From: Isoptericola halotolerans
GTDB taxonomy: Bacteria; Actinomycetota; Actinomycetes; Actinomycetales; Cellulomonadaceae
Length of the DNA: 64,000 nucleotides
Reading direction: 5' to 3'
Assembly: GCF_013149785.1 (NCBI RefSeq)
Contig: NZ_JABEZU010000005.1
Coordinates: forward strand, 1-64,000
Shown here: in pieces, positions 1 through 64,000 of the stretch
How the letters are laid out: every line of letters starts with the position of its first letter
Position numbering within the stretch: the stretch's first letter is position 1
Made by a program: the position numbers and the translations under genes
Notes under the pieces: generated by a model
The model's input: the letters and a program-made list of their open reading frames with translations, nothing else
The model's database searches: none
What the model was told of the DNA's origin: nothing

Positions 1-91
1 GCCCGGTCCCATACCGAACCCGGAAGCTCAGCCCTTCAGCGCCGATGGTACTGCCCTGGAGACGGGGTGGGAGAGTAGGACGCCGCCGGAC
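1..91 (+). rRNA. rrf: 5S ribosomal RNA, 3' part
   Basis: The first ~91 bases read as the 3' three quarters of a bacterial 5S rRNA: the loop CCGAACCCGGAAG, then GCGCCGATGGTACTGC, GGGAGAGTAGG and the closing CGCCGCCGGAC. The 5' part lies before the window. It marks the downstream end of an rRNA operon, followed at once by a strong terminator. The exact 3' end is uncertain by one or two bases. Confidence 0.93.
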
Positions 92-101
92 ACCCATTCA
101 C

Positions 102-133
102 GAAGACCCCGCACCTTCTGGTGCGGGGTCTTC
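102..133 (+). terminator. Terminator of the rRNA operon
   Basis: A perfect 14-bp inverted repeat (GAAGACCCCGCACC, loop TTCT, then its complement) starts about ten bases after the 5S rRNA. There is no long T tract, as is common for actinobacterial terminators, but the stem is very stable and well placed. Confidence 0.85.
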
Positions 134-258
134 GTCGTCTCCGGAACGGCCTGCGTCCAGGAGCGAGGCCGGTCCACGAGCTCGGCGGCTCACTCGGTCA
201 CTGGTCACCCACCGCTGTCAGGGGCGTGAACGATGCCTGTGGGGGTATGCGCGACCAC

Positions 259-264
259 TAGACT
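259..264 (+). promoter_or_regulatory. -10 box of gatC (leaderless)
   Basis: TAGACT lies seven bases before the gatC ATG, and no Shine-Dalgarno sequence precedes that ATG. This fits a leaderless transcript starting at or next to the start codon. No convincing -35 is seen. Confidence 0.5.
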
Positions 265-271
265 GGCAGCC

Positions 272-568
272 ATGTCCACCATCTCCCGTGACGAGGTCGC
301 GCGCGTCGCTGCCCTGGCGCGCATCGAGCTGCGCCCTGACGAGCTGGATCGGCTCGCCGGTGAGCTCGACGTGATCGTCGAGTCGATCGCCAAGGTGAGC
401 GCGGTCGCGACCCCCGAGGTTCCTGCGACGAGCCACCCGTTGCCGCTGTCCAACATCTTCCGCGCGGACGAGCCGGTTCCTGCACTACCGGTCGAGGACG
501 TGCTGGCCGGTGCCCCGGCCGCCGAGGACGGCCGATTCGCCGTGCCGCAGATCCTGGGGGAGGAGTGA
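272..568 (+). CDS. gatC: Asp-tRNA(Asn)/Glu-tRNA(Gln) amidotransferase subunit C
   Basis: A 98-residue protein of typical GatC length with the N-terminal pattern [17 protein letters not shown] and a C-terminal region containing LRADEP-like NIFRADEP. GatC stabilises GatA and clamps it to GatB in the complex that amidates mischarged Glu-tRNA(Gln) and Asp-tRNA(Asn). It is the first gene of gatC-gatA-gatB, with one base between its stop and gatA. The ATG at 272 was chosen over an upstream in-frame start because a -10 box sits seven bases before it. Confidence 0.96.
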
Positions 569-569
569 C

Positions 570-2090
570 ATGACCGATCTGACCAGACTGTCTGCTGCCG
601 TCCTGGCAGAGAAGCTGCGGGCCGGTGAGGTGACCAGTGTCGAGGTCACCCAGGCCTGCCTCGACCGCATCGCGGCCGTGGAGCCCGCCGTGCACGCCTA
701 TCTGCACGTGTCCGCGGACGAGGCTCTCGCCACGGCACGCGACGTCGACGCCCGCCGTGCCGCCGGCGAGGAGCTGCACCCGCTGGCCGGCGTGCCGATC
801 GCCGTCAAGGACGTCGTCGTCACCCGGGGGATGCCGTCCACCGCCGGCTCGAAGATCCTCGAGGGCTGGGTGCCGCCGTACGACGCGACCCTGGTCGAGC
901 GCATCCGCGCCGCGGGCATGCCGATCCTGGGCAAGACCAACATGGACGAGTTCGCCATGGGTTCCTCCACGGAGCACTCGGCATACGGGAACACCCACAA
1001 CCCGTGGGACCTCGAGCGCATCCCGGGCGGCTCCGGCGGCGGGTCCGCCGCGGCGGTCGCGGCCTTCACCGCCCCGTTGGCGATCGGCACCGACACCGGT
1101 GGATCGATCCGTCAGCCGGGTGCGGTGACGGGCACCGTCGGCGTGAAGCCGACCTACGGTGGCGTCTCCCGCTACGGCCTCATCGCTCTCGCCTCGAGCC
1201 TCGACCAGGCCGGCCCGGTGACGCGTACGGTCCTCGACTCGGCGCTGCTGCACGAGCTGATCGGCGGGCACGACCCTCGCGACTCGACCTCGATCCCCGA
1301 GCCCTTGCCGGATCTCGTCGGAGCCGCTCGACGCGGCGCACAGGGCGACCTGTCCGGCGTCACCGTCGGCGTCGTCACCCAGCTGCAGGGCGAGGGGTAC
1401 CAGCCCGGCGTGCAGGCACGCTTCGAGGAGTCGCTCGAGCTGCTCACGAAGGCCGGCGCGAAGGTCGTCGAGGTCTCCTGCCCGCACTTCGAGTACGCCC
1501 TGGCGGCCTACTACCTCATCCTGCCCGCCGAGGCGTCGAGCAACCTGGCGAAGTTCGACGGCATGCGGTTCGGCCTGCGGGTCGAGCCGGAGGACGGCCC
1601 GGTCACCGCCGAGCGCGTGATGGCGGCGACACGTGGTGCAGGGTTCGGTGACGAGGTCAAGCGACGCATCATCCTGGGCACCTACGCCCTGAGCGCCGGC
1701 TACTACGACGCCTACTACGGCAGCGCCCAGAAGGTGCGGACGCTGATCCAGCAGGACTTCGACGCGGCGTTCGAGCAGGCCGACGTCCTGGTGTCCCCGA
1801 CGTCCCCGACGACGGCGTTCAAGCTCGGCGAGAAGCTCGACGACCCGTTGGCGATGTACCTCAACGACGTCGCCACCATCCCCGCGAACCTCGCGGGCAT
1901 CCCGGGCATCTCGGTGCCGAACGGCCTCTCGGTCCCCCCGGAGGGCGGCGACGCGCTGCCCACAGGATTCCAGGTGCTCGCTCCCGCGAAGGCCGACGAC
2001 CGCCTCTACCGCGTCGGCGCTGCCCTCGAGGCGGCGCTCGAGAGTCGCTGGGGCGGCCCGCTGCTCGACCGCGCCCCCGACCTCGGCTGA
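570..2090 (+). CDS. gatA: Asp/Glu-tRNA amidotransferase subunit A (amidase)
   Basis: This 506-residue amidase-signature protein releases ammonia from glutamine or asparagine for the tRNA amidotransferase. The Ser-cisSer-Lys machinery is visible: Lys in [10 protein letters not shown] near residue 79, the Gly/Ser-rich stretch [14 protein letters not shown] near 152-166, and the nucleophile in [11 protein letters not shown]. Length matches GatA. The start ATG follows GGAGG-like GAGGAG inside the end of gatC, so translation is coupled. Confidence 0.97.
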
Positions 2091-2112
2091 CGGACCCACG
2101 AAGGAGATGACT

Positions 2113-3609
2113 GTGACCCAGATGGTCGACTACGCCGACGCGGTCCGCCGGTACGACCCCGTCCTCGGGATCGAGGTGCACGTCGAGCTCGGCACCCGCA
2201 CCAAGATGTTCTGCGCCGCGGAGGTGGAGTTCGGCGGCGAGCCGAACACCCAGACGACGCCGGTGAGCCTCGGCCTGCCCGGCGCGCTGCCCGTGGTCAA
2301 CGGCACGGCCGTGGAGTACGCGATCCGCATCGGCCTGGCGCTCAACTGCCAGATCGCCGAGTCCTGCCGCTTCGCCCGGAAGAACTACTTCTACCCGGAC
2401 GTCCCGAAGAACTTCCAGACCTCCCAGTACGACGAGCCCATCGCCTTCGACGGCTGGCTCGACGTCGAGCTCGAGGACGGCACGGTGCACCGCGTCGAGA
2501 TCGAGCGGGCGCACATGGAGGAGGACGCCGGCAAGAACACCCACGTCGGCGGGTCGACGGGGCGGATCCACGGCGCCGAGTACTCGCTCGTGGACTACAA
2601 CCGCGCCGGCATCCCCCTGGTGGAGATCGTCACCAAGCCGATCACCGGCGTCGGTGACCGCGCACCGGAGGTCGCCCGCGCCTACGTGCAGGCGCTGCGG
2701 GACATCTTCCGCGCCCTGGACGTGTCCGAGGCCAAGATGGAGCGCGGCAACGTCCGTGCCGACGTGAACGTCTCGCTGCGTCCCACCCCGGAGTCGCCGC
2801 TCGGCACACGGACCGAGACCAAGAACGTCAACTCGTTCCGCTCGGTCGAGCGCGTGGTCCGCCACGAGATCTCGCGCCAGGCAGGAGCGCTCGACGCCGG
2901 CCGGACGATCGTGCAGGAGACGCGGCACTGGCACGAGGACACCGGCACGACGACGTCGGGCCGGGTGAAGTCCGACGCCGAGGACTACCGCTACTTCCCC
3001 GAGCCGGACCTCGTGCCCGTCGAGCCGTCCCGCGAGTGGGTCGAGGAGATCCGGGCGACGCTGCCGGAGCTGCCGCAGGCGCGCCGTCGTCGGCTGCAGA
3101 CCGAGTGGGGCTACGCCGACGCCGAGATGCGGGACGTGGTCAACGCCGGGGCGATCGAGCTCATCGAGGCGACCGTCGCCGCCGGGTCGAGCCCGGCCGC
3201 CGCCCGCAAGTGGTGGATGGGCGAGCTGGCCCGCCGTGCCAAGCAGGACGAGCGCGAGCTGGCCGACCTGCCGATCACTCCGGCGCAGATCGGCGAGCTC
3301 CAGGGCCTGGTCGACTCCGGTCGGATCAACGACAAGATCGCCCGCCAGGTCCTCGACGGTGTGCTCGCCGGTGAGGGCGACCCGGAGGCGGTCGTCGTGG
3401 CCCGCGGGCTCGAGATCGTCTCCGACGACGGCGCGCTGCTGGCCGCCATCGACGAGGCGCTCGCCGCGCAGCCCGACGTCGTGGAGAAGGTGCGCGGAGG
3501 GAACCAGGGACCGGTCGGCGCGATCATCGGCGCGGTCATGAAGGCCACCCGGGGCCAGGCCGACGCCAAGCGCGTGCGTGAGCTCGTCCTGGAGAGGATC
3601 GGGGCGTGA
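2113..3609 (+). CDS. gatB: Asp/Glu-tRNA amidotransferase subunit B
   Basis: GatB binds the mischarged tRNA, activates the acyl group with ATP and transfers ammonia supplied by GatA. The 498-residue protein has the family's N-terminal block [21 protein letters not shown], the motif FFYPD-like [17 protein letters not shown], and a C-terminal YqeY-type helical tail (about residues 345-498). An ATG at 2107 directly abuts the ribosome site AAGGAG; GTG 2113 is six bases from it and is preferred. The stop overlaps the next gene. Confidence 0.97.
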
Positions 3610-4187
3610 GAGCACCCGTCCTGCACGGGGAGATGATGCGGCTGCGCCCGATCGAGGCGCGGGACGCGGACAAGCTCTGGGAGTCGCTGCACGACCCGGA
3701 GGGCATGCGCCTGACGGGGACGACGGCGACCTTCACCCGGGAGCAGATCGACGAGTGGGCCGCCACCGTCGCCGAGCAGGACGGTCGGTACGACTGGGCG
3801 ATCACCCCCGGCGCCGTCCGGGACGGGGAGCTCGTCAGCGACGAGCTGATCGGCGAGATCGTCCTCAACGACCTCGACCCGGGCACCCGCGGCGCCAACC
3901 TGCGTCTGCAGATGCTGCCCGACTACCGCGGTCGCGGGTACGGGCGCGAGGCCATCGAGGAGGTGCTGCGGTTCGCCTTCGACGGCGTGCCCGGTGATCG
4001 CGGTCCCCGGCTGCACCGTGTCGGCCTCGACGTGCTGAGCATCAACCCGCGGGCCAAGGCGCTCTACGCGTCGCTGGGGTTCGTCGAGGAGGGCCGGCTG
4101 CGGGAGGTCTACCGCGACGGCGAGACCTGGGCCGACGCGATCGTGATGAGCGTGCTGGAGGACGAGTTCCGGGACCACCACCGCTGA
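3606..4187 (+). CDS. GNAT family N-acetyltransferase (RimJ/RimL type)
   Basis: A 193-residue GCN5-type acetyltransferase. The acetyl-CoA loop [14 protein letters not shown] is near residues 100-113, and the C-terminal pattern [19 protein letters not shown] is typical of RimJ/RimL proteins that acetylate N-termini or small amines. The GTG start overlaps the gatB stop (GTGA), so it is translated with the gat operon; whether it has a role in translation is unknown. The substrate cannot be deduced. Confidence 0.88.
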
Positions 4188-4194
4188 TCGTCGT

Positions 4195-4231
4195 CGCCCG
4201 GGTCCCCGCTCCTCAGCGGCGGGCCCGGGCG
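4195..4231. terminator. Bidirectional terminator between convergent genes
   Basis: CGCCCGGG and CCCGGGCG close a hairpin with an inner TCCCCGCT/AGCGGCGGG stem and the loop CCTC. It spans the short gap between the acetyltransferase and the photolyase on the opposite strand and overlaps the photolyase stop. Confidence 0.6.
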
Positions 4232-5589
4232 AAGTGGTCGAGGGCGACGCGTCGTTCGACGGCGTGGTCGACGATCGGCGCGGGGTAGCTCTCCGGCGGC
4301 TCGTCGAGCCGCCACGGCTCCTGGACCCGTGCCGCCGGGACGTCCCCCAGCTCGGGGACCCAGCGGCGGACGTACGCGCCGTCGGGGTCGAACTTCTTGC
4401 CCTGGGTCACCGGGTTGAAGATCCGGAAGTACGGCGCCGCGTCGTAGCCGGTGCCGGCGACCCACTGCCAGTTGAGCTGGTTCTGCGACACGTCACCGTC
4501 GACCAGGTGCTCCATGAAGTGCGCGGCCCCCCGTTGCCAGCGCACGTGCAGGTCCTTGACGAGGAACGACGCGACCACCATGCGCACCCGGTTGTGCATC
4601 CACCCGGTGGCCACCAGCTGGCGCATGCCCGCGTCGACGATCGGGTAGCCCGTCCGGCCCGCCACCCACGCCCGGAACCGTTCGTCCTCCCGGGTGCCCC
4701 GCGCCCACGACTCCTCCGGCACGACAGTCCGCAACGAGCGGGTGCGGGCGCCCGGCTGGTGGTGCAGGACGTCGGCGTGGAACTCCCGCCAGGCCAGCTC
4801 CGAGCGGAACGTCGTCACGTCGTCGGAGGGCGCGCCGTCGGACGCCGCGACAGCGAGGTCGGCGAGCAGGGTGCGCGGGTGGATCTCTCCCCAGCGCAGG
4901 TGCACCGACATGGCCGAGGTGCCGGCGAGGTCGGGTCGGTCCCGGTGCTCGGCGTAGCCGGCCAGCCCGTCGTCGAGGAACGTGTGCCACCGCCGTCGGG
5001 CGGCCTCCTCACCCGCGCGGGGCAGCCGCGCGTCGGTGGCCGGCGCCGTCGGCAGCTCGTCCGAGGCCAGGCGCGCCCACGGGATCGATCGCGGCCGGAT
5101 CGCGGGCGCGCGCCAGCCGTGCTCCAGCCATGCCCGGCGGAACGGGGTGAACACCTGGTAGGGCGTTCCGGCGCCCGTGCGCACCCGGCCGGGGGAGACG
5201 GCGTAGGCGGAACCGGTCACGACCAGTCGGCGGTCGTCGTCGGCCAGCGTCTGCGTCACGGCGTCGTCGCGCTGCCGTCCGTACGGTTCGTGGCTCGCCG
5301 CCACGTGCACCTCGGTCGCCCCGATCTCGCGGGCCACCGCGGGCACCACCTCGCGTGGGTCCCCACGACGGACGACCAGCGCGCCGTCGCACGCGGAGTC
5401 GAGGGCGCTCAAGGACCCGAGCAGGTAGACGAGCCGGTTGTGCCCGGCGCGCGACCAGAGCGCGTCGTCCAGGACGTAGAGCCCGACGACGTCGCTCCCG
5501 TCCTGCCGGGCCGACTCCACGGCCGCGACCAGCGCAGGGTTGTCGGCGAGGCGCAGGTCGCGGCGGAACCACATCACGGTCGAAGGCAC
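4213..5589 (-). CDS. phrB: Deoxyribodipyrimidine photolyase
   Basis: A 458-residue light-driven DNA repair enzyme that splits cyclobutane pyrimidine dimers. The N-terminal antenna domain opens with VMWFRRDLRLADNPAL. The FAD-binding C-terminal half carries GYPIVDAGMRQL, the WMHNRVRM motif and NWQWVAGTGYDAAPYFRIFNP, all diagnostic of class I photolyases rather than animal cryptochromes. The GTG start is supported by a -10 box (TACCGT) six bases upstream. It is followed on the other strand by a convergent acetyltransferase. Confidence 0.95.
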   Translation of the reverse strand: MPSTVMWFRRDLRLADNPALVAAVESARQDGSDVVGLYVLDDALWSRAGHNRLVYLLGSLSALDSACDGALVVRRGDPREVVPAVAREIGATEVHVAASHEPYGRQRDDAVTQTLADDDRRLVVTGSAYAVSPGRVRTGAGTPYQVFTPFRRAWLEHGWRAPAIRPRSIPWARLASDELPTAPATDARLPRAGEEAARRRWHTFLDDGLAGYAEHRDRPDLAGTSAMSVHLRWGEIHPRTLLADLAVAASDGAPSDDVTTFRSELAWREFHADVLHHQPGARTRSLRTVVPEESWARGTREDERFRAWVAGRTGYPIVDAGMRQLVATGWMHNRVRMVVASFLVKDLHVRWQRGAAHFMEHLVDGDVSQNQLNWQWVAGTGYDAAPYFRIFNPVTQGKKFDPDGAYVRRWVPELGDVPAARVQEPWRLDEPPESYPAPIVDHAVERRVALDHFARARR

Positions 5590-5595
5590 CCGACC

Positions 5596-5601
5596 ACGGT
5601 A
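5596..5601 (-). promoter_or_regulatory. -10 box of the photolyase gene (leaderless)
   Basis: Read on the minus strand, TACCGT is followed by six bases and then the GTG start of the photolyase. No ribosome binding site is present, so a leaderless message is likely. Confidence 0.45.
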
Positions 5602-5712
5602 GATGCTCGGCGCCCCGGCGTCGGTCTGGGCGGTCTCGCCGTGGGTGGTGCGGCACGTCCGCGCCGCGGACGGGGCCGAGGGGTGCAGACCGCCGGGGCG
5701 TGACCTGGGCGC

Positions 5713-6267
5713 TCAGCGCAGCCAGGTCCGGGCACCCGGCACCGACGACGCGGCCCAGGCACGCCCGAGGCCCCAGGTGTCGCCCGCCCGGCTCAGCGCC
5801 AGGGCCGCCAGCAGAGCGGCGTACACCACGTGCTCGTCGACGACCGGGTTGTGCGAACCGGCGGCGAACGGCCAGGTCGACAGCCACAGCGAGAGCATGA
5901 GCAGCCCGCCCGCGACCGCGGCGGCCCGCATCCCGACGCCGAGGAGCAGGGCGAGCCCGGTCCCGAGCATGCCGACCATGAACAGCACGTCGGTGACGGA
6001 TCCGGGCAACGCGGCGAAGACGCCGGACAGGGGTCCGGCGGCGTGCTCCAGGTAGCCCGCCGTCGGCGACGTCCCGGTGGTCAGCCAGGCCGACTCGGAC
6101 GGAGTGGCGTAGCCGAGCCCGAAGGTCTTGTCGAGCACGGGCCAGAGGAAGACGATCGCGAGCAGGAGGCGGCAGCAGGCGAGGGCACGGCGTGCGGCGA
6201 CGCCGCCGGGCGTGCCGCCGTCGGCGGCCGTGGGGCGGGTGCTGGTCGGCACGGAGGTCGTGGTCAT
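5713..6267 (-). CDS. DoxX-like membrane protein
   Basis: A 184-residue membrane protein with about four hydrophobic segments. The first (ACCRLLLAIVFLWPVLDKTF) is followed by a GLGYATPSESAWLTTGTSP loop, and later segments carry VLFMVGMLGTGLALLLGVG, as in DoxX/SURF4-type proteins of actinobacteria. Its substrate or partner is unknown; some relatives take part in thiol redox or thiosulfate use. ATG 6267 follows GAGGACGAC. The gene is divergent from ilvD, with a 213-base shared upstream region. Confidence 0.75.
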   Translation of the reverse strand: MTTTSVPTSTRPTAADGGTPGGVAARRALACCRLLLAIVFLWPVLDKTFGLGYATPSESAWLTTGTSPTAGYLEHAAGPLSGVFAALPGSVTDVLFMVGMLGTGLALLLGVGMRAAAVAGGLLMLSLWLSTWPFAAGSHNPVVDEHVVYAALLAALALSRAGDTWGLGRAWAASSVPGARTWLR

Positions 6268-6396
6268 CGTCGTGTCGTCCTCGTTCGTCTCGGTGGTTCG
6301 GACACTGCATCGTGGGCGGCGTGACACCGGGCTCGCCAGCGCCGGGCAAGAGGTGAAGCGTTTATGCAGCCCGGACGCCCACGAGGCGGGACGGGT

Positions 6397-6426
6397 GTGC
6401 CGGGTCGCCGTGCCACGGCGTACGCT
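6397..6426 (+). promoter_or_regulatory. Candidate promoter of ilvD
   Basis: GTGCCG (6397-6402) and TACGCT (6421-6426) are 18 bases apart, upstream of the ilvD ribosome site AAGGAG at about 6467. This is the only promoter-like pair seen in the ilvD/doxX divergent region. Confidence 0.35.
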
Positions 6427-6480
6427 GCGCGGGCGTGCCGCCTGCGGTACGTCGTCGCACCGGTACGAAGGAGCAGTGAC

Positions 6481-8340
6481 ATGAGCCGCCCCCTGCGCTC
6501 CCGCACATCCACCCACGGCCGCAACATGTCCGGCGCCCGCGCGCTGTGGCGCGCGACCGGCATGGGCTCGGAGGACTTCGGCAAGCCGATCATCGCGATC
6601 GCGAACTCCTACACGCAGTTCGTCCCGGGGCACGTGCACCTCAAGGACATGGGTGACCTCGTCGCGGGCGCCATCCAGGAGGCCGGTGGGGTCGCCAAGG
6701 AGTTCAACACCATCGCCGTGGACGACGGCATCGCGATGGGGCACGGCGGCATGCTGTACTCGCTGCCGAGCCGCGACCTCATCGCCGACTCCGTCGAGTA
6801 CATGGTCAACGCGCACTGCGCGGACGCCCTGGTGTGCATCTCCAACTGCGACAAGATCACCCCGGGCATGCTCAATGCGGCGCTGCGGCTGAACATCCCG
6901 GTCATCTTCGTCTCGGGCGGGCCCATGGAGGCCGGCAAGGCGATCGTCGCCGACGGCATCGCGAAGACCAGCCTGAACCTCATCAACGCGATCAACTACT
7001 CCGCGGACGAGAACGTCTCCGACGAGGCGCTGGCCAAGGTCGAGGAGGCCGCGTGCCCGACCTGCGGGTCGTGCTCGGGGATGTTCACCGCCAACTCGAT
7101 GAACTGCCTCACCGAGGCGCTCGGGCTCTCGCTGCCGGGCAACGGCTCGACCCTGGCCACGCACGCCGCGCGCAAGGAGCTGTTCCTCGAGGCGGGCCGG
7201 ACCATCGTCGACCTGGCGAAGCGGTACTACGACGACGAGGACGACTCGGCGGCTCCGCGCGGCATCGCCACCAAGGCGGCGTTCCACAACGCGATGGCGC
7301 TCGACGTCGCGATGGGCGGCTCGACCAATACGGTGCTGCACGTCCTTGCGGCGGCGCAGGAGGGCGAGATCGACTTCACGCTCGCCGACATCGAGGACAT
7401 CAGCCGCCGTGTGCCGTGCCTGAGCAAGGTGGCGCCGAACCACCCGGACTACCACATGGAGGACGTCCACCGGGCGGGCGGCATCCCCGCGCTGCTCGGT
7501 GAGCTGCGTCGTGCGGGCCTGCTCGACACCGACGTCACCACCGTGCACACGCCCACGCTCGAGGCGTGGCTGGACGACTGGGACATCCGCTCCGGCAAGG
7601 CGACCCCCGAGGCGCTCGAGCTGTTCCACGCCGCCCCGGGCGGGGTCCGCACCACGCAGGCGTTCTCCACGCAGAACCGCTGGGAATCCCTGGACACCGA
7701 CGCCGCCGAGGGCTGCATCCGCGACCTCGAGCACGCCTACACCGTCGAGGGCGGGCTCGCGGTGCTGCGCGGCAACCTCGCCGAGGACGGCGCCGTGTTC
7801 AAGACGGCGGGCGTGGACCCGGACGTCTTCCACTTCGTGGGCAAGGCCCTCGTGTGCGAGTCGCAGGACGAGGCCGTGGAGAAGATCCTCACCAAGCAGG
7901 TCGAGCCGGGCCACGTCGTCGTCGTGCGCTACGAGGGTCCGGCCGGTGGCCCGGGCATGCAGGAGATGCTGTACCCGACCTCGTTCATCAAGGGCCGCGG
8001 GCTCGGCAAGGTCTGCGCCCTGATCACCGACGGGCGGTTCTCCGGCGGCTCCAGCGGCATCTCCATCGGGCACGTCTCCCCGGAGGCCGCTGCCGGCGGC
8101 GTCATCGGACTGGTCGAGGACGGCGACGAGATCGCCATCGACGTCGACTCGCGTTCCATCCACCTCAACGTGCCCGACGAGGTGCTCGCCGAGCGCCGGG
8201 CCAAGATGGAGGCCTCGGAGAACCCGTGGCAGCCGGTGGACCGCGACCGGTACGTCTCGCCCGCGCTGCAGGCCTATGCGGCCATGGCGACGTCCGCGGA
8301 CCGCGGCGCCGTGCGGGACTTGAACCGGCTCTCTCGGTGA
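6481..8340 (+). CDS. ilvD: Dihydroxy-acid dehydratase, E. coli-type
   Basis: IlvD dehydrates dihydroxy-isovalerate and dihydroxy-methylvalerate to the keto acid precursors of valine, leucine and isoleucine. At 619 residues it has the length of the E. coli enzyme. Iron-sulfur cysteines are visible in [10 protein letters not shown] (Cys123) and in [17 protein letters not shown] (Cys192-198); the active-site GRFSGGSSG is near the C-terminus. Where the second paralogue has TPCN, this one has [10 protein letters not shown], the oxygen-sensitive [4Fe-4S] type. ATG 6481 has AAGGAG nine bases upstream. A second, different ilvD lies at 11032. Confidence 0.96.
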
Positions 8341-8372
8341 GCCTCGGCCAAGGCTTGATCTAGAGATGTAGC

Positions 8373-10070
8373 ATGAATGCCGTGACAACGGGCTTCTCCG
8401 ATGCTGACCTTGAACCGCTCTACACGCTCCGAGCGGAGGACATGCAAGCCTCCGATCTAGAGCGATGGACGGCGGTCGTTCCGGGCGACGAGTCCGTGCT
8501 CAGGAAGTTGACGGGTCCAGGGCCAAAGCTGTTGAAAGGCCCCCGGGGTAGCGGAAAGAGTACGTTCCTGAAGCGCGCGTATGCGCGCCTCTCGTCCAAT
8601 AGTAGCGTGCTCGTAGCCTATATCAACTACTCAACACATCTGGCGCTAGAGCCTCTAATGCTCAATTCTGAGCAATCGCTGGAGCACTTCCGTCAATGGC
8701 TAGTGTACAAAGTGATTATCGGACTCGATGAAGCGCATGCCGACTCATCGCCGCCCCAGCTTCGGGAATTGGCAAAAGTAGGTCGATCCTATATAAACGA
8801 ACTTGGCACCAAAACTGGGGAAGCCCCAAAGACTCAAATTCAACCGATGTCGCCCGCCGAGTTGTTGAATTTTATCGAGCGCTTGGCGCTAGACGAGGGG
8901 CGATCTCGAGTCGTTCTCTTGATGGACGATGCCGCTCACGCGTTCATGCAGCAGCAGCAGCGAGAATTTTTTGAGCTCTTCCGCGCATTGCGTTCAAGGA
9001 CCGTAGCATGTAAAGCCGCAATATATCCCGGCGTGACTTCATATAGCCCATTCTTCAACGTTGGGCACGAGGCCGAGGAAATTGAGATATGGATCCGCCC
9101 TGATGGGCCTGACTATCTGCCAACTATGCGCGCGATATTCAAGGCACGATTCCCTGAGTCGATGCAGGAAGCGGTAAGGCAGGAACTGGTAGATATGGCC
9201 GCACACGCAGCCTTCGGTCTACCTAGGAACTTCCTGAATATTCTTTCCGATTCTCTGGGCGATCCAGATGACCGCGAGTTCGCCCCAAGTGCGCCCAGTT
9301 TGCGTCGTCTCCGAGTTGCGATTCAGGACAACGCCAACCGCGCTCGAGCTCTTTTCGCTGAGATCTCAAAGAAACTTCCACGCTACGCGAATTTTGTGGA
9401 AGTTGGATCTGAGGTTCAGAACAACATGGTGGACCAGATCCGCAAAACCAACATGCTTCGCTCGAGGGGACCCGCGAAGTACGTCGGAATTGCGATCGCC
9501 CAGCCTTGGGGTAGCGAACTGGGGCAAATAGTATCACTACTTGAGTACGCCGGATCTGTTCGTCGCATAGGAACGGTATCTCGCGGTGAGACTCGCTACG
9601 AGCGTGTTCAGATTCACACATCGATCCTATTTGCCGAGACTGCGCTTGGCCTTGGCCGCAACCTATCAGCTGAGGACGCGAATCGGGCACTTGCTCGACA
9701 GAGCGCTGATGACTTCGTGCGTCGGCAGGCCGACAGAATAATGACGCATGAACTCGTGGACAGGTGTCGGCTCAATCTATCCCCTTGCCCAGTTTGTCAA
9801 AGCCCGAGGGTTTCCGAAGATGCAGCGTTCTGCTATAAGTGCGGCGCGTCCCTTACTGTAGAGTCGGTTTATGCATCACTCTTGGCCGCAAAGGTCGAAG
9901 TTCTTGACCTTCCCGAGTTGAAGGTCCATCGAATTCAAGATGCAAATATCCGAACGGTGCAGGACGTTATTCTTGATGAGGGAGGATCGCGACTTAGGTC
10001 GGTCAAGAGTATTGGTGAGATATGGTCGGCTCGCATTAAGGCGCGAGCTGAAGAGTTTGTAACGTTGTGA
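8373..10070 (+). CDS. P-loop ATPase with zinc ribbon and C-terminal helix-hairpin-helix
   Basis: A 565-residue protein not assignable to a housekeeping family. Walker A is GPRGSGKST (residues 56-64) and Walker B is VVLLMDDA (about 180-187), as in STAND/ORC-CDC6-like AAA ATPases. A four-cysteine zinc ribbon (CPVC...CYKC, about 472-490) follows. The C-terminal ~60 residues resemble the helix-hairpin-helix of RNA polymerase alpha CTD, a nucleic-acid-binding fold. There is no signal peptide or membrane segment, so it is likely cytosolic. Base composition is far lower in GC than its neighbours (52-55% in two 60-base lines counted). Its stop overlaps the start of a HEPN-type gene. Role as the sensor or regulator of a defence or toxin pair is inference. 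Confidence 0.7.
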   Translation: MNAVTTGFSDADLEPLYTLRAEDMQASDLERWTAVVPGDESVLRKLTGPGPKLLKGPRGSGKSTFLKRAYARLSSNSSVLVAYINYSTHLALEPLMLNSEQSLEHFRQWLVYKVIIGLDEAHADSSPPQLRELAKVGRSYINELGTKTGEAPKTQIQPMSPAELLNFIERLALDEGRSRVVLLMDDAAHAFMQQQQREFFELFRALRSRTVACKAAIYPGVTSYSPFFNVGHEAEEIEIWIRPDGPDYLPTMRAIFKARFPESMQEAVRQELVDMAAHAAFGLPRNFLNILSDSLGDPDDREFAPSAPSLRRLRVAIQDNANRARALFAEISKKLPRYANFVEVGSEVQNNMVDQIRKTNMLRSRGPAKYVGIAIAQPWGSELGQIVSLLEYAGSVRRIGTVSRGETRYERVQIHTSILFAETALGLGRNLSAEDANRALARQSADDFVRRQADRIMTHELVDRCRLNLSPCPVCQSPRVSEDAAFCYKCGASLTVESVYASLLAAKVEVLDLPELKVHRIQDANIRTVQDVILDEGGSRLRSVKSIGEIWSARIKARAEEFVTL

Positions 10071-10936
10071 GCAACCATGCAGTTCCTAGGTGCTGCCTGG
10101 CACCAAACGCGCCTGGTGGCGCTGATCATCTTCCTAGTCTCCGATCGGCATTCGCTACCGAACGGCCTGCGGACGAGGGAAGTAGTCCGATCGAACTATC
10201 TTTCGCTTCCATAAAGGCGATTCAAGACTTGGTTCATAGATCGTCGAGCGAATGGAGCCCGCATTACGGTTTGATTCTGGGCGCTTCGGCAGTTGCCGCT
10301 GCTGAAGACTATTTCAGATCGGTGCTTGTGGAGATTGCAAAGGCCTGCCCAACGGTGCGATCGCGTAGTCGAGACTTGGATGTGAAGATGTCCCACGTCC
10401 TCGACGGTTCGATCGATACAGCACTGCGGTCATCCTTGGACCAGGTTTCGTTCTCTAGCAATCGAGCAGTCCGTGAGTGGTCGAAGAAGTTATTGGGCAC
10501 GAAGGTTAGTGGTGACTCGACTCTGGCAAGGCTACTCGACGAATTCGAACGTGTTTGCCATGTGAGGCATTGTGCGACACATGCTGGCGGCTATGTCGGC
10601 GAAGGTAATGCTCGTGTTCTCGGCGTCGAGGCGGGCCGGTGGATATCTCTTGATTCAGCGAATGCGGTATATGAGATTCTCAGCGTAGTTGTGGCTACAA
10701 TACGCGCCTATAACCAGTTCGTGCTTGAGAGTGTACTTTCAGGCTGGCTGAACGATGGCATTCTGCTGGGTTCCTGGGGTCAAGACAAGAAGCTGTTTGA
10801 GAAAGTCTGGTCAGTGCTTCGTTGTAGGCAAGACATTGCCGCCGGTCGGGTTGGTTCGAGTGGGTATCCAGCGAATGGCTATCAAGCATATCGGGTTGTG
10901 CAAAGAGCGGCTTGTTCGCGCGCGGGAGGCGCATAG
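10067..10936 (+). CDS. HEPN-like protein, putative ribonuclease effector
   Basis: A 289-residue, mostly helical cytosolic protein with no confident family. Residues 167-172 read RHCATH, an Rx4H motif set in a VRHCATHAGG context like that of HEPN RNases (RiboL-PSP and MAE_28990-type). HEPN proteins are common toxins and effectors in anti-phage and toxin-antitoxin systems. The GTG start overlaps the ATPase stop (GTGA), so the two are co-translated. It shares the low GC of the ATPase gene and sits between two ilvD paralogues. The first ~45 residues look disordered and the true start could be later. HEPN assignment rests on the motif and helical pattern only. Confidence 0.55.
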   Translation: MSNHAVPRCCLAPNAPGGADHLPSLRSAFATERPADEGSSPIELSFASIKAIQDLVHRSSSEWSPHYGLILGASAVAAAEDYFRSVLVEIAKACPTVRSRSRDLDVKMSHVLDGSIDTALRSSLDQVSFSSNRAVREWSKKLLGTKVSGDSTLARLLDEFERVCHVRHCATHAGGYVGEGNARVLGVEAGRWISLDSANAVYEILSVVVATIRAYNQFVLESVLSGWLNDGILLGSWGQDKKLFEKVWSVLRCRQDIAAGRVGSSGYPANGYQAYRVVQRAACSRAGGA

Positions 10937-11019
10937 ATGCCGCTGAACAGGCTGGGAGCGCTTGGGCAGTGATGTCGCGTCGCTGGCGTCGTTGCCGGAG
11001 TAGTTCCCTAGACTTGGCC

Positions 11020-11025
11020 TAGGCT
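11020..11025 (+). promoter_or_regulatory. -10 box of second ilvD (leaderless)
   Basis: TAGGCT is six bases before the ATG of the second ilvD, with no ribosome site. It shows that this ilvD has its own promoter and does not depend on the foreign insert upstream. Confidence 0.5.
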
Positions 11026-11031
11026 CGGGCC

Positions 11032-12744
11032 ATGAGCGCCGACGCCGGAACCACGCCCGACATCAAGCCCCGTTCCCGCCAGGTCACCGACGGTCTGGAG
11101 GCCACCGCGGCGCGCGGCATGCTCCGCGCCGTCGGGCTGGGCGACGACGACTTCGCCAAGCCGCAGATCGGGGTGGCGAGCTCGTGGAACGAGATCACCC
11201 CGTGCAACCTCTCGCTCGACCGGCTCGCCGGCGCCGTGAAGAACGGTGTGCACGCCGGCGGGGGGTACCCGCTGGAGTTCGGCACGATCTCCGTCTCGGA
11301 CGGCATCTCGATGGGGCACGAGGGGATGCACTTCTCACTGGTCTCGCGTGACGTCATCGCCGACTCGGTCGAGACCGTGATGCAGGCCGAGCGTCTCGAC
11401 GGCTCCGTGCTGCTGGCCGGCTGCGACAAGTCGCTGCCCGGCATGCTCATGGCGGCCGCGCGGCTGGACCTCGCGAGCGTCTTCCTCTACGCGGGCTCGA
11501 TCATGCCGGGCTGGGTCAAGCTGTCGGACGGCACCGAGAAGGACGTCACGATCATCGACGCCTTCGAGGCCGTCGGGGCGTGCGCGCGCGGTCTGATGTC
11601 CCGCGAGGACGTGGACCGCATCGAGCGGGCGATCTGCCCGGGCGAGGGTGCCTGCGGCGGCATGTACACGGCCAACACGATGGCCTCGGCCGCCGAGGCG
11701 CTCGGCATGTCGCTGCCGGGGTCGGCCGCGCCTCCGTCGGCCGACCGTCGCCGGGACACGTTCGCGCACGCCTCCGGCGAGGCGGTCGTCGAGATGCTGC
11801 GCCGCGGCATCACCGCCCGCGACATCCTGACCAAGGAGGCGTTCGAGAACGCCATCGCCGTCGTCATGGCGTTCGGTGGCTCGACCAACGCCGTGCTGCA
11901 CCTGCTCGCCATCGCGCACGAGGCCGAGGTCGACCTCACGCTCGACGACTTCGACCGGGTCGCGAGCCGGGTGCCGCACCTGGGAGACCTCAAGCCGTTC
12001 GGCCGGTACGTGATGAACGACGTCGACCGGATCGGTGGGGTCCCGGTCATCATGAAGGCGCTGCTCGACGCCGGCCTGCTGCACGGCGACTGCCTCACGG
12101 TCACCGGCCGTACCGTCGCCGAGAACCTCGCGGAGATCGACCCGCCCGACCCCGACGGCAAGATCCTGCGGGCGCTCTCCGAGCCGATCCACCCCACCGG
12201 CGGCATCACGATCCTGCACGGGTCGCTGGCCCCGGAGGGCGCCGTCGTCAAGAGCGCCGGGTTCGACTCCGACGTCTTCGAGGGGACGGCGCGGGTGTTC
12301 GAGCGGGAGCGGGCCGCGCTGGACGCGCTGGAGGACGGCACGATCACCGCGGGCGACGTCGTCGTCATCCGCTACGAGGGGCCCAAGGGAGGGCCCGGGA
12401 TGCGCGAGATGCTCGCCATCACCGGCGCGATCAAGGGCGCCGGGCTCGGCAAGGACGTCCTGCTGATCACCGACGGCCGGTTCTCCGGGGGGACCACCGG
12501 GCTGTGCGTGGGGCACATCGCGCCCGAGGCGGTCGACGCCGGCCCGATCGCGTTCGTGCGCGACGGCGACCGCATCCGCCTGGACGTGGCCGCCAAGACG
12601 CTGGACGTGCTCGTCGACGACGAGGTGCTCGCCGCGCGCCGGGCCGAGGGCTGGTCGCCGGTGCCGCACGGCTACACGCGCGGGGTGCTCGCGAAGTACA
12701 CGAAGCTGGTGCAGTCGGCCTCCCGGGGCGCCGTGCTCGGCTGA
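11032..12744 (+). CDS. ilvD: Dihydroxy-acid dehydratase, mycobacterial/plant type
   Basis: A second IlvD/Edd-family dehydratase of 570 residues. Three cysteines expected for a [2Fe-2S] dehydratase are present: Cys58 in ITPCNLSLD, Cys131 in [10 protein letters not shown] and Cys208 in [22 protein letters not shown] is near the C-terminus. This is the arrangement of the oxygen-tolerant mycobacterial and plant enzymes. It probably makes the same branched-chain keto acids as the first IlvD, but sugar-acid dehydratase activity is possible in this superfamily. Confidence 0.92.
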
Positions 12745-12824
12745 GCTGGAGAGGACGCCGCAGGGACGTTCCGCCTGGTGGCGGCGGTGGCCCGGTCGGT
12801 CGCGAGCATGAGAGCCTGCGGTCC

Positions 12825-13613
12825 GTGACCGCGACCCGCAAGCTCGTGCCCGCTGCCTCCCTCGTCGTCCTGGCGCTCCTGACGGGCGGGTGCGGCACCG
12901 ACGTCGACGGCGGGGGAGCACCGGACGGCGGCTCGAGCCAGACCCCGGTCGCCGGTGCCGAGGCGTCGGCCGAGCCCAGCCCGGAACCGACGGCGGAGCC
13001 GGAGGTCGAGGAGCCCGAGGAGGAGCCCGCGCCGGAACGGCCGACCGCCCCGCCGGAGAAGTCCGTCGCCGCGGGCACGGTCGCGGAGGGCAGCGCCGCC
13101 ACGGCCGAGGGGAAGGGTGACGCCGAGGTGACCTTCGAGCGTGACGGCGAGTTCGCCGTCGTCGTCGAGCTCGACTGCGCGCGCTGCGAGGGGCCCACGG
13201 TGCTGACCGGTCCTGACCGGATGACCCCCTTCGGCGAGGCGGACGGTGCGCTGACCGGCGAGTACCTCATGGACGTCTTCCAGGACAGCGAGCCCGAGCA
13301 GTCCCTGTGGGTCGCCGCCGACGGGCCGTGGAGCCTGCGGCTCTCGTCCTGGAACGACCTGACGCCCGAGCCGGGCCCGTGGTCCGGCAGCGGGTCGACG
13401 GTGATCTTCCTCGGCGGCGACGCCGAGACGGCGGAGGTCTCCTGGACGCCCGCCGGGGCGGGCGACTCCTTCCAGGGCCGCTACTTCGGCACCGAGGAGG
13501 CCGCGGCACGGATGTTCGGGGACAGCGAGGAGTTCACCGACGACATCGAGCTGGCCCAGCCCGGCGTCCTGGCGATCACCACCGACGGCGAGTGGAGCAT
13601 CACCCCCGGCTGA
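12825..13613 (+). CDS. Secreted lipoprotein, function unknown
   Basis: The 262-residue product starts with a lipoprotein signal (ATRKLV, a hydrophobic core and the lipobox LLTGGC), so it is probably anchored outside the membrane. A Pro/Glu-rich low-complexity linker (about residues 40-85) precedes a folded part of about 160 residues that contains a CARC pair and a repeated DGPWSLRL / DGEWSIT pattern, suggesting a beta-sandwich. No family is recognised. GTG 12825 was chosen because it gives the shortest complete signal peptide. Confidence 0.7.
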   Translation: MTATRKLVPAASLVVLALLTGGCGTDVDGGGAPDGGSSQTPVAGAEASAEPSPEPTAEPEVEEPEEEPAPERPTAPPEKSVAAGTVAEGSAATAEGKGDAEVTFERDGEFAVVVELDCARCEGPTVLTGPDRMTPFGEADGALTGEYLMDVFQDSEPEQSLWVAADGPWSLRLSSWNDLTPEPGPWSGSGSTVIFLGGDAETAEVSWTPAGAGDSFQGRYFGTEEAAARMFGDSEEFTDDIELAQPGVLAITTDGEWSITPG

Positions 13614-13625
13614 TTCGCTCGGTGC

Positions 13626-13655
13626 GGAGCGGAGCGGAGCGGAGCGGCGCGGCGC
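13626..13655 (+). repeat. Pentanucleotide tandem repeat
   Basis: Four GGAGC units followed by two GGCGC units lie between the lipoprotein stop and the pterin dehydratase gene. It is short and intergenic. No function is evident. Confidence 0.8.
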
Positions 13656-13713
13656 GGTGTCCGGACGGCGTGTGTCGGACGCCGGCCCTAGCGTGGAGCG
13701 CGGAGGTGTCATC

Positions 13714-14388
13714 ATGAGCGACCAGATCACCCCGGCCGCCTTCCGGGCGGCCGAGGGCACGGACGAATGGCGGGTGCTCGCCGACCTGCGGGCGACGGCG
13801 GTCTTCCGCACCGGGAGCTTCACCACGGGTGTCCAGCTCGTCGAGGCGATCGGCGAGCTGGCCGAGGCCGCGAACCACCACCCCGACGTCGACCTGCGCT
13901 ACGGGGCCGTGACGGTGCGGCTGACCTCGCACGACGTCGGCGGGCTGAGCGAGCGGGACGTGGCGCTCGCAGCGCGCATCTCGCAGGCCGCGCGCGAGCT
14001 CGACGTCCCGGCCGACCCGGGGGCCGCGACCGCGCTCACCCTCGGCATCGACGTGCTCGACGGGCCGGCCGTCCAGCCGTTCTGGCGGGCCGTCCTCGGC
14101 TACGAGGTGACCGGCAGGGTCGACCCCGACGACGCCGCCCCCGCCGTCGTGGACCCCTCGGGTGCGCTGCCGACGATCTGGTTCCAGCAGATGGACTCGC
14201 CACGCGAGCAGCGCAACCGGATCCACCTCGACGTCTACGTCGGCCACGACGTCGCCGAGCAGCGCGTCGCCGACGCCGTGGCGGCCGGCGGCAGGCTCGT
14301 CACCGACGAGTTCGCCCCCGCCTGGTGGGTCCTGGCCGACGTCGAGGGGAACGAGGCCTGCGTCTGCACCTGGCCGCCGTCCGACTGA
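13714..14388 (+). CDS. Pterin-4a-carbinolamine dehydratase / VOC domain fusion
   Basis: A 224-residue two-domain protein. Residues 1-95 resemble pterin-4a-carbinolamine dehydratase, with the signature EAANHHPDVDLRY and VTVRLTSHD. Residues 110-224 form a glyoxalase/VOC half with HLDVYVGHDVAEQRV and a terminal glutamate-containing DVEGNEACVCTW. PCD recycles 4a-hydroxytetrahydropterin or acts as a small scaffold; the VOC half's substrate is unknown. GGAGG eight bases before ATG 13714 sets the start. Confidence 0.88.
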   Translation: MSDQITPAAFRAAEGTDEWRVLADLRATAVFRTGSFTTGVQLVEAIGELAEAANHHPDVDLRYGAVTVRLTSHDVGGLSERDVALAARISQAARELDVPADPGAATALTLGIDVLDGPAVQPFWRAVLGYEVTGRVDPDDAAPAVVDPSGALPTIWFQQMDSPREQRNRIHLDVYVGHDVAEQRVADAVAAGGRLVTDEFAPAWWVLADVEGNEACVCTWPPSD

Positions 14389-14424
14389 CCGGTGGACGGC
14401 CGGTCCGCGACGGGCGGACGCGGC

Positions 14425-14430
14425 TACCCT
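14425..14430 (+). promoter_or_regulatory. -10 box of the ketosynthase operon (leaderless)
   Basis: TACCCT is seven bases before the GTG start of the ketosynthase III gene and there is no ribosome site, so the operon mRNA is probably leaderless. Confidence 0.45.
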
Positions 14431-14437
14431 GTCGCGG

Positions 14438-15532
14438 GTGCCAGTCGCTCCGCCGCCGTCCGCCGCGGCCACGCCCCCCGAGACGTCGACGACGTCGGTG
14501 ATCGCCGCCGTCGGGGTCCACCTGCCGGCTCGGACGCTCGACGTGCGTTCCGTCGAGCTCGAGCTCGCCGCGCGCAACCCCGGCGCCGTCCCCCGGGTGC
14601 CCATGGTGTCGCGGCTGACGGGGGTGCGCCGGGTGCACGTCCTGCCGGACTCCTGGGACGCGTCCGACCTCGCCGTCGCCGCCGCGGAGAAGCTCCTCGC
14701 CGCGGAAGGGCTGGCCGTCGACGACGTCGACCTGCTGCTGTTCGCCTCCGCCACCCAGGACATGATCGAGCCCGCGACGAGCCACATCGTCGCGGCGAAG
14801 CTCGGGATGCGGACGCCCGTCATGGACGTCAAGAACGCGTGCAACTCGGTGCTGAACGGGATCGAGGTCGCCGACGCGCTCATCGGCACCGGTCGGTACG
14901 GCACCGTCCTGGTCGCGTGCGGCGAGGCGCCGTCGCGGGGGGTCCGCCGGGACGTGCCCGACCGGGCGGCCTACCTGCTCTCGGCACCCGGCTACACGAT
15001 GTCGGACGCCGGCGCGGCCGTCCTGGTGCGTCGTGCCACCGCGGACGAGGCGGGCGCGGTGGACGAGCGCGGGCGACCGGCGCCCCGCGGCATCCTCGCG
15101 AGCGCCTTCGGTGCGGACTCCACCCACTGGGACGTCGGGATGCTGCCGGGCGGCGGCACGGCCCACCCGCGCGACCCCGACAAGACGTACTTCGAGATCG
15201 ACGGGTCGCGGCTGCGCGAGGCGTTCCTCGCGCTCGGCCCGGACGTGGTGCTGGAGGCGCTACGACGGGCGGGCGTCACCTGGGACGACGTCGCGCTCGT
15301 CGCGGTCCACCAGGTGGCCGTCGCCTACCTCGAGGACGTGCGCGTCGCGCTCGGCCTGCCGGCCGGCCGCACCCTCGTCACCGTCGCCGAGCACGGCAAC
15401 GTCGCCTCGGCCATCCTGCCGCTGCAGCTGCGCACCGCGCTCGACACCGGACGGGTCGGCCCCGGGGACCTGGTGGTGCTCGTCGGCCTGGCGGGCGGCA
15501 TCAGCATCGGTGCGACGGTGGTCCGGCTGTGA
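14438..15532 (+). CDS. Ketoacyl-ACP synthase III / OleA-like thiolase
   Basis: A 364-residue FabH/OleA-superfamily enzyme, which condenses acyl thioesters. The catalytic triad can be placed: Cys135 in VKNACNSVLNG, His291 in VAVHQVAVAY and Asn321 in AEHGNVASAILPLQL. The context of Cys135 and the downstream OleC-like adenylating enzyme favour an OleA-like head-to-head condensing role over housekeeping FabH, since no fab genes are near. Its stop overlaps the glycosyltransferase start (GTGA), the first of three such overlaps in a four-gene operon. Confidence 0.8.
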   Translation: MPVAPPPSAAATPPETSTTSVIAAVGVHLPARTLDVRSVELELAARNPGAVPRVPMVSRLTGVRRVHVLPDSWDASDLAVAAAEKLLAAEGLAVDDVDLLLFASATQDMIEPATSHIVAAKLGMRTPVMDVKNACNSVLNGIEVADALIGTGRYGTVLVACGEAPSRGVRRDVPDRAAYLLSAPGYTMSDAGAAVLVRRATADEAGAVDERGRPAPRGILASAFGADSTHWDVGMLPGGGTAHPRDPDKTYFEIDGSRLREAFLALGPDVVLEALRRAGVTWDDVALVAVHQVAVAYLEDVRVALGLPAGRTLVTVAEHGNVASAILPLQLRTALDTGRVGPGDLVVLVGLAGGISIGATVVRL

Positions 15533-16297
15533 GCGGCTCGTCAGGGCCCTCGACGTCCCGTGCTCCCCGGCGGCTGGCCGTGGTGGTCCCGGCGCGCGAC
15601 GAGGCGCACGGGATCGGCGCGACCCTGGCTGCGTTGCGCGACCAGCACGACACCGACTTCGACCTGGTGGTGGTGGACAACGGTTCGTCGGACGGGACCG
15701 GTGCGCTCGTGCGCGCCACGGCCGCGGACTGGGGCATGACCGCAGAAGGGCACCGGCGCCGCCGCCGACACGGGGATCCGGGCGGCGATCGCTGCCGGGG
15801 CGACGCACCTCGCGCGCACCGACGCCGACTGCCTGCCGGCCCCCGACTGGACGGTCCGGGTCCGGGCCGCGTTCGACGCGGGGCACGACCTCGTCGCCGG
15901 CCGCCTGGTGGCCCGCACCGACGACCTGCCGGTGTCCCGTGTCCAGCAGGCCGTGCTGGCGTCCGCCGTCGTCGTGGCCAGCACCTTCGGGAGGTTCCGG
16001 CCCGGCAACCAGGACCCTGCCTACCGCGGGCCCTACGTGATGGCACCGGGCTGCAACATGGCGATCACCGCCGCGCTGTACGAGGCGGCCGGCGGCTTCC
16101 CGCGCACCGCCATCGAGGACGTCCACGAGGACCGTGCCCTGGTCAACGCGGTGCGCCGCCTGACCACGCGCTACGGCGCGCACCGCGAGGTCGTCGTGCG
16201 CGCGTCGGCGCGCCGGGCCCACGCCTGGGGTCTGGTGCGCACCCTGGGCTGGTACGCCGACCACCGCTACCGGCCCGACGTCGTGGACATCCGATGA
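15529..16297 (+). pseudogene. Family 2 glycosyltransferase, frameshifted
   Basis: The first part (from GTG 15529) gives a GT-A start, RRLAVVVPARDEAHGIGATL and VVVDNGSSDGTGALV. Near 15738-15755 the conserved reading moves to another frame, where it continues PQKGTGAAADTGIRAAI, then ARTDADCLP and WTVRVRAAF to the stop at 16297. Without the shift the first frame loses all similarity. One extra or two missing bases would explain it. It is either a real inactivating mutation or a sequencing error. The gene sits inside a coupled operon, ending in an ATGA overlap with the P450, so a working copy was surely ancestral. Confidence 0.72.
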
Positions 16298-17478
16298 CGG
16301 CGCTGCGGTGGGAGGAGCGCGTCCAGCGCGGCGCGCACCCCGTCGCGTACCCGGCCATCCGCGCGCTGCGCCGGCTCGGCCCGGTCGTCCGGGTCCCCGG
16401 CATCGGCGTGGTGGTGTCCGACGCCGCGACCGCGCGCGAGGTGCTGCTCGACACCGAGCACTTCTCCAAGGTCGGGCCCGGTGCGCCGTCGGACCTGTGG
16501 ACGCCCGTGCTGGGCCCGTCCGTGCTGCTCAACATGGAGGGCGTCGACCACGCCCGCCTGCGCCGCACGCTGGCGAGCCTTTTCACCCAGCGGGCCGTGC
16601 GCGAGCTGGTCGCCGTGAGCGTGCCCGAGGCGCTGTCGAGCCTGCCGGGGCGCCTGCTGGCGGGGGAGCGGGTGGACCTCGCCGAGGAGACCGCCACCAT
16701 CGCCGGCACGGTGATCTGCGCGATGACCGGTCTGCCTCCCACGGACTCCGCCGTCCGCGAGGCGATGGCCGCTGCCGGGTCCGTCGTCGGGCTCGTGCGC
16801 CTGCACCGCCACAGCCTGACCGCCTCCCAGGTGCGGCACGCCCGTGCGGTGCTGGCGCGGCTGTCGGCCCCGGCCCGGGCGGCCTACCGGGACGGCGACC
16901 CCACGACCGTCCCGGGCCGGATGCGCGAGCTGGGGCTGTCCGAGGACGAGGCCCTCGGCGCGGTGGGGGCCTTCGTGCTCACCGGCACCGAGACCATCCA
17001 GTCGTTCGTCCCCCGGCTGGTGGCGATCGCCGCGGACACCGGCTGGCTCGACCGGCTGCTCGACGCCGACCCGACGACCACCGACGGGGTGGCCCTGCGC
17101 GTCCGCGTCGTCGAGGAGGCGCTCCGCCTCACGGCGCCGACGCCGGCGATGCTCCGCTCCGTGCGCGCGGACGCCGCGGTGGGCGGGGTGCCCGTGCGCG
17201 CCGGGGACCGCGTCGTCATCGCGACGATCTCGTGCTGCCGCGACGCCGGCCCGTTCGACCCGACCTCCCCGGCCGACGCCGCGGTGCGGCACCTGTGGTT
17301 CGGCGCCGGTCCCCACTTCTGCCTCGGGATGCCGCTGGCGCTGGCGCAGGTCGACGCCGTGCTGGACGCCCTGCGGTCCGTCGCCGTGGCGGGGCGAGCG
17401 CTGCGGGTCGTCGACCGGTCGGTGGCGCGCGGTGTCCTCATCCCCGCCTACCGCTCGTTGACCGTGGAGGCCGCATGA
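16294..17478 (+). CDS. Cytochrome P450
   Basis: A 394-residue bacterial P450 monooxygenase. The heme ligand Cys343 lies in FGAGPHFCLGMPLAL; the ExxR pair is in VEEALRLTAP, and the I-helix oxygen-binding region is AFVLTGTETIQSF. No membrane anchor is present, so it is soluble and needs a ferredoxin partner, none of which is encoded nearby. Start and stop overlap the flanking genes by ATGA, so it is made together with the condensing and adenylating enzymes, probably to oxidise their product. Confidence 0.92.
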   Translation: MTALRWEERVQRGAHPVAYPAIRALRRLGPVVRVPGIGVVVSDAATAREVLLDTEHFSKVGPGAPSDLWTPVLGPSVLLNMEGVDHARLRRTLASLFTQRAVRELVAVSVPEALSSLPGRLLAGERVDLAEETATIAGTVICAMTGLPPTDSAVREAMAAAGSVVGLVRLHRHSLTASQVRHARAVLARLSAPARAAYRDGDPTTVPGRMRELGLSEDEALGAVGAFVLTGTETIQSFVPRLVAIAADTGWLDRLLDADPTTTDGVALRVRVVEEALRLTAPTPAMLRSVRADAAVGGVPVRAGDRVVIATISCCRDAGPFDPTSPADAAVRHLWFGAGPHFCLGMPLALAQVDAVLDALRSVAVAGRALRVVDRSVARGVLIPAYRSLTVEAA

Positions 17479-19187
17479 CCACCGGTGCCCACCTGCTCGA
17501 CCCGATCCTCGCCCGCGGGGCCGCCGGGCACCCGGGGGCGGACGACGTCGCGCTGCGGCGGTGGACCCGGGGCGGACGACGCGGCACCCGGGTGCGCGAG
17601 GAGGTCGGCTACGCCGAGCTCGCACGACGTATCACCGCGACCGCCGCGGCGCTCGCCGCCGACGGGCTCGCCCCGGGCGACCGGACGCTGTTCTCGGTGC
17701 GCCCACGCCCGCAGGGTGTCGTGCTGGCACTGGGGACCGTCCGCGCCGGGGCGACCGTCGTGTTCGTCGACCCGGGGTCCACGCCCGAGCTGTTCGCCTC
17801 CCGCGTCGCGGCGGCGCGGCCGAGCCTGGCGATGACCGAGTCGCTGCTCTACGCCGTCTCCCGCGGCCCGCTGCGGCGGCTCGCCCGGTCCCGTGGCCTG
17901 CTGCTGCCCGACTACGCCACGTTGCCGGTGCGCCACGTCCACGCCGGGCTGCGGCTGCCGGGCGTGCCGTGGCGCTCGCGGGCGGCCGGTGGTCTGGCCC
18001 GCGGGGGCGGTGACACACGTGCGCTGCCGCCGCTCGAGCCGGACCGCGAGGCCCTCGTCGTCTTCACGTCGGGCACGACGGCGCAGCCGCGTGCCGTCGT
18101 GCACAGCGCCGGGTCGCTGCTGGCCGGCTGCGACCTGCTGCGCCAGGTCTTCGACCTCGTGCCCGGTGACGTGGTGCACACCGACCAGATGCTGCTGGGC
18201 ATGCCCGCGCTGCTCGCCGGGGCGACCTGGTCCGTCCCCGCCGACCCGCCGGGCCGCGACGTGGTGACCTTCGGCCGGAGTCTCGCCGGCGTGGCGGGGA
18301 CGTACCTGGTGCCGGCCGACGTCACCGCGCTGCTGGACGCCGTCGAGGACGGACGGGTGCCCGCCCGGGGCCCGCGGGTCGCGCTGGTCGGGGGCGCGCC
18401 GGTGACCCGTGCGCTGCTCGATCGTGCGACGCGGGTGCTGCCCGGCACCCGGTGGGTGGGCGTCTACGGGATGACGGAGATCCTGCCGGTCGCCGTCGTG
18501 GAGGCCGACGACAAGCTCGCGTTCGACGGTGACGGGGACCTGGTGGGTCACCTGCTCCCGGGTGTGGTCGGACGGCTGGTGCCGGTCGACGACGAGGCCG
18601 ACGGCGTCGGTGAGCTCCTCCTCGGCGGGCCGTCGCTGATGGCGGGCTACCTCCACGACCTCGGCACGGACGCGAGCGCAGCCGGGCGCGCAGATGGCGC
18701 TGCCGTGCGCGCGACCGAGCACCGCACCGGCGATCTCGCCCGGTTCACGCCGGACGGCCGCGTGGTGCTCGTGGGGCGCACGCGCGACATGATCATCCGC
18801 GGCACGACGAACATCTACCCCGGCCTCTTCGAGCCGCGGGTGGCGGCGCTGGAGGGTGTCGGCGAGGCCGTGCTGGTGGGCGTGCCGCAGGACGACGGCG
18901 ACGAGGTCGTCGTGCTGGTCGTCACGTCCTCGGGCATCGCCCCGCCGGGCCTCACCTCGTCGGCCAGGCCGCCCACGGACGTCCCGACGCAGGTGGTCCT
19001 GGACGCGGACCACCCCCTCGTCGAGACGGTGCGCGCCGCGCTGCCGGGCGTCGTCGACCACGACGCGTTGCCCGACGTCGTGCTGCACGCCTCGCACGTC
19101 CCCGTGGCGGGACGCAGCCGCAAGCCCGACCGGGCGGCCCTGACCCGCGCGACCGCTCCGTGGACAGGGGCTGCCGGTCGAGGGTGA
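17475..19187 (+). CDS. AMP-forming acyl ligase, OleC (beta-lactone synthetase)-like
   Basis: A 570-residue ANL-superfamily adenylating enzyme. The phosphate loop is VVFTSGTTAQPRAVVHS (about 196-212); VGVYGMTEILPVAVVE is the A5 motif, and its TE-LPV form is characteristic of OleC-type beta-lactone synthetases. Later motifs TGDLARFTPDGRVVLVGRTRD and NIYPGLFEP are present. OleC turns beta-hydroxy acids into beta-lactones. The gene overlaps the P450 by ATGA. Neither an OleB hydrolase nor an OleD reductase is encoded in the window, so the product may not be an olefin. Confidence 0.75.
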   Translation: MTTGAHLLDPILARGAAGHPGADDVALRRWTRGGRRGTRVREEVGYAELARRITATAAALAADGLAPGDRTLFSVRPRPQGVVLALGTVRAGATVVFVDPGSTPELFASRVAAARPSLAMTESLLYAVSRGPLRRLARSRGLLLPDYATLPVRHVHAGLRLPGVPWRSRAAGGLARGGGDTRALPPLEPDREALVVFTSGTTAQPRAVVHSAGSLLAGCDLLRQVFDLVPGDVVHTDQMLLGMPALLAGATWSVPADPPGRDVVTFGRSLAGVAGTYLVPADVTALLDAVEDGRVPARGPRVALVGGAPVTRALLDRATRVLPGTRWVGVYGMTEILPVAVVEADDKLAFDGDGDLVGHLLPGVVGRLVPVDDEADGVGELLLGGPSLMAGYLHDLGTDASAAGRADGAAVRATEHRTGDLARFTPDGRVVLVGRTRDMIIRGTTNIYPGLFEPRVAALEGVGEAVLVGVPQDDGDEVVVLVVTSSGIAPPGLTSSARPPTDVPTQVVLDADHPLVETVRAALPGVVDHDALPDVVLHASHVPVAGRSRKPDRAALTRATAPWTGAAGRG

Positions 19188-19207
19188 TCGTCTGCCAGGG
19201 TGTGCGG

Positions 19208-19795
19208 ATGGGAAAGGTACACGAGCGCATCGACGACCGGCTGCGAGCCTTCATCGAGGCCCAGCACATGTTCTTCGTCGGCACGGCGCCGCTGGCGGCG
19301 GACGGGCGGGTCAGCGTGAGCCCGAAGGGCATCGGTGGCACGTTCGCGGTGCTCGACGACCACACCGTCGCCTACCTCGACGTGACGGCCTCGGGCGCCG
19401 AGACGATCGCCCACCTGCGCGAGAACGGTCGGGTCACCTTGATGTTCTGCGCCTTCGACGGCCCGCCGAACATCGTGCGGCTGCACGGCCGGGGCCGGGT
19501 GGTGAGCCTGTACGACGACGAGTACACGGACCTCGTGGAGCACTTCACCGAGCGGCGCGGGGCGCGGGCCGTCGTCGTGGTCGACGTCGAGCAGGTCTCC
19601 GACTCCTGCGGCTACGGCGTCCCGCTGTACGACCACGTGGGGGAGCGTGACCTGCTCCCTGCCTTCATGGACCGCAAGGGCGCCGACGGGCAGGCGGCAT
19701 ACCGGCGAGCCAAGAACAGGACCAGCATCGACGGGTTGCCGGCGTTCGACGACGACCCCGTACCGACCGAGGAGGCCACGGTGCCGCAGCCGTGA
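19208..19795 (+). CDS. Pyridoxamine 5'-phosphate oxidase-like FMN/F420 protein
   Basis: A 195-residue split-barrel protein of the PPOX superfamily. The core FFVGTAPLAADGRVSVSPKG, ETIAHLRENGRVTLMFCAFDG and IVRLHGRGRVV strands are those of FMN-binding oxidases of the uncharacterised actinobacterial branch, not of PdxH, which is longer at its C-terminus. ATG 19208 is chosen because the preceding in-frame residues are not conserved-looking. It follows the ketosynthase operon by 20 bases and may be read through from it. Confidence 0.82.
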   Translation: MGKVHERIDDRLRAFIEAQHMFFVGTAPLAADGRVSVSPKGIGGTFAVLDDHTVAYLDVTASGAETIAHLRENGRVTLMFCAFDGPPNIVRLHGRGRVVSLYDDEYTDLVEHFTERRGARAVVVVDVEQVSDSCGYGVPLYDHVGERDLLPAFMDRKGADGQAAYRRAKNRTSIDGLPAFDDDPVPTEEATVPQP

Positions 19796-19852
19796 CCGGC
19801 GTCACGCCTCGGACGCCCCGATGTCCATCATGCGGGACGCTCGGACCACGGC

Positions 19853-19881
19853 GTGACATCCGGTGCCCGACGGCGTAACGT
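19853..19881 (+). promoter_or_regulatory. Promoter of ilvBNC
   Basis: GTGACA (19853-19858) and TAACGT (19876-19881) are separated by exactly 17 bases. The expected transcription start falls on or one base before GTG 19889, the first codon of the leader peptide. This is the clearest sigma-A-type promoter in the window. Confidence 0.7.
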
Positions 19882-19888
19882 GCGTCAC

Positions 19889-19933
19889 GTGCAGACGATC
19901 ATTCTCGTAGTACTTCCTGAGCGCGCCGGCTGA
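19889..19933 (+). CDS. ilvBNC leader peptide
   Basis: GTG-started 14-residue peptide MQTIILVVLPERAG, with six branched-chain codons in a row (Ile, Ile, Leu, Val, Val, Leu). It closely resembles the known ilvB leader peptides of corynebacteria and streptomycetes. It has no ribosome site and starts where transcription should, so it is leaderless. Ribosome stalling at these codons when branched-chain aminoacyl-tRNAs are scarce would let transcription pass the terminator downstream. Confidence 0.85.
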   Translation: MQTIILVVLPERAG

Positions 19934-20002
19934 GGCCACGCACAGGCTTCGTCAGCGCGCTCACCCCTCGTCAGTCCCACGCACCGGGACCGGGGGGTTT
20001 TT
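19919..20002 (+). terminator. ilvBNC attenuator
   Basis: An 8-bp GAGCGCGC/GCGCGCTC pair (19919-19926 with 19955-19962) overlaps the end of the leader peptide, so a translating ribosome would cover its left arm. It is followed by GTCCC/GGGAC (19974-19990) inside CCCC/GGGG arms and a five-T run ending at 20002. This is the layout of a leader-peptide attenuator, although the exact antiterminator pairing was not modelled. Confidence 0.65.
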
Positions 20003-20053
20003 CATTGCACGGATTCCTTGGAACGACCCCGATCGAGCGGCAGGAGAGACCCC

Positions 20054-21877
20054 ATGGGCCAGCCGAACCCGACCCCAGCCCAGGTGGCTGCACGGACCAC
20101 GCCCCGCGGTGTCGACCGCGTGGTCGGCGAGCAGGTCACCGGCGCCGAGTCGATCGTCCGGTCGCTCGAGGCCGTCGGGGTCGAGAACGTCTTCGGCATC
20201 CCGGGCGGTGCGATCCTGCCGACCTACGACCCCCTGATGGACTCGGCCAAGGTGCGCCACATCCTCGTGCGGCACGAGCAGGGCGGTGGGCACGCGGCGT
20301 CCGGCTACGCGCACGCCACCGGCAAGGTCGGCGTGACCATGGCGACGTCCGGACCGGGGGCGACCAACCTCGTCACCCCGATCGCCGACGCCAACATGGA
20401 CTCCATCCCGATGGTCGCGATCACCGGGCAGGTGGCCGCGCCCGCCATCGGCACCGACGCCTTCCAGGAGGCGGACATCGTCGGCATCACCATGCCGGTC
20501 ACCAAGCACTCCTACCTGGTCACCGACCCGGACGAGATCCCGCGCACCATCGCCGAGGCGTTCCACATCGCCTCGACCGGGCGCCCCGGCCCGGTGCTGG
20601 TCGACATCGCGAAGTCGGCGATGCAGGAGCGCACCACGTTCTCCTGGCCGCAGGAGCTGGCGCTGCCCGGCTACCACCCGGTGACCAAGCCGCACGCCAA
20701 GCAGGTGCGTGAAGCGGCCAGGTTGCTCGCCACGGCTCGACGCCCCGTGCTGTACGTCGGCGGCGGCGTCATCCGCTCGGGCGCCTCGGCGGCGCTGCGC
20801 CGGCTGGTGGACCTCTCCGGTGCCGCCGTCGTCACCACGCTCATGGCTCGTGGCTCGGTGCCCGACTCGCACCCCCAGCACCTGGGCATGCCCGGCATGC
20901 ACGGCACCGTGCCGGCCGTGGCCGCCCTGCAGAAGGCCGACCTGGTCGTCGCGCTGGGCGCCCGGTTCGACGACCGTGTCACCGGCAAGCTGTCGAGCTT
21001 CGCCCCGCACGCCGCGATCGTCCACGCCGACATCGACCCGGCCGAGATCGGCAAGAACCGCGCCGTCGACGTCCCGATCGTCGGTGATCTGCGCGAGGTG
21101 ATCGAGGAGCTGGTCCCCGCGCTGCAGACCGAGCAGGACCGTGTCGGCAAGCCCGACGTCGAGGCCTGGTGGCACCAGATCGACACGTGGCGCGAGACGT
21201 ACCCGCTGGGCTTCTCCGCGACGGCCGACGGCCACCTCGCGCCACAGCACGTGATCTCCCGCCTCGGCGAGATCGCCGGACCCGACGCGATCTACGTCGC
21301 CGGCGTCGGCCAGCACCAGATGTGGGCCGCGCAGTTCATCCGGTACGAACGCCCCAACACGTGGATCAACTCCGGCGGACTGGGCACCATGGGCTACTCG
21401 GTGCCTGCGGCGATGGGGGCCAAGGTCGGCGAGCCCGACCGCGACGTGTGGGCGATCGACGGCGACGGCTGCTTCCAGATGACCAACCAGGAGCTCGCCA
21501 CCTGCGCGATCAACGACATCCCGATCAAGGTGGCGCTGATCAACAACAGCTCGTTGGGCATGGTCCGCCAGTGGCAGACGCTGTTCTACAACCAGCGCTA
21601 CTCCAACACCGACCTGCACACCGGCCACGGCACCGTCCGTATCCCCGACTTCGTCAAGCTGGCCGAGGCGTACGGCTGCGTCGGCATCCGCGTGGAGCAC
21701 GAGTCGGAGGTCGACGACGCGATCAAGAGGGCGAACGAGATCGACGACCGTCCCGTGGTGGTCGACTTCAACGTCTCGCGCGACGCGATGGTCTGGCCGA
21801 TGGTCGCCGCGGGCGTGAGCAACGACGACATCCAGTACGCGCGGGGCATCTCTCCCGCCTGGGACCGCGAAGACTGA
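20054..21877 (+). CDS. ilvB: Acetolactate synthase large subunit
   Basis: Thiamine diphosphate enzyme making acetolactate or acetohydroxybutyrate, the first common step to valine, leucine and isoleucine. 607 residues, with the N-terminal [11 protein letters not shown] and [14 protein letters not shown] (catalytic Glu), the FAD-region [10 protein letters not shown] and the ThDP motif [13 protein letters not shown]...NNSSLG. ATG 20054 follows GGAGAG. It is first of ilvB-ilvN-ilvC behind the leader-peptide attenuator. Confidence 0.97.
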
Positions 21878-21891
21878 GTGAGGACTGAACC

Positions 21892-23542
<1,651 letters not shown>

Positions 23543-23565
23543 CGCCACCCCTGTCACGAGCGACG

Positions 23566-23603
23566 CGTGCGGCCGCCACCCCGACCCCGGGGCGGCGGCC
23601 GCA
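23566..23603 (+). terminator. Terminator after ilvC
   Basis: An 11-bp perfect stem (GTGCGGCCGCC and complement) with an inner CCCC/GGGG pair lies 24 bases after the ilvC stop. No T tract follows. Confidence 0.65.
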
Positions 23604-23674
23604 CGTGCGTGCGCGGGGCCGCGCGCACGTCGTGCAGAGCGCGCGGCAAGCGCGCCGTCGACGCCGTGGCCTGG

Positions 23675-23680
23675 CAGGAT
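23675..23680 (+). promoter_or_regulatory. -10 box of the ASCH gene (leaderless)
   Basis: CAGGAT is six bases before ATG 23687, with no ribosome site between them. Confidence 0.35.
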
Positions 23681-23686
23681 GGCCGC

Positions 23687-24277
23687 ATGACGCACGACGA
23701 CGCGACCACGGGCCACCTCCCACCCACCGGAGGGCAGCCGAGCCACGACCCCGGCAGCGGTCTGCCGCCGCTCGACGACACGGTGCAGGCCGAGCGCATC
23801 ACGCGGTTCTGGGACACGGCACGCCCGAGCGCCGGCAGGACGAGCCACGGGGGAGCGGTCGGCGAGCGCGCGGAGAACGTGGTGCCGCCGCCGGCGTGGG
23901 CCTTCGGCGACTCCCCGGACCTGGCCGACGGCCTGCTGGAGCTGGTCCTGGCGGGTACCAAGACGGCGACGGCGTCCCTCGTCGTCGAGTACGAGGAGTC
24001 GGCGGAGCAGATGCCGCGCAAGGGCGACCTCTCCATCCTGCTCGACGGTGCCGGCGACCCCCGTGCGTTGATCCGGACCACGCAGGTCGACGTCGTGCCG
24101 TTCGACCAGGTCACGGCGGAGCACGCCTGGGCCGAGGGGGAGGACGACCGGACGCTGGAGGCGTGGCGTGAGCAGCACGAGCGGTACTGGCGACGCACGC
24201 TGGCCGGCACGGCGCACGAGTTCGACCCGGCGCTGGAGGTCGTCTGCGAGCAGTTCAAGGTGCTCTACTCGGAATGA
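23687..24277 (+). CDS. ASCH domain protein
   Basis: 196-residue protein. After a Pro/Gly-rich N-terminal tail of about 30 residues it has an ASCH fold: WAFGDSPDLADGLLELVLAGTKTATASL, then KGDLSILLDGAGDPRALIRTTQVDVVPFDQV and EGEDDRTLEAWREQHERYW. ASCH domains bind RNA or modified nucleosides; some relatives hydrolyse N4-acetylcytidine, but the motif here does not decide this. The ATG is set by the -10 box. It is separate from the ilv operon. Confidence 0.85.
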   Translation: MTHDDATTGHLPPTGGQPSHDPGSGLPPLDDTVQAERITRFWDTARPSAGRTSHGGAVGERAENVVPPPAWAFGDSPDLADGLLELVLAGTKTATASLVVEYEESAEQMPRKGDLSILLDGAGDPRALIRTTQVDVVPFDQVTAEHAWAEGEDDRTLEAWREQHERYWRRTLAGTAHEFDPALEVVCEQFKVLYSE

Positions 24278-24313
24278 GACGACCGGCACCCGGGCCGGAG
24301 GGAGGGGACGACG

Positions 24314-24712
24314 ATGTCGCTGCGGTGGTACTCGACGGTCGTGGAGTCCACGGATCCCCGCGCGCTGGCAGGCTGGTGGGCCGAGGCGCTCGGCTGGCAG
24401 TTCGCCCACGAGTCCGACGACGAGTGCGTGCTGGTGCCGCCCTGGGCGCGTGAGCTCGTCGAACAGCTCGAGTTCCACCGGGTGCCGCCCGGGATGGTGT
24501 TCGTCCGCGTCGAGCACGAGAAGTCGTCGAAGAACCGGCTGCACTGGGACTTCGCGCCGCACACGACCGACGACCGGGAGGCGGAGATCGACCGGCTCGT
24601 CGCGCTCGGTGCCACGGTGATCGACGTCGGTGCGCCGCCGGAGGCGAGCTGGACGGTCCTGGCCGACCCGGACGGCAACGAGTTCTGCGTGCTGTCCTCG
24701 CGGGAGTACTGA
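24314..24712 (+). CDS. VOC (glyoxalase-like) domain protein
   Basis: 132-residue single-domain VOC protein. It starts SLRWYSTVVESTDPRALAGWW, has a central RLHWDF metal-ligand-like histidine and ends with DPDGNEFCVL, the standard last strand. Relatives range from glyoxalases to antibiotic-binding proteins, so the role is open. GGAGGGAGGGG precedes the ATG. It follows the ASCH gene by 36 bases and may share its transcript. Confidence 0.85.
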   Translation: MSLRWYSTVVESTDPRALAGWWAEALGWQFAHESDDECVLVPPWARELVEQLEFHRVPPGMVFVRVEHEKSSKNRLHWDFAPHTTDDREAEIDRLVALGATVIDVGAPPEASWTVLADPDGNEFCVLSSREY

Positions 24713-24733
24713 CGCCCGCCTGGTTCACATCGT

Positions 24734-24747
24734 GGGACGAGTGTCCC
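24734..24747 (+). promoter_or_regulatory. Inverted repeat, possible leuB operator
   Basis: GGGAC-GAGT-GTCCC lies just upstream of and touching the expected -35 region of leuB (around 24745-24750). Its position suggests a repressor site that controls leuB, but no known regulator motif was recognised. Confidence 0.4.
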
Positions 24748-24767
24748 GCATCCTGGCCGCGGATGCG

Positions 24768-24773
24768 TAGGAT
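24768..24773 (+). promoter_or_regulatory. -10 box of leuB (leaderless)
   Basis: TAGGAT is six bases before the leuB ATG and no ribosome site is present. Confidence 0.55.
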
Positions 24774-24779
24774 CTGTCC

Positions 24780-25823
24780 ATGACGCGCAACATCGACCTG
24801 GCAGTGGTGGCAGGAGACGGCATCGGGACCGAGGTCGTCGAGCAAGGGCTCGCCGTCCTGGACGCGGCTGTCGCCGGATCCGACCTGAAGATCTCCACCA
24901 CGGAGTTCGACCTGGGCGCGCGTCGCTGGCACGCCACCGGCGAGACGCTCACCGACACCGACCTGCAGCGGATCCGTGAGCACGACGCGATCCTGCTCGG
25001 CGCGATCGGTGACCCGTCGGTCCCGTCCGGCGTCCTGGAGCGCGGCCTGCTGCTCAAGCTGCGGTTCGCGCTCGACCACTACGTGAACCTGCGGCCCGGC
25101 AAGCTCTACCAGGGCGTCACCAGCCCGCTCGCCGCCCCGGGCGAGGTGGACTTCGTCGTCGTGCGCGAGGGCACCGAGGGTCCCTACGTCGGCAACGGCG
25201 GATCCGTGCGCACCGGCACGCCCCACGAGATCGCGACCGAGGTGTCGGTCAACACCGCCTTCGGCGTCGAGCGCGTCGTCCGCGACGCCTTCGCCCGGGC
25301 GCAGGCTCGTCCTCGCCAGCACCTGACCCTCGTGCACAAGCACAACGTGCTGGTCCACGCCGGACACCTGTGGCGGCGCACCGTCGAGGCCGTCAACGCC
25401 GACTTCCCCGACGTCACCACCGACTACCTGCACGTGGACGCGGCCACCATCTTCCTGACGACGAACCCGTCGCGGTTCGACGTGATCGTCACCGACAACC
25501 TCTTCGGTGACATCCTCACCGACCAGGCGGCCGCGATCACGGGCGGTATCGGCCTGGCCGCGTCGGCGAACATCAACCCGGACCGCACCGCGCCGTCGAT
25601 GTTCGAGCCGGTGCACGGCTCGGCACCCGACATCGCCGGGCAGGGCAAGGCGGACCCCACTGCCACGGTGCTGTCGGTCTCGTTGCTGCTCGACCACCTC
25701 GGCCTCGCGGACGAGGCGCGCCGGGTGGAGGCGGCCGTGGCGGCCGACCTGGTCGGGCGCGGCGCCACGGTGCGCACGACGGCGGAGGTCGGTCGCGACC
25801 TCGCCGCCCGTGTAGCGGGCTGA
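24780..25823 (+). CDS. leuB: 3-isopropylmalate dehydrogenase
   Basis: 347-residue NAD-dependent beta-decarboxylating dehydrogenase of leucine synthesis. Characteristic parts are [15 protein letters not shown], the substrate arginine region [10 protein letters not shown], the metal and cofactor motif [24 protein letters not shown] and [20 protein letters not shown]. With the nearby citramalate synthase gene it may also serve the parallel citramalate route to isoleucine, a known double role of LeuB-type enzymes in some bacteria. Confidence 0.96.
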
Positions 25824-25843
25824 GCACGGGCGCGATGCCAGGA

Positions 25844-25858
25844 GGGGCCGGAGGCCCC
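25844..25858 (+). terminator. Hairpin after leuB
   Basis: GGGGCC-GGA-GGCCCC, flanked by complementary GGA/TCC-like bases, about 20 bases after the leuB stop. It has no T tract; a weak terminator is possible. Confidence 0.4.
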
Positions 25859-25948
25859 ATCTCCTCGGATCGGACCGGTGCTCGTGTAGGCCACGGCGGT
25901 GGAGCCGTGGAAGACTGCAAGCGTCCGCACGTGAAAGGGTCCGCAGAG

Positions 25949-27082
25949 ATGACCAGCACCGAAAGTCCCGCCATCCTCCCGGCCGAGCTGGAGGACCTCG
26001 TCGCCCTGTTCGACGTGGAGCCCTCCGACTCGCCGACTCCCGACGCCGAGCGCGAGGCAGCGCTCGCCGAGCCACGGTTCGGCACGGTCTTCACCGACCA
26101 CATGGCACGGGTCACCTGGCACAAGGACTCCGGCTGGCTGAACCGCCGGATCGAGAAGTACGGCCCTCTCCAGCTCGACCCGGCGACCGCCGTCCTGCAC
26201 TACGCGCAGGAGATCTTCGAGGGGATGAAGGCGTACAAGCACGACGACGGCTCGGTGTGGACCTTCCGACCGGACGCGAACGCGGCACGGTTCGCCCGCT
26301 CGGCCCACCGGCTCGCCCTGCCAGCCCTCTCGGTGGACGACTTCATCGGGTCGATCGCAGCCCTCGTGCGCACCGACCTCGCGTGGGTGCCGAGCGGCGT
26401 GGACTCCAGCCTGTACCTGCGGCCCTTCATGTTCGCCTCCGAGGCGTTCCTCGGGGTGCGGCCCGCCGCCGAGGTCGAGTACCTGTGCATCGCCTCGCCC
26501 GTCGGCCCGTACTTCGCCGGCGGCGTCAAGCCGGTGTCCATCTGGGTGGCGGAGGAGTACCACCGGGCCGGCCCGGGCGGGACGGGGGACGCGAAGTGCG
26601 GCGGGAACTACGCCGCCAGCCTCCTGCCGCAGACCCAGGCCCAGGAGAACGGCTGCGACCAGGTGTGCTTCCTCGACGCCGGCACGAACAGCTACCTGGA
26701 AGAGCTCGGCGGCATGAACGTCTTCGTCGTGATGGCCGACGGCAGCGTGCACACCCCTGAGCTCACCGGCTCCATCCTGGAGGGCGTGACCCGCTCGTCG
26801 ATCCTCCAGCTCGCCGCCGACCGCGGACGCGACGTCGTCGAGCGCCGGATCCCGCTGGCCGAGATCGTGGCGGGACTGGCCGACGGCACGGTGCGCGAGG
26901 TCTTCGCCTGCGGCACCGCCGCCGTGGTCACCCCGATCGGCCGGCTGGCGGGCGGGACGTTCGACCACACCGTCGCCGACGGCGAGCCCGGTGAGCTGAC
27001 GATGCAGATCCGTACCGAGCTCACCGACATCCAGTACGGCCGTGCCGACGACCGGCACGGCTGGATGCGTCGCCTGGCCTGA
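25949..27082 (+). CDS. ilvE: Branched-chain amino acid aminotransferase
   Basis: 377-residue fold-IV PLP enzyme, the last step to leucine, isoleucine and valine. The PLP lysine lies in GDAKCGGNYAASL; FLDAGTNSYLEELGGMNVF and ACGTAAVVTPIG are the usual phosphate and cofactor motifs. The longer group of actinobacterial IlvE has the same N-terminal ~50-residue region. ATG 25949 is chosen, with GAAAGG twelve bases upstream. A CCACGGC/GCCGTGG hairpin (25891-25910) lies in the upstream region. Confidence 0.95.
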   Translation: MTSTESPAILPAELEDLVALFDVEPSDSPTPDAEREAALAEPRFGTVFTDHMARVTWHKDSGWLNRRIEKYGPLQLDPATAVLHYAQEIFEGMKAYKHDDGSVWTFRPDANAARFARSAHRLALPALSVDDFIGSIAALVRTDLAWVPSGVDSSLYLRPFMFASEAFLGVRPAAEVEYLCIASPVGPYFAGGVKPVSIWVAEEYHRAGPGGTGDAKCGGNYAASLLPQTQAQENGCDQVCFLDAGTNSYLEELGGMNVFVVMADGSVHTPELTGSILEGVTRSSILQLAADRGRDVVERRIPLAEIVAGLADGTVREVFACGTAAVVTPIGRLAGGTFDHTVADGEPGELTMQIRTELTDIQYGRADDRHGWMRRLA

Positions 27083-27099
27083 GGGAGGGCGGTGCGCCC

Positions 27100-28224
27100 G
27101 TGACGACGCAGGTCACGCTCGAGGAGCTGAACAGGACCACGCTGGCCCGGCAGCACCTGCTCGAGCGGGCCGCCGGGTCGGTCGCCGCGGTGGTCGGCGA
27201 CGTCGGCGGCCTGCAGGCGCAGCACCCCGAGATGCCCTTCACCGCGCTGTGGTCACGGCGGTCGGGACCCGTCACCGACCTGAGCTCGGCGCTCACGGAC
27301 CGGTCCGTCGTGCGAGCCACGGTCATGCGCTCGACGCTCCACCTGGTCCCCGCGACGCGCTGGGCCGACCTCGACGTCACGAGTGCCGCCGAGCGGCTGG
27401 CGACCTGGCGTCCCAGCGCGCGGAGGGCGGGCGTGGACCTCGTCGAGCTCAACGCCGCGGTCCGGGAGCACTGCCGGCACGTACCGCGCACCGTCGACGA
27501 GATCGAGGCGTTCGCCGCCACGCGCCACCCCGGTGTCGACGCGTCGGCCGCCGTGCCCGCCGGCGTGCGTCGCGCGTGGTGGCGCCTCGCCTCGGCGGGC
27601 GGCGGCCTCGTGCAGGTGCCACCCACCAGCATGCACGAGAGCCGCGGACCGGCTTCGTACGCCGAGGGGAGCACCTGGTGCGACCTCACCGACGACAGCG
27701 CCGACGTCGACCGGGCCCGGGTGCACGTCGTCGTCGGCTACCTCCGAGCCTTCGGACCCGCCGCCCGCGCGGACATCGCCCACGGCCTCGGCATCCGCCG
27801 GGCGACGCCGCTCAAGGCGGCGCTCGCCGAGATCGGGCCCCGCGTGCTCCGGGGGCCCGGCGGGGTGGAGCTGCTCGACGTGCCCGACGGCGAGGTGGTC
27901 GGCGCGGGCACACCCGCGCCGGTGCGCTTCCTGCCGCGGTGGGAGCACCTGCTGGTCGCGCTGAAGGATCGCGCGCGCCTCCTCGACGACGCCGGCCGTG
28001 CCGCGGTCTACCGCCGCAACGGCGACGTCCTGCCGACCTGGTGGGTCGGCGGTCGGGTCGCCGGCACCTGGTCCGTCGAGAGGGCGGGGGACCGTGCCGA
28101 GCTCGCGCTGAGCACCGCCGACGGCGTCGGACCGGTGCCGCGCGACGAGGTCGAGGCGGAAGGCCGCTCGCTGCTGACGTCCCTGGTCGACGACGCGAGC
28201 GAGCTCACGGTCAGGTGGGGGTGA
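27100..28224 (+). CDS. Winged-helix DNA-binding protein, AlkZ/YcaQ-like
   Basis: 374-residue protein of the HTH_42 family, whose characterised members (AlkZ, YcaQ) are DNA glycosylases that unhook alkylated bases or interstrand crosslinks. The Q-x-Q active-site motif appears in GGLQAQHPEM near residues 40-50. RATVMRSTLHLVPATRW and a terminal LPRWEHLLVALKDRARLL...VGGRVAGTW are family features. Many members lie in antibiotic clusters as self-resistance, but nothing nearby supports that here. It follows ilvE by 17 bases. Confidence 0.82.
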   Translation: MTTQVTLEELNRTTLARQHLLERAAGSVAAVVGDVGGLQAQHPEMPFTALWSRRSGPVTDLSSALTDRSVVRATVMRSTLHLVPATRWADLDVTSAAERLATWRPSARRAGVDLVELNAAVREHCRHVPRTVDEIEAFAATRHPGVDASAAVPAGVRRAWWRLASAGGGLVQVPPTSMHESRGPASYAEGSTWCDLTDDSADVDRARVHVVVGYLRAFGPAARADIAHGLGIRRATPLKAALAEIGPRVLRGPGGVELLDVPDGEVVGAGTPAPVRFLPRWEHLLVALKDRARLLDDAGRAAVYRRNGDVLPTWWVGGRVAGTWSVERAGDRAELALSTADGVGPVPRDEVEAEGRSLLTSLVDDASELTVRWG

Positions 28225-28777
28225 CCGCTCCGCGCAGGGTGCGGCCGAGCACGGCCCCGAGCATCGACGAGACCGCGAGGCCCAGGACGACCCACACGAG
28301 CGCCGTCATGGCGCCCGCGAGCGGGTCCGGGTTCCCGGCGAACGGGAGGACGGCGAGGATCACGGTCGTCAGCCCGACGAGCCACCCGAAGAACATCCGG
28401 GGCCGCGGAGCCACGACGACCAGCAGGTGCAGCACCACGGCCGCCAGCAGGGCGAAGACCGCCCCGGCACCCGCCCACGAGGCGTCGTCACCGGCGCCGA
28501 TCGCGTCCGGCGGCGCGTACAGGCCGATGTCGAACACCTCGACGAAGATCACCGACGCCGCGAACCCGATCAGTGCGCACACCAGCACCGTCGCCGCTGC
28601 ACCGGCCCAGTAGCGTCCTGCGTCGAGCCGGGGTCGTGCTGGTCCGGCAGGCTCGGCGGGCTCCCACGAAGCCTGGCCGGGAGGCGGGAAGACGCCGGGA
28701 GGCTGCTCGCCCGGGTGCACCGGTTCCTGACGCCGCGTCGGGTCCTGCGCACCGTAGGGTCGCTGGGGATCGCTCAC
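28211..28777 (-). CDS. Four-helix integral membrane protein
   Basis: 188-residue protein. The cytosolic N-terminal ~55 residues are rich in Pro, Gln and Gly. Four hydrophobic segments follow (YWAGAAATVLVCALIGFAA; GAVFALLAAVVLHLLVVV; MFFGWLVGLTTVILAVLP; MTALVWVVLGLAVSSML). The pattern resembles the actinobacterial DUF6069 group, but no function is known. GTG 28777 is set by AGGAGG five bases upstream. The 3' end overlaps the AlkZ-like gene by 14 bases. Confidence 0.7.
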   Translation of the reverse strand: MSDPQRPYGAQDPTRRQEPVHPGEQPPGVFPPPGQASWEPAEPAGPARPRLDAGRYWAGAAATVLVCALIGFAASVIFVEVFDIGLYAPPDAIGAGDDASWAGAGAVFALLAAVVLHLLVVVAPRPRMFFGWLVGLTTVILAVLPFAGNPDPLAGAMTALVWVVLGLAVSSMLGAVLGRTLRGAVTPT

Positions 28778-28887
28778 CGTCGTCCTCCTCGTGTCGTCGA
28801 CACCCCTAGCCGACCACATCCGCGGCCGTCTCACCTGCCAACACCCCGGTCCGGCGCGGATCGACGGGTCCAGGAGGCGGACGGCCG

Positions 28888-28916
28888 GTGACCTCAGGGG
28901 GCGGCTGTGGCACTAT
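28888..28916 (+). promoter_or_regulatory. Promoter of cimA and its leader
   Basis: GTGACC (28888-28893) and CACTAT (28911-28916) are 17 bases apart. The start point would be at or beside ATG 28924 of the leader peptide, so the message is leaderless, as at ilvBNC. Confidence 0.6.
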
Positions 28917-28923
28917 GTGAGGC

Positions 28924-28974
28924 ATGACTCGCGTCCGGCAGGCTCACCACCTCTGCTCCTGCCGCATTAGTTAG
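28924..28974 (+). CDS. cimA leader peptide
   Basis: A 16-residue reading frame, MTRVRQAHHLCSCRIS, that begins seven bases after a -10 box and ends at a TAG just before two hairpins. Its position is that of a leader peptide. Unusually for an isoleucine-pathway gene, it has only single Leu, Ile and Val codons and instead His-His and Cys-Ser-Cys. Cys-containing leaders elsewhere in actinobacteria control sulfur genes, so its signal is unclear. Confidence 0.6.
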   Translation: MTRVRQAHHLCSCRIS

Positions 28975-29031
28975 CGCGTCCGGTTCACCTGACCGGACGC
29001 GCAGACCTTCCGTACCCGGGAGGTCTTTTTT
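28975..29031 (+). terminator. cimA attenuator
   Basis: Two hairpins. 28975-29001 is a perfect 10-bp stem (CGCGTCCGGT and complement). 29003-29031 is AGACCTTCC/GGGAGGTCT followed by a run of six T, a textbook intrinsic terminator 47 bases before cimA. The sequence GCGTCCGG occurs both inside the leader frame (28931-28938) and in the left arm of the first hairpin, so the right arm can pair with either, giving a plausible switch. Confidence 0.75.
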
Positions 29032-29077
29032 GTTGTCCAGATCTGTTGCCCGCATCGAACCCCCACGGGAGCCACCG

Positions 29078-30733
29078 ATGGCCGCCGCCCCGTTCCACGT
29101 GTACGACACCACCCTGCGCGACGGTGCGCAGCAGGAGGGGATGAACCTCTCCGTCGCGGACAAGCTGGCGATCGCGCCGCTGCTCGACGAGCTCGGGGTG
29201 GGCTTCATCGAGGGCGGCTGGCCGGGCGCGATCCCGAAGGACACCGAGTTCTTCCGCCGGGCCGCCAAGGAGATCGAGCTCCGGCACGCCGTCCTCGCGG
29301 CGTTCGGTTCGACCCGCAAGGCCTCGACCCGGGCGTGGGACGACCCGCAGGTCCGGGCGCTCGTGGACTCCGAGGCGCCGGTGGTCACCCTGGTCGCCAA
29401 GTCGGACGTCCGTCACGTCGAGCGAGCCCTGCGCACCACGCCGGACGAGGGCCTCGCGATGATCCGCGACACGGTGGAGTTCCTCGTCGGCGAGGGGCGC
29501 CGGGTGGTGGTGGACGCGGAGCACTTCTTCGACGGCTACCGGTTCGACCCGAGGTTCACGACGGCGGCCGTCCGGACGGCGTTCGAGGCCGGGGCCGAGG
29601 TGGTCGCGCTGTGCGACACGAACGGCGGCATGCTGCCGAACTGGGTCGGCGACATCGTCACCGAGCTGCGGGAGTCGCTGGGGATGGCGCACGGCCGGGA
29701 CGCCCTGCCGGGCGAGAGCCTGCTCGGGATCCACGCGCACAACGACTCCGGCTGCGCGATCGCGAACACGCTCGCCGCCGTCGACGCGGGGTGCGCGCAC
29801 GTCCAGGGCACCGTCAACGGGTACGGCGAGCGCACGGGCAACGTGGACCTGGTGGCGGTGGTGGCGAACCTGGCGCTCAAGAGCGGGGTCTCCACGCTGC
29901 CGGGTGACGGCCTGGCCGAGTCCACACGGATCGCGCACGCCGTCGCGGAGATCACCAACATCGCCCCGTACGCGCGCCAGCCCTACGTCGGTGCCAGCGC
30001 CTTCGCCCACAAGGCGGGGCTGCACGCCAGCGCGATCAAGATCGACCCGGACCTCTACCAGCACATCGACCCGACGGCTGTCGGCAACGACATGCGCATG
30101 CTCGTGTCCGACATGGCGGGGAGGGCCTCGATCGAGCTCAAGGGTCGCGAGCTCGGCTTCGACCTGGCCGGCCAGGCAGACCTGTTGACCCGTGTCACGA
30201 ACCGGGTCAAGGAGGCCGAGGCGCAGGGCTACACGTTCGACGCCGCCGACGCCTCGTTCGAGCTGATCCTGCGCGAAGAGCTCACCGGCGACCGGCCGCA
30301 CTACTTCCGGATCGAGTCCTGGCGCGCGATCGTGGAGACCTCCGGCGGTCGCAGGGGCGGGGAGCCGAACGCCGACCGCCGGGACGCCGAGGCGCTGGCC
30401 GAGGCCACCGTCAAGCTGCACGCCGGCGGCGAGCGCATCGTGGTCACGGGCGAGGGCAACGGGCCGGTCAACGCGCTCGACCAGGCGTTGCGGCACGCGC
30501 TGACCCGGGTGTACCCGCAGATCGACAGGTTCGACCTCGTTGACTTCAAGGTGCGCATCCTGGACGCCGAGCACGGTACCGACGCCACCACACGCGTCCT
30601 GGTGGAGACCACCGACGGCCACCGCACGTGGTCCACCGTCGGCGTCGGTCCCAACATCATCGAGGCGGCCTGGGAGGCGCTGATCGACGCTCATGTCTTC
30701 GGCCTGGTGCACGCCGGCGTCGAACCTCGCTGA
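29078..30733 (+). CDS. cimA: (R)-citramalate synthase
   Basis: 551-residue member of the isopropylmalate synthase family. It condenses pyruvate and acetyl-CoA to citramalate, giving 2-ketobutyrate for isoleucine without threonine. Features are YDTTLRDGAQQEGMNLS at the start, EGGWPGAIPKD, HAHNDSGCAIANTL with GTVNGYGERTGNVDL, and a C-terminal LeuA-type allosteric domain (about 400-545). The GG.P context and length match CimA rather than LeuA or homocitrate synthase. ATG 29078 has GGGAG six bases upstream. Expression is probably set by the attenuator before it. Confidence 0.92.
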   Translation: MAAAPFHVYDTTLRDGAQQEGMNLSVADKLAIAPLLDELGVGFIEGGWPGAIPKDTEFFRRAAKEIELRHAVLAAFGSTRKASTRAWDDPQVRALVDSEAPVVTLVAKSDVRHVERALRTTPDEGLAMIRDTVEFLVGEGRRVVVDAEHFFDGYRFDPRFTTAAVRTAFEAGAEVVALCDTNGGMLPNWVGDIVTELRESLGMAHGRDALPGESLLGIHAHNDSGCAIANTLAAVDAGCAHVQGTVNGYGERTGNVDLVAVVANLALKSGVSTLPGDGLAESTRIAHAVAEITNIAPYARQPYVGASAFAHKAGLHASAIKIDPDLYQHIDPTAVGNDMRMLVSDMAGRASIELKGRELGFDLAGQADLLTRVTNRVKEAEAQGYTFDAADASFELILREELTGDRPHYFRIESWRAIVETSGGRRGGEPNADRRDAEALAEATVKLHAGGERIVVTGEGNGPVNALDQALRHALTRVYPQIDRFDLVDFKVRILDAEHGTDATTRVLVETTDGHRTWSTVGVGPNIIEAAWEALIDAHVFGLVHAGVEPR

Positions 30734-30758
30734 GCGAGGGCCGGGCCCGCCGCGCCGG

Positions 30759-31670
30759 TCAGGTCGTGCCGGGCGCCATGCGGTGCTGCTGGACCGCGTC
30801 GTAGGTGTCCTTCAGGGCGGCGGACGTCTCGTCGTACCGGCGTTGGGCCACCCGCACGAACAGGAAGTCGACGACGGCGAGCTGGGCGATCCGGCTCGAC
30901 AGCGCCCCCGAGCGGAACTGGGCCTCCCGCACGACCGTGCACAGCACCACGTCCGCGATGCTCGCCAGCGGCGAGGACGGGTCGTTGGTGACGGCGACGG
31001 TCGTCGCGCCCCGCGACCGGGCGAGGGTCAGGACCTGGTGGGCCTCGATGGTGCGACCGGTGTGGGACACCGCGAGGGCGACCGAGCCGGGGCCCAGCAG
31101 GGCGGCGGACTGGAGCTGCTGGTGCGAGTCCACCGGTGCCACGCAGACCAGGCCGATGCGAGCGAGCTTCTGGGCGAGGTCCTGGGCGGTGAGGCCGGAG
31201 GACCCGACGCCGTAGACGTCGACGCGGTGGGCGTCCGCGATCGCGGAGACCGCCCGCTCCAGCGCGTCGAGGTCGAGCATCCGCGCCGTCTCCTCGATGG
31301 TCCGTGCCTCGTGGAACGCGATCTTGGACACCACGTCGGTCGCGTCGTCGGTCAGCGTGATCTCGCCGGCGGCCACCCCGGAGCGTTCGTGCTCGGCGGC
31401 ACGGCGGCTCGTCGTCCGGGCCAGGTCGATGCGGAACTGCGGGTACCCCTCGTAGCCGACGGATCGGCAGAAGCGCACGACGCTCGCCTGTGAGGCACCG
31501 GCAGTGCGGGCGAGCTCGCCGATGGTGGCGCCGACCGCCGCGGACGGGTCGGCCAGGACGGTCTCGGCGATCCGGCCCTCCGCCGGTCGCATCGCCGGCA
31601 GCATCTGCCGCAGGCGGACCAGCAGGTCGCGCGTCTCCGCTCGGTCGGGGGAGGGCTGAGTGGTGGTCAC
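30759..31670 (-). CDS. MurR/RpiR family transcriptional regulator
   Basis: 303-residue regulator with an N-terminal helix-turn-helix (TIGELARTAGASQASVVRFCRSVGYEGYPQF, about 47-80) and a C-terminal SIS sugar-phosphate-binding domain (DVYGVGSSGLTAQDLAQKL; ALAVSHTGRTIEAHQVL). In this setting it most likely senses MurNAc-6-phosphate or GlcNAc-6-phosphate and represses the adjacent amino-sugar operon. It is divergent from the lipoate-ligase-like gene. The GTG start has CACACT six bases upstream. Confidence 0.9.
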   Translation of the reverse strand: MTTTQPSPDRAETRDLLVRLRQMLPAMRPAEGRIAETVLADPSAAVGATIGELARTAGASQASVVRFCRSVGYEGYPQFRIDLARTTSRRAAEHERSGVAAGEITLTDDATDVVSKIAFHEARTIEETARMLDLDALERAVSAIADAHRVDVYGVGSSGLTAQDLAQKLARIGLVCVAPVDSHQQLQSAALLGPGSVALAVSHTGRTIEAHQVLTLARSRGATTVAVTNDPSSPLASIADVVLCTVVREAQFRSGALSSRIAQLAVVDFLFVRVAQRRYDETSAALKDTYDAVQQHRMAPGTT

Positions 31671-31707
31671 CGCCCCAGTGTGGCACCGGCGGTGGCGGGG
31701 CGCGGGC

Positions 31708-31713
31708 TACGGT
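31708..31713 (+). promoter_or_regulatory. -10 box of the lipoate ligase-like gene
   Basis: TACGGT lies six bases before GTG 31720. A GGAGGGG run directly touches the GTG and is too close to act as a ribosome site. Confidence 0.4.
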
Positions 31714-31719
31714 GGAGGG

Positions 31720-32796
31720 GTGCACGGACAGTACAAGGTTCCTGGCGGAAAGTTCGTGACGGTCGACCTGGGCGTGGACGACGGCCGGTTGGTCGACGTC
31801 CGTCTCTCGGGCGACTTCTTCCTCGAGCCGGACGAGGCCCTCGGGGTGATCGACGCCGCGCTGACGGGCCTGCCCGAGACGTCGTCGACCCGTGACCTCG
31901 CCGGCGCGGTCGACCGCGCGCTCGAGCGGGCGCAGGAGACGGGGGAGCTGCCCGGTCCGGTGGCGCTGGTGGGCTTCGACGCGTGGGCGGTGGGCGTGGC
32001 GGTCCGCCGCGCGCTGGGCCTGGCCACGAGCTGGGAGGACCACAGCTTCGAGGTGCTGCGACCGGGTCCGTTGCCACCTCGCACGCTGGCGGCGCTGGAC
32101 CAGGTGCTCACCGAGGAGCTGGCCGAGGGGCGCCGCGGCCCGACGTTGCGCTTCTGGGACTGGACGGAACGGGCCGTGTTCATCGGGTCGTTCCAGTCGT
32201 TGGCGAACGAGGTCGACCCGGTGGGCGTCGCGGCGCACGACGTCACGGTCGTGCGCAGGATCTCCGGCGGCGGTGCGATGTTCATGGAGGCGGGCAACTG
32301 CGTCACGTTCTCCCTGGTGGTCCCTGCGTCGCTGGTCGACGGGCTCAGCTTCGAGCAGTCGTACCGGTTCCTCGACGACTGGGTGATCGGCGCGCTGGGC
32401 GAGCTGGGCGTCGAGGCGTCCTTCGCCGGCATGAACGACGTGGCTTCCCCGGCAGGAAAGCTGGCCGGGTCGGCGCAGAAGCGGCTGGCCGGCGGCGCCG
32501 TGCTGCACCACATGACGATGGCGTACGACATCGACCACGACAAGATGCTCGAGGTGCTGCGGATCGGCCGCGAGAAGCTGTCCGACAAGGGCACGCGCAG
32601 CGCGAACAAGCGCGTCGACCCGTTGCGCTCGCAGACGGGGATGGCACGCGACGCGGTCGTCGACGCCTTCGAGAAGTACTTCCGGTCTCGCTACCGGACC
32701 CAGGACTCCGTGCTGCGTCCTGAGGAGCTGGAGCGGGCCGAGGACCTGGTCCGGACCAAGTTCGCCACCGAGGAGTGGATCCACCGGGTGCCCTGA
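31720..32796 (+). CDS. Lipoate-protein ligase-like protein with swapped domains
   Basis: 358-residue protein. Residues 1-75 (QYKVPGGKFVTVDLGV, VRLSGDFFLEPDEAL) match the accessory domain that normally ends lipoate ligases or exists as LplB. The catalytic BPL/LplA domain follows (about 140-345) with VVRRISGGGAMFMEAGNCVTF and the lysine of SPAGKLAGSAQKR. It attaches lipoate, octanoate or a related acyl group to carrier lysines. Its place between a sugar regulator and the sugar operon is unexplained. Confidence 0.82.
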   Translation: MHGQYKVPGGKFVTVDLGVDDGRLVDVRLSGDFFLEPDEALGVIDAALTGLPETSSTRDLAGAVDRALERAQETGELPGPVALVGFDAWAVGVAVRRALGLATSWEDHSFEVLRPGPLPPRTLAALDQVLTEELAEGRRGPTLRFWDWTERAVFIGSFQSLANEVDPVGVAAHDVTVVRRISGGGAMFMEAGNCVTFSLVVPASLVDGLSFEQSYRFLDDWVIGALGELGVEASFAGMNDVASPAGKLAGSAQKRLAGGAVLHHMTMAYDIDHDKMLEVLRIGREKLSDKGTRSANKRVDPLRSQTGMARDAVVDAFEKYFRSRYRTQDSVLRPEELERAEDLVRTKFATEEWIHRVP

Positions 32797-32892
32797 CCCG
32801 GAGGCCGTCCCAGGTCACTGCCAGGTCACGATCCGGGGAGGGGCTTCCCTCTGCCCATGTTTGGCATTATTCTCCTTGCGTACAACGACGTG

Positions 32893-32907
32893 TGAAACTC
32901 ACTTTCA
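32893..32907 (+). promoter_or_regulatory. Candidate MurR/RpiR operator
   Basis: TGAAA-CTCAC-TTTCA is a perfect 5-bp inverted repeat with five-base spacing, 11 bases before the start of the binding-protein gene. TGAAA/TTTCA arms are usual for RpiR-family sites. A regulator of that family is encoded nearby at 30759-31670. Confidence 0.5.
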
Positions 32908-32918
32908 TGGAGGACGCG

Positions 32919-34226
32919 ATGCGGCGGCACTTCAGCACCCGGGCGACGACGGCAGCGACGGCGGCGGTGGTCGCGCTCGTCGCCGCGGGCTGTTCGGGAC
33001 CCGACGGCGGCGGGGAGGGCGGCGGTGCGACCGACGCCGAGGGGCAGACCCTCGACGTCTGGATCATGCAGGGCACGAACCCCAGTGCGGACACCTTCTT
33101 CGACGAGGTCGGCGCCGCGTTCACGGCGCAGACCGGTGCCGAGCTCAACGTCGACTTCATCGAGTGGGCCGACGCGCACGACCGGTTCGTCACGTCGATC
33201 GCCGGCGGCACCACGCCCGACGTCGCCGAGACCGGCACCACCTGGACGCCGGAGTTTGCGGACGCGGGTGCGCTGGCACCCGTCGGCGACCACGTCACCC
33301 AGGCCGGGCTCGACGGCGACCTCGTCGAGGGCCTCGTCGACGCCGGGACCTACGAGGGCGAGCTCTACGGCATGCCCTGGTACGCCGGCGTGCGCGCGCT
33401 CGTCTACAACACGGAGATCTTCGACGACGCGGGGGTGGAGCCGCCGACGTCGTGGGCCGAGCTCGAGTCCGCCGCGCAGGCGATCCAGGACGAGCACCCC
33501 GACAAGATCGCCGTCGCCGTGCCGGGCGACGCCGAGTTCACGGTGTACCCGTGGGTGTGGGGCGCCGGAGGAGAGGTCGCCACCCTCGAGGGGGAGACGT
33601 GGACCTCACAGCTCGACAGCCCGGCCTCTCAGGACGGCCTGGCCTTCTGGACCGGGCTGGCCGAGCAGGGCCTGTCGTCCGCGGGCGCGACCACCTGGCG
33701 CGAGACCGACGTGCTCGACGCCTTCGCGGCGGGCGACGTCGGGATGGCGGTCATGGGCTCGTGGACCCCGGGCGCCATCCTCGAGGCCAACCCCGACATG
33801 GAGGGCAGGTTCGCCGCGGTACCGATCCCCGGGCAGGACGGCGGGATCGCCCCCTCGGTGCTCGGCGGGTCGCACCTGAGCATGTTCTCCACGTCCGAGA
33901 ACCAGGACCTGGCCTTCGCGTTCATCGAGCTCATGACCACCGGGGAGTTCGCCGAGAAGTGGGGCGAGCAGGCCGGCTACTTCCCCGGCCAGACGTCCCT
34001 GCTGGACGAGACGCTGGAGAGCACGGACCCGTTGGTCGCTCCCTTCGCCGAGCAGTTCGTCGACGGCGGTGCCTCCGTCCCGGTCTCGCCGGCCTTCGGC
34101 GCGGTCCAGGCGCGCGCGACCACCTCGACGATGATGCAGTCCATCCTCTCCGGCAGCTCCGACGTCGCCACCGCCAGCCGGAGCGCGGCCGAGGAGATGA
34201 CGAGCCTGCTGAACGGCGGCAGCTGA
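32919..34226 (+). CDS. Sugar ABC transporter substrate-binding lipoprotein
   Basis: 435-residue binding protein with a lipoprotein signal ending in LVAAGCSG. The mature part begins QTLDVWIMQGTNPSADTFFDEV and contains YGMPWYAGVRALVYNTEIFDDAGVEPPTSW, typical of the CUT1 (MalE-like) family for oligosaccharides and amino sugars. First gene of the amino-sugar operon. ATG 32919 is chosen, with GGAGG five bases upstream. The likely ligand, from its neighbours, is a GlcNAc- or MurNAc-containing saccharide. Confidence 0.93.
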   Translation: MRRHFSTRATTAATAAVVALVAAGCSGPDGGGEGGGATDAEGQTLDVWIMQGTNPSADTFFDEVGAAFTAQTGAELNVDFIEWADAHDRFVTSIAGGTTPDVAETGTTWTPEFADAGALAPVGDHVTQAGLDGDLVEGLVDAGTYEGELYGMPWYAGVRALVYNTEIFDDAGVEPPTSWAELESAAQAIQDEHPDKIAVAVPGDAEFTVYPWVWGAGGEVATLEGETWTSQLDSPASQDGLAFWTGLAEQGLSSAGATTWRETDVLDAFAAGDVGMAVMGSWTPGAILEANPDMEGRFAAVPIPGQDGGIAPSVLGGSHLSMFSTSENQDLAFAFIELMTTGEFAEKWGEQAGYFPGQTSLLDETLESTDPLVAPFAEQFVDGGASVPVSPAFGAVQARATTSTMMQSILSGSSDVATASRSAAEEMTSLLNGGS

Positions 34227-34229
34227 CGC

Positions 34230-35198
34230 ATGTCGTCCACCCTTCCCGTCACGGCGCCGGCGGAGCGTGGCACCACGTCCGCCGGCGCCGGTGGCCGGCG
34301 CGGCCGGTCCTGGGTCGCGCGGACCCGCCCCTGGTTGCTGCTGGCACCCGGCCTGGTCGTGCTCGTGGTGCTCATGCTGTGGCCGCTCGTGCGGGTCTTC
34401 CTGTTCTCCCTGCAGGACTACGGGCTGCCGCAGATCGTCTCGGGCGAGCAGGAGTGGAACGGCGTCGACAACTACGTCGAGGTCCTCACCTCCGCGCAGC
34501 TGTGGGCCGTCGTCCTGCCCAACACCATCGGCTTCGCCGCGCTGGCCGTCACCGCGACCGTCGCGCTGGGCACGGCCGTCGCCGTCCTCCTCGCCTCGCT
34601 CGGCACGCTGTGGCGCACCGTCGTGTCGAGCGCGATCATGGCCGCCTGGGCGATGCCCGCGGTGACCGGGACGTACGTGTGGATCTGGATCTTCGACGCC
34701 GACCGCGGGGTGTTCAACCACGTCCTGCAGACGCTCGGCCTCCAGGACCAGCCCGTCAACTGGTTCACCGACCGGTGGAGCTTCTACGCGATCGTGCTGC
34801 TCAACGTGGTGCACCACGGGTTCCCGTTCGTCGCCGTCACCGTCCTGGCGGGCCTGCTGGGCGTGCCCAAGGAGCTGCTCGAGGCGGCGGAGATCGACGG
34901 TGCCGGGGCCTGGCGCCGGTTCTTCTCGATCATCGTGCCGCAGCTGCGCCAGGTGTTCGCCGTGGTGATCATCATGTCGACCATCTGGGACTTCAAGGTG
35001 TTCGCGCAGGTCTATCTCATGCCGGGCGGAGCCGGGACCAACCGCGAGGTCCTCAACCTCGGGGTGTGGTCCTACGTGGAGTCGTTCGGCCAGAACCGCT
35101 ACGGCTTCGGGTCGGCCATCGCCGTGCTGCTCACCGTGATGCTGCTCGCGATCACCGTGGTCTACGTCCGCACGATCCTCAAGGAGGACGAGCTGTGA
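34230..35198 (+). CDS. Sugar ABC transporter permease (MalF-like)
   Basis: 322-residue inner-membrane permease with six predicted membrane segments after a ~30-residue cytosolic tail. The EAA loop EAAEIDGAGAWRRFFSIIVPQL contacts the ATPase. It follows the binding protein by three bases and overlaps the second permease. No ATP-binding subunit is encoded in this operon, so a shared MsiK-type ATPase elsewhere is expected, as is usual for CUT1 systems of actinobacteria. Confidence 0.93.
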   Translation: MSSTLPVTAPAERGTTSAGAGGRRGRSWVARTRPWLLLAPGLVVLVVLMLWPLVRVFLFSLQDYGLPQIVSGEQEWNGVDNYVEVLTSAQLWAVVLPNTIGFAALAVTATVALGTAVAVLLASLGTLWRTVVSSAIMAAWAMPAVTGTYVWIWIFDADRGVFNHVLQTLGLQDQPVNWFTDRWSFYAIVLLNVVHHGFPFVAVTVLAGLLGVPKELLEAAEIDGAGAWRRFFSIIVPQLRQVFAVVIIMSTIWDFKVFAQVYLMPGGAGTNREVLNLGVWSYVESFGQNRYGFGSAIAVLLTVMLLAITVVYVRTILKEDEL

Positions 35199-36037
35199 GC
35201 ATGCTCAGCGTCCGGCGTCCCACGCGCGCCGTGCAGGTCGGCAAGGGCGTCGCCGTCGTGCTCCTGCTGTTCTTCACGCTGTTCCCGGCGTACTGGATGC
35301 TCGTCAGCGCCCTGGACGCCCGCGCCGGGCTCGGGACGTCCTTCCTGCCTGCCGAGCCGACGCTGGACCACTTCCGGTTCGTCCTCACTGAGGGCGGCTT
35401 CGACGTCTTCCTGCGCAACTCCGCGGTCGTCGCGCTGGCCACCGTGCTCGTCTCGGCGCTGCTGGCCCTGCTCGCCGCGGTGGCCGTGGCACGCTTCAGG
35501 TTCCGGGGGCGGCTGCAGATCCTGCTCATGGTGCTGGTCGTCCAGATGGTGCCGCTCGAGGCGCTCGTCATCCCCCTGTTCGTCCAGGTGCGTGACCTGC
35601 AGCTCCTGGAGACCCTCCTCGGGCTCGTGGTCGTCTACGTCGCCCTCGCGCTGCCGTTCGGGATCTGGATGCTGCGCGGCTTCGTCGCGGCGGTGCCGGT
35701 GGAGCTCGAGGAGGCCGCCTACATCGACGGTGCCAGCTGGGGCCGGATGTTCCGCTCCGTCCTCTTCCCCCTGGTCGCCCCCGGCCTCGTGGCCACGAGC
35801 ATCTTCAGCTTCATCACGGCATGGAACGAGTTCCTGTTCGCGATGACGCTGCTCGGCGGCGCGACCGACAGCTACACCGTGGCGATCGGGCTGCGGTCGT
35901 TCTTCGGGCAGTTCTCGAACCAGTGGGGCGCGATCATGGCCGCGTCCACGCTGATCACGGTCCCGGTGATGGTCTTCTTCATCCTGGTGCAGCGCCGCCT
36001 CGCCTCCGGGCTGACCGCAGGCGCGGTGAAGGGATGA
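35195..36037 (+). CDS. Sugar ABC transporter permease (MalG-like)
   Basis: 280-residue second permease of the same transporter, with six membrane segments and the EAA loop EEAAYIDGASWGRMFRSVLFPL. GTG 35195 overlaps the first permease stop (GTGA), with AAGGAGG seven bases upstream; ATG 35201 is an alternative. Its own stop overlaps nagZ by ATGA. Confidence 0.92.
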   Translation: MSMLSVRRPTRAVQVGKGVAVVLLLFFTLFPAYWMLVSALDARAGLGTSFLPAEPTLDHFRFVLTEGGFDVFLRNSAVVALATVLVSALLALLAAVAVARFRFRGRLQILLMVLVVQMVPLEALVIPLFVQVRDLQLLETLLGLVVVYVALALPFGIWMLRGFVAAVPVELEEAAYIDGASWGRMFRSVLFPLVAPGLVATSIFSFITAWNEFLFAMTLLGGATDSYTVAIGLRSFFGQFSNQWGAIMAASTLITVPVMVFFILVQRRLASGLTAGAVKG

Positions 36038-37581
36038 GCGCGGTGGAGGGACCGGACGCCGTGCGGCGGGCGGTGCACGGCGTGCTCCTGCCCGGCTTCA
36101 CGGGGACGACGCCGCCGCGCTGGCTGACGGCGGCGGCCCGGCAGGGCCTGGCCGGGGTCGTGCTGTTCGGGCACAACACGCCCGACGTCGAGACCACCGC
36201 GCAGCTGACCGAGACGTTGCGCGACAGCGCCCCGCACCTGCTCGTCGCCGTCGACGAGGAGGGCGGCGACGTCACCCGGCTGGAGGCCCGCACGGGATCG
36301 TCCGTGCCGGGGCCGGCGGCGCTGGGGGCCGTCGACGACGAGCTGCTCACCCAGGACGTCGGGGAGGCCCTCGGCCGGCTGCTGGCCGCCACGGGCATCG
36401 ACCTCGACCTCGCGCCCGTGCTGGACGTGGACGTGCCGGGCAACCCTGTGATCGGTACCCGCGCCTACGGCGACGACGTGGACCGGGTCGAGCGGCACGG
36501 CGGGGCGTTCGTGCGCGGGCTGCACCGCGGCGGTGCCGGCGCCTGCGCCAAGCACTTCCCGGGCCACGGGAGCACGACGGTCGACTCCCACCTCGGGCTC
36601 CCCGTCGTGACCGCGGGTCTGGCGGAGCTCCGGCGCCGGGACCTCGTGCCCTTCGCCCGGCTCGTCGGCCGGGGCGACGACGGCCCCGACGCCCTCATGA
36701 CGGCCCACGTGGTGGTGCCGGAGATCGGCCCCGGTCCGGCGTCGCTGGAGCCGGGCACCGTCGCCCTGGCACGAGGGCTCGGGTTCGACGGTCCCGTCGT
36801 CACCGACGCGCTCGACATGCGCGCCGTCTCCGACGGGACGCACGTCGGTGCGGCGGCGGTCCGTGCCGTGCAGGCCGGCGCCGACCTGCTGTGCCTCGGG
36901 ACGACGGCGGGGCGCGACGACGAGGCCCTCTTCGAGGAGGCCGTGGGCGCCCTCGTGGCGGCCGTCGGGGACGGTCGCGTCAGCGTCGCGGCGCTCGCGG
37001 CGTCGGCCGCGCGGACCCGCGCGACGGTGTCCGCCATCCACGCCAGGCGCCGCCGGACAGGGGCGTCCGTGGGACCGCAGGCCGCGCGCGAAGCGCTGAC
37101 CGCCCTGCAGGCGGTCGGGGCCCGGGCCGCACGGGCCGCGGTGCGGACGCTCGGACCGGCCGCGGCCGTCCGGACCGCGCCCGCCGTCGTCGACCTGCGC
37201 AGGCCGCCCCACCAGGCGGCGGGCGATCGTGGGCGGCACGTCCTCGAGGCGCTCGTGCGACGGTGGCCGGGGGCGCTCGTGCACGCCGTGGCCACCGACG
37301 ACGCGCTCACCAGGCTGCTCGGTGAGCTGGACGCGCACGCCCGACGCCCGGTCGTGGTGGTGACCAGGGAGCTCGCGGCGGCGTCCGTGGAGGAGGCCCG
37401 GCTGGTCGCGCTGCGCGACCGGCGTCCCGACCTGGTCGTCGTGCACACCGGGGTGGCGGTCGACGCCTCGCGCTGGCTCGCCGCGGACCCGGCGCGGACC
37501 ACCGTCGTCCTGACCCACGGCGCCGGCCGCGCGACCGCCGACGCCGCCGCCCAGATCGTCGCAGGAGGAACAGCATGCTGA
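36034..37581 (+). CDS. nagZ: Beta-N-acetylglucosaminidase, NagZ-type (GH3)
   Basis: 515-residue glycoside hydrolase family 3 enzyme that removes GlcNAc from GlcNAc-MurNAc or GlcNAc-anhydroMurNAc. The NagZ loop KHFPGHGSTTVDSHLGLP carries the Asp/His acid-base dyad, and Asp in PVVTDALDMRAV is the nucleophile. No signal peptide is present, so it acts in the cytosol on imported saccharides. A C-terminal extension of about 170 residues beyond the barrel is longer than in E. coli NagZ. It overlaps the permease and anmK genes. Confidence 0.9.
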   Translation: MSAVEGPDAVRRAVHGVLLPGFTGTTPPRWLTAAARQGLAGVVLFGHNTPDVETTAQLTETLRDSAPHLLVAVDEEGGDVTRLEARTGSSVPGPAALGAVDDELLTQDVGEALGRLLAATGIDLDLAPVLDVDVPGNPVIGTRAYGDDVDRVERHGGAFVRGLHRGGAGACAKHFPGHGSTTVDSHLGLPVVTAGLAELRRRDLVPFARLVGRGDDGPDALMTAHVVVPEIGPGPASLEPGTVALARGLGFDGPVVTDALDMRAVSDGTHVGAAAVRAVQAGADLLCLGTTAGRDDEALFEEAVGALVAAVGDGRVSVAALAASAARTRATVSAIHARRRRTGASVGPQAAREALTALQAVGARAARAAVRTLGPAAAVRTAPAVVDLRRPPHQAAGDRGRHVLEALVRRWPGALVHAVATDDALTRLLGELDAHARRPVVVVTRELAAASVEEARLVALRDRRPDLVVVHTGVAVDASRWLAADPARTTVVLTHGAGRATADAAAQIVAGGTAC

Positions 37582-38756
37582 TCGCCGGAGTCATGACGGG
37601 GACGTCCGTGGACGGTCTCGACGTCGCGCTCGTCGACCTCGACCAGAGTCTCGTGGAGGGTCGTCCCGAGCTGGCGATGCACGTGAGGGCACGGCGCGAG
37701 GTGCCGTTCCCCGACGATCTGGCGCTCGACATCCTGCGCCTCCTCGAACCTCGCGACGTGCCGATGTCCCTGGCCAGCAGCGTCGACGCGCGGCTCGGGC
37801 AGGCGTGCGCGGACGCGGTCGCAGCGCTCTGCGCCGACACCGGGGTCACGTGCGACCTCGTGGTGATGCACGGGCAGACCGTCCGGCACGACGTCGCGCA
37901 GGGAGTGGTGACGGCCACCTGGCAGCTCGGCCAGCCGGCGTGGGTCGCCGAACGCACCGGCTGCCCGGTGCTGTCCGACGTCCGGTCGCGGGACGTGGCC
38001 GCCGGCGGGCAGGGTGCCCCGCTCGCGGGGGTCCTGGACCACCTGCTGCTCGCCGACGTCGTGGAGCCGACGGCGATGCTGAACCTGGGCGGGATCGCCA
38101 ACCTCACGGTCGTCGCCCCCGGGCGGGAGACGATCGCCTTCGACTCCGGGCCGGCGAACGCGCTCGTGGACCTCATGGCCCGCCGGGTGACCGGCGACCC
38201 GCGGGGATTCGACCGTGACGGTCTGCTCGCCGCGCGCGGCGCGGTCGTCCCCGAGCTGCTCTTCGACCTGCTCCGCGAGCCCTACTACGCGCGGCCCGCA
38301 CCGAAGTCGACCGGCAAGGAGCTCTTCCACGCCGAGTATCTCGACCACTTCCTCGGCCACCACCCCGGGGCCGATCCCTACGACGTCGTCGCCACGCTCA
38401 CGCGGCTCACGGCGCGCACCGTCGCCGACGCCTGCCGGGCGCACGACGTCCGCGCCGTCGTCGCCTCGGGTGGCGGCACCCGCAACCCGGCGCTGACGGC
38501 CGCGCTGCGGGACGAGCTGGGCCCCGCGGTCCCGCTGCGGACCACCGACGAGGCCCTCGGGCTGCCCGAGGGCGCCAAGGAGGCGTGCCTCATGGCGCTC
38601 GTCGGCTGGCTGACGTGGCACGGGCTCCCGGCCACGTTGCCGAGCGTCACCGGAGCCTCCCACGCGACCGTCGCCGGTCGCCTCAGCCCCGGCGCAGCAC
38701 CGCTGCGCCTCCCCGAGCCGCTGGACGTCGCCCCGGCGGCCCTGCGCGTCCGGTGA
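37575..38756 (+). CDS. anmK: Anhydro-N-acetylmuramic acid kinase
   Basis: 393-residue kinase that opens the 1,6-anhydro ring and phosphorylates anhydroMurNAc to MurNAc-6-phosphate. ATP-binding motif VMTGTSVDGLDVALVDLD, the family block IAFDSGPANALVDLMA and KSTGKELFHAEYLDHFL are clear, as is the C-terminal ASGGGTRNPAL. Its start lies seven bases inside nagZ. It supplies the substrate of MurQ encoded two genes later. Confidence 0.95.
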   Translation: MLIAGVMTGTSVDGLDVALVDLDQSLVEGRPELAMHVRARREVPFPDDLALDILRLLEPRDVPMSLASSVDARLGQACADAVAALCADTGVTCDLVVMHGQTVRHDVAQGVVTATWQLGQPAWVAERTGCPVLSDVRSRDVAAGGQGAPLAGVLDHLLLADVVEPTAMLNLGGIANLTVVAPGRETIAFDSGPANALVDLMARRVTGDPRGFDRDGLLAARGAVVPELLFDLLREPYYARPAPKSTGKELFHAEYLDHFLGHHPGADPYDVVATLTRLTARTVADACRAHDVRAVVASGGGTRNPALTAALRDELGPAVPLRTTDEALGLPEGAKEACLMALVGWLTWHGLPATLPSVTGASHATVAGRLSPGAAPLRLPEPLDVAPAALRVR

Positions 38757-38790
38757 CCTCGCGAACCACCACCCGTGAAGGAGAGATGAC

Positions 38791-40290
38791 ATGCTGCACA
38801 CCGTCGACCTGGTGGTCATCGTGGCCTACCTGGCCGCCACCGCCTGGCTCGGGCTGAAGCTCAGCGGCAAGCAGAAGGGCCTGCGCGACTACTTCCTGGG
38901 CAGTCGCAAGCTGCCGTGGTGGGCCGTGTGCCTGTCGGTGGTGGCCACCGAGACCAGCGCGCTGACCGTCGTCGGCACACCGGTCATGAGCTTCCTCGGC
39001 AACATCTCGTTCCTGCAGATGGCCATCGGTTACCTGCTGGGCCGGATCGTCGTGGCGTTCCTCATGCTGCCCCGCTACTACGACGGCGAGATGGTCACGG
39101 CCTACGCCTACCTCGGCAAGAGGTTCGGGCAGAGCACCCAGACCACGGCCGGCGTGACGTTCCTGTTCACGCGACTGCTCGCGGACGGTGTGCGGGTGCT
39201 GGCCGCGGCGATCCCGCTCAAGCTGATCCTCGACGGGATGGGCATCCCGACGAACTACTTCACCATCATCGTCGTGCTGGCCGTGGTCACGATCGCCTAC
39301 ACGTTCATCGGGGGCATCAAGGCCGTCGTCTGGGTCGACGTCGCCCAGATGCTGCTGTACGTGCTCGGCGGGATCCTCGCGATCGTCGTCATCTCGGTGC
39401 AGACCGGCGGTGGCTGGCTCACCGACGCGGCCGAGGCGGGCAAGCTGCAGATGTTCGTCTTCTCCGGCAACCCGATCTCCGACCCGTCGTCGTTCATCCC
39501 GTCCGTGCTCGGTGGCGCCGTCTTCGCGATGGCCTCGCACGGTGCCGACCAGCTCGTGGTCCAGCGGCTGCTCGCCTGCCGCAGCAAGGTCGAGGCGCAG
39601 AAGGCGATCATCTGGTCCGGCGTCGTGGTGTTCTTCCAGTTCGCCGTGTTCCTGCTCGTGGGCCTGGCGCTGTGGGGCTACTACGACCAGCGGACCCCGG
39701 CCGACCTCGGGCTCGTCCGTGACGACGAGATCTTCCCGCTGTTCATCATCGAGGGGCTGCCCCAGGGGCTGTCCGGCCTGCTGCTCGCGGCGATCCTCGC
39801 CGCCGCGATGAGCACGCTGTCGTCCTCCCTGAGCGCGCTGTCCTCCTCCACCGTGACCGACGTGTACGCCAAGCTCAGACGGTCTCCCGTGACGGACGAG
39901 CAGGGACTGCGCGTCGGACGCTGGGCGACCATCGGCTGGGGGCTCGCGTTCATCGCCCCCGCGGTGTTCTTCCAGTCCGACGAGGGCAACATCGTGGTGC
40001 TGGCCCTCGGCATCGCCGGCATCACCTACGGCGGGCTCCTCGGCGCCTTCGTGTTCGGCATCTTCAACAAGCGGGCCCGGGCCAAGGACGCCAACATCGC
40101 GTTCGTCGCGGCGATCGGCGTCAACCTCTACTTCTTCGTCATGGAGAAGTACGTCACCGGCGAGATCTGGCTCGCCTGGCAGTGGTACCCGCTGCTGGGT
40201 GTCATCGTCACCTTCGCCGTCGGGGGCCTGCTCTCGCTGCGCCACCCGGCCGTCCCGGCGGACGAGCGTGCGACGGAGCGGGTCGGATGA
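38791..40290 (+). CDS. Sodium/solute symporter (SSS family)
   Basis: 499-residue membrane protein with about 13 hydrophobic segments. DYFLGSRKLPWWAVCLSVVATETSALTVVG is the SSS N-terminal signature (first Na+ site), and AAAMSTLSSSLSALSSSTVTDVY the conserved mid-region. Relatives take up sialic acid, sugars or organic acids. Placed between anmK and murQ, it is most likely a second uptake route for MurNAc, anhydroMurNAc or GlcNAc. AAGGAG sits ten bases before the ATG, and its stop overlaps murQ. Confidence 0.9.
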   Translation: MLHTVDLVVIVAYLAATAWLGLKLSGKQKGLRDYFLGSRKLPWWAVCLSVVATETSALTVVGTPVMSFLGNISFLQMAIGYLLGRIVVAFLMLPRYYDGEMVTAYAYLGKRFGQSTQTTAGVTFLFTRLLADGVRVLAAAIPLKLILDGMGIPTNYFTIIVVLAVVTIAYTFIGGIKAVVWVDVAQMLLYVLGGILAIVVISVQTGGGWLTDAAEAGKLQMFVFSGNPISDPSSFIPSVLGGAVFAMASHGADQLVVQRLLACRSKVEAQKAIIWSGVVVFFQFAVFLLVGLALWGYYDQRTPADLGLVRDDEIFPLFIIEGLPQGLSGLLLAAILAAAMSTLSSSLSALSSSTVTDVYAKLRRSPVTDEQGLRVGRWATIGWGLAFIAPAVFFQSDEGNIVVLALGIAGITYGGLLGAFVFGIFNKRARAKDANIAFVAAIGVNLYFFVMEKYVTGEIWLAWQWYPLLGVIVTFAVGGLLSLRHPAVPADERATERVG

Positions 40291-41216
40291 GCGAGCGCAC
40301 CGGCGACGTCCTGTCACCCACCGAGCAGAGCAACCCGCGCACCGAGAGCATCGACGCCGTCCCGACGGCCGAGGTGCTGCGGATGATCAACACCGAGGAC
40401 CGGCGCGCCGTGGAGGCCGTCGCGGAGGTCCTGCCCGAGCTGGCGGCCGTCGTCGACCTCGCGGCCGAGCGCTTCCGGCGCGGGGGGACGGTGCACTACT
40501 TCGGCGCGGGGACGTCCGGCCGGCTCGGCGTCCTCGACGCGAGCGAGCTCCTGCCCACCTACAACCTCGAGCCCGGCCGCGTCGTCGGGCACATCGCGGG
40601 TGGTGCCGAGGCGCTCGTCAACGCGGTCGAGGACGCCGAGGACTCGGTCGTCGAGGGCCGCCGTGCCGCCGCAGGGCTGGGGCCCGACGACGTGGCGATC
40701 GGGCTCGCCGCCAGCGGTGGTACCCCGTACGTGGGGGGTGCGCTCCAGGCGGCGCGCGAGAACGGCGCGCACACCGTGCTCGTGTCCAGCAACCCGCACG
40801 CGCCGCTGGCCCGGCACGCCGACACGGACATCGTGCTGCGTACCGGCCCGGAGGCCGTCACGGGCTCCACCCGGCTCAAGGCCGGTACCGCCCAGAAGCT
40901 CGTCCTCAACAGCTTCTCGACGGCACTGATGATCGCCGTCGGGCGGACCTGGAAGAACCTCATGGTCTCCGTGGTGGCGACGAACGCCAAGCTGCGCGAG
41001 CGCACCGTGCGGATCCTGCAGGAGGCCACCGACCTCGAGGAGGACGCCGCGCGCGACCTGCTGGATCGCACCGGCGGTGAGCTCAAGCCGGCGATCGTCG
41101 TCGCGCTCGGTGGCGTCGGGGTCGACCGGGCGGTCGCGGCGCTCGCCGAGGGGTCGGGCTCCGTCCGCGCCGCGCTCGCCGCGCTGGGCGCCCCGGCGGG
41201 GGGTGCGGCCTCGTGA
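40287..41216 (+). CDS. murQ: N-acetylmuramic acid 6-phosphate etherase
   Basis: 309-residue SIS-domain enzyme that cleaves the lactyl ether of MurNAc-6-phosphate to GlcNAc-6-phosphate and D-lactate. Signature parts are LSPTEQSNPRTESID, HYFGAGTSGRLGVLDASELLPTY (catalytic Glu) and TGSTRLKAGTAQKLVLN. The start overlaps the symporter (ATGA) and the stop overlaps the kinase gene (GTGA). The D-lactate it makes can be consumed by the dehydrogenase encoded two genes downstream. Confidence 0.96.
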   Translation: MSERTGDVLSPTEQSNPRTESIDAVPTAEVLRMINTEDRRAVEAVAEVLPELAAVVDLAAERFRRGGTVHYFGAGTSGRLGVLDASELLPTYNLEPGRVVGHIAGGAEALVNAVEDAEDSVVEGRRAAAGLGPDDVAIGLAASGGTPYVGGALQAARENGAHTVLVSSNPHAPLARHADTDIVLRTGPEAVTGSTRLKAGTAQKLVLNSFSTALMIAVGRTWKNLMVSVVATNAKLRERTVRILQEATDLEEDAARDLLDRTGGELKPAIVVALGGVGVDRAVAALAEGSGSVRAALAALGAPAGGAAS

Positions 41217-42154
41217 CCGTGCTGGCTTTCGACGTCGGCGGCAGCGGTAGCCGGGTCGCGCTGGCGCGTCCCGGCGCCGTCCGTCTCGAGCTGTCCGGCG
41301 AGCGTGCCGCGGTCGGTGCCGACGGCAGCACCGTGCCCGCCGTCGTGCGTTCGCTGCTCGCCGCGGCCACCGCGGCGTGGCCCGACGAGATGCGCGCCGT
41401 GCGCGGGGTGGGGATCGGCGCGACCGGGCTGGGCAGCCTGGTGCGTTCCCCGGCAGACCTGGCCCGGGAGGTCGCGGGCGCCGTCGGTGCTCCGGCCGCC
41501 GCCGCCATCGACGCGGTGACCGCTCATCTCGGAGCGCTCGACGGCGCCGGGGGCGCCGTCGTCGTGCTGGGCACCGGGGCGATCGCGGTCGGGCACGGCG
41601 GGCCCGGCAGCGGTACCGGCTGGCGGCGCGTGGACGGATGGGGCCACCTGCTCGGCGACCGTGGCGGCGGTGCGTCCGTGGGCCTGGACGGGTTGCGGGT
41701 CGCGCTGGTCCACCACGACGGCGTCGACCCGCGCGGTGCGGCCCTCCTGGCCGCCGCCCGTCTCCGCTTCGGGGACCCGACGACCTGGCCGGGTCAGCTC
41801 TACACCCGGCCCGACCGAGCCGGCGTCCTGGCGCAGTTCGCCTCCGACGTCGTCGAGCTCGCCGCCCAGGGCGACCCGGCGGCGCACGGCATCGTCCACG
41901 AGGCGGGGGCCGACGCGGCGCGCAGCGTGGTGGCCGCGCTGGGGGACGACGTGCCCGCGCGTGTCGCGCTGAGCGGCGGCCTCGCCCGGGCGGGCGGGGC
42001 CCTGAGCAGCGGCTTCTCGACGACCGTGGCCGCGCTGCGCCCCGACGCCGAGGTGCGCCGGCCCTTGGGCGACCCGCTCGACGGCGCGCTGCTCCTGGCC
42101 CGGACGGTGGCCGAACACCGCGTCGTGCCCCAGGAAGGATGCTTGTGGACCTGA
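41213..42154 (+). CDS. BadF/BadG-type kinase, probable N-acetylglucosamine kinase
   Basis: 313-residue ASKHA-fold kinase. The phosphate-1 loop is FDVGGSGSRVALARP, with VVVLGTGAIAVG and GWGHLLGDRGGGASVGLDGLR and a C-terminal adenosine motif ALSGGLARAG. These match human NAGK/MurK-like kinases, which phosphorylate GlcNAc and sometimes MurNAc. Here it would phosphorylate the GlcNAc that NagZ releases. The GTG start overlaps murQ. Confidence 0.85.
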   Translation: MTVLAFDVGGSGSRVALARPGAVRLELSGERAAVGADGSTVPAVVRSLLAAATAAWPDEMRAVRGVGIGATGLGSLVRSPADLAREVAGAVGAPAAAAIDAVTAHLGALDGAGGAVVVLGTGAIAVGHGGPGSGTGWRRVDGWGHLLGDRGGGASVGLDGLRVALVHHDGVDPRGAALLAAARLRFGDPTTWPGQLYTRPDRAGVLAQFASDVVELAAQGDPAAHGIVHEAGADAARSVVAALGDDVPARVALSGGLARAGGALSSGFSTTVAALRPDAEVRRPLGDPLDGALLLARTVAEHRVVPQEGCLWT

Positions 42155-45021
42155 TCGCCGACCTCGAACGTGCCCTCGGGCCGGATCAGGTGCTGCACCG
42201 TGCCCTCGACCGGCACGCGCGCGCCCACGACGCGTCGCACTACCTTCTCGTCCCGCAGGTGGTGGCGGTGGCGCGTGACGTCCACGCCGTGGCGGACACG
42301 TTCGCCGTGGCCGCTCGACACCACGTCCCCGTCACGCTGCGGTCGGGCGGTACGAGCCTCTCCGGCCAGTCGTCCGGTGCAGGGATCTTGCTGGACACCC
42401 GCCAGGGGTTTCGGCGTGTCGAGGTGCTCGACGACGGCGTCCGGGTCCGGGTGCAGCCCGGTGCCACCCTCCGGTCGGTGAACGCTCGGCTGGCTCGTCA
42501 CGGTCGCGCCCTCGGACCCGATCCCGCGAGCGAGGTGGCCTGCACCGTCGGGGGCATCATCGCGAACAACTCCTCGGGGATGGCCGCGGGGACAGAGCAC
42601 AACAGCTACCGGACCCTGGAGTCGATGACCGTCGTCCTCGCCTCCGGGACGGTCGTCGACACGGGCGCGGCCGACGCCTCCGAGCGGTTGCGTGCCGCCG
42701 AGCCCGCGCTGGTCGCCACGCTCGAGAGGTTGCGCGACGAGATCCGGGCCGACCCGGCGGCGGTGGCCGAGATCCGCGAGCGCTTCTCGCTGAAGAACAC
42801 CATGGGCTACTCGGTCCAGGCCTTCTGCGACGCCACCGACCCGGCGGCCCTGCTCCAGCGCCTGCTCGTGGGCTCGGAGGGCACGCTCGGGTTCGTCGCC
42901 GAGGCCGTGTACTGCACGGTTCCGGTCCAGCCCAGCGTGGCGACAGGTCTGCTCGTGCTCGACTCGGTCGACCGTGCCGCCGAGGCGCTCCCGCACCTGG
43001 TCGCCACGGGGGCCGCCGCGCTCGAGCTGATGGACGCCACCTCCCTGCGCGTCGCGCAGCGCGCGGCGACCGTCCCCGCTGTGATCCGTGACCTCGACGT
43101 GGACCAGCACGCCGCGATCCTGGTCGAGTACCGCGGCCAGGACGACGACCAGCTGGCCGGGAGAGTTGCCGGCGCACGGGACGTCCTCGACCGGCTGCCC
43201 GCCGTCGTCCCCGTCGATCTCACCACCGAGCCGGCCGACCGGGCCGCGCTCTGGTCGGTCCGCAAGGGGCTCTACGCCGCGGTGGCGGGAGCCCGGCCGC
43301 CGGGGACCACCGCGCTGCTCGAGGACGTGGTGGTGCCCGTGGACCGACTGGCCCGGACGTGCCGGGAGCTCGCTGCCCAGCTGGCTGCGCACGGCTACCC
43401 GGACCCTGTGATCTTCGGGCACGCCAAGGACGGCAACCTGCACTTCATGCTGACTGACGACATGGAGGACGCGTCGTCGTCGGACCGGCTCGCCGCGTTC
43501 ACCGAGGACCTGGTCGACCTCGTGCTGCGGCACGGCGGCAACCTCAAGGCCGAGCACGGCACAGGGCGCGCGATGGCACCGTTCGTCGGTCGGCAGTACT
43601 CACCGGCCCTCGTCACGGTCATGCGCGAGGTCAAGCGCGCGTTCGACCCGGCCGGAGTCCTGAACCCCGGTGTCGTGCTCACGGACGACCCGCGCGCTCA
43701 CCTGAGGGACCTCAAGCCGGTGGACCGCGTCGACGCCGAGGTCGACCGGTGCGTGGAGTGCGGGTACTGCGAACCGGTGTGCCCGAGCCGTGACCTCACC
43801 CTGACCCCGCGGCAACGTATCGTCGCGCGCCGGGCGCGCGCTCGGGCGGAGGGCGTCGGGGACACCGCCCTCGTCGCGGAGATCGACGCCGAATACGGGT
43901 ACGAGGGCGTCGACACCTGTGCGGCGGACGGCATGTGCGCGACGGCGTGCCCCGTCGGGATCGACACCGGCGCCCTCGTGAAGCGGCTGCGTTCCGAGGG
44001 GCGCGGCCGGGTGGAGCAGCGGGCGTGGCGGACCGCGGCCGCGCACTGGGGCGCGACGACGACGGCGGCCGGTGTCGCGCTGGACGTGGCGTCGCGGCTG
44101 CCGGCCCCCTGGGTGGAGACAGCCAACCGCGCGGCTCGGACGGTGCTCGACGCCGACGACGTGCCGCGCTGGAGCCCTGACCTGCCGGCCGGCGGCCGCC
44201 GTCGCAGCAGGACGGCAGGGGGCCGGGGCGTGCCGGGGCCGGTCGCCGCCGTGTTCCTGCCGAGCTGCCAGGGGGCGATGTTCGCCCCGGCCGGCCCGGC
44301 GTCGGGAGAGGCGCCAGGGCGACCGGGGGAGGGTGTCCAGGCCGCGGTCGCGCGGCTGTGCGCGGCGGCGGGCGTCGGGCTGGTCGTGCCCGACGACCTC
44401 GACGACCTCTGCTGTGGCACCCCGTGGTCCTCGAAGGGCTACACGGAGGGCCATGCCGCGATGGCGGAACGCGTGCTGACGGCGGTCGGAGCGGCGCGCG
44501 AGACGGTGCGCGAGCGGACCGGGCAGGACGTCCCCGTCGTCGTCGACGCCACCTCCTGCACCGAGGGCGTCGCCGGGATCATGGCGACCGCGCGGGAGGC
44601 GGGGGACCCGCGGGCGGTCGACGTGGTCGACGCCGTGACGTTCGTCGCGGAGACGGTGCTGCCCCGGCTGCCCGTCGATCCGGACCGCAGGCTGTCCTCG
44701 CTCGTGCTCCACCCGACGTGCGCGTCCGCGCGCAGCGGGGTGGACGCGGACCTGCGTGCGGTGGCCGCTGCCGTGGCCCGCTCGGTGGAGGTCCCGGACG
44801 ACTGGGGCTGCTGCGGCTTCGCGGGGGACCGGGGGATGCTGCACCCGGAGCTCACCGCCGCGGCGACGGCGGCCGAGGCCGCGGACGTCGAGCGGCTGGA
44901 CGGCGACACGCACGCCTCGTGCAACCGCGCCTGCGAGCTGGCGATGACCCGGGCCACGGGCCGCTCGTACCGTCACCTGCTGGAGCTCGTCGCGGACGTG
45001 GTGCTGGACGCGCCACCCTGA
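42145..45021 (+). CDS. D-lactate dehydrogenase, FAD- and Fe-S-dependent
   Basis: 958-residue membrane-associated flavoprotein with three parts: an FAD-binding PCMH domain (VTLRSGGTSLSGQSSG; TVGGIIANNSSG) and FAD-oxidase C domain to about residue 500, two [4Fe-4S] motifs (CVECGYCEPVC near 535, CAADGMCATAC near 591), and a CCG domain pair (CCGTPWSSKGY; WGCCGFAGDRGM). This is the Dld-II/GlpC-fused layout of quinone-linked D-lactate or glycolate dehydrogenases. As the last gene of the murQ operon it most likely oxidises MurQ's D-lactate to pyruvate. AGGAAGG six bases before GTG 42145 sets the start; ATG 42139 touches it. Confidence 0.88.
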   Translation: MDLIADLERALGPDQVLHRALDRHARAHDASHYLLVPQVVAVARDVHAVADTFAVAARHHVPVTLRSGGTSLSGQSSGAGILLDTRQGFRRVEVLDDGVRVRVQPGATLRSVNARLARHGRALGPDPASEVACTVGGIIANNSSGMAAGTEHNSYRTLESMTVVLASGTVVDTGAADASERLRAAEPALVATLERLRDEIRADPAAVAEIRERFSLKNTMGYSVQAFCDATDPAALLQRLLVGSEGTLGFVAEAVYCTVPVQPSVATGLLVLDSVDRAAEALPHLVATGAAALELMDATSLRVAQRAATVPAVIRDLDVDQHAAILVEYRGQDDDQLAGRVAGARDVLDRLPAVVPVDLTTEPADRAALWSVRKGLYAAVAGARPPGTTALLEDVVVPVDRLARTCRELAAQLAAHGYPDPVIFGHAKDGNLHFMLTDDMEDASSSDRLAAFTEDLVDLVLRHGGNLKAEHGTGRAMAPFVGRQYSPALVTVMREVKRAFDPAGVLNPGVVLTDDPRAHLRDLKPVDRVDAEVDRCVECGYCEPVCPSRDLTLTPRQRIVARRARARAEGVGDTALVAEIDAEYGYEGVDTCAADGMCATACPVGIDTGALVKRLRSEGRGRVEQRAWRTAAAHWGATTTAAGVALDVASRLPAPWVETANRAARTVLDADDVPRWSPDLPAGGRRRSRTAGGRGVPGPVAAVFLPSCQGAMFAPAGPASGEAPGRPGEGVQAAVARLCAAAGVGLVVPDDLDDLCCGTPWSSKGYTEGHAAMAERVLTAVGAARETVRERTGQDVPVVVDATSCTEGVAGIMATAREAGDPRAVDVVDAVTFVAETVLPRLPVDPDRRLSSLVLHPTCASARSGVDADLRAVAAAVARSVEVPDDWGCCGFAGDRGMLHPELTAAATAAEAADVERLDGDTHASCNRACELAMTRATGRSYRHLLELVADVVLDAPP

Positions 45022-45030
45022 GGCGGCGGC

Positions 45031-45777
45031 TCAGACCGTCGGGCGTGCCCCGAAGACTCCCGTCCCGACACGCACGATCGTCGCGCCCTCGGCCACGGCG
45101 AGCCCCAGGTCGCCGGACATCCCCATGGACAGCTCGCGGGCACCACCCGTGCCCGGGGCGCCGGAGGCCACGACGTCGTCGCGGATCGACCGCAGGCGAG
45201 CGAACCCGGCGCGGACCGCCGCCTCGTCGTCCGTGCGGGCGCCGATGGTCATGAACCCCGTGAGCTGCAGCCCGTCGAGCGCGGCGACGTGGAGGGCGAG
45301 CGCGCCGGCCTGCGCGGGCTCCGCGCCGGACTTGCTCTCCTCGCCCGAGACGTTGACCTGCACCATGACGTCGAGCGCGCGTCCGGCACGCACCGCCCGC
45401 AGGGCGAGCGCGTCCGCGAGGGCCGTGGTGTCGACCGTCTCCAGGCCGGTGACGGTCGGCAGCATCTGGTTGATCTTGTTGCGCTGCAGGTTGCCGATCA
45501 TGTGCACCTCGACCCGGCCTGCCGCGACGAGGTCTGCGAGGGCCGGTGCCTTCGCCACGAGCTCCTGGACGCGGTTCTCACCGATCAGGACCGGGCCGTC
45601 GTCCCCGCGGGAGGCTGCCAGGTCGGTCGCGGCGGCGATCGCGGCGAGGACAGTGCCGGCGTCCTGCGTCTTGGTCGCGAGCAGCAGCCTGACCTCGCCG
45701 GGGTCCCGCCCGGCGGCGTGCGCGGCGTCGTCGACCCGGGCGCGCACCGTGGCGAGCCGGTCGTGGAGGGAGGGCAT
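45031..45777 (-). CDS. YggS/PROSC-family PLP homeostasis protein
   Basis: 248-residue PLP-binding barrel protein without known catalysis, needed for vitamin B6 and amino acid balance. LLLATKTQDAGTVLAAI holds the PLP lysine position, ENRVQELVAKAP, HMIGNLQRNK and LSMGMSGDLGLAVAEGATIVRVGTGVFG are diagnostic. It is convergent with the D-lactate dehydrogenase gene, nine bases away. Confidence 0.93.
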   Translation of the reverse strand: MPSLHDRLATVRARVDDAAHAAGRDPGEVRLLLATKTQDAGTVLAAIAAATDLAASRGDDGPVLIGENRVQELVAKAPALADLVAAGRVEVHMIGNLQRNKINQMLPTVTGLETVDTTALADALALRAVRAGRALDVMVQVNVSGEESKSGAEPAQAGALALHVAALDGLQLTGFMTIGARTDDEAAVRAGFARLRSIRDDVVASGAPGTGGARELSMGMSGDLGLAVAEGATIVRVGTGVFGARPTV

Positions 45778-45858
45778 GGGGGCCAGTCTACGAAGGCCAG
45801 GGTGACGTCAGGGTCTCCCCGGATCCCGTCCGTGCGCCGTTGGTGGGACGATGGTGGC

Positions 45859-46260
45859 GTGAAGGCACTGCTCAACGTCATCTGGCTCGTCTTCGGCGGG
45901 CTGGTGCTCGCGCTCGGCTACGCCGCCGCGGGCATCATCTGCTGCATCCTCATCGTCACGATCCCGTGGGGCATCGCGTCCTTCCGGATCGCGGGGTACG
46001 CGCTGTGGCCGTTCGGGCGCACCGTGGTCGACAAGCCGGGCGCGGGGGGCTGGTCGGTGCTGGGCAACATCGTGTGGATCGTCGTCGCCGGCATCTGGCT
46101 GGCCATCAGCCACGTGCTGACGGCGATCGCCCAGGCGATCACGATCATCGGGATCCCGCTGGCCATCGCGAACCTCAAGATGATCCCCATCTCGCTGCTG
46201 CCGCTGGGCAAGGACATCGTGCCCAGCGACGCGCGGTACCCGACCTACCAGCGCGCCTGA
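45859..46260 (+). CDS. YccF-family membrane protein
   Basis: 133-residue membrane protein with two copies of a YccF pattern: NVIWLVFGGLVLALGYAAAG, then IPWGIASFRIAGYALWPFGR, repeated as NIVWIVVAGIWLAISHVLTA and IPLAIANLKMIPISLLPLGK. Function is unknown. The GTG start has a -10-like GACGAT six bases upstream and no ribosome site. Confidence 0.88.
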   Translation: MKALLNVIWLVFGGLVLALGYAAAGIICCILIVTIPWGIASFRIAGYALWPFGRTVVDKPGAGGWSVLGNIVWIVVAGIWLAISHVLTAIAQAITIIGIPLAIANLKMIPISLLPLGKDIVPSDARYPTYQRA

Positions 46261-46279
46261 CGCCGTCTGGCGGGAACGG

Positions 46280-46774
46280 TCAGCGGGCCAGGGGTGCCGT
46301 CGTCCCGCGCGTCAGCCGCAGCAGGTCCGCGGGCGTCACCGAGACGTCCAGCCCACGGCGACCGCCGGAGACGTAGACGAGCTCGAAGGTCTCGGCCGAG
46401 TCGTCCAGCACGGTCCGGTGCCGGGCACGCTGGCCCAGGGGCGAGATGCCGCCCGCGACGTACCCGGTGGCCCGCTCCGCCCGTCCGACGTCCGCCATCG
46501 TCGCCCGCTTGGCGCCGACGGCGCGGGCCAGCGCCTTGAGGTCGAGCGTTCCCGTCACCGGCACGACGGCGACGACGAGGTCGCCGTCGACGTCGGCGAC
46601 CAGCGTCTTGAACACCTGGGCTGCCGGCACGCCGAGGGCTGCCGCCGCCTCCTCGCCGTAGCTCAGGTCGCTCGACGGGTCGTGCTCGTACGGGTGCACA
46701 CCGTGCGTCGCACCTGCGTCCTCCAGCGCGGTGAGGGCAGGGGTCGCTCCGCGCACGGTCTTCTTCCGGGCCAC
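46280..46774 (-). CDS. YbaK/EbsC-family aminoacyl-tRNA deacylase
   Basis: 164-residue protein that removes wrong amino acids from tRNA, typically Cys from Cys-tRNA(Pro). HPYEHDPSSDLSYGEEAAAALGV, the active-site lysine in VFKTLVADVDGDLVVAVVPV, and the GGISPLGQRAR loop are those of bacterial YbaK. GTG 46774 has CACACT seven bases upstream. Convergent with yccF. Confidence 0.92.
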   Translation of the reverse strand: MARKKTVRGATPALTALEDAGATHGVHPYEHDPSSDLSYGEEAAAALGVPAAQVFKTLVADVDGDLVVAVVPVTGTLDLKALARAVGAKRATMADVGRAERATGYVAGGISPLGQRARHRTVLDDSAETFELVYVSGGRRGLDVSVTPADLLRLTRGTTAPLAR

Positions 46775-46843
46775 GACGGACAGTGTGCCCGATCTCGCAG
46801 CGCGGGAGCCGCCGTCGGGCCCGGTGTCGACCGGGCCGCGGCG

Positions 46844-46849
46844 TAGCGT
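46844..46849 (+). promoter_or_regulatory. -10 box of the TauE/SafE gene (leaderless)
   Basis: TAGCGT, then six bases, then the GTG start of the permease. No ribosome site. Confidence 0.5.
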
Positions 46850-46855
46850 GGGGGC

Positions 46856-47608
46856 GTGCTCACCCTCCTCGTCCTCGCGATCCTGGTCGGTGGAGTCCTC
46901 CAGAGGGTCACCGGGATGGGGTTCGGACTGGTGGCCGGCCCGTTCATCGTGCTCATCGTCGGACCGCTCGAGGGCGTGCTCTTCGTCAACCTGGCAGGAG
47001 CCATCGCCTCGTCGATCATCCTCGGACGTGTGGTGCGCGACGTGGAGTGGCGCAAGTTCGCCTGGCTGGTGGTGTCCTCGTTCGTCGTCACGGTGCCCGC
47101 CGCGCTGCTGCTGCGCGACGTGAGCGCGCCCGCCCTCGAGATCACCATCGGGCTGTTCATCATCGCCGCGATGACGCTCGCGGTCCTCACCACCCGCCTG
47201 CGCCGCGAGGGCCGGCACCCGGTGGACGGGTCGAGCGGCCTCCCGCTGGCACTGACCGGGACCGCCAGCGGGATCGGTTCGGTCGCGGCGGGGATCGGCG
47301 GGCCGCCCGTGGCGGTCTACGCCGTGCTCAGCGGCTGGGACCCCAAGCGCTTCGCGGCCACGGCACAACCGTTCTTCGCGGCGAACGCCGTCGCCGCGCT
47401 GGTCGCCAAGATCGTGCTGGCCGACGCCTCGTTCCCCTCGATGGAGCCCTGGCAGTGGGTGCTGCTCATGGTCGCGATCGTCGGGGGACTGGCGATCGGC
47501 GAGGTGCTCGCCCCGCGGGTGTCCGCCGAGGCCACCCGGCGCGTGCTCATCGTGCTCGCGTACGTGGGCGGCCTCGCGACGCTGGTCCGGGGCCTGACGG
47601 GACTGTGA
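46856..47608 (+). CDS. TauE/SafE-family anion permease
   Basis: 250-residue membrane protein with about eight hydrophobic segments. GGVLQRVTGMGFGLVAGPFIVLI and the second-half repeat TGTASGIGSVAAGIGGPPVAVYAVL are the family's repeated motif. Members export or import sulfite, sulfoacetate or other organosulfonates; the substrate here is not deducible. It is divergent from the YbaK gene. Confidence 0.9.
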   Translation: MLTLLVLAILVGGVLQRVTGMGFGLVAGPFIVLIVGPLEGVLFVNLAGAIASSIILGRVVRDVEWRKFAWLVVSSFVVTVPAALLLRDVSAPALEITIGLFIIAAMTLAVLTTRLRREGRHPVDGSSGLPLALTGTASGIGSVAAGIGGPPVAVYAVLSGWDPKRFAATAQPFFAANAVAALVAKIVLADASFPSMEPWQWVLLMVAIVGGLAIGEVLAPRVSAEATRRVLIVLAYVGGLATLVRGLTGL

Positions 47609-47700
47609 GGACCGGTCCTCAGGGGCGGTGACTCGGCGGCCTTGCGGTCCGCCTCGGCCTGCTGCGGGCGCGCCTCGGCGTCGAGCCTGCCTGCCGAGGC
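47606..47700. terminator. Hairpins between convergent permease and helicase genes
   Basis: The perfect palindrome TGAGGACCGGTCCTCA (47606-47621) overlaps the permease stop, and GCCTCGGC/GCCGAGGC (47672-47679 with 47693-47700) forms a second hairpin. The 138-base gap holds nothing else recognisable. Confidence 0.4.
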
Positions 47701-47746
47701 CTCTCGTTCCCGCACCGTGCCGCGTTTCCGCCCGGCCTCGCGGCGT

Positions 47747-50479
47747 TCAGACGATCTGGCCCACGTGCTCGATCGTGACGACCGGTGCGCCGGCCTCGTC
47801 GCTCGCCGCGAGGTCGACCTGTGCGGTGATCGCCCAGTCGTGGTCCCCGTTCGTGTCGTCGAGCACCTGGCGCACCCACCACGTCCCGGTGGGGACGGTC
47901 CGTGCGTCCGACGGCGGGGCGCCGGAGGGGAGCTCGGCTCCCGGCTCGAGCATGGTCAGCAGCGACGAGGCGCGGGCGTTCGCCCCGAAGCCGATCGCGT
48001 CGTCGCCCTGCGTCTCGAAGAGGTCCTCGAGGGCGTCGGCCCACGCGTCGCCGTCCCACCCGGAGGCCTTGTCGAGGGCCTCGAGCGCGTCGTAGTCCTC
48101 ACGGGCGGCCAGCTCGACATGGCGGAACATGGCGTTGCGCACCAGGCGGCGGAACGAGCGAGGGTTGCCGGTGACGGGTCGTGCGGGCGCCTCCGCCCCG
48201 GCCTCGGCGAGCTCGCCCTCCACGATGTCGTCGGCGTCGTCGTCGACCGGGTTCTGCAGCCGCTCCCACTCGTCGAGCAGGGAGGAGTCGACGCCGCGCA
48301 CCAGCTCGCCGAGCCACTCGATCACCTCGTGGACGTCCTCGGTGCGGTGCTCCTCGGGGACCACCTGCCGGATCGCGCGGAACGCGTCGGCCAGGTAGCG
48401 CAGCACCACGCCCTCGGTCCGCTCCAGGCCGTAGATGCTGACGAGCTCGGCGAAGGTCATCGCCTGCTCGAGCATGTCGCGCACCACGGACTTCGGCGCG
48501 AGCTCGGCACCGGCCACCCACGGGTTGGTCTGCTTGTAGACCGCGAACGCCGGTTCGAGGAGCTCGGCGAGCGGCCGCGGCCAGGTGACCTCCTCCAGCA
48601 GCTCCATGCGCTCGTCGTACTCGATGCCCTCGGCCTTCATCTCGGCGACGGCCACGCCGCGGGCCTTGCGCTGCTGGCCGTAGAGGATCTGGCGCGGGTC
48701 GTCGAGGGTCGCCTCGATGACGGAGACGACGTCGAGGGCGTGCGTGGGGGAGTCGACGTCGAGCAGGTCCATGGCCGCCAGGGCGAACGGTGACAGGGGT
48801 GCGTTGAGCGCGAAGTCGCGCGGCAGGTCGACCTCGAGGCGGACGCTCGGGCGGTAGCCCGCCGGGCGCGAGGCGTCGGGGACGCGCACTCGCTCGACGA
48901 CGCCGGCGACGCGCAGCGACCGGTAGATGCGCAGCGCCTGGCGCACGTGCGCGGCCTGCTGGGCGGCGGTGTCGTGGTTCGAGGTGAGCAGGTGCCGCAT
49001 CGCCTCGACCGGGTCCACGGAGTCCGGGCCGGCTGCCGCGCGCTCGTCGCGGGTGCGGGCCAGGACGTTGAGGACCATGGCGTGGTTGACGGTGAACTGG
49101 CTGGCCAGCGGTTCCGGCGGTGCGTCGCGCAACCGCTCGAAGGTGGAGTCGGTCCAGTTCACCGATCCTGAGGGGGCCTTCTTGCGGACCAGCTTCTTGA
49201 GCTTCTTCGGGTCGTCGCCGGCCTTGGCGACAGCCTTGCGGTTCTCGATGACGTGGTCGGGCGCCATGACGAGCACCTCGCCGAGGGTGTCGAACCCGGC
49301 GCGGCCGGCGCGTCCCGCGATCTGGTGGAACTCACGCGCACTGAGGTGACGCATCCGTTCGCCGTCGAACTTGACCAGGGAGGTCATCAGCACGGTGCGG
49401 ATGGGCACGTTGATGCCCACCCCCAGGGTGTCGGTGCCGCACACGACCTTGAGCAGCCCCCGCTGGGTCAGCCGTTCGACGAGCCGGCGGTACTTGGGCA
49501 GCATGCCGGCGTGGTGGACCCCCACGCCGGCGCGCAGGTACTTGCTGAGCACCTTGCCGAACCCGGTGCCGAACCGGAACGCGCCGATCTCGGTGGCGAT
49601 GGCGGCCTTCTCCTCCTTGGAGGCGAGCTTGGTGCTCAGCAGCGCCTGCGCGCGGTCGACGGCGTCCTTCTGGGTGAAGTGGACGACGTAGACGGGAGCG
49701 CGGTGCGTCGTGACGAGCTCCTCGATGACCTCCGGCAGGGGCTCCTGGACGTAGGAGAAGGTCAGGGGGACCGGCCGTTCGGCGTCGGCGACCTCGGCCA
49801 CGGGGCGGCCGGACCGCTCCTCGAGATCCTCGCGCAGCCGGGTGGTGTCCCCGAGCGTGGCGGACATCAGCAGGAGCTGGGTGTGCGGCAGCTCGAGCAG
49901 CGGCACCTGCCAGGCCCAGCCGCGCTGCGGGTCGCCGTAGTAGTGGAACTCGTCCATGACGACCTGGGCGATGAAGTCGTCGTCCCCGGGGGAGCCGGCA
50001 CCTCGACGCAGGGCGAGGTTGGCGAGGATCTCCGCGGTGCAGCAGATGATCGGCGCGTCGGCGTTGACGGCGCTGTCGCCGGTCATCATCCCGACGTTGC
50101 GCGACCCGAAGGCGGCGACCAGGTCGAAGAACTTCTCGCTGACGAGCGCCTTGAGCGGGGCGGTGTAGTACGTCCGCCCGCCGTTCCCGGACCGCCGGGC
50201 GGCCAGGGCCGCGAACTGGGCCCCCATGGCCACCATCGACTTGCCGGACCCGGTCGGGGTGGCGAGGACGACGTGCGAGCCGGTCATGAGCTCCAGCAGC
50301 GCCTCCTCCTGGTGCGGGTAGAGGCTGCGACCGGTGGACGACGCCCACTCGCCGAACCCCTCGAACAGCACGTCCGGGTCGGGTGCCTTGCCCGTCGGGG
50401 CGGGCAGGTACGGCAGCAGGGTGCCGGCCGGCCGCGGTGCCGTCGTCGGGGTGGTCGAGGGGGCGTCGGTGGCAGTCAT
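47747..50479 (-). CDS. SKI2-like DEAD/DEAH-box RNA helicase
   Basis: 910-residue superfamily 2 helicase. Motif I is ATPTGSGKSMVA (about 76-87), motif II VVMDEFHYYGDP, motif III SATLGD and motif [15 protein letters not shown] long C-terminal part (about 520-910) matches the DUF3516 region that follows such helicases in actinobacteria. A role in RNA turnover is likely from the Ski2/Mtr4 resemblance. ATG 50479 is chosen, with GAGAAT seven bases upstream as a -10 box; ATG 50488 is an alternative. Confidence 0.92.
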   Translation of the reverse strand: MTATDAPSTTPTTAPRPAGTLLPYLPAPTGKAPDPDVLFEGFGEWASSTGRSLYPHQEEALLELMTGSHVVLATPTGSGKSMVAMGAQFAALAARRSGNGGRTYYTAPLKALVSEKFFDLVAAFGSRNVGMMTGDSAVNADAPIICCTAEILANLALRRGAGSPGDDDFIAQVVMDEFHYYGDPQRGWAWQVPLLELPHTQLLLMSATLGDTTRLREDLEERSGRPVAEVADAERPVPLTFSYVQEPLPEVIEELVTTHRAPVYVVHFTQKDAVDRAQALLSTKLASKEEKAAIATEIGAFRFGTGFGKVLSKYLRAGVGVHHAGMLPKYRRLVERLTQRGLLKVVCGTDTLGVGINVPIRTVLMTSLVKFDGERMRHLSAREFHQIAGRAGRAGFDTLGEVLVMAPDHVIENRKAVAKAGDDPKKLKKLVRKKAPSGSVNWTDSTFERLRDAPPEPLASQFTVNHAMVLNVLARTRDERAAAGPDSVDPVEAMRHLLTSNHDTAAQQAAHVRQALRIYRSLRVAGVVERVRVPDASRPAGYRPSVRLEVDLPRDFALNAPLSPFALAAMDLLDVDSPTHALDVVSVIEATLDDPRQILYGQQRKARGVAVAEMKAEGIEYDERMELLEEVTWPRPLAELLEPAFAVYKQTNPWVAGAELAPKSVVRDMLEQAMTFAELVSIYGLERTEGVVLRYLADAFRAIRQVVPEEHRTEDVHEVIEWLGELVRGVDSSLLDEWERLQNPVDDDADDIVEGELAEAGAEAPARPVTGNPRSFRRLVRNAMFRHVELAAREDYDALEALDKASGWDGDAWADALEDLFETQGDDAIGFGANARASSLLTMLEPGAELPSGAPPSDARTVPTGTWWVRQVLDDTNGDHDWAITAQVDLAASDEAGAPVVTIEHVGQIV

Positions 50480-50517
50480 CGCGGCCATTCTCGCAGTCGT
50501 GCCGGGGCGTGACGACT

Positions 50518-50579
50518 GATCGGCATCTCGTGCTCGGATCGGCAGCTCGAGCTGCCGATCCGAGCACAAGATGCCGATC
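50518..50579. repeat. 62-bp near-perfect palindrome
   Basis: The two 31-base arms are complementary at 30 positions, with one C/A mismatch and no loop (CTCGAG at the centre). Each arm itself holds GATCGGCA twice. It lies between the end of the LPMO gene and the start of the helicase gene on the same strand, so it can serve as the LPMO terminator. Its size and internal repeats are unusual for a plain terminator. Confidence 0.9.
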
Positions 50580-50595
50580 GGACGAGGTCAGACGG

Positions 50596-51318
50596 TCAGC
50601 AGGCGCCGAGGTCGCGCCAGACGCCCCACTCACCGGCGGACGCGGGGTCCTCGCCGCGGGTCCACCACGCGGCCTGGTACGTGCGGCCGTCGTGGGAGAC
50701 CTGGTCACCGTTGAGGTAGACCGCGGCGGGGTCCCAGGCGGCGGCCTCGCACTCACCGGGCTCGGGATCCGGCTCAGGGTCCGGGTCCGGGTCGGATCCG
50801 GACCCGCCGCCCACCGTCACGTCGACGCAGGCGTAGAACGCCATCGGGGTGTCCGCGACGTTCCAGCGGGCGAGGATCGTGTGGTCACCCGCGGGCAGGC
50901 TGTCGAGCGTGTGCTCGACGACGGCACCCGGCTGTGCGCCGCCGTCGTCGAACGTCCGGTGCAGCACGCCGTCGACGAAGTACTCCCACGTGCTGGTGGC
51001 GTGCCTCGCGGTGAGCTGCCACCGCATCGTCACCGAGGAGTCGACGGCGGTGCGCGGCCAGGCCAGGGTCGCGTCGTCGAGCACGTCGAAGCCGCTGCCT
51101 CCCGAGCACTCCATGGAGCCCTTGGGCGCCTCGACGCTCTGCGGTTCGTACTGGATACCACCGCAGTCGAACGACACGGTGCCGTTCGCGCAGTGGTCCT
51201 GGCGGCTCGGCGGGTTGGTGACCCAGCCGTGGGCTGCGGCGGTCGGTGCCACGGCCAGGGGGGCGAGCAGCGCCACCAGGCCGGTGACGGCGGTGACCAG
51301 TGCTGTGCGCCATCGCAT
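50596..51318 (-). CDS. Lytic polysaccharide monooxygenase (AA10) with CBM5/12
   Basis: 240-residue secreted copper enzyme that breaks crystalline chitin or cellulose by oxidation. A signal peptide ends ...PTAAA and leaves His as residue 1 (HGWVTNPPSRQDHC), half of the copper brace; the second His is in LTARHATSTWEY. An Asp/Pro linker precedes a CBM5/12 module (AAWDPAAVYLNGDQVSHDG, QAAWWTRGEDP). The CBM type favours chitin. ATG 51318 follows AGGAG by seven bases. Oligosaccharides it frees could feed the amino-sugar operon. Confidence 0.92.
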   Translation of the reverse strand: MRWRTALVTAVTGLVALLAPLAVAPTAAAHGWVTNPPSRQDHCANGTVSFDCGGIQYEPQSVEAPKGSMECSGGSGFDVLDDATLAWPRTAVDSSVTMRWQLTARHATSTWEYFVDGVLHRTFDDGGAQPGAVVEHTLDSLPAGDHTILARWNVADTPMAFYACVDVTVGGGSGSDPDPDPEPDPEPGECEAAAWDPAAVYLNGDQVSHDGRTYQAAWWTRGEDPASAGEWGVWRDLGAC

Positions 51319-51356
51319 CAGACATCTCCTGTTCGTCGGGTCTCTGGACGGACCCG

Positions 51357-51362
51357 ACGCTA
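51357..51362 (-). promoter_or_regulatory. -10 box of the LPMO gene
   Basis: TAGCGT on the minus strand, about 38 bases before the LPMO ATG, which leaves room for its ribosome site. No clear -35 is seen. A GTTGACGCGTTTCAC stretch lies further upstream and could be a sugar-responsive operator. Confidence 0.35.
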
Positions 51363-51466
51363 GGCCGGGGCAACCACGGCGCACATCAGGTGAAACGCGT
51401 CAACCGTCGACGGCCGTACGGGATCTCGCGTACCGGCGAGCCGGTACGCGGGCAGGGGCGACGGGT

Positions 51467-52210
51467 TCAGCCCAGCTCCCACAGCTCGCGGTAGAAGGCG
51501 ATCCGCTCCTGGTCGGGTGCCACGCCGTACGCGTCGAAGAGCGCGGCCTCGTGGTCGCCGACGTAGTTCCAGCCGAGGCTCATGCTCGCCACCGCGAGGT
51601 CCGCCCAGCGGTCGGCCACCCCGAGCGTCCCGAGGTCGACGTGACCGGCAGGGGTGGCGTCGTCGGCCACGAGCGTGTTGGGCGCACAGGCGTCGCCGTG
51701 ACACACCACGGGGCGGTCCACCTCCGGGACCGGTCCGAGCGCCTCGCGATCCGCGTCGTCGAGCCGGCTGATGCGTTCCTCGGCGCTCCAGGTGAACGGG
51801 CAGTCGTCGACGGGCAGCGCGTCGTGCAGGGTGCGCAGGCCGGCGCCGATCGCCCGGGCGGCGTCGTCGGGCCGGTCGCGCCAGACCGGGTCGACGGCGG
51901 ACCGCCCTGGCAGCCCGGTCGTGACGAGCCACGAGCCGTCGATGTCGCGGCCGCGGGAGAGCACCCGGGGGACGACGGCGTGGCGCGCCGCCCAGGCCAG
52001 TCGTTCGGCCTCGGCGTCGAGGTCGAGCTCGGGCGTGCCGGCCGCCACCCACTTGGCGTACCGCACGCTGCCGGGGCCGGAGAGCCGGAAGGTCAGGCCG
52101 CCGAGCTCGTTGCGCCAGACGGGCGTGACGTCGTCGTCGGCGGCGAGCCGCAGGATGGGTGGCGGGACCGTGACCGGCCCGGTGGGAGCGGCGGCGAGCG
52201 GACGGTCCAT
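51467..52210 (-). CDS. Aminoglycoside 3'-phosphotransferase-like kinase
   Basis: 247-residue APH-family kinase. The Brenner motif VVCHGDACAPNTLV holds the catalytic Asp and Asn, and HVDLGTLGVADRWADLA the metal-binding Asp. Length and motifs match APH(3')-type enzymes, but chromosomal relatives often act on other substrates, so resistance should not be assumed. ATG 52210 follows GATGAT by seven bases. It lies eight bases after the EamA gene on the same strand. Confidence 0.85.
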   Translation of the reverse strand: MDRPLAAAPTGPVTVPPPILRLAADDDVTPVWRNELGGLTFRLSGPGSVRYAKWVAAGTPELDLDAEAERLAWAARHAVVPRVLSRGRDIDGSWLVTTGLPGRSAVDPVWRDRPDDAARAIGAGLRTLHDALPVDDCPFTWSAEERISRLDDADREALGPVPEVDRPVVCHGDACAPNTLVADDATPAGHVDLGTLGVADRWADLAVASMSLGWNYVGDHEAALFDAYGVAPDQERIAFYRELWELG

Positions 52211-52218
52211 GCGGAGCA

Positions 52219-53205
52219 TCATCGCCGACGTCGGGCGCTCGCGGCCAGGGTATTCGTCGTGCGGCGTGCCGCTGCGGCCTCTCCCTGCTGGACCACCACC
52301 ACCCCGGCGAGCACGAGCGCACCGCCGGTGAGCTGCACCGGGCTCGGGAGCTGTCCGAGCAGGGCCCAGGCGAGCAGCACCGCGCTGAGCACCTCGAGCA
52401 GACCCATGAACGAGGAGGCTCGGGCGCCGAGCCGTCGCCCGGCGGCGATGCCGGTGACGTAGGCGACCCCTGCTGCCACGACACCCAGGACGGCGAGCGC
52501 CGACCACCACGGCAGGGTCGCGCCGCCGAGCGTCACGGGAGCGGTCGAGGCCGACATCGGGAGCAGCCCGACGGCGGCGAGCGCGCCGAGGGACAGCGTC
52601 CCGACGGTCAGTCCGCCGGCGGCGAGGCTCAGGGGCGGCAGGCCGGTGTCGGCGCGCGCGTTGAGCAGGAAGTACGCGGACGCCCCGATCATCGCGCCGA
52701 GCGCCCACGCGGTGCCGACGAGGGAGACGCGGGCCCCGGTGAGGTCCAGCACCAGCAGCAGGCCGACGAGGGCGAGGGCGACGCCGCCGAGCGTGGCCCG
52801 CGTCGGTCGCTGACCGCGGCGCAGCCACAGCCAGACGACGACGGCGGCCGGCGCGGAGTACTCGACGAGCAGCGCCGGGCCGACCTGCATGTGCTGCACG
52901 GCGACGAAGAAGCAGAACTGGGTGGCCGCCACGCCGAGCAGCCCGTAGGCGACGATCATCCGGGCGTTGCGTCGCACGACGTCCCAGCGCCCGTGCAGCG
53001 CCCTGATGCCGAGCGGCAGGACGACGAGCGCGCCGACCGCCATCCGCACGATGACGACGGCGCCCGGGCTCCAGCCGGTCTCGAACAGGGCGCCCGCCAG
53101 CGGTCCGGAGAGGCTGAAGGCGAGGGCCGAGACCACCGCGAGCAGCAGCCCGATGCGGGTCGCCGTGCTCCGTGAGCGCACCGCGTCAGGCGTCACTGAT
53201 CTCAT
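52219..53205 (-). CDS. EamA-family (DMT) transporter
   Basis: 328-residue drug/metabolite exporter with ten membrane segments in two EamA repeats; VEYSAPAAVVVWLWL ends the first and SFMGLLEVLSAVLLAWALLGQ the second. RhtA-like relatives export amino acids or purines. A -10 box (TAGCGT on the minus strand, 53214-53219) is eight bases before the ATG. It is divergent from the CGNR zinc-finger gene, 38 bases away, which could regulate it. Confidence 0.9.
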   Translation of the reverse strand: MRSVTPDAVRSRSTATRIGLLLAVVSALAFSLSGPLAGALFETGWSPGAVVIVRMAVGALVVLPLGIRALHGRWDVVRRNARMIVAYGLLGVAATQFCFFVAVQHMQVGPALLVEYSAPAAVVVWLWLRRGQRPTRATLGGVALALVGLLLVLDLTGARVSLVGTAWALGAMIGASAYFLLNARADTGLPPLSLAAGGLTVGTLSLGALAAVGLLPMSASTAPVTLGGATLPWWSALAVLGVVAAGVAYVTGIAAGRRLGARASSFMGLLEVLSAVLLAWALLGQLPSPVQLTGGALVLAGVVVVQQGEAAAARRTTNTLAASARRRR

Positions 53206-53229
53206 GGCTCGTGACGCTACGGGGGTCCT

Positions 53230-53235
53230 GATAAT
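53230..53235 (+). promoter_or_regulatory. -10 box of the CGNR zinc-finger gene
   Basis: GATAAT with a preceding T (TGATAAT) eight bases before ATG 53244. GTGTCA (53236-53241) and TGACAC (53258-53263) form an inverted repeat around the start codon that could be an autoregulatory site. Confidence 0.45.
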
Positions 53236-53243
53236 GTGTCAAG

Positions 53244-53783
53244 ATGCCGTTCACTCATGACACGGCGGGTGCGCTCCAGTCGGCGACCGAGCTCGTCAAC
53301 GCCGTCGAGCCGCCCGTCACCCTCGCCACGGTGGCCGACCTCGACGGGTTCTTCCGCAGGCACGGGTACACGGGCCGCCACGACGGCACCGAGGAAGAGC
53401 TGCGTGCCGTACTCGGCCTCGCCCCCCGCCTGCGTGATCTCCTCCTCGCCCCGCGGGACGACGTCGCCGGCCTCGTCAACGCCATGCTGTCGGAGGTCGG
53501 TGCGGTACCCCGCCTGGTGCGCCACGAGCACGAGGACTGGCACCTGCACGCGGTGGACGACGGCGCCCCGCTGGACCACCGGATCCTTGCCGAGACCGCG
53601 ATGGCGATGGTCGACGTCGTCCGCTCCGACGAGATGTCCCGGCTCGCCGTGTGCGCCGACACCGGCTGCGACGGGATCGTGCTCGACCTCTCGCGCAACC
53701 GGTCCCGGCGGTACTGCTCGACCACCTGCACCAACCGCAACGCCCAGGCGGCGCACCGGGCGCGCCGGGCCGGTGCCTCCTGA
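53244..53783 (+). CDS. ABATE/CGNR zinc-finger regulator
   Basis: 179-residue protein with an N-terminal ABATE domain (helical, with LRDLLLAPRDD) and a C-terminal CGNR treble-clef zinc finger: CADTGCDGIVLDLSRNRSR, then RRYCSTTCTNRNAQAAHR. The four cysteines and the basic tail indicate nucleic-acid binding. Such genes often sit beside EamA transporters, as here. Confidence 0.9.
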   Translation: MPFTHDTAGALQSATELVNAVEPPVTLATVADLDGFFRRHGYTGRHDGTEEELRAVLGLAPRLRDLLLAPRDDVAGLVNAMLSEVGAVPRLVRHEHEDWHLHAVDDGAPLDHRILAETAMAMVDVVRSDEMSRLAVCADTGCDGIVLDLSRNRSRRYCSTTCTNRNAQAAHRARRAGAS

Positions 53784-53870
53784 CGAGCGGGTGAAACCTG
53801 TGTGCTGTCCGTCGAGCGGGACGTCCCCGGGGTCAGATGGACACATCGGTGTTGACCCGGGGGAGAGTTC

Positions 53871-54407
53871 ATGCGCACCAGCAGGATCATCCGAACGCTG
53901 ACGGCCGGTCTGCTGGCTGCGGGACTGGTGGGCTGTTCACTACCCGAGGACGAGACCTCGGGGCCGTCGGCCACCGACACGGAAGAGGCCCTCGAGGAGC
54001 AGACGGTCGAGGAGCAGGTTGTCGACGACGTCGAGGAGCCGCGCGAGGAGCCGGACGAAGGCGCCGAGCCCGAGTCCGAGCCTGAGCCTGAGCCCGAGCC
54101 CGAGTCCGAGCCGGACGAGACCGTCGCCGAGCGCAACGCCCGCGAGAGCGCCGTGTCCTACCTGGACTACTCCGGGTTCTCGAAGTCGGGGCTGATCGAG
54201 CAGCTGGAGTTCGAGGGCTACTCGACGCAGGACGCGACCTACGGGGTGAACGCCCTGGACGTGAGCTGGAAGGAGCAGGCTGTGCGCAGCGCCGAGTCCT
54301 ACCTGGACTACTCGACGTTCTCGCGGTCGGGGCTGATCGCCCAGCTCGAGTTCGAGGGCTACACGGCGGAACAGGCCGAGTACGGGGTCGACGCCGTCGG
54401 GCTCTGA
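53871..54407 (+). CDS. Ltp-family lipoprotein
   Basis: 178-residue lipoprotein: signal with the lipobox GLVGCS, an acidic Glu/Pro linker of about 60 residues, and two copies of a ~40-residue helical repeat (SYLDYSGFSKSGLIEQLEFE; SYLDYSTFSRSGLIAQLEFE). The repeat is that of the Ltp family, whose phage TP-J34 member blocks phage DNA entry at the cell surface. Most bacterial copies have no known role. GGGGGAGAG precedes the ATG. Confidence 0.9.
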   Translation: MRTSRIIRTLTAGLLAAGLVGCSLPEDETSGPSATDTEEALEEQTVEEQVVDDVEEPREEPDEGAEPESEPEPEPEPESEPDETVAERNARESAVSYLDYSGFSKSGLIEQLEFEGYSTQDATYGVNALDVSWKEQAVRSAESYLDYSTFSRSGLIAQLEFEGYTAEQAEYGVDAVGL

Positions 54408-54452
54408 CCGCCCTGCCGCGGGTTCTCGAGGCAGCGCGGGTCTCAGTGCGGC

Positions 54453-55382
54453 TCAGGTCCCGTCGGCGAGCACGGTGTCGCACACCTCGAGCAGCCGCAC
54501 GCGCAGGCCCTGCGCGCGTTCGGCGAACCCTCGCTGGCGGCGCACGTACTCCGCCTTGCCCTCCGGTGTCTCGATCGCCACCGCCTCGATGCCGTAGCCC
54601 GAGACGTCGTACGGGGAGGCCGCCATGTCGGTGTACCGGATGTCGCGCGCCAGCTCGAACGCGTCCAGCAGCAGCTCGCCGGGCACGGCAGGCCCCAGCT
54701 TCGACGCCCACTTGTACAGGTCCATGTTGGCGTGCAGGCAGCCCGGCTGCTCCATGGCGACCTGGCGCTCGCGGCTGGGCCGCAGCTCGTTGGCGTCGCG
54801 GGCCTCGGGGGCGAAGAACCGGTAGGCGTCGAAGTGCGAGCACCCGACGCGGTGGGACTCCACCACCCTGTCCGTGCCGTCGTGCCCGAGGCGCAGCGGC
54901 AGCGGGTGCCGGTGGTCGCGGCCCGCGGCGGCGTCCCGGTAGACCATGGCCCACTCGTGCAGCCCGAAGCAGCCGAACGTCCCGGCCCGGGACCCTGTCG
55001 CACCGACCAGCGCCCGCACGTACCGCACGGCCTCGCCCCGGTCCGCGAGGAACGCCTCGACGTCGAGCGTGACGCCCGTCGCGCCGTCGGGCAGCGGCGT
55101 GCCGCGGTACCAGCGCCAGCCGTGGCGCTCGTCGTCGGCCGGCGCGGGGACCACGGCGCCCACCCCGGCGTGCCAGCGCCGCAGGTGGCTCACCCGCGTC
55201 GGGTAGTACGTGAACAGGAAGTCCTCGATCGCGTGCTTCTCACCGCGGTCGCGGGCGGCCCGCCAGACCACCGTCAGGGCGTCGGCGCGCTCGGCGTGCG
55301 TGGCGGCCCGGTCGCGCCATCCGGGCACGACGACGGTGCGCGGCTCGCGCTCGGGAGCTGCCGTCGGGGCAGGGCTGGTCAC
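54453..55382 (-). CDS. Conserved actinobacterial protein of unknown function
   Basis: 309-residue cytosolic protein. Notable parts are FLFTYYPTRVSHLRRWHAGVG, GTFGCFGLHEWAMVYR, CSHFDAYRFF and QPGCLHANMDLYKWASKL, which contain conserved-looking Cys and His pairs. Homologues are often labelled 3-methyladenine DNA glycosylase in databases, but no recognised glycosylase motif is visible, so the function is left open. The GTG start has TAGGCT six bases upstream. Confidence 0.7.
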   Translation of the reverse strand: MTSPAPTAAPEREPRTVVVPGWRDRAATHAERADALTVVWRAARDRGEKHAIEDFLFTYYPTRVSHLRRWHAGVGAVVPAPADDERHGWRWYRGTPLPDGATGVTLDVEAFLADRGEAVRYVRALVGATGSRAGTFGCFGLHEWAMVYRDAAAGRDHRHPLPLRLGHDGTDRVVESHRVGCSHFDAYRFFAPEARDANELRPSRERQVAMEQPGCLHANMDLYKWASKLGPAVPGELLLDAFELARDIRYTDMAASPYDVSGYGIEAVAIETPEGKAEYVRRQRGFAERAQGLRVRLLEVCDTVLADGT

Positions 55383-55388
55383 CCTGCC

Positions 55389-55394
55389 AGCCTA
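55389..55394 (-). promoter_or_regulatory. -10 box of the conserved protein at 54453
   Basis: Minus-strand TAGGCT followed by six bases and the GTG start codon; no ribosome site. Confidence 0.5.
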
Positions 55395-55435
55395 GGCGGA
55401 CGGACGTATCATGGAGGAGACGGGAGGTGGTGACC

Positions 55436-55600
55436 ATGGCCACCATCGGAACGCAGTCGGACCTCGAGGCGGAGCAGGACGGCGTCAAGCCGACGCCGCA
55501 CGTGCCTCAGGACACCTGGATCCAGCAGCACGGACCCGCCGTCGGGCTCCTCGTCGGGCTGTCGGCCGTGCTGTGGACGCTGCTGCAGTACGCGGGCTGA
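55436..55600 (+). CDS. Small single-span membrane protein
   Basis: A 54-residue open frame starting MATIGTQSDLEAEQD, with GGGAGG ten bases before its ATG. Residues 34-51 (AVGLLVGLSAVLWTLLQY) form one membrane helix, preceded by a charged cytosolic tail. It sits alone between a divergent gene and phzF-like gene. No family recognised. Confidence 0.65.
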   Translation: MATIGTQSDLEAEQDGVKPTPHVPQDTWIQQHGPAVGLLVGLSAVLWTLLQYAG

Positions 55601-55640
55601 CGGGAGCGCGGCGCCCGTGAGCCCGCTCTAGGGTGCCGGT

Positions 55641-56480
55641 ATGCCGACTCTTCCCTTCCGCCAGGTCGACGTCTTCGGCGCGGCCCCGCTCGCCGGGAAC
55701 CCGGTCGCCGTCGTGCACGGCGCCGACGACCTGGCCGACGAGCAGATGGCCGCGTTCGCGCGGTGGACCAACCTGTCCGAGACCACCTTCCTGAGCGAGC
55801 CGACCCGGCCCGGCGCCGACTACCGCGTCCGCATCTGGACGCCCGGCGGCGAGCTGCCGTTCGCCGGCCACCCGACGCTCGGCACGGCGCACGCCTGGCT
55901 GGAGTCCGGGGGTGTCCCGGCCTCCGACGTCGCTGTCGTGCAGGAGTGCGGTGTCGGGCTGGTGACCGTCGCCCGGTCCTCCGACCGGCTCGCGTTCGCC
56001 GGCCCGCCGTTGCTCCGCTCCGGCCCGGTGGCGGGCGACGACCTGGACCGCGTCGTGCGAGCCCTGTGCATCGCGCGCGACGACGTCGTGGACGCCGCGT
56101 GGGTCGACAACGGCCCGGGATGGGTCGCGGTGCGGCTGGCCGACGCCGACGCCGTCCTCGCGCTGGCCCCCGACCTCGGTGCGTTCGGCGGCCTGAAGAT
56201 CGGGGCCGTGGGTCCGCACGCCCCCGGGGCCACCGACGCGGACGTCGAGGTGCGGGCCTTCGTGCCGGGCCTCGGCGTCCCGGAGGACCCCGTCACGGGC
56301 TCGCTCAACGCCGGGCTGGGGGAGTGGCTCGCCGGGTCGGTGCTGCCGGCCGGGTACGTCGCCTCGCAGGGCACCGTCCTCGGCCGGCGCGGTCGCGTCC
56401 ACGTCCGACGTGACGAGGACGGGACGGTGTGGGTCGGCGGGGCGACGGTCACCACGGTGCGCGGTGACGTGAGCTTCTGA
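55641..56480 (+). CDS. PhzF-family epimerase/isomerase
   Basis: 279-residue protein of the diaminopimelate-epimerase-like PhzF fold. FRQVDVFGAAPLAGNPVAVV, the catalytic glutamate region TNLSETTFL and GGELPFAGHPTLGTAHAWL are diagnostic; the second half holds EDPVTGSLNAGLGEWLAG. Phenazine genes are absent nearby, so the substrate is unknown. Confidence 0.92.
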   Translation: MPTLPFRQVDVFGAAPLAGNPVAVVHGADDLADEQMAAFARWTNLSETTFLSEPTRPGADYRVRIWTPGGELPFAGHPTLGTAHAWLESGGVPASDVAVVQECGVGLVTVARSSDRLAFAGPPLLRSGPVAGDDLDRVVRALCIARDDVVDAAWVDNGPGWVAVRLADADAVLALAPDLGAFGGLKIGAVGPHAPGATDADVEVRAFVPGLGVPEDPVTGSLNAGLGEWLAGSVLPAGYVASQGTVLGRRGRVHVRRDEDGTVWVGGATVTTVRGDVSF

Positions 56481-56511
56481 GCCTTCGGGCCCGGACGGCG
56501 GCTCGTGCGCC

Positions 56512-57645
56512 TCAGGCGGCCGGGCGGTCCTCGCGCGGTGGTGGGGCGGTGCGCCGCGCGACCGCCGCGAACACCCGCTCCAGCGGCCCGCGCCCGAGCG
56601 ACGACCGCCACAGCGTCGCCACGACGAGAGTCACCAGCACCATGGCCAGCAACGGCCCGTTGGTCGTGGAGCCCACCAGGTCCCACCGCCAGATCGCGAC
56701 GATCTGCAGCGAGTACACGGTCAGTGCCATCGCCCCGACGGCGGCCAGCGGGGCGAGCGCCCAGACGCCGACGCGCCCGACGTACAGGCACGTCCCCAGC
56801 ACCGCCATGGCGAACCCGCCGGAGCCGAGCACCTCCAGGAACGTGTCGTCGTGGGGCCCGGCCTGGGCGAGGTGCCAGGCGGCGGACTCCGGCTCGAGCC
56901 GCGCCAGCCACCATGCCGAGACCAGGTAGCCGACCGCGGTGGCGCCGAGCCCGCCGAGCACGAGCCGGCGTCGCAGCCGGACCGAGCGCAGGTCGCAGCG
57001 CCCTATCGCCATCCCGGCGAGGACGTACGCCATCCACACCACCGCCGGGTAGTGGCCGGTCAGCAAGAAGTCGGTGAGGGCACCGGACCCGTCACGGGGT
57101 GGCCGCAGACCGGCGCTCGCCAGGAGCTCGGGGGCCCAGTACGCGACCGGTGGGCCGACGACGGCGACCACCGCAGCGGCGACGGCCAGACGTCGCGGGC
57201 CCCAGCGAAGGAAGGGCAGAGCCAGGACGAAGTAGGCCGCGTAGAAGCCGAGGATGAGCAGCACGCGGGTGCCGAGCAGGTCGAGCAGCCCGACGAGCGC
57301 GAGCAGGAGCACGGCCCGCACCAGCAGGCGGGCCCGGGCATGGACGAGCCGGTCCCCTGCCAGTGGTCGCGGCCCGCCGGTGACGACCCCCAGGGAGACC
57401 CCGGCGACCAGCGCGAACAGGATCGACGACCGGCCGTCCGCGACCTCGAGCCATGCCGCCGGTCCCTCGGCCACCCCCACGTGGGCCGCGAACATGCCCA
57501 GGACGGCGAGGCCTCGGGCGGCGTCGAGCCCTACCACGCGCCCCGGCCCGCCGCGCAGGCGCAGCCCGGCACGCTCCCACCAGGACGCGGCTGCACGCAC
57601 CGCGGGGGGAGCGTGTCGGTCCGGTGCGCCGTCGTCGGAGGTCAT
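56512..57645 (-). CDS. DUF418/HGSNAT-like membrane protein
   Basis: 377-residue membrane protein with about ten hydrophobic segments. VVGLDAARGLAVLGMFAAHVG is the N-terminal signature of the acyltransferase-like HGSNAT/DUF1624 family and GAMALTVYSLQIVAIWRW belongs to the DUF418 end. Relatives acetylate sugars across the membrane, but this branch is uncharacterised. ATG 57645 has GATCAT seven bases upstream. Confidence 0.82.
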   Translation of the reverse strand: MTSDDGAPDRHAPPAVRAAASWWERAGLRLRGGPGRVVGLDAARGLAVLGMFAAHVGVAEGPAAWLEVADGRSSILFALVAGVSLGVVTGGPRPLAGDRLVHARARLLVRAVLLLALVGLLDLLGTRVLLILGFYAAYFVLALPFLRWGPRRLAVAAAVVAVVGPPVAYWAPELLASAGLRPPRDGSGALTDFLLTGHYPAVVWMAYVLAGMAIGRCDLRSVRLRRRLVLGGLGATAVGYLVSAWWLARLEPESAAWHLAQAGPHDDTFLEVLGSGGFAMAVLGTCLYVGRVGVWALAPLAAVGAMALTVYSLQIVAIWRWDLVGSTTNGPLLAMVLVTLVVATLWRSSLGRGPLERVFAAVARRTAPPPREDRPAA

Positions 57646-57708
57646 GCGCCTGATGATCCCGCAGCGTCCGTCTCGTGAGAACAGCGTGTCCCGGCGCGGC
57701 GTGTTCAC

Positions 57709-57714
57709 TAGGTT
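57709..57714 (+). promoter_or_regulatory. -10 box of methyltransferase at 57721 (leaderless)
   Basis: TAGGTT lies six bases before the ATG, with no ribosome site. Confidence 0.5.
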
Positions 57715-57720
57715 GTCCCC

Positions 57721-58689
57721 ATGAGCGATCTCTCGATGGAGTCCGAGCCCGAGTTCCCGGAGGCACCGAGCTTCGGCAGCCCGGCCGACGGACCGAACGG
57801 GAGCGCCTCCGACGAGCCGCACGGCGCGGCGCTCTCCGACGCGATCGAGGCGCCGAGCTCCCACCAGACGGTGCCGAGCCAGGAGTCCGAGTCCTACACG
57901 CACGGTCACCACGAGTCGGTGCTGCGCGCCCACCGCGCCCGTACCGCGCAGAACTCCGCCGGATTCCTGCTGCCGCACCTGCGCGACGACATGCACGTGC
58001 TGGACGTCGGCTGCGGCCCCGGCACCGTCACCACGGACCTCGGTCGCATCGTCGCGGGCGGCCGGGTGGTGGGCGTGGACGCGTCCGAGACCGTGCTGGA
58101 CGCGGCACGCTCGCACGCCGAGGCGATCGGTGCCCACAACGTCAGCTTCCAGCAGGCCAACGCGTACGAGCTGCCCTTCGACGACGACACCTTCGACGTC
58201 GTCTACGCCCACCAGCTGCTGCAGCACCTCTCGGACCCCGTGGCGGCGCTGCGGGAGATGAAGCGCGTCGCCAGGCCCGGCGGGCTCGTCGCCGTGCGCG
58301 ACGCCGACTACGCCGCGATGGCCTGGTACCCGGAGTCGGCGGGGCTGACCGAGTGGAACACGCTCTACCACGAGGTCACCCACGCCTACGGGTTCGAGCC
58401 TGACGCCGGCCGCCGCCTCTTCTCGTGGGTCCTCGACGCCGGGTTCGACGTCGTCGGTACCGTGCCGAGCGCGTCGTCGTGGTGCTACGCGACGCCGACC
58501 GACCGCGAGTGGTGGGGCCAGCTCTGGGCCGAGCGTTGCGTCGAGTCGAACTTCGCCCGCCAGGCCGTCGAGTCCAACCTGGCGGACGACGTCGCCCTCG
58601 AGCAGCTCGCGCAGGACTGGCTCACCTGGGCGCACTCGCCGGACGGCTGGTTCGCCATCCTGCACGGCGAGGTCCTCGCCCGCGCCTGA
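57721..58689 (+). CDS. Class I SAM-dependent methyltransferase
   Basis: 322-residue enzyme. A ~60-residue acidic, low-complexity N-terminal tail precedes the Rossmann-like domain: HVLDVGCGPGTVTTDL (SAM motif I, about residues 97-112), RVVGVDASETVLDAA and FDVVYAHQLLQHLSDP. Overall it resembles UbiE/Coq5-like methyltransferases of actinobacteria, with the substrate unknown. Confidence 0.88.
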   Translation: MSDLSMESEPEFPEAPSFGSPADGPNGSASDEPHGAALSDAIEAPSSHQTVPSQESESYTHGHHESVLRAHRARTAQNSAGFLLPHLRDDMHVLDVGCGPGTVTTDLGRIVAGGRVVGVDASETVLDAARSHAEAIGAHNVSFQQANAYELPFDDDTFDVVYAHQLLQHLSDPVAALREMKRVARPGGLVAVRDADYAAMAWYPESAGLTEWNTLYHEVTHAYGFEPDAGRRLFSWVLDAGFDVVGTVPSASSWCYATPTDREWWGQLWAERCVESNFARQAVESNLADDVALEQLAQDWLTWAHSPDGWFAILHGEVLARA

Positions 58690-58705
58690 AGGTCGCGCGC
58701 GTCGA

Positions 58706-59608
58706 TCAGTTCGTGACGACGAGGGTCTCGTACGTCATGAAGCCCGGCTCCAGTTCGAGCTGCACGTCGTCGACGTCGGCGACCATGAACGCCGTCGTGT
58801 ACGACAGGACCTTGCCCGGCTGGATCGACGAGCTCGCAAAGGTGTCGACGCCGTCGTCGTACACCAGCCCGGACTCGGAGCCCGCGGAGACCACGACCGG
58901 GAACAGCAGACTGGGCTCGAAGACCTCGTCGGTACCGTTGTCCACCGAGATCTCGAAGATCATCGGCGTGCCCTCGCCGTCGGCACCGACGGCGTACTCG
59001 CCCGGGGTGAACTCCTCGGGTCCCGACACGGTGATCGCCAGACCGTCGTCGTAGGTGAAGGTCTCGTCGAAGGAGACCACGCCGCCCATGCTCGCGCCCG
59101 AGGTGAGGTCGTCGAGGGCACCGGGGTCGACGCCGGCACCTTCGAGGCTCTGCTCGAGCTCGCGGAGCTGCTCGTCGTAGGTCGAGGAGAAGAACGCGGC
59201 GGTCGCCACCGTGATGAGCACCGAGGCCACGATCGCGACGACGGACAGCACCGTGCCGGTGATCGCCATCCCCTTGCCGCCGGCGGTGCCGCGCGACGAC
59301 TGGACGACGGCCACGATGCCGAGGACGGCTCCGACCAGGCCGAGGACGGCCGACCCGATGTTGAGGAACGGGATCCAGCAGCCGAGCAGGGCGAGGATGC
59401 CGAGCACGAGGGCGGCGATCGCCAGCCCCTTCTTCTCGGAGGCCGGGCGCGGCTCCTGGTACCCGTACGGCCCCGGCGCCGGTGGCTGGCCGGGATGCGT
59501 GGGCGGACCCTCGTACCCGGTGTACGGCGCCGCGGGGGCGGTGTGGTCGACGTAGGGGACGGGCCGGTGGTGACCCGAGGCCTGCGGGTCGTACGGGGGC
59601 GTGCTCAT
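58706..59608 (-). CDS. DUF4190 membrane protein with extracellular DUF4352-like domain
   Basis: 300-residue protein. A Pro/Tyr/Gly-rich cytosolic tail (about 60 residues) leads into two paired membrane segments of a DUF4190 domain (KKGLAIAALVLGILALLGCW; GMAITGTVLSVVAIVASVLI). A signal-anchored outer part of ~150 residues has a beta-sandwich pattern like DUF4352. ATG 59608 follows GAAGGA. Paralogue of the next gene. Confidence 0.82.
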   Translation of the reverse strand: MSTPPYDPQASGHHRPVPYVDHTAPAAPYTGYEGPPTHPGQPPAPGPYGYQEPRPASEKKGLAIAALVLGILALLGCWIPFLNIGSAVLGLVGAVLGIVAVVQSSRGTAGGKGMAITGTVLSVVAIVASVLITVATAAFFSSTYDEQLRELEQSLEGAGVDPGALDDLTSGASMGGVVSFDETFTYDDGLAITVSGPEEFTPGEYAVGADGEGTPMIFEISVDNGTDEVFEPSLLFPVVVSAGSESGLVYDDGVDTFASSSIQPGKVLSYTTAFMVADVDDVQLELEPGFMTYETLVVTN

Positions 59609-59696
59609 GCGTCGTCCTTCGTCGGGGGAGGGAAGTGATGAGGCTATCGGGCGCGACACCGTCGTCGACCGACCGGATCGGGTGAAATGTCGCTCC

Positions 59697-60506
59697 TCAC
59701 TGCTCCTCGACGTAGCCGCCCTCGCCGGTGTCGCCGTCGTACCGGAAGACCCCGTCCTCGAACGTCAGGTCGATGCTGCTGCCGAGAGGTTCCTGCGCCA
59801 TGAGCAGCTCCTCGAGGTGCCGGGCGCGCTCGACGTACTCGTCGGCCGTCTGCTCGTCGACGCCGAACCGGGTGGCCAGCTCCATGTCTGTCATCAAGTA
59901 GAGGTAGGCCGACACGGCAGTCCGGTTGAACTCGTCGTCGGGGATCTGCTCCCACAGGTCGCCTGACTCACGCAGGAGCTTGACCTCGCTGATCCTCTGC
60001 TGCAGGAACAGCTCGACGTCGACCGCGGTGGCTCCGGGAGTCTCACCGTCCGTGTCGTCCGTGTTCGCGCCTTCACCGGGGGTGGGTGCTTCGATCGTGT
60101 CTTCGTCGACACCGGCCTCGTCGAGGCTCTGGGTGATCACCTCGGACCGATCCTGGACGGTCGTGCTGACGAACGCGTAGGTGGCGATCGAGATGGCGAC
60201 GGCCAGGACGACGGCCACGGCGGACAGGATGGTGCCGGTGAGCGCCATCCCCCTGCCGCCGGCGTTGCCTCGTGAGGCCTGGACGATCGCGATGATGCCG
60301 AGGACGACGCCGACCAGTCCGAGGAGGGCCGAGCCGATGTTGAGGAACGGGATCCAGCAGCCCAGGAGTGCGACGATGCCGAGCACCAGTGCCGTGATCG
60401 CCAAGCCCTTCCTCTCCGACGCCGGACGCGGCTGCAGCGGATCGTGCGGGCCGCCGGTGTAGGGGCTAGGCCGGCCTGTCTGAGCGTCGAACGTCGGCGT
60501 GCTCAT
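59697..60506 (-). CDS. DUF4190 membrane protein (tandem paralogue)
   Basis: 269-residue paralogue of the preceding protein. The start MSTPTFDAQTG and the membrane region (KGLAITALVLGIVALLGCWI; RGMALTGTILSAVAVVLAV) are nearly the same as in its neighbour, but the outer part is different: acidic, mainly helical, with no DUF4352 pattern. GAAGGAAG five bases before the ATG. The pair arose by duplication with exchange of the outer domain. Confidence 0.8.
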   Translation of the reverse strand: MSTPTFDAQTGRPSPYTGGPHDPLQPRPASERKGLAITALVLGIVALLGCWIPFLNIGSALLGLVGVVLGIIAIVQASRGNAGGRGMALTGTILSAVAVVLAVAISIATYAFVSTTVQDRSEVITQSLDEAGVDEDTIEAPTPGEGANTDDTDGETPGATAVDVELFLQQRISEVKLLRESGDLWEQIPDDEFNRTAVSAYLYLMTDMELATRFGVDEQTADEYVERARHLEELLMAQEPLGSSIDLTFEDGVFRYDGDTGEGGYVEEQ

Positions 60507-60607
60507 GCGGACTTCCTTCGTCACGGGGATCGAGCGACGAGGATACCGGGGAGTGGCATGCCGGCGGTGGGCCCGGGGCCACATGGTCGGCCCGGCAGCA
60601 GGCCCGT

Positions 60608-60613
60608 TAGCCT
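60608..60613 (+). promoter_or_regulatory. -10 box of the FAH-family gene (leaderless)
   Basis: TAGCCT, six bases, then GTG 60620. No ribosome site. Confidence 0.5.
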
Positions 60614-60619
60614 GGACCC

Positions 60620-61402
60620 GTGCGCATCGCGAGATTCACCACCGGCGACGACCCCCGCTTCGCCTTCGTGCAGACCGAGGGGGACACCACCTACCTGGCC
60701 GTGCTGAGCGGCGACCCGCTCTACATGCCGGCCATGCCGACGGGGGAGCGGGTCGAGCTGGGTGACGGCGTGCGCCTGCTCGCGCCCGTGATCCCGCGGT
60801 CCAAGGTCGTGGCCGTGGGTCGCAACTATCTGGACCACGTCCGCGAGATGGGCCACGAGCCGCCGACGGCGCCGCTGCTGTTCCTCAAGCCGAACACGTC
60901 CGTCGTGGGGCCCGACGACCCGATCGTGCTGCCCGACTGGACGCGCGAGGTCTCCTACGAGGCCGAGCTCGCCGTCGTGATCTCCAAGCTGTGCAAGGAC
61001 GTGGAGCCGGAGAACGCGCGCGCCTACGTGCTCGGCTACACGGTCGCGAACGACGTCACCGCGCGTGACGTCCAGCGCACCGACGACCAGTGGGCCCGCG
61101 CCAAGGGGTTCGACTCCTCCTGCCCGCTGGGACCGTGGATCGAGACGGACCTGGACCCCGAGGACGTCGGGGTGCGCTCGCGCGTCAACGGCGAGCGCCG
61201 GCAGGACGGCCGCACGAGCGAGATGGTCTTCGACGTCGAGCACCTGGTGTCCTACGCCTCGAAGGCGATGACCCTGCTTCCCGGGGACGTGCTGCTCACC
61301 GGCACCCCGGCAGGCGTCGGCATCGTGGACCACGGCGACCGGGTCGAGTGCGAGGTCGAGGGGATCGGCGTGCTCGCCAACCCCGTGGTGCGGCGCGACT
61401 GA
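60620..61402 (+). CDS. Fumarylacetoacetate hydrolase-family enzyme
   Basis: 260-residue FAH-superfamily protein. VVAVGRNYLDHVREMG, the metal ligands in SYEAELAVVISK and YTVANDVTARDVQ, and a terminal PGDVLLTGTPAGVGIVDHGDRVECEVEGIG are typical of acylpyruvases and 2-hydroxyhepta-diene-dioate isomerases. The usual substrate in such short members is oxaloacetate or an acylpyruvate. It is eleven bases ahead of a methyltransferase and may form an operon with it and gltX. Confidence 0.92.
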   Translation: MRIARFTTGDDPRFAFVQTEGDTTYLAVLSGDPLYMPAMPTGERVELGDGVRLLAPVIPRSKVVAVGRNYLDHVREMGHEPPTAPLLFLKPNTSVVGPDDPIVLPDWTREVSYEAELAVVISKLCKDVEPENARAYVLGYTVANDVTARDVQRTDDQWARAKGFDSSCPLGPWIETDLDPEDVGVRSRVNGERRQDGRTSEMVFDVEHLVSYASKAMTLLPGDVLLTGTPAGVGIVDHGDRVECEVEGIGVLANPVVRRD

Positions 61403-61412
61403 GACGGCCACC

Positions 61413-62090
61413 ATGCCGGGGTGCTGCGAGCCGCAGGGCTACGACCGGGTCTTCGACGACCGGGAGGCCCGGCGTGCTGCGCGGCGCTACCGCCGATCCG
61501 GGCTGACGGTGCTGCCGCGGCGAACGGTCGAGCTGTACCGCGCGGGGGAGGTCTCTGGTGCGACCCTGCTGGAGGTGGGTGCCGGCATCGGCGACTTCAC
61601 CGTGGAGATGATGCGGGCCGGCGTGGACCGTGCGACCTGCGTCGACCTGTCCGGCGCCTACGACCATGCCGCAGCCGAGCTTCTCACCGAGGCCGGACTG
61701 GCCGCCCGGGTGCAGCGGGTCGTGGGCGACCTGGCTGCGCAGCCCGACGCCGTCGAACCGGTCGACATCGTCGCCCTGCACAGCGTGGTGTGCTGCTACC
61801 CGGACGCGCGGCGTCTGCTGACGGCCGCGGCGTCACGAGCCAGGCGGTTCCTGGTGGTGTCCTTCCCGCGAGGCTGGTTGCGTCTCTGGGCTCCCGTGTC
61901 CAACATCTACCCGCGCCTGCGCGGCAGCGACTGGCGGTTCGTGGTGCATCCGCGCGAGACGATCCTGCAGGCCGCTGCCGATGCTGGGTTCGAGGTTCAG
62001 CGGATCGAGCGCCTCCGGGTCGACGAGCACGTGGTCCTCGTCCGGCTCGACGACACCGACCCCCGTCGGGCCACTACCCTGGACCCGTGA
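61413..62090 (+). CDS. SAM-dependent methyltransferase
   Basis: 225-residue class I methyltransferase. Motif I is [15 protein letters not shown] (about 50-64) and the acidic motif [36 protein letters not shown] and [16 protein letters not shown] follow. The N-terminus has a [19 protein letters not shown] stretch seen in small-molecule methyltransferases. Substrate unknown. Its stop overlaps the gltX start. Confidence 0.85.
62075..62080 (+). promoter_or_regulatory. -10 box of gltX
   Basis: TACCCT inside the end of the methyltransferase gene, six bases before GTG 62087. It suggests that gltX has its own leaderless transcript beside read-through. Confidence 0.45.
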
Positions 62091-63550
62091 ATCCCGCAGC
62101 AGCCTCTCCCGCACCCGCCTCGGCGGTCCGTGTCCGCTTCGCCCCGTCCCCGACGGGCATGTTCCACGTCGGCGGCGCCCGTTCGGCGCTGTTCAACTGG
62201 GCGGTCGCCAAGCAGACCGGCGGGACGTTCGTGCTGCGTATCGAGGACACCGACGCCTCGCGCAACAAGCCCGAGTGGGTGGACGGCATCCTGGCCGCGC
62301 ACGCTGCGCTCGGCATGCACGCCGACGACCCCACCTTCGAGGGCCCCTACTTCCAGTCGGCCAACGTCGACAAGCACGGTGAAGCACTCGAGCGCCTGCT
62401 CGTGGCGGACCGCGCCTACTTCTGCGACTGCACGCGTGACGACGTCGCCGAGCGGACCGGCAACAAGCAGTCCGGCTACGACGGGTTCTGCCGCGTGCGC
62501 GGCCTGGAGCGGGCACCGGGTCGCGCCCTGCGCTTCCGCACCCCCGACGACGGCGAGACGCAGGTCGTCGACCTCATCCGCGGCAACCCGAGCTTCCCGA
62601 ACGCCGCGATGGAGGACTTCGTCGTCGCGCGCGGCGACGGCTCGCCGGTGTTCCTGCTCGCGAACGTGGTCGACGACCTCGACGAGGGCATCACCCACGT
62701 GATCCGCGGCGAGGAGCACCTGCCGAACACCCCCAAGCAGCAGCTGCTGTGGGAGGCGCTCGGCGCCCAGCCGCCCGTGTGGGCGCACCTGCCGGTGATC
62801 GTCAACGAGAAGCGGCAGAAGCTCTCCAAGCGCCGCGACAAGGTGGCGCTCGAGGACTACCTCGCCGAGGGATACCTGCCGGCCGCGATGGTCAACTACC
62901 TCATGCTGCTGGGCTGGGCGCCCGGCAACGACGAGGAGATCCTGCCGTTCGACGAGATGATCTCCCGGTTCCGCATCGAGGACGTCAACTCCGCCTCGGC
63001 GTTCTTCGACCTCAAGAAGCTCGCCTCGTTCAACGGCGAGTACATCCGGGCGATGTCCGTCGAGGAGTTCGTCGCGGCCGTCGGTCCGTGGCTGCGGGCC
63101 CCGCGCGCACCCTGGGCCGAGGAGCAGTTCGACCCCGCCGCCTTCGCCGCTGTCGCGCCGCTCGCCCAGTCCCGGGTGGCGCTGCTCAGCGACATCACCA
63201 ACAACGTCGACTTCCTGTTCCTCGACGCGCCCGCTGAGGACGAGAAGTCCTGGAACAAGGCCATGAAGCCGGGCGCCGTCGAGCTGCTCACCGACGTGCG
63301 GGGCGTTCTCGCTGCGCTCGAGCCGTGGGAGGCCGAGCCGCTCAAGGACGCGGTCGCGGCCACGGGCGAGCAGCACGGGCTCAAGCTCGGCAAGGCGCAG
63401 GCCCCCGTGCGGGTCGCCGTCACCGGCCGGACCATCGGGCTGCCGCTCTTCGAGTCGCTCGAGGTGCTCGGCCGCGAGCGCACCCTCGGCCGCATCGACG
63501 CCGCCCTGGCACGTCTCGCCGAGAACCCGCCGCAGGCCCCCGCCCAGTGA
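62087..63550 (+). CDS. gltX: Glutamyl-tRNA synthetase
   Basis: 487-residue class I aminoacyl-tRNA synthetase. The HIGH-type motif is in [20 protein letters not shown] and the KMSKS-type motif in [15 protein letters not shown]; the C-terminal ~170 residues form the anticodon-binding helical cage. Together with gatCAB at the other end of the window it fits a non-discriminating GluRS whose Glu-tRNA(Gln) is amidated. GTG 62087 overlaps the methyltransferase stop. Confidence 0.97.
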
Positions 63551-64000
63551 CGGCCTTCGGGGCGGTCGGCGCCCGCGCCGACGGGGTGCTGCTGGACGCC
63601 GTCCTGCTGGACGTGGACGACACCCTCGTCGACACCCGGGGGGCGTTCGCCGCGGCGCTCGCGGCCGTCGCCGAGGCGCACCTGCCCGGTGACGTCGACC
63701 ACGCCGCGGTGCTGGAGCACTGGCGCGGCGACCCCGCGGGCCACTACCGGTCCTACACCCGCGGTGAGACGGACCACCGCACCCAGCGACGGCTCCGCGC
63801 CGACCTGCTGCACCGGACGTTCGGTGGGGCGCCGGTGGGCGAGGACGCCTTCGACGCCTGGGACGAGCTGTTCTGGGGCACCTTCGAGCGGTCCTGGCGT
63901 GCGTTCGACGACGCCGCACCGTTCGTGGCCGGTCTGCGGGACGCGGGGCTGCGCGTCGGTGTGGTGACGAATGCCGCGGTGGCGCTGCAGGAGCGCAAGC
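63547..64000 (+). CDS. HAD-family hydrolase, partial
   Basis: The first 151 residues of a haloacid dehalogenase-like hydrolase, cut by the window end. Motif I is [15 protein letters not shown] with both catalytic aspartates, and motif II VVTNAAV appears just before the cut. The cap region between them is helical, as in phosphatases of the REG-2/YjjG type. The GTG start overlaps the gltX stop. Confidence 0.88.

Follow-up and report, generated by a model that had tools for sequence, protein, structure and literature searches.

Gene content and layout of the locus

Nine open reading frames lie on the + strand between positions 32919 and 45021 of the window, by which we mean the whole 64,000-nucleotide stretch of DNA analysed. 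With the starts used here, the eight joints measure +3, +2, -4, -7, +34, -4, -4 and -10 nt in gene order, in agreement with the earlier note, which had described a layout of overlapping or nearly touching genes. Profile searches place the first four products in the families SBP_bac_1, BPD_transp_1 (twice) and GH3, followed by AnmK, SSF, MurQ, a BcrAD_BadFG kinase and a final chain combining FAD_binding_4, FAD-oxidase_C, Fer4_8 and CCG. The gene families named in the earlier note are borne out, with its description of the kinase as GlcNAc-type requiring correction (see below).

The first gene (32919..34226) encodes the sugar-binding protein of a CUT1-type ABC importer, with a lipobox recognised by eye, and is followed by the genes for permease 1 (34230..35198) and permease 2 (35201..36037). 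The fourth product is a NagZ-like GH3 beta-N-acetylhexosaminidase (36034..37581). It reaches 176 of the 207 bits set as cut-off for NCBIfam PRK05337, while its GH3 domain scores above the Pfam cut-off, the KHFPGHG....DSH motif is present and no export signal was seen by eye.

The remaining five genes form a unit that we refer to as the cassette. AnmK, the anhydro-MurNAc kinase (37575..38756), scores 475.8 bits against the NCBIfam equivalog NF007146 (cut-off 440), and the SSS Na+ symporter (38791..40290) scores 213.7 against the SSS superfamily profile (cut-off 184). The nearest solved relative of the symporter is the sialic acid transporter SiaT, of which it keeps Ser60, Thr63 and Phe78 and lacks Thr58 and Gln82; the column of Arg135, where a carboxylate-binding arginine was sought, is ambiguous. 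It is probably an importer of MurNAc or anhMurNAc. MurQ, the MurNAc-6-P etherase (40287..41216), was aligned to 4s12 and scores 307.7 bits against TIGR00274 (cut-off 302). The BadF/NagK-type kinase (41213..42154) has the MurNAc/GlcNAc kinase 8zo3 as best solved relative (E 1.1e-8), scores 58.2 of 370 bits for NagK_SO3507, and is better termed MurK-like. The substrates given here for both importers and for this kinase are putative. The last gene (42145..45021) encodes a FAD, 4Fe-4S dicluster and CCG dehydrogenase, termed DLD below.

A strong promoter or terminator before 42145 had been named in the earlier note as counter-evidence to a single operon. A simple scan of 31500-46500, weak for high-G+C DNA, detected no promoter-like site on the + strand; the single such site is on the - strand, in the gap 5' of gene 1. 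Three terminator-like sites were found (1.5 expected), with one inside the nine genes at 34898-34918 and none between there and 45021. The nine genes are probably a single transcript.

Regulator and promoter region

A divergent gene upstream of the operon (30759..31670, - strand) encodes a protein with HTH_6 and SIS domains that belongs to the MurR/RpiR family. It scores 122 of 408 bits against the NCBIfam MurR equivalog NF012026, below the cut-off, and a MurR role is proposed from gene context. The protein shares 44-52% identity with RpiR proteins adjoining murQ and DLD in arrangements B-E, described below. On the + strand, lplA (lipoate-protein ligase, 31720..32796; start about 31720 by eye, in a frame that opens at 31660) lies directly 5' of the ABC genes in 12/12 genus loci read. 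The earlier note mentioned neither these two genes nor the promoter/operator region before gene 1, nor the fusion origin discussed below.

Comparison of the genus loci reveals a footprint between lplA and gene 1, both elements being on the + strand. A -10-like hexamer, TATTCT (32868..32873), precedes an operator-like motif, GAAACTCACTTTC (32894..32906), which is the sole strict match within 64 kb. The motif is strict in ten of the 12 genus loci, relaxed in an eleventh and absent from that of G519; such a hexamer is placed 20 nt before it in all 11 loci with either form. MurR would be the protein that binds it. The relaxed form has zero matches in L155, L156, L157, L090, L143, L095, L111 and L138, and is absent from six of the seven arrangement A loci scanned (L066, L067, L069, L070, L072 and L159). 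L154 has two matches, both lying between DLD and murQ, and L071 has one, distant from the cassette. A motif common to the RpiR-linked arrangements was sought and not found.

Identity of the terminal dehydrogenase

DLD carries FAD_binding_4, FAD-oxidase_C, 4Fe-4S dicluster and CCG domains in one chain, the domain set of Dld-II. Alignment shows that it keeps Arg347, His398, His405, Glu442 and His443 of mouse LDHD, the five residues reported to hold D-lactate and metal, while the hydrophobic pocket of LDHD has no residue-for-residue match. The DLD residues fail to tell lactate from glycolate, and the sequence would allow glycolate as substrate. The score against the GlcD glycolate oxidase subunit profile TIGR00387 is 187.1 of 567.9 bits, below the cut-off. 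One Dld-II relative is reported as an L-lactate enzyme in the portion of the literature available. Taken with its position beside murQ, we infer that DLD oxidises D-lactate rather than glycolate, with quinone as the presumed electron acceptor. Record names show that this dehydrogenase family is often annotated by domains only; the pairing with murQ likely provides a substrate for part of it.

Origin and recurrence of the MurQ-DLD pairing

The cassette order anmK-SSS-murQ-kinase-DLD recurs in several genera, which argues for more than chance. In Isoptericola, Paraoerskovia, Nesterenkonia and Brachybacterium the cassette is a separate unit accompanied by a GntR regulator of its own. Of 18 genomes from the window's genus, three, among them that of the window, have it behind ABC-nagZ genes; in the fused loci of the other two, no gntR was found. 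Isoptericola chiayiensis has the window's arrangement. Six relatives within the genus carry their own, distinct murQ at this site, and trees place MurQ and AnmK of the window among the cassette proteins, apart from those encoded at the same site in genus relatives. Because the cassette is found alone elsewhere and behind ABC-nagZ here, where relatives have their own murQ, we read the window's operon as a fusion of two MurNAc systems, a resident MurR-ABC-NagZ locus joined to the anmK-SSS-murQ-kinase-DLD cassette.

The divergences of the five cassette genes correlate, as is partly expected from shared species history, and the position of Brachybacterium differs among the DLD, MurQ and AnmK trees. 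In two Nesterenkonia loci (L069, L070) nagA is divergent upstream of the cassette and nagB directly downstream. The cassette may be mobile. Plasmid copies of DLD amounted to 32 records, all below 60% identity and three covering 80% of the query, so a plasmid vehicle for the cassette was not found in that collection.

Four further arrangements (B-E) place DLD near murQ, with CUT1 ABC, MFS, Opp ABC and MurP-like PTS importers. The DLD tree has linked genes at five separate positions, with 5 changes of state. On the MurQ tree linked loci occupy two places, with arrangements C, D and E together, hence the pairing may have fewer than five origins. In two Cryobacterium the DLD gene is divergent from murQ and therefore not on one transcript with it. 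The recurrence, together with the Dld-II domain set and the five retained LDHD residues, strengthens the link between MurQ and the dehydrogenase drawn in the earlier note. That note also knew of no standard operon of this kind, and our search of the literature on MurQ and MurNAc found no paper on the pairing.

Most MurQ genomes sampled lack a linked DLD. Genomes of the order that have both genes keep them apart in 23/29 cases, and 22/51 MurQ genomes of the order have no DLD (E 1e-100). The class-wide DLD search covered MurQ-positive genomes; 84 of the 133 further MurQ genomes were without such a DLD and only three were seen linked, so MurNAc use does not depend on such linkage. SSS-murQ-kinase genes without adjacent DLD occur in G410, G071, G025, G042, G114 and G128.

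Alternative explanations

DLD might be a general lactate or glycolate dehydrogenase whose location is accidental or serves lactate use at large. Family members without such linkage are common, and the residues are compatible with glycolate. Outside the cassette group there are 71 loci: a gene from one cluster (GntR-like by eye) is the divergent immediate neighbour in 13, and 18 have a member of that cluster within three genes. A lactate permease occurs in 9/80 named loci, but none of these is a cassette locus, nor was one present in any cassette locus read, and the murQ pairing recurs under different importers; we consider this explanation quite unlikely. Oxidation of D-2-hydroxyglutarate by a YdiJ-like enzyme is highly improbable. 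YdiJ is the top NCBIfam match by score, and Tyr432 of human D-2-HGDH reads as Phe in DLD, not as a small residue. However, the score of 190.4 bits is far below the cut-off of 1350, and DLD has Leu, Met and Tyr in place of Lys401, Asn443 and Thr390, three of the residues that contact the C5 carboxylate in the human enzyme, which disfavours such a dehydrogenase as the last gene.

The operon could instead serve own-wall recycling or muropeptide sensing rather than feeding, with D-lactate oxidation as detoxification. AnmK, NagZ and MurQ are indeed recycling enzymes, and a MurNAc-engineered C. glutamicum is described, in the part of the report available, as building up lactate during growth (PMC6165865). 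In contrast, the lipobox binding protein, ABC importer and Na+ symporter here, and the PTS, MFS and Opp importers of the other arrangements, speak for uptake of external material. Recycling or sensing, which is compatible with our main reading, retains a modest chance of being the principal role. Finally, the nine genes might form two transcripts, ABC-nagZ and the cassette, the second starting from a promoter inside nagZ or close to the 34-nt gap between anmK and SSS; this would accord with the solitary cassettes elsewhere, which have a GntR regulator of their own. It appears unlikely given that neither of the other two fused loci yielded a gntR and that the window has a 7-nt nagZ/anmK overlap and, by the simple scan, no promoter-like site in this region.

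Proposed pathway and implications

Our preferred reading, based on sequence comparison and to which we assign a probability of roughly 0.78, is a MurR-controlled peptidoglycan-sugar operon that includes D-lactate oxidation and arose by cassette replacement. The ABC importer would bring in a GlcNAc-(anh)MurNAc-type disaccharide to be split by the NagZ-like enzyme in the cytoplasm, while free (anhydro)MurNAc would enter through the SSS symporter. AnmK and the MurK-like kinase would then produce MurNAc-6-P, which MurQ would convert to GlcNAc-6-P and D-lactate. NagA and NagB would take GlcNAc-6-P to fructose-6-P; a nagA-like gene and nagB are located elsewhere in the genome, making the route to fructose-6-P and pyruvate complete on paper. 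The Dld-II-type flavo-iron-sulfur enzyme would oxidise D-lactate to pyruvate, passing electrons to the respiratory chain. As to origin, the locus would at first have had its own murQ and anmK downstream of ABC-nagZ, and the cassette would have replaced these two genes.

A broader proposal, for which we see close to even odds, is that a horizontally moving actinobacterial cassette for conversion of MurNAc to fructose-6-P plus pyruvate displaced the native etherase in part of the genus and came under control of the native MurR, with the etherase-dehydrogenase pair rebuilt with other importers elsewhere.

MurQ frees one D-lactate per MurNAc, a product whose fate is, to our knowledge, usually left to an unlinked gene. 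In the window, the MurNAc operon itself seems to include D-lactate oxidation. Some related bacteria combine these steps by different arrangements, an indication that cell-wall material can be used as fuel, with MurNAc as a source of energy. If so, breakdown of each MurNAc would bring additional pyruvate as well as electrons for respiration, and the wall debris of other bacteria would be a possible real energy source for such actinobacteria. Under the broader proposal, D-lactate oxidation would be a regular step in MurNAc feeding, favoured by selection. With both fused and unfused relatives, the genus offers a ready natural experiment.

Comparison with known systems

In Escherichia coli, murQ-murP is accompanied by a MurR-type regulator, and D-lactate oxidation is encoded away from it. 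As far as described, the window has the MurQ step in common with that system, which relies on PTS uptake in contrast to the ABC and SSS importers seen here; a MurP-like PTS appears in arrangement E. The murTKQ operon of Tannerella forsythia combines a MurNAc importer of the Na+ symporter superfamily, a MurNAc kinase and MurQ (PMC5790795), and is a precedent for the set of SSS symporter, putative MurNAc kinase and MurQ seen here; unlike in the window, AnmK, NagZ, an ABC importer and a dehydrogenase are not named as part of it in the available portion of that report. The Dld-II enzymes of Shewanella oneidensis and H. pylori (HP1222) have the same single-chain PF01565, PF02913, PF13183 and PF02754 architecture, a likeness by domain set alone, and the portions available describe them for general lactate use (PMC4117512, PMC4481167). 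The engineered C. glutamicum catabolises MurNAc, with lactate as a side product, but does so with introduced E. coli genes and a separate dld, the overexpression of which its authors propose in the text available (PMC6165865). The window's operon would have such a step built in, and what is new in our reading is this joining of D-lactate oxidation to a MurNAc catabolic operon of known kind.

A probable nine-gene operon joins murQ to a dehydrogenase gene

Reading of the window sequence confirmed the nine plus-strand genes that the earlier note had placed at 32919–45021. These encode an SBP_bac_1 sugar-binding protein (SBP, start 32919), two BPD_transp_1 permeases (starts 34230 and 35201), a NagZ-like GH3 protein (36034–37581), AnmK (start 37575; 475.8 bits, cut-off 440), an SSF (SSS) protein (start 38791), MurQ (start 40287; TIGR00274 307.7, cut-off 302), a BadF-type kinase (start 41213) and a dehydrogenase of 958 residues (DLD, start 42145) with FAD_binding_4, FAD-oxidase_C, 4Fe-4S dicluster and CCG domains. 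With the starts adopted, the gaps at the eight joints are +3, +2, -4, -7, +34, -4, -4 and -10 nt. At 176 bits the GH3 protein misses the cut-off of 207 for the NagZ-type equivalog, yet carries the KHFPGHG....DSH motif. Phosphorylase activity has been reported for some actinobacterial GH3 NagZ-type enzymes, and this protein could release GlcNAc-1-P instead of GlcNAc. A search of the window's own genome gave one MurQ match only; elsewhere it has a nagA-like gene (191.4 bits, under the cut-off of 225.65) and nagB (265.6, above 236.9).

The earlier note counted a strong terminator or promoter before 42145 against its reading. A scan of 31500–46500 detected no promoter-like site on the plus strand and a single one on the minus strand, in the intergenic space ahead of gene 1. 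Three terminator-like sites were detected vs 1.5 expected, a single one within the nine genes, in permease 1. The parts of the operon are ordinary; their combination is unusual and informative, and the observation is real.

Directly upstream, and absent from the earlier note, are genes for a MurR/RpiR-family regulator (30759–31670, minus strand) and the lipoate-protein ligase LplA (31720–32796). The motif GRAASTYMSTTTC occurs in the lplA-to-SBP gap of 10 of 12 genus loci, while an eleventh (genome G060) has GAAATCTTATTTC; of the 12 compared, only G519 showed no such motif in this gap. A hexamer TAATCT, TATTCT or TTATCT lies exactly 20 nt 5' of the motif in all 11 motif-bearing loci. The window copy (32894–32906) is the sole strict match in 64 kb. 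We read hexamer and motif as the predicted promoter and operator of the operon, and infer a protein that binds there. lplA directly precedes the ABC genes in 12/12 genus loci (window, L185, L188, L189, L191–L198), cassette present or not, with rpiR on its other side in 11 and a contig end in L195. A BadF-type kinase gene (41–43%) is located between rpiR and lplA at L194:2061-3008 and L196:13246-14175; none is found at that place in the window.

The cassette is fused with a resident locus

SBP was found in 12 of 18 genus genomes, and a cassette-type DLD (at least 74%) in five of the 18, the window's included. The site opening cimA-rpiR-lplA-ABC-nagZ continues with a resident murQ of 53–56% identity in G060, G515, G517, G521, G523 and G526; five of these six have their own anmK too (34–43%), and yggS comes next in five, the contig of G526 ending. 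At the same site in the window's genome (G000), G008 and G520 stands the cassette anmK-SSS-murQ-kinase-DLD, then yggS. G519 has yggS after nagZ and the cassette, with gntR, on another contig. The G518 contig ends inside nagZ; in G522 nagZ was matched in part, and the next 8 kb read showed neither murQ nor yggS. In the MurQ and AnmK trees the window's proteins group with cassette copies, resident proteins make up separate clades (100 and 99), and those of the three fused genomes cluster together (96 for MurQ, 92 for AnmK).

Linkage of murQ and DLD is infrequent and takes several forms

In the order set (149 genomes; thresholds E 1e-100 for DLD, 1e-20 for MurQ), DLD was found in 46, MurQ in 51 and both in 29, six of which have the two within 5 kb of each other (G000, G008, G027, G102, G090, G021). 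In the class set 145 of 394 genomes have MurQ; 12 were already in the order search, and the remaining 133 (74 + 59) were searched for DLD. It was present in 49, three of which showed linkage at about 5 kb or less (G345, G437, G218), a count in which the MurQ place is not recorded for G220, G274, G283 and G408, nor that of a second or third MurQ in a few others, and G262 has both genes near contig ends. Elsewhere in the class the recorded places of the two genes are apart. Among the named DLD loci, the best-kept 80 of 575 relatives, 53 have ~10 kb of flank on either side, within which murQ occurs in 13. If placement were random (10 kb in a 4–5 Mb genome), we estimate that about 0.3 linked cases would be expected among the 78 sampled genomes with both, related genomes not being independent.

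Arrangement A (gntR-anmK-SSS-murQ-kinase-DLD) occurs in Isoptericola halotolerans, Paraoerskovia marina, Nesterenkonia sp. Act20, N. haasae, N. sp. F, Brachybacterium squillarum and G027; in G027 and all three Nesterenkonia the cassette is followed by nagB, and nagA is divergent in Act20 and N. haasae. In A' (window, I. chiayiensis G008, G520) the ABC-nagZ genes lie ahead of the cassette; gntR was not found in the G008 and G520 loci, and the window has no room for it before anmK. B is murQ-ABC-kinase-DLD (G021, G345), C is MFS-anmK-murQ-nagB-DLD (three Plantibacter), and D combines an Opp-type importer, murQ, anmK and DLD (two Cryobacterium, G437, a metagenome bin), DLD in Cryobacterium coming after rpiR and divergent from murQ. 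E is rpiR-DLD-murQ with a PTS IIBC gene (G218), whose best NCBIfam match is the MurNAc transporter, under its cut-off (342.5 of 516 bits). An RpiR gene was present at all loci read in arrangements B to E. A beta-lactamase-fold gene lies near murQ in B and D (L138:7073-8287, L156:3459-4076, L155:8517-9431), the L156 copy best matching PBP4B, far under cut-off; the placement is reminiscent of yfeW, which adjoins murQP in E. coli.

The cassette also exists in a dehydrogenase-less form: SSS-murQ-kinase without adjacent DLD was seen in G410 (L160), G071 (L037), G025, G042, G114 and G128 (loci including L038, L040, L041 and L043), with gntR in G410 and nagB after the kinase in G071. At L068 (Nesterenkonia sedimenti) a cassette-type DLD lies beside other-strand anmK and nagZ and a kinase, with no murQ within the locus.

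Origins of the pairing and probable transfer of the cassette

A FastTree phylogeny of 117 DLDs required five changes of state for the linked rows, which fall into A+B, C with G437, Cryobacterium, the metagenome bin and G218. Here L068 (anmK and nagZ, without murQ) was scored linked, while short-flank loci (27 of 80 under 22 kb) and G262 were scored unlinked where murQ was unseen; the tree excluded L065 (short contig), L005–L008 and L029 (copies of included rows) and 16 order genomes for which no locus had been fetched. In the MurQ tree (54 rows) one clade holds C, D and E and another holds A/B, hence, judged from the etherase, the pairing may have as few as two origins. Across ten loci the divergences of the five cassette genes are correlated (pairwise r 0.70–0.93, a level reached in no more than 1 of 2000 permutations), as would also be expected from shared species history. 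Transfer of the cassette is likely, because the position of Brachybacterium varies: it falls among Nesterenkonia for DLD, next to B for MurQ and outside the remaining cassettes for AnmK.

The dehydrogenase probably acts on a small D-2-hydroxyacid

The DLD domain set is that given for Dld-II (PMC4481167). Its best solved relatives are glycolate oxidase, LctD, LDHD, a putative oxidoreductase and D-2-HGDH. All five of mouse LDHD Arg347, His398, His405, Glu442 and His443 are kept in the alignment (chain-to-residue offset of 13 reckoned here, in agreement with residues named in the paper). The LDHD hydrophobic pocket is unmatched: Trp351 falls at a gap, Ser365 becomes Leu and Ile407 Met. Human D-2-HGDH Lys401, Asn443 and Thr390, which hold the second carboxylate, correspond to Leu, Met and Tyr, and Tyr432 to Phe, their columns placed indirectly through the 3pm9 alignment and by spacing. 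Since the LDHD residues are kept and the D-2-HGDH carboxylate residues replaced, a small D-2-hydroxyacid is the likely substrate; these residues do not discriminate lactate from glycolate. One related Dld-II is reported as an L-lactate enzyme (PMC4117512).

Comparison with known systems

The open literature on MurQ/MurNAc or such dehydrogenases, in its accessible portions (including PMC6165865, PMC3022706, PMC10199937, PMC5790795, PMC9689679 and PMC12680351; subscription papers mostly outside this scope), yielded no description of a murQ-DLD operon. In C. glutamicum engineered for MurNAc, lactate accumulated and the authors proposed overexpressing dld (PMC6165865). Some Paenibacillus have murQ just downstream of vanX (PMC9689679), another link of MurQ to D-lactate-related wall genes. 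The nearest known system is the murTKQ operon of Tannerella forsythia (PMC5790795).
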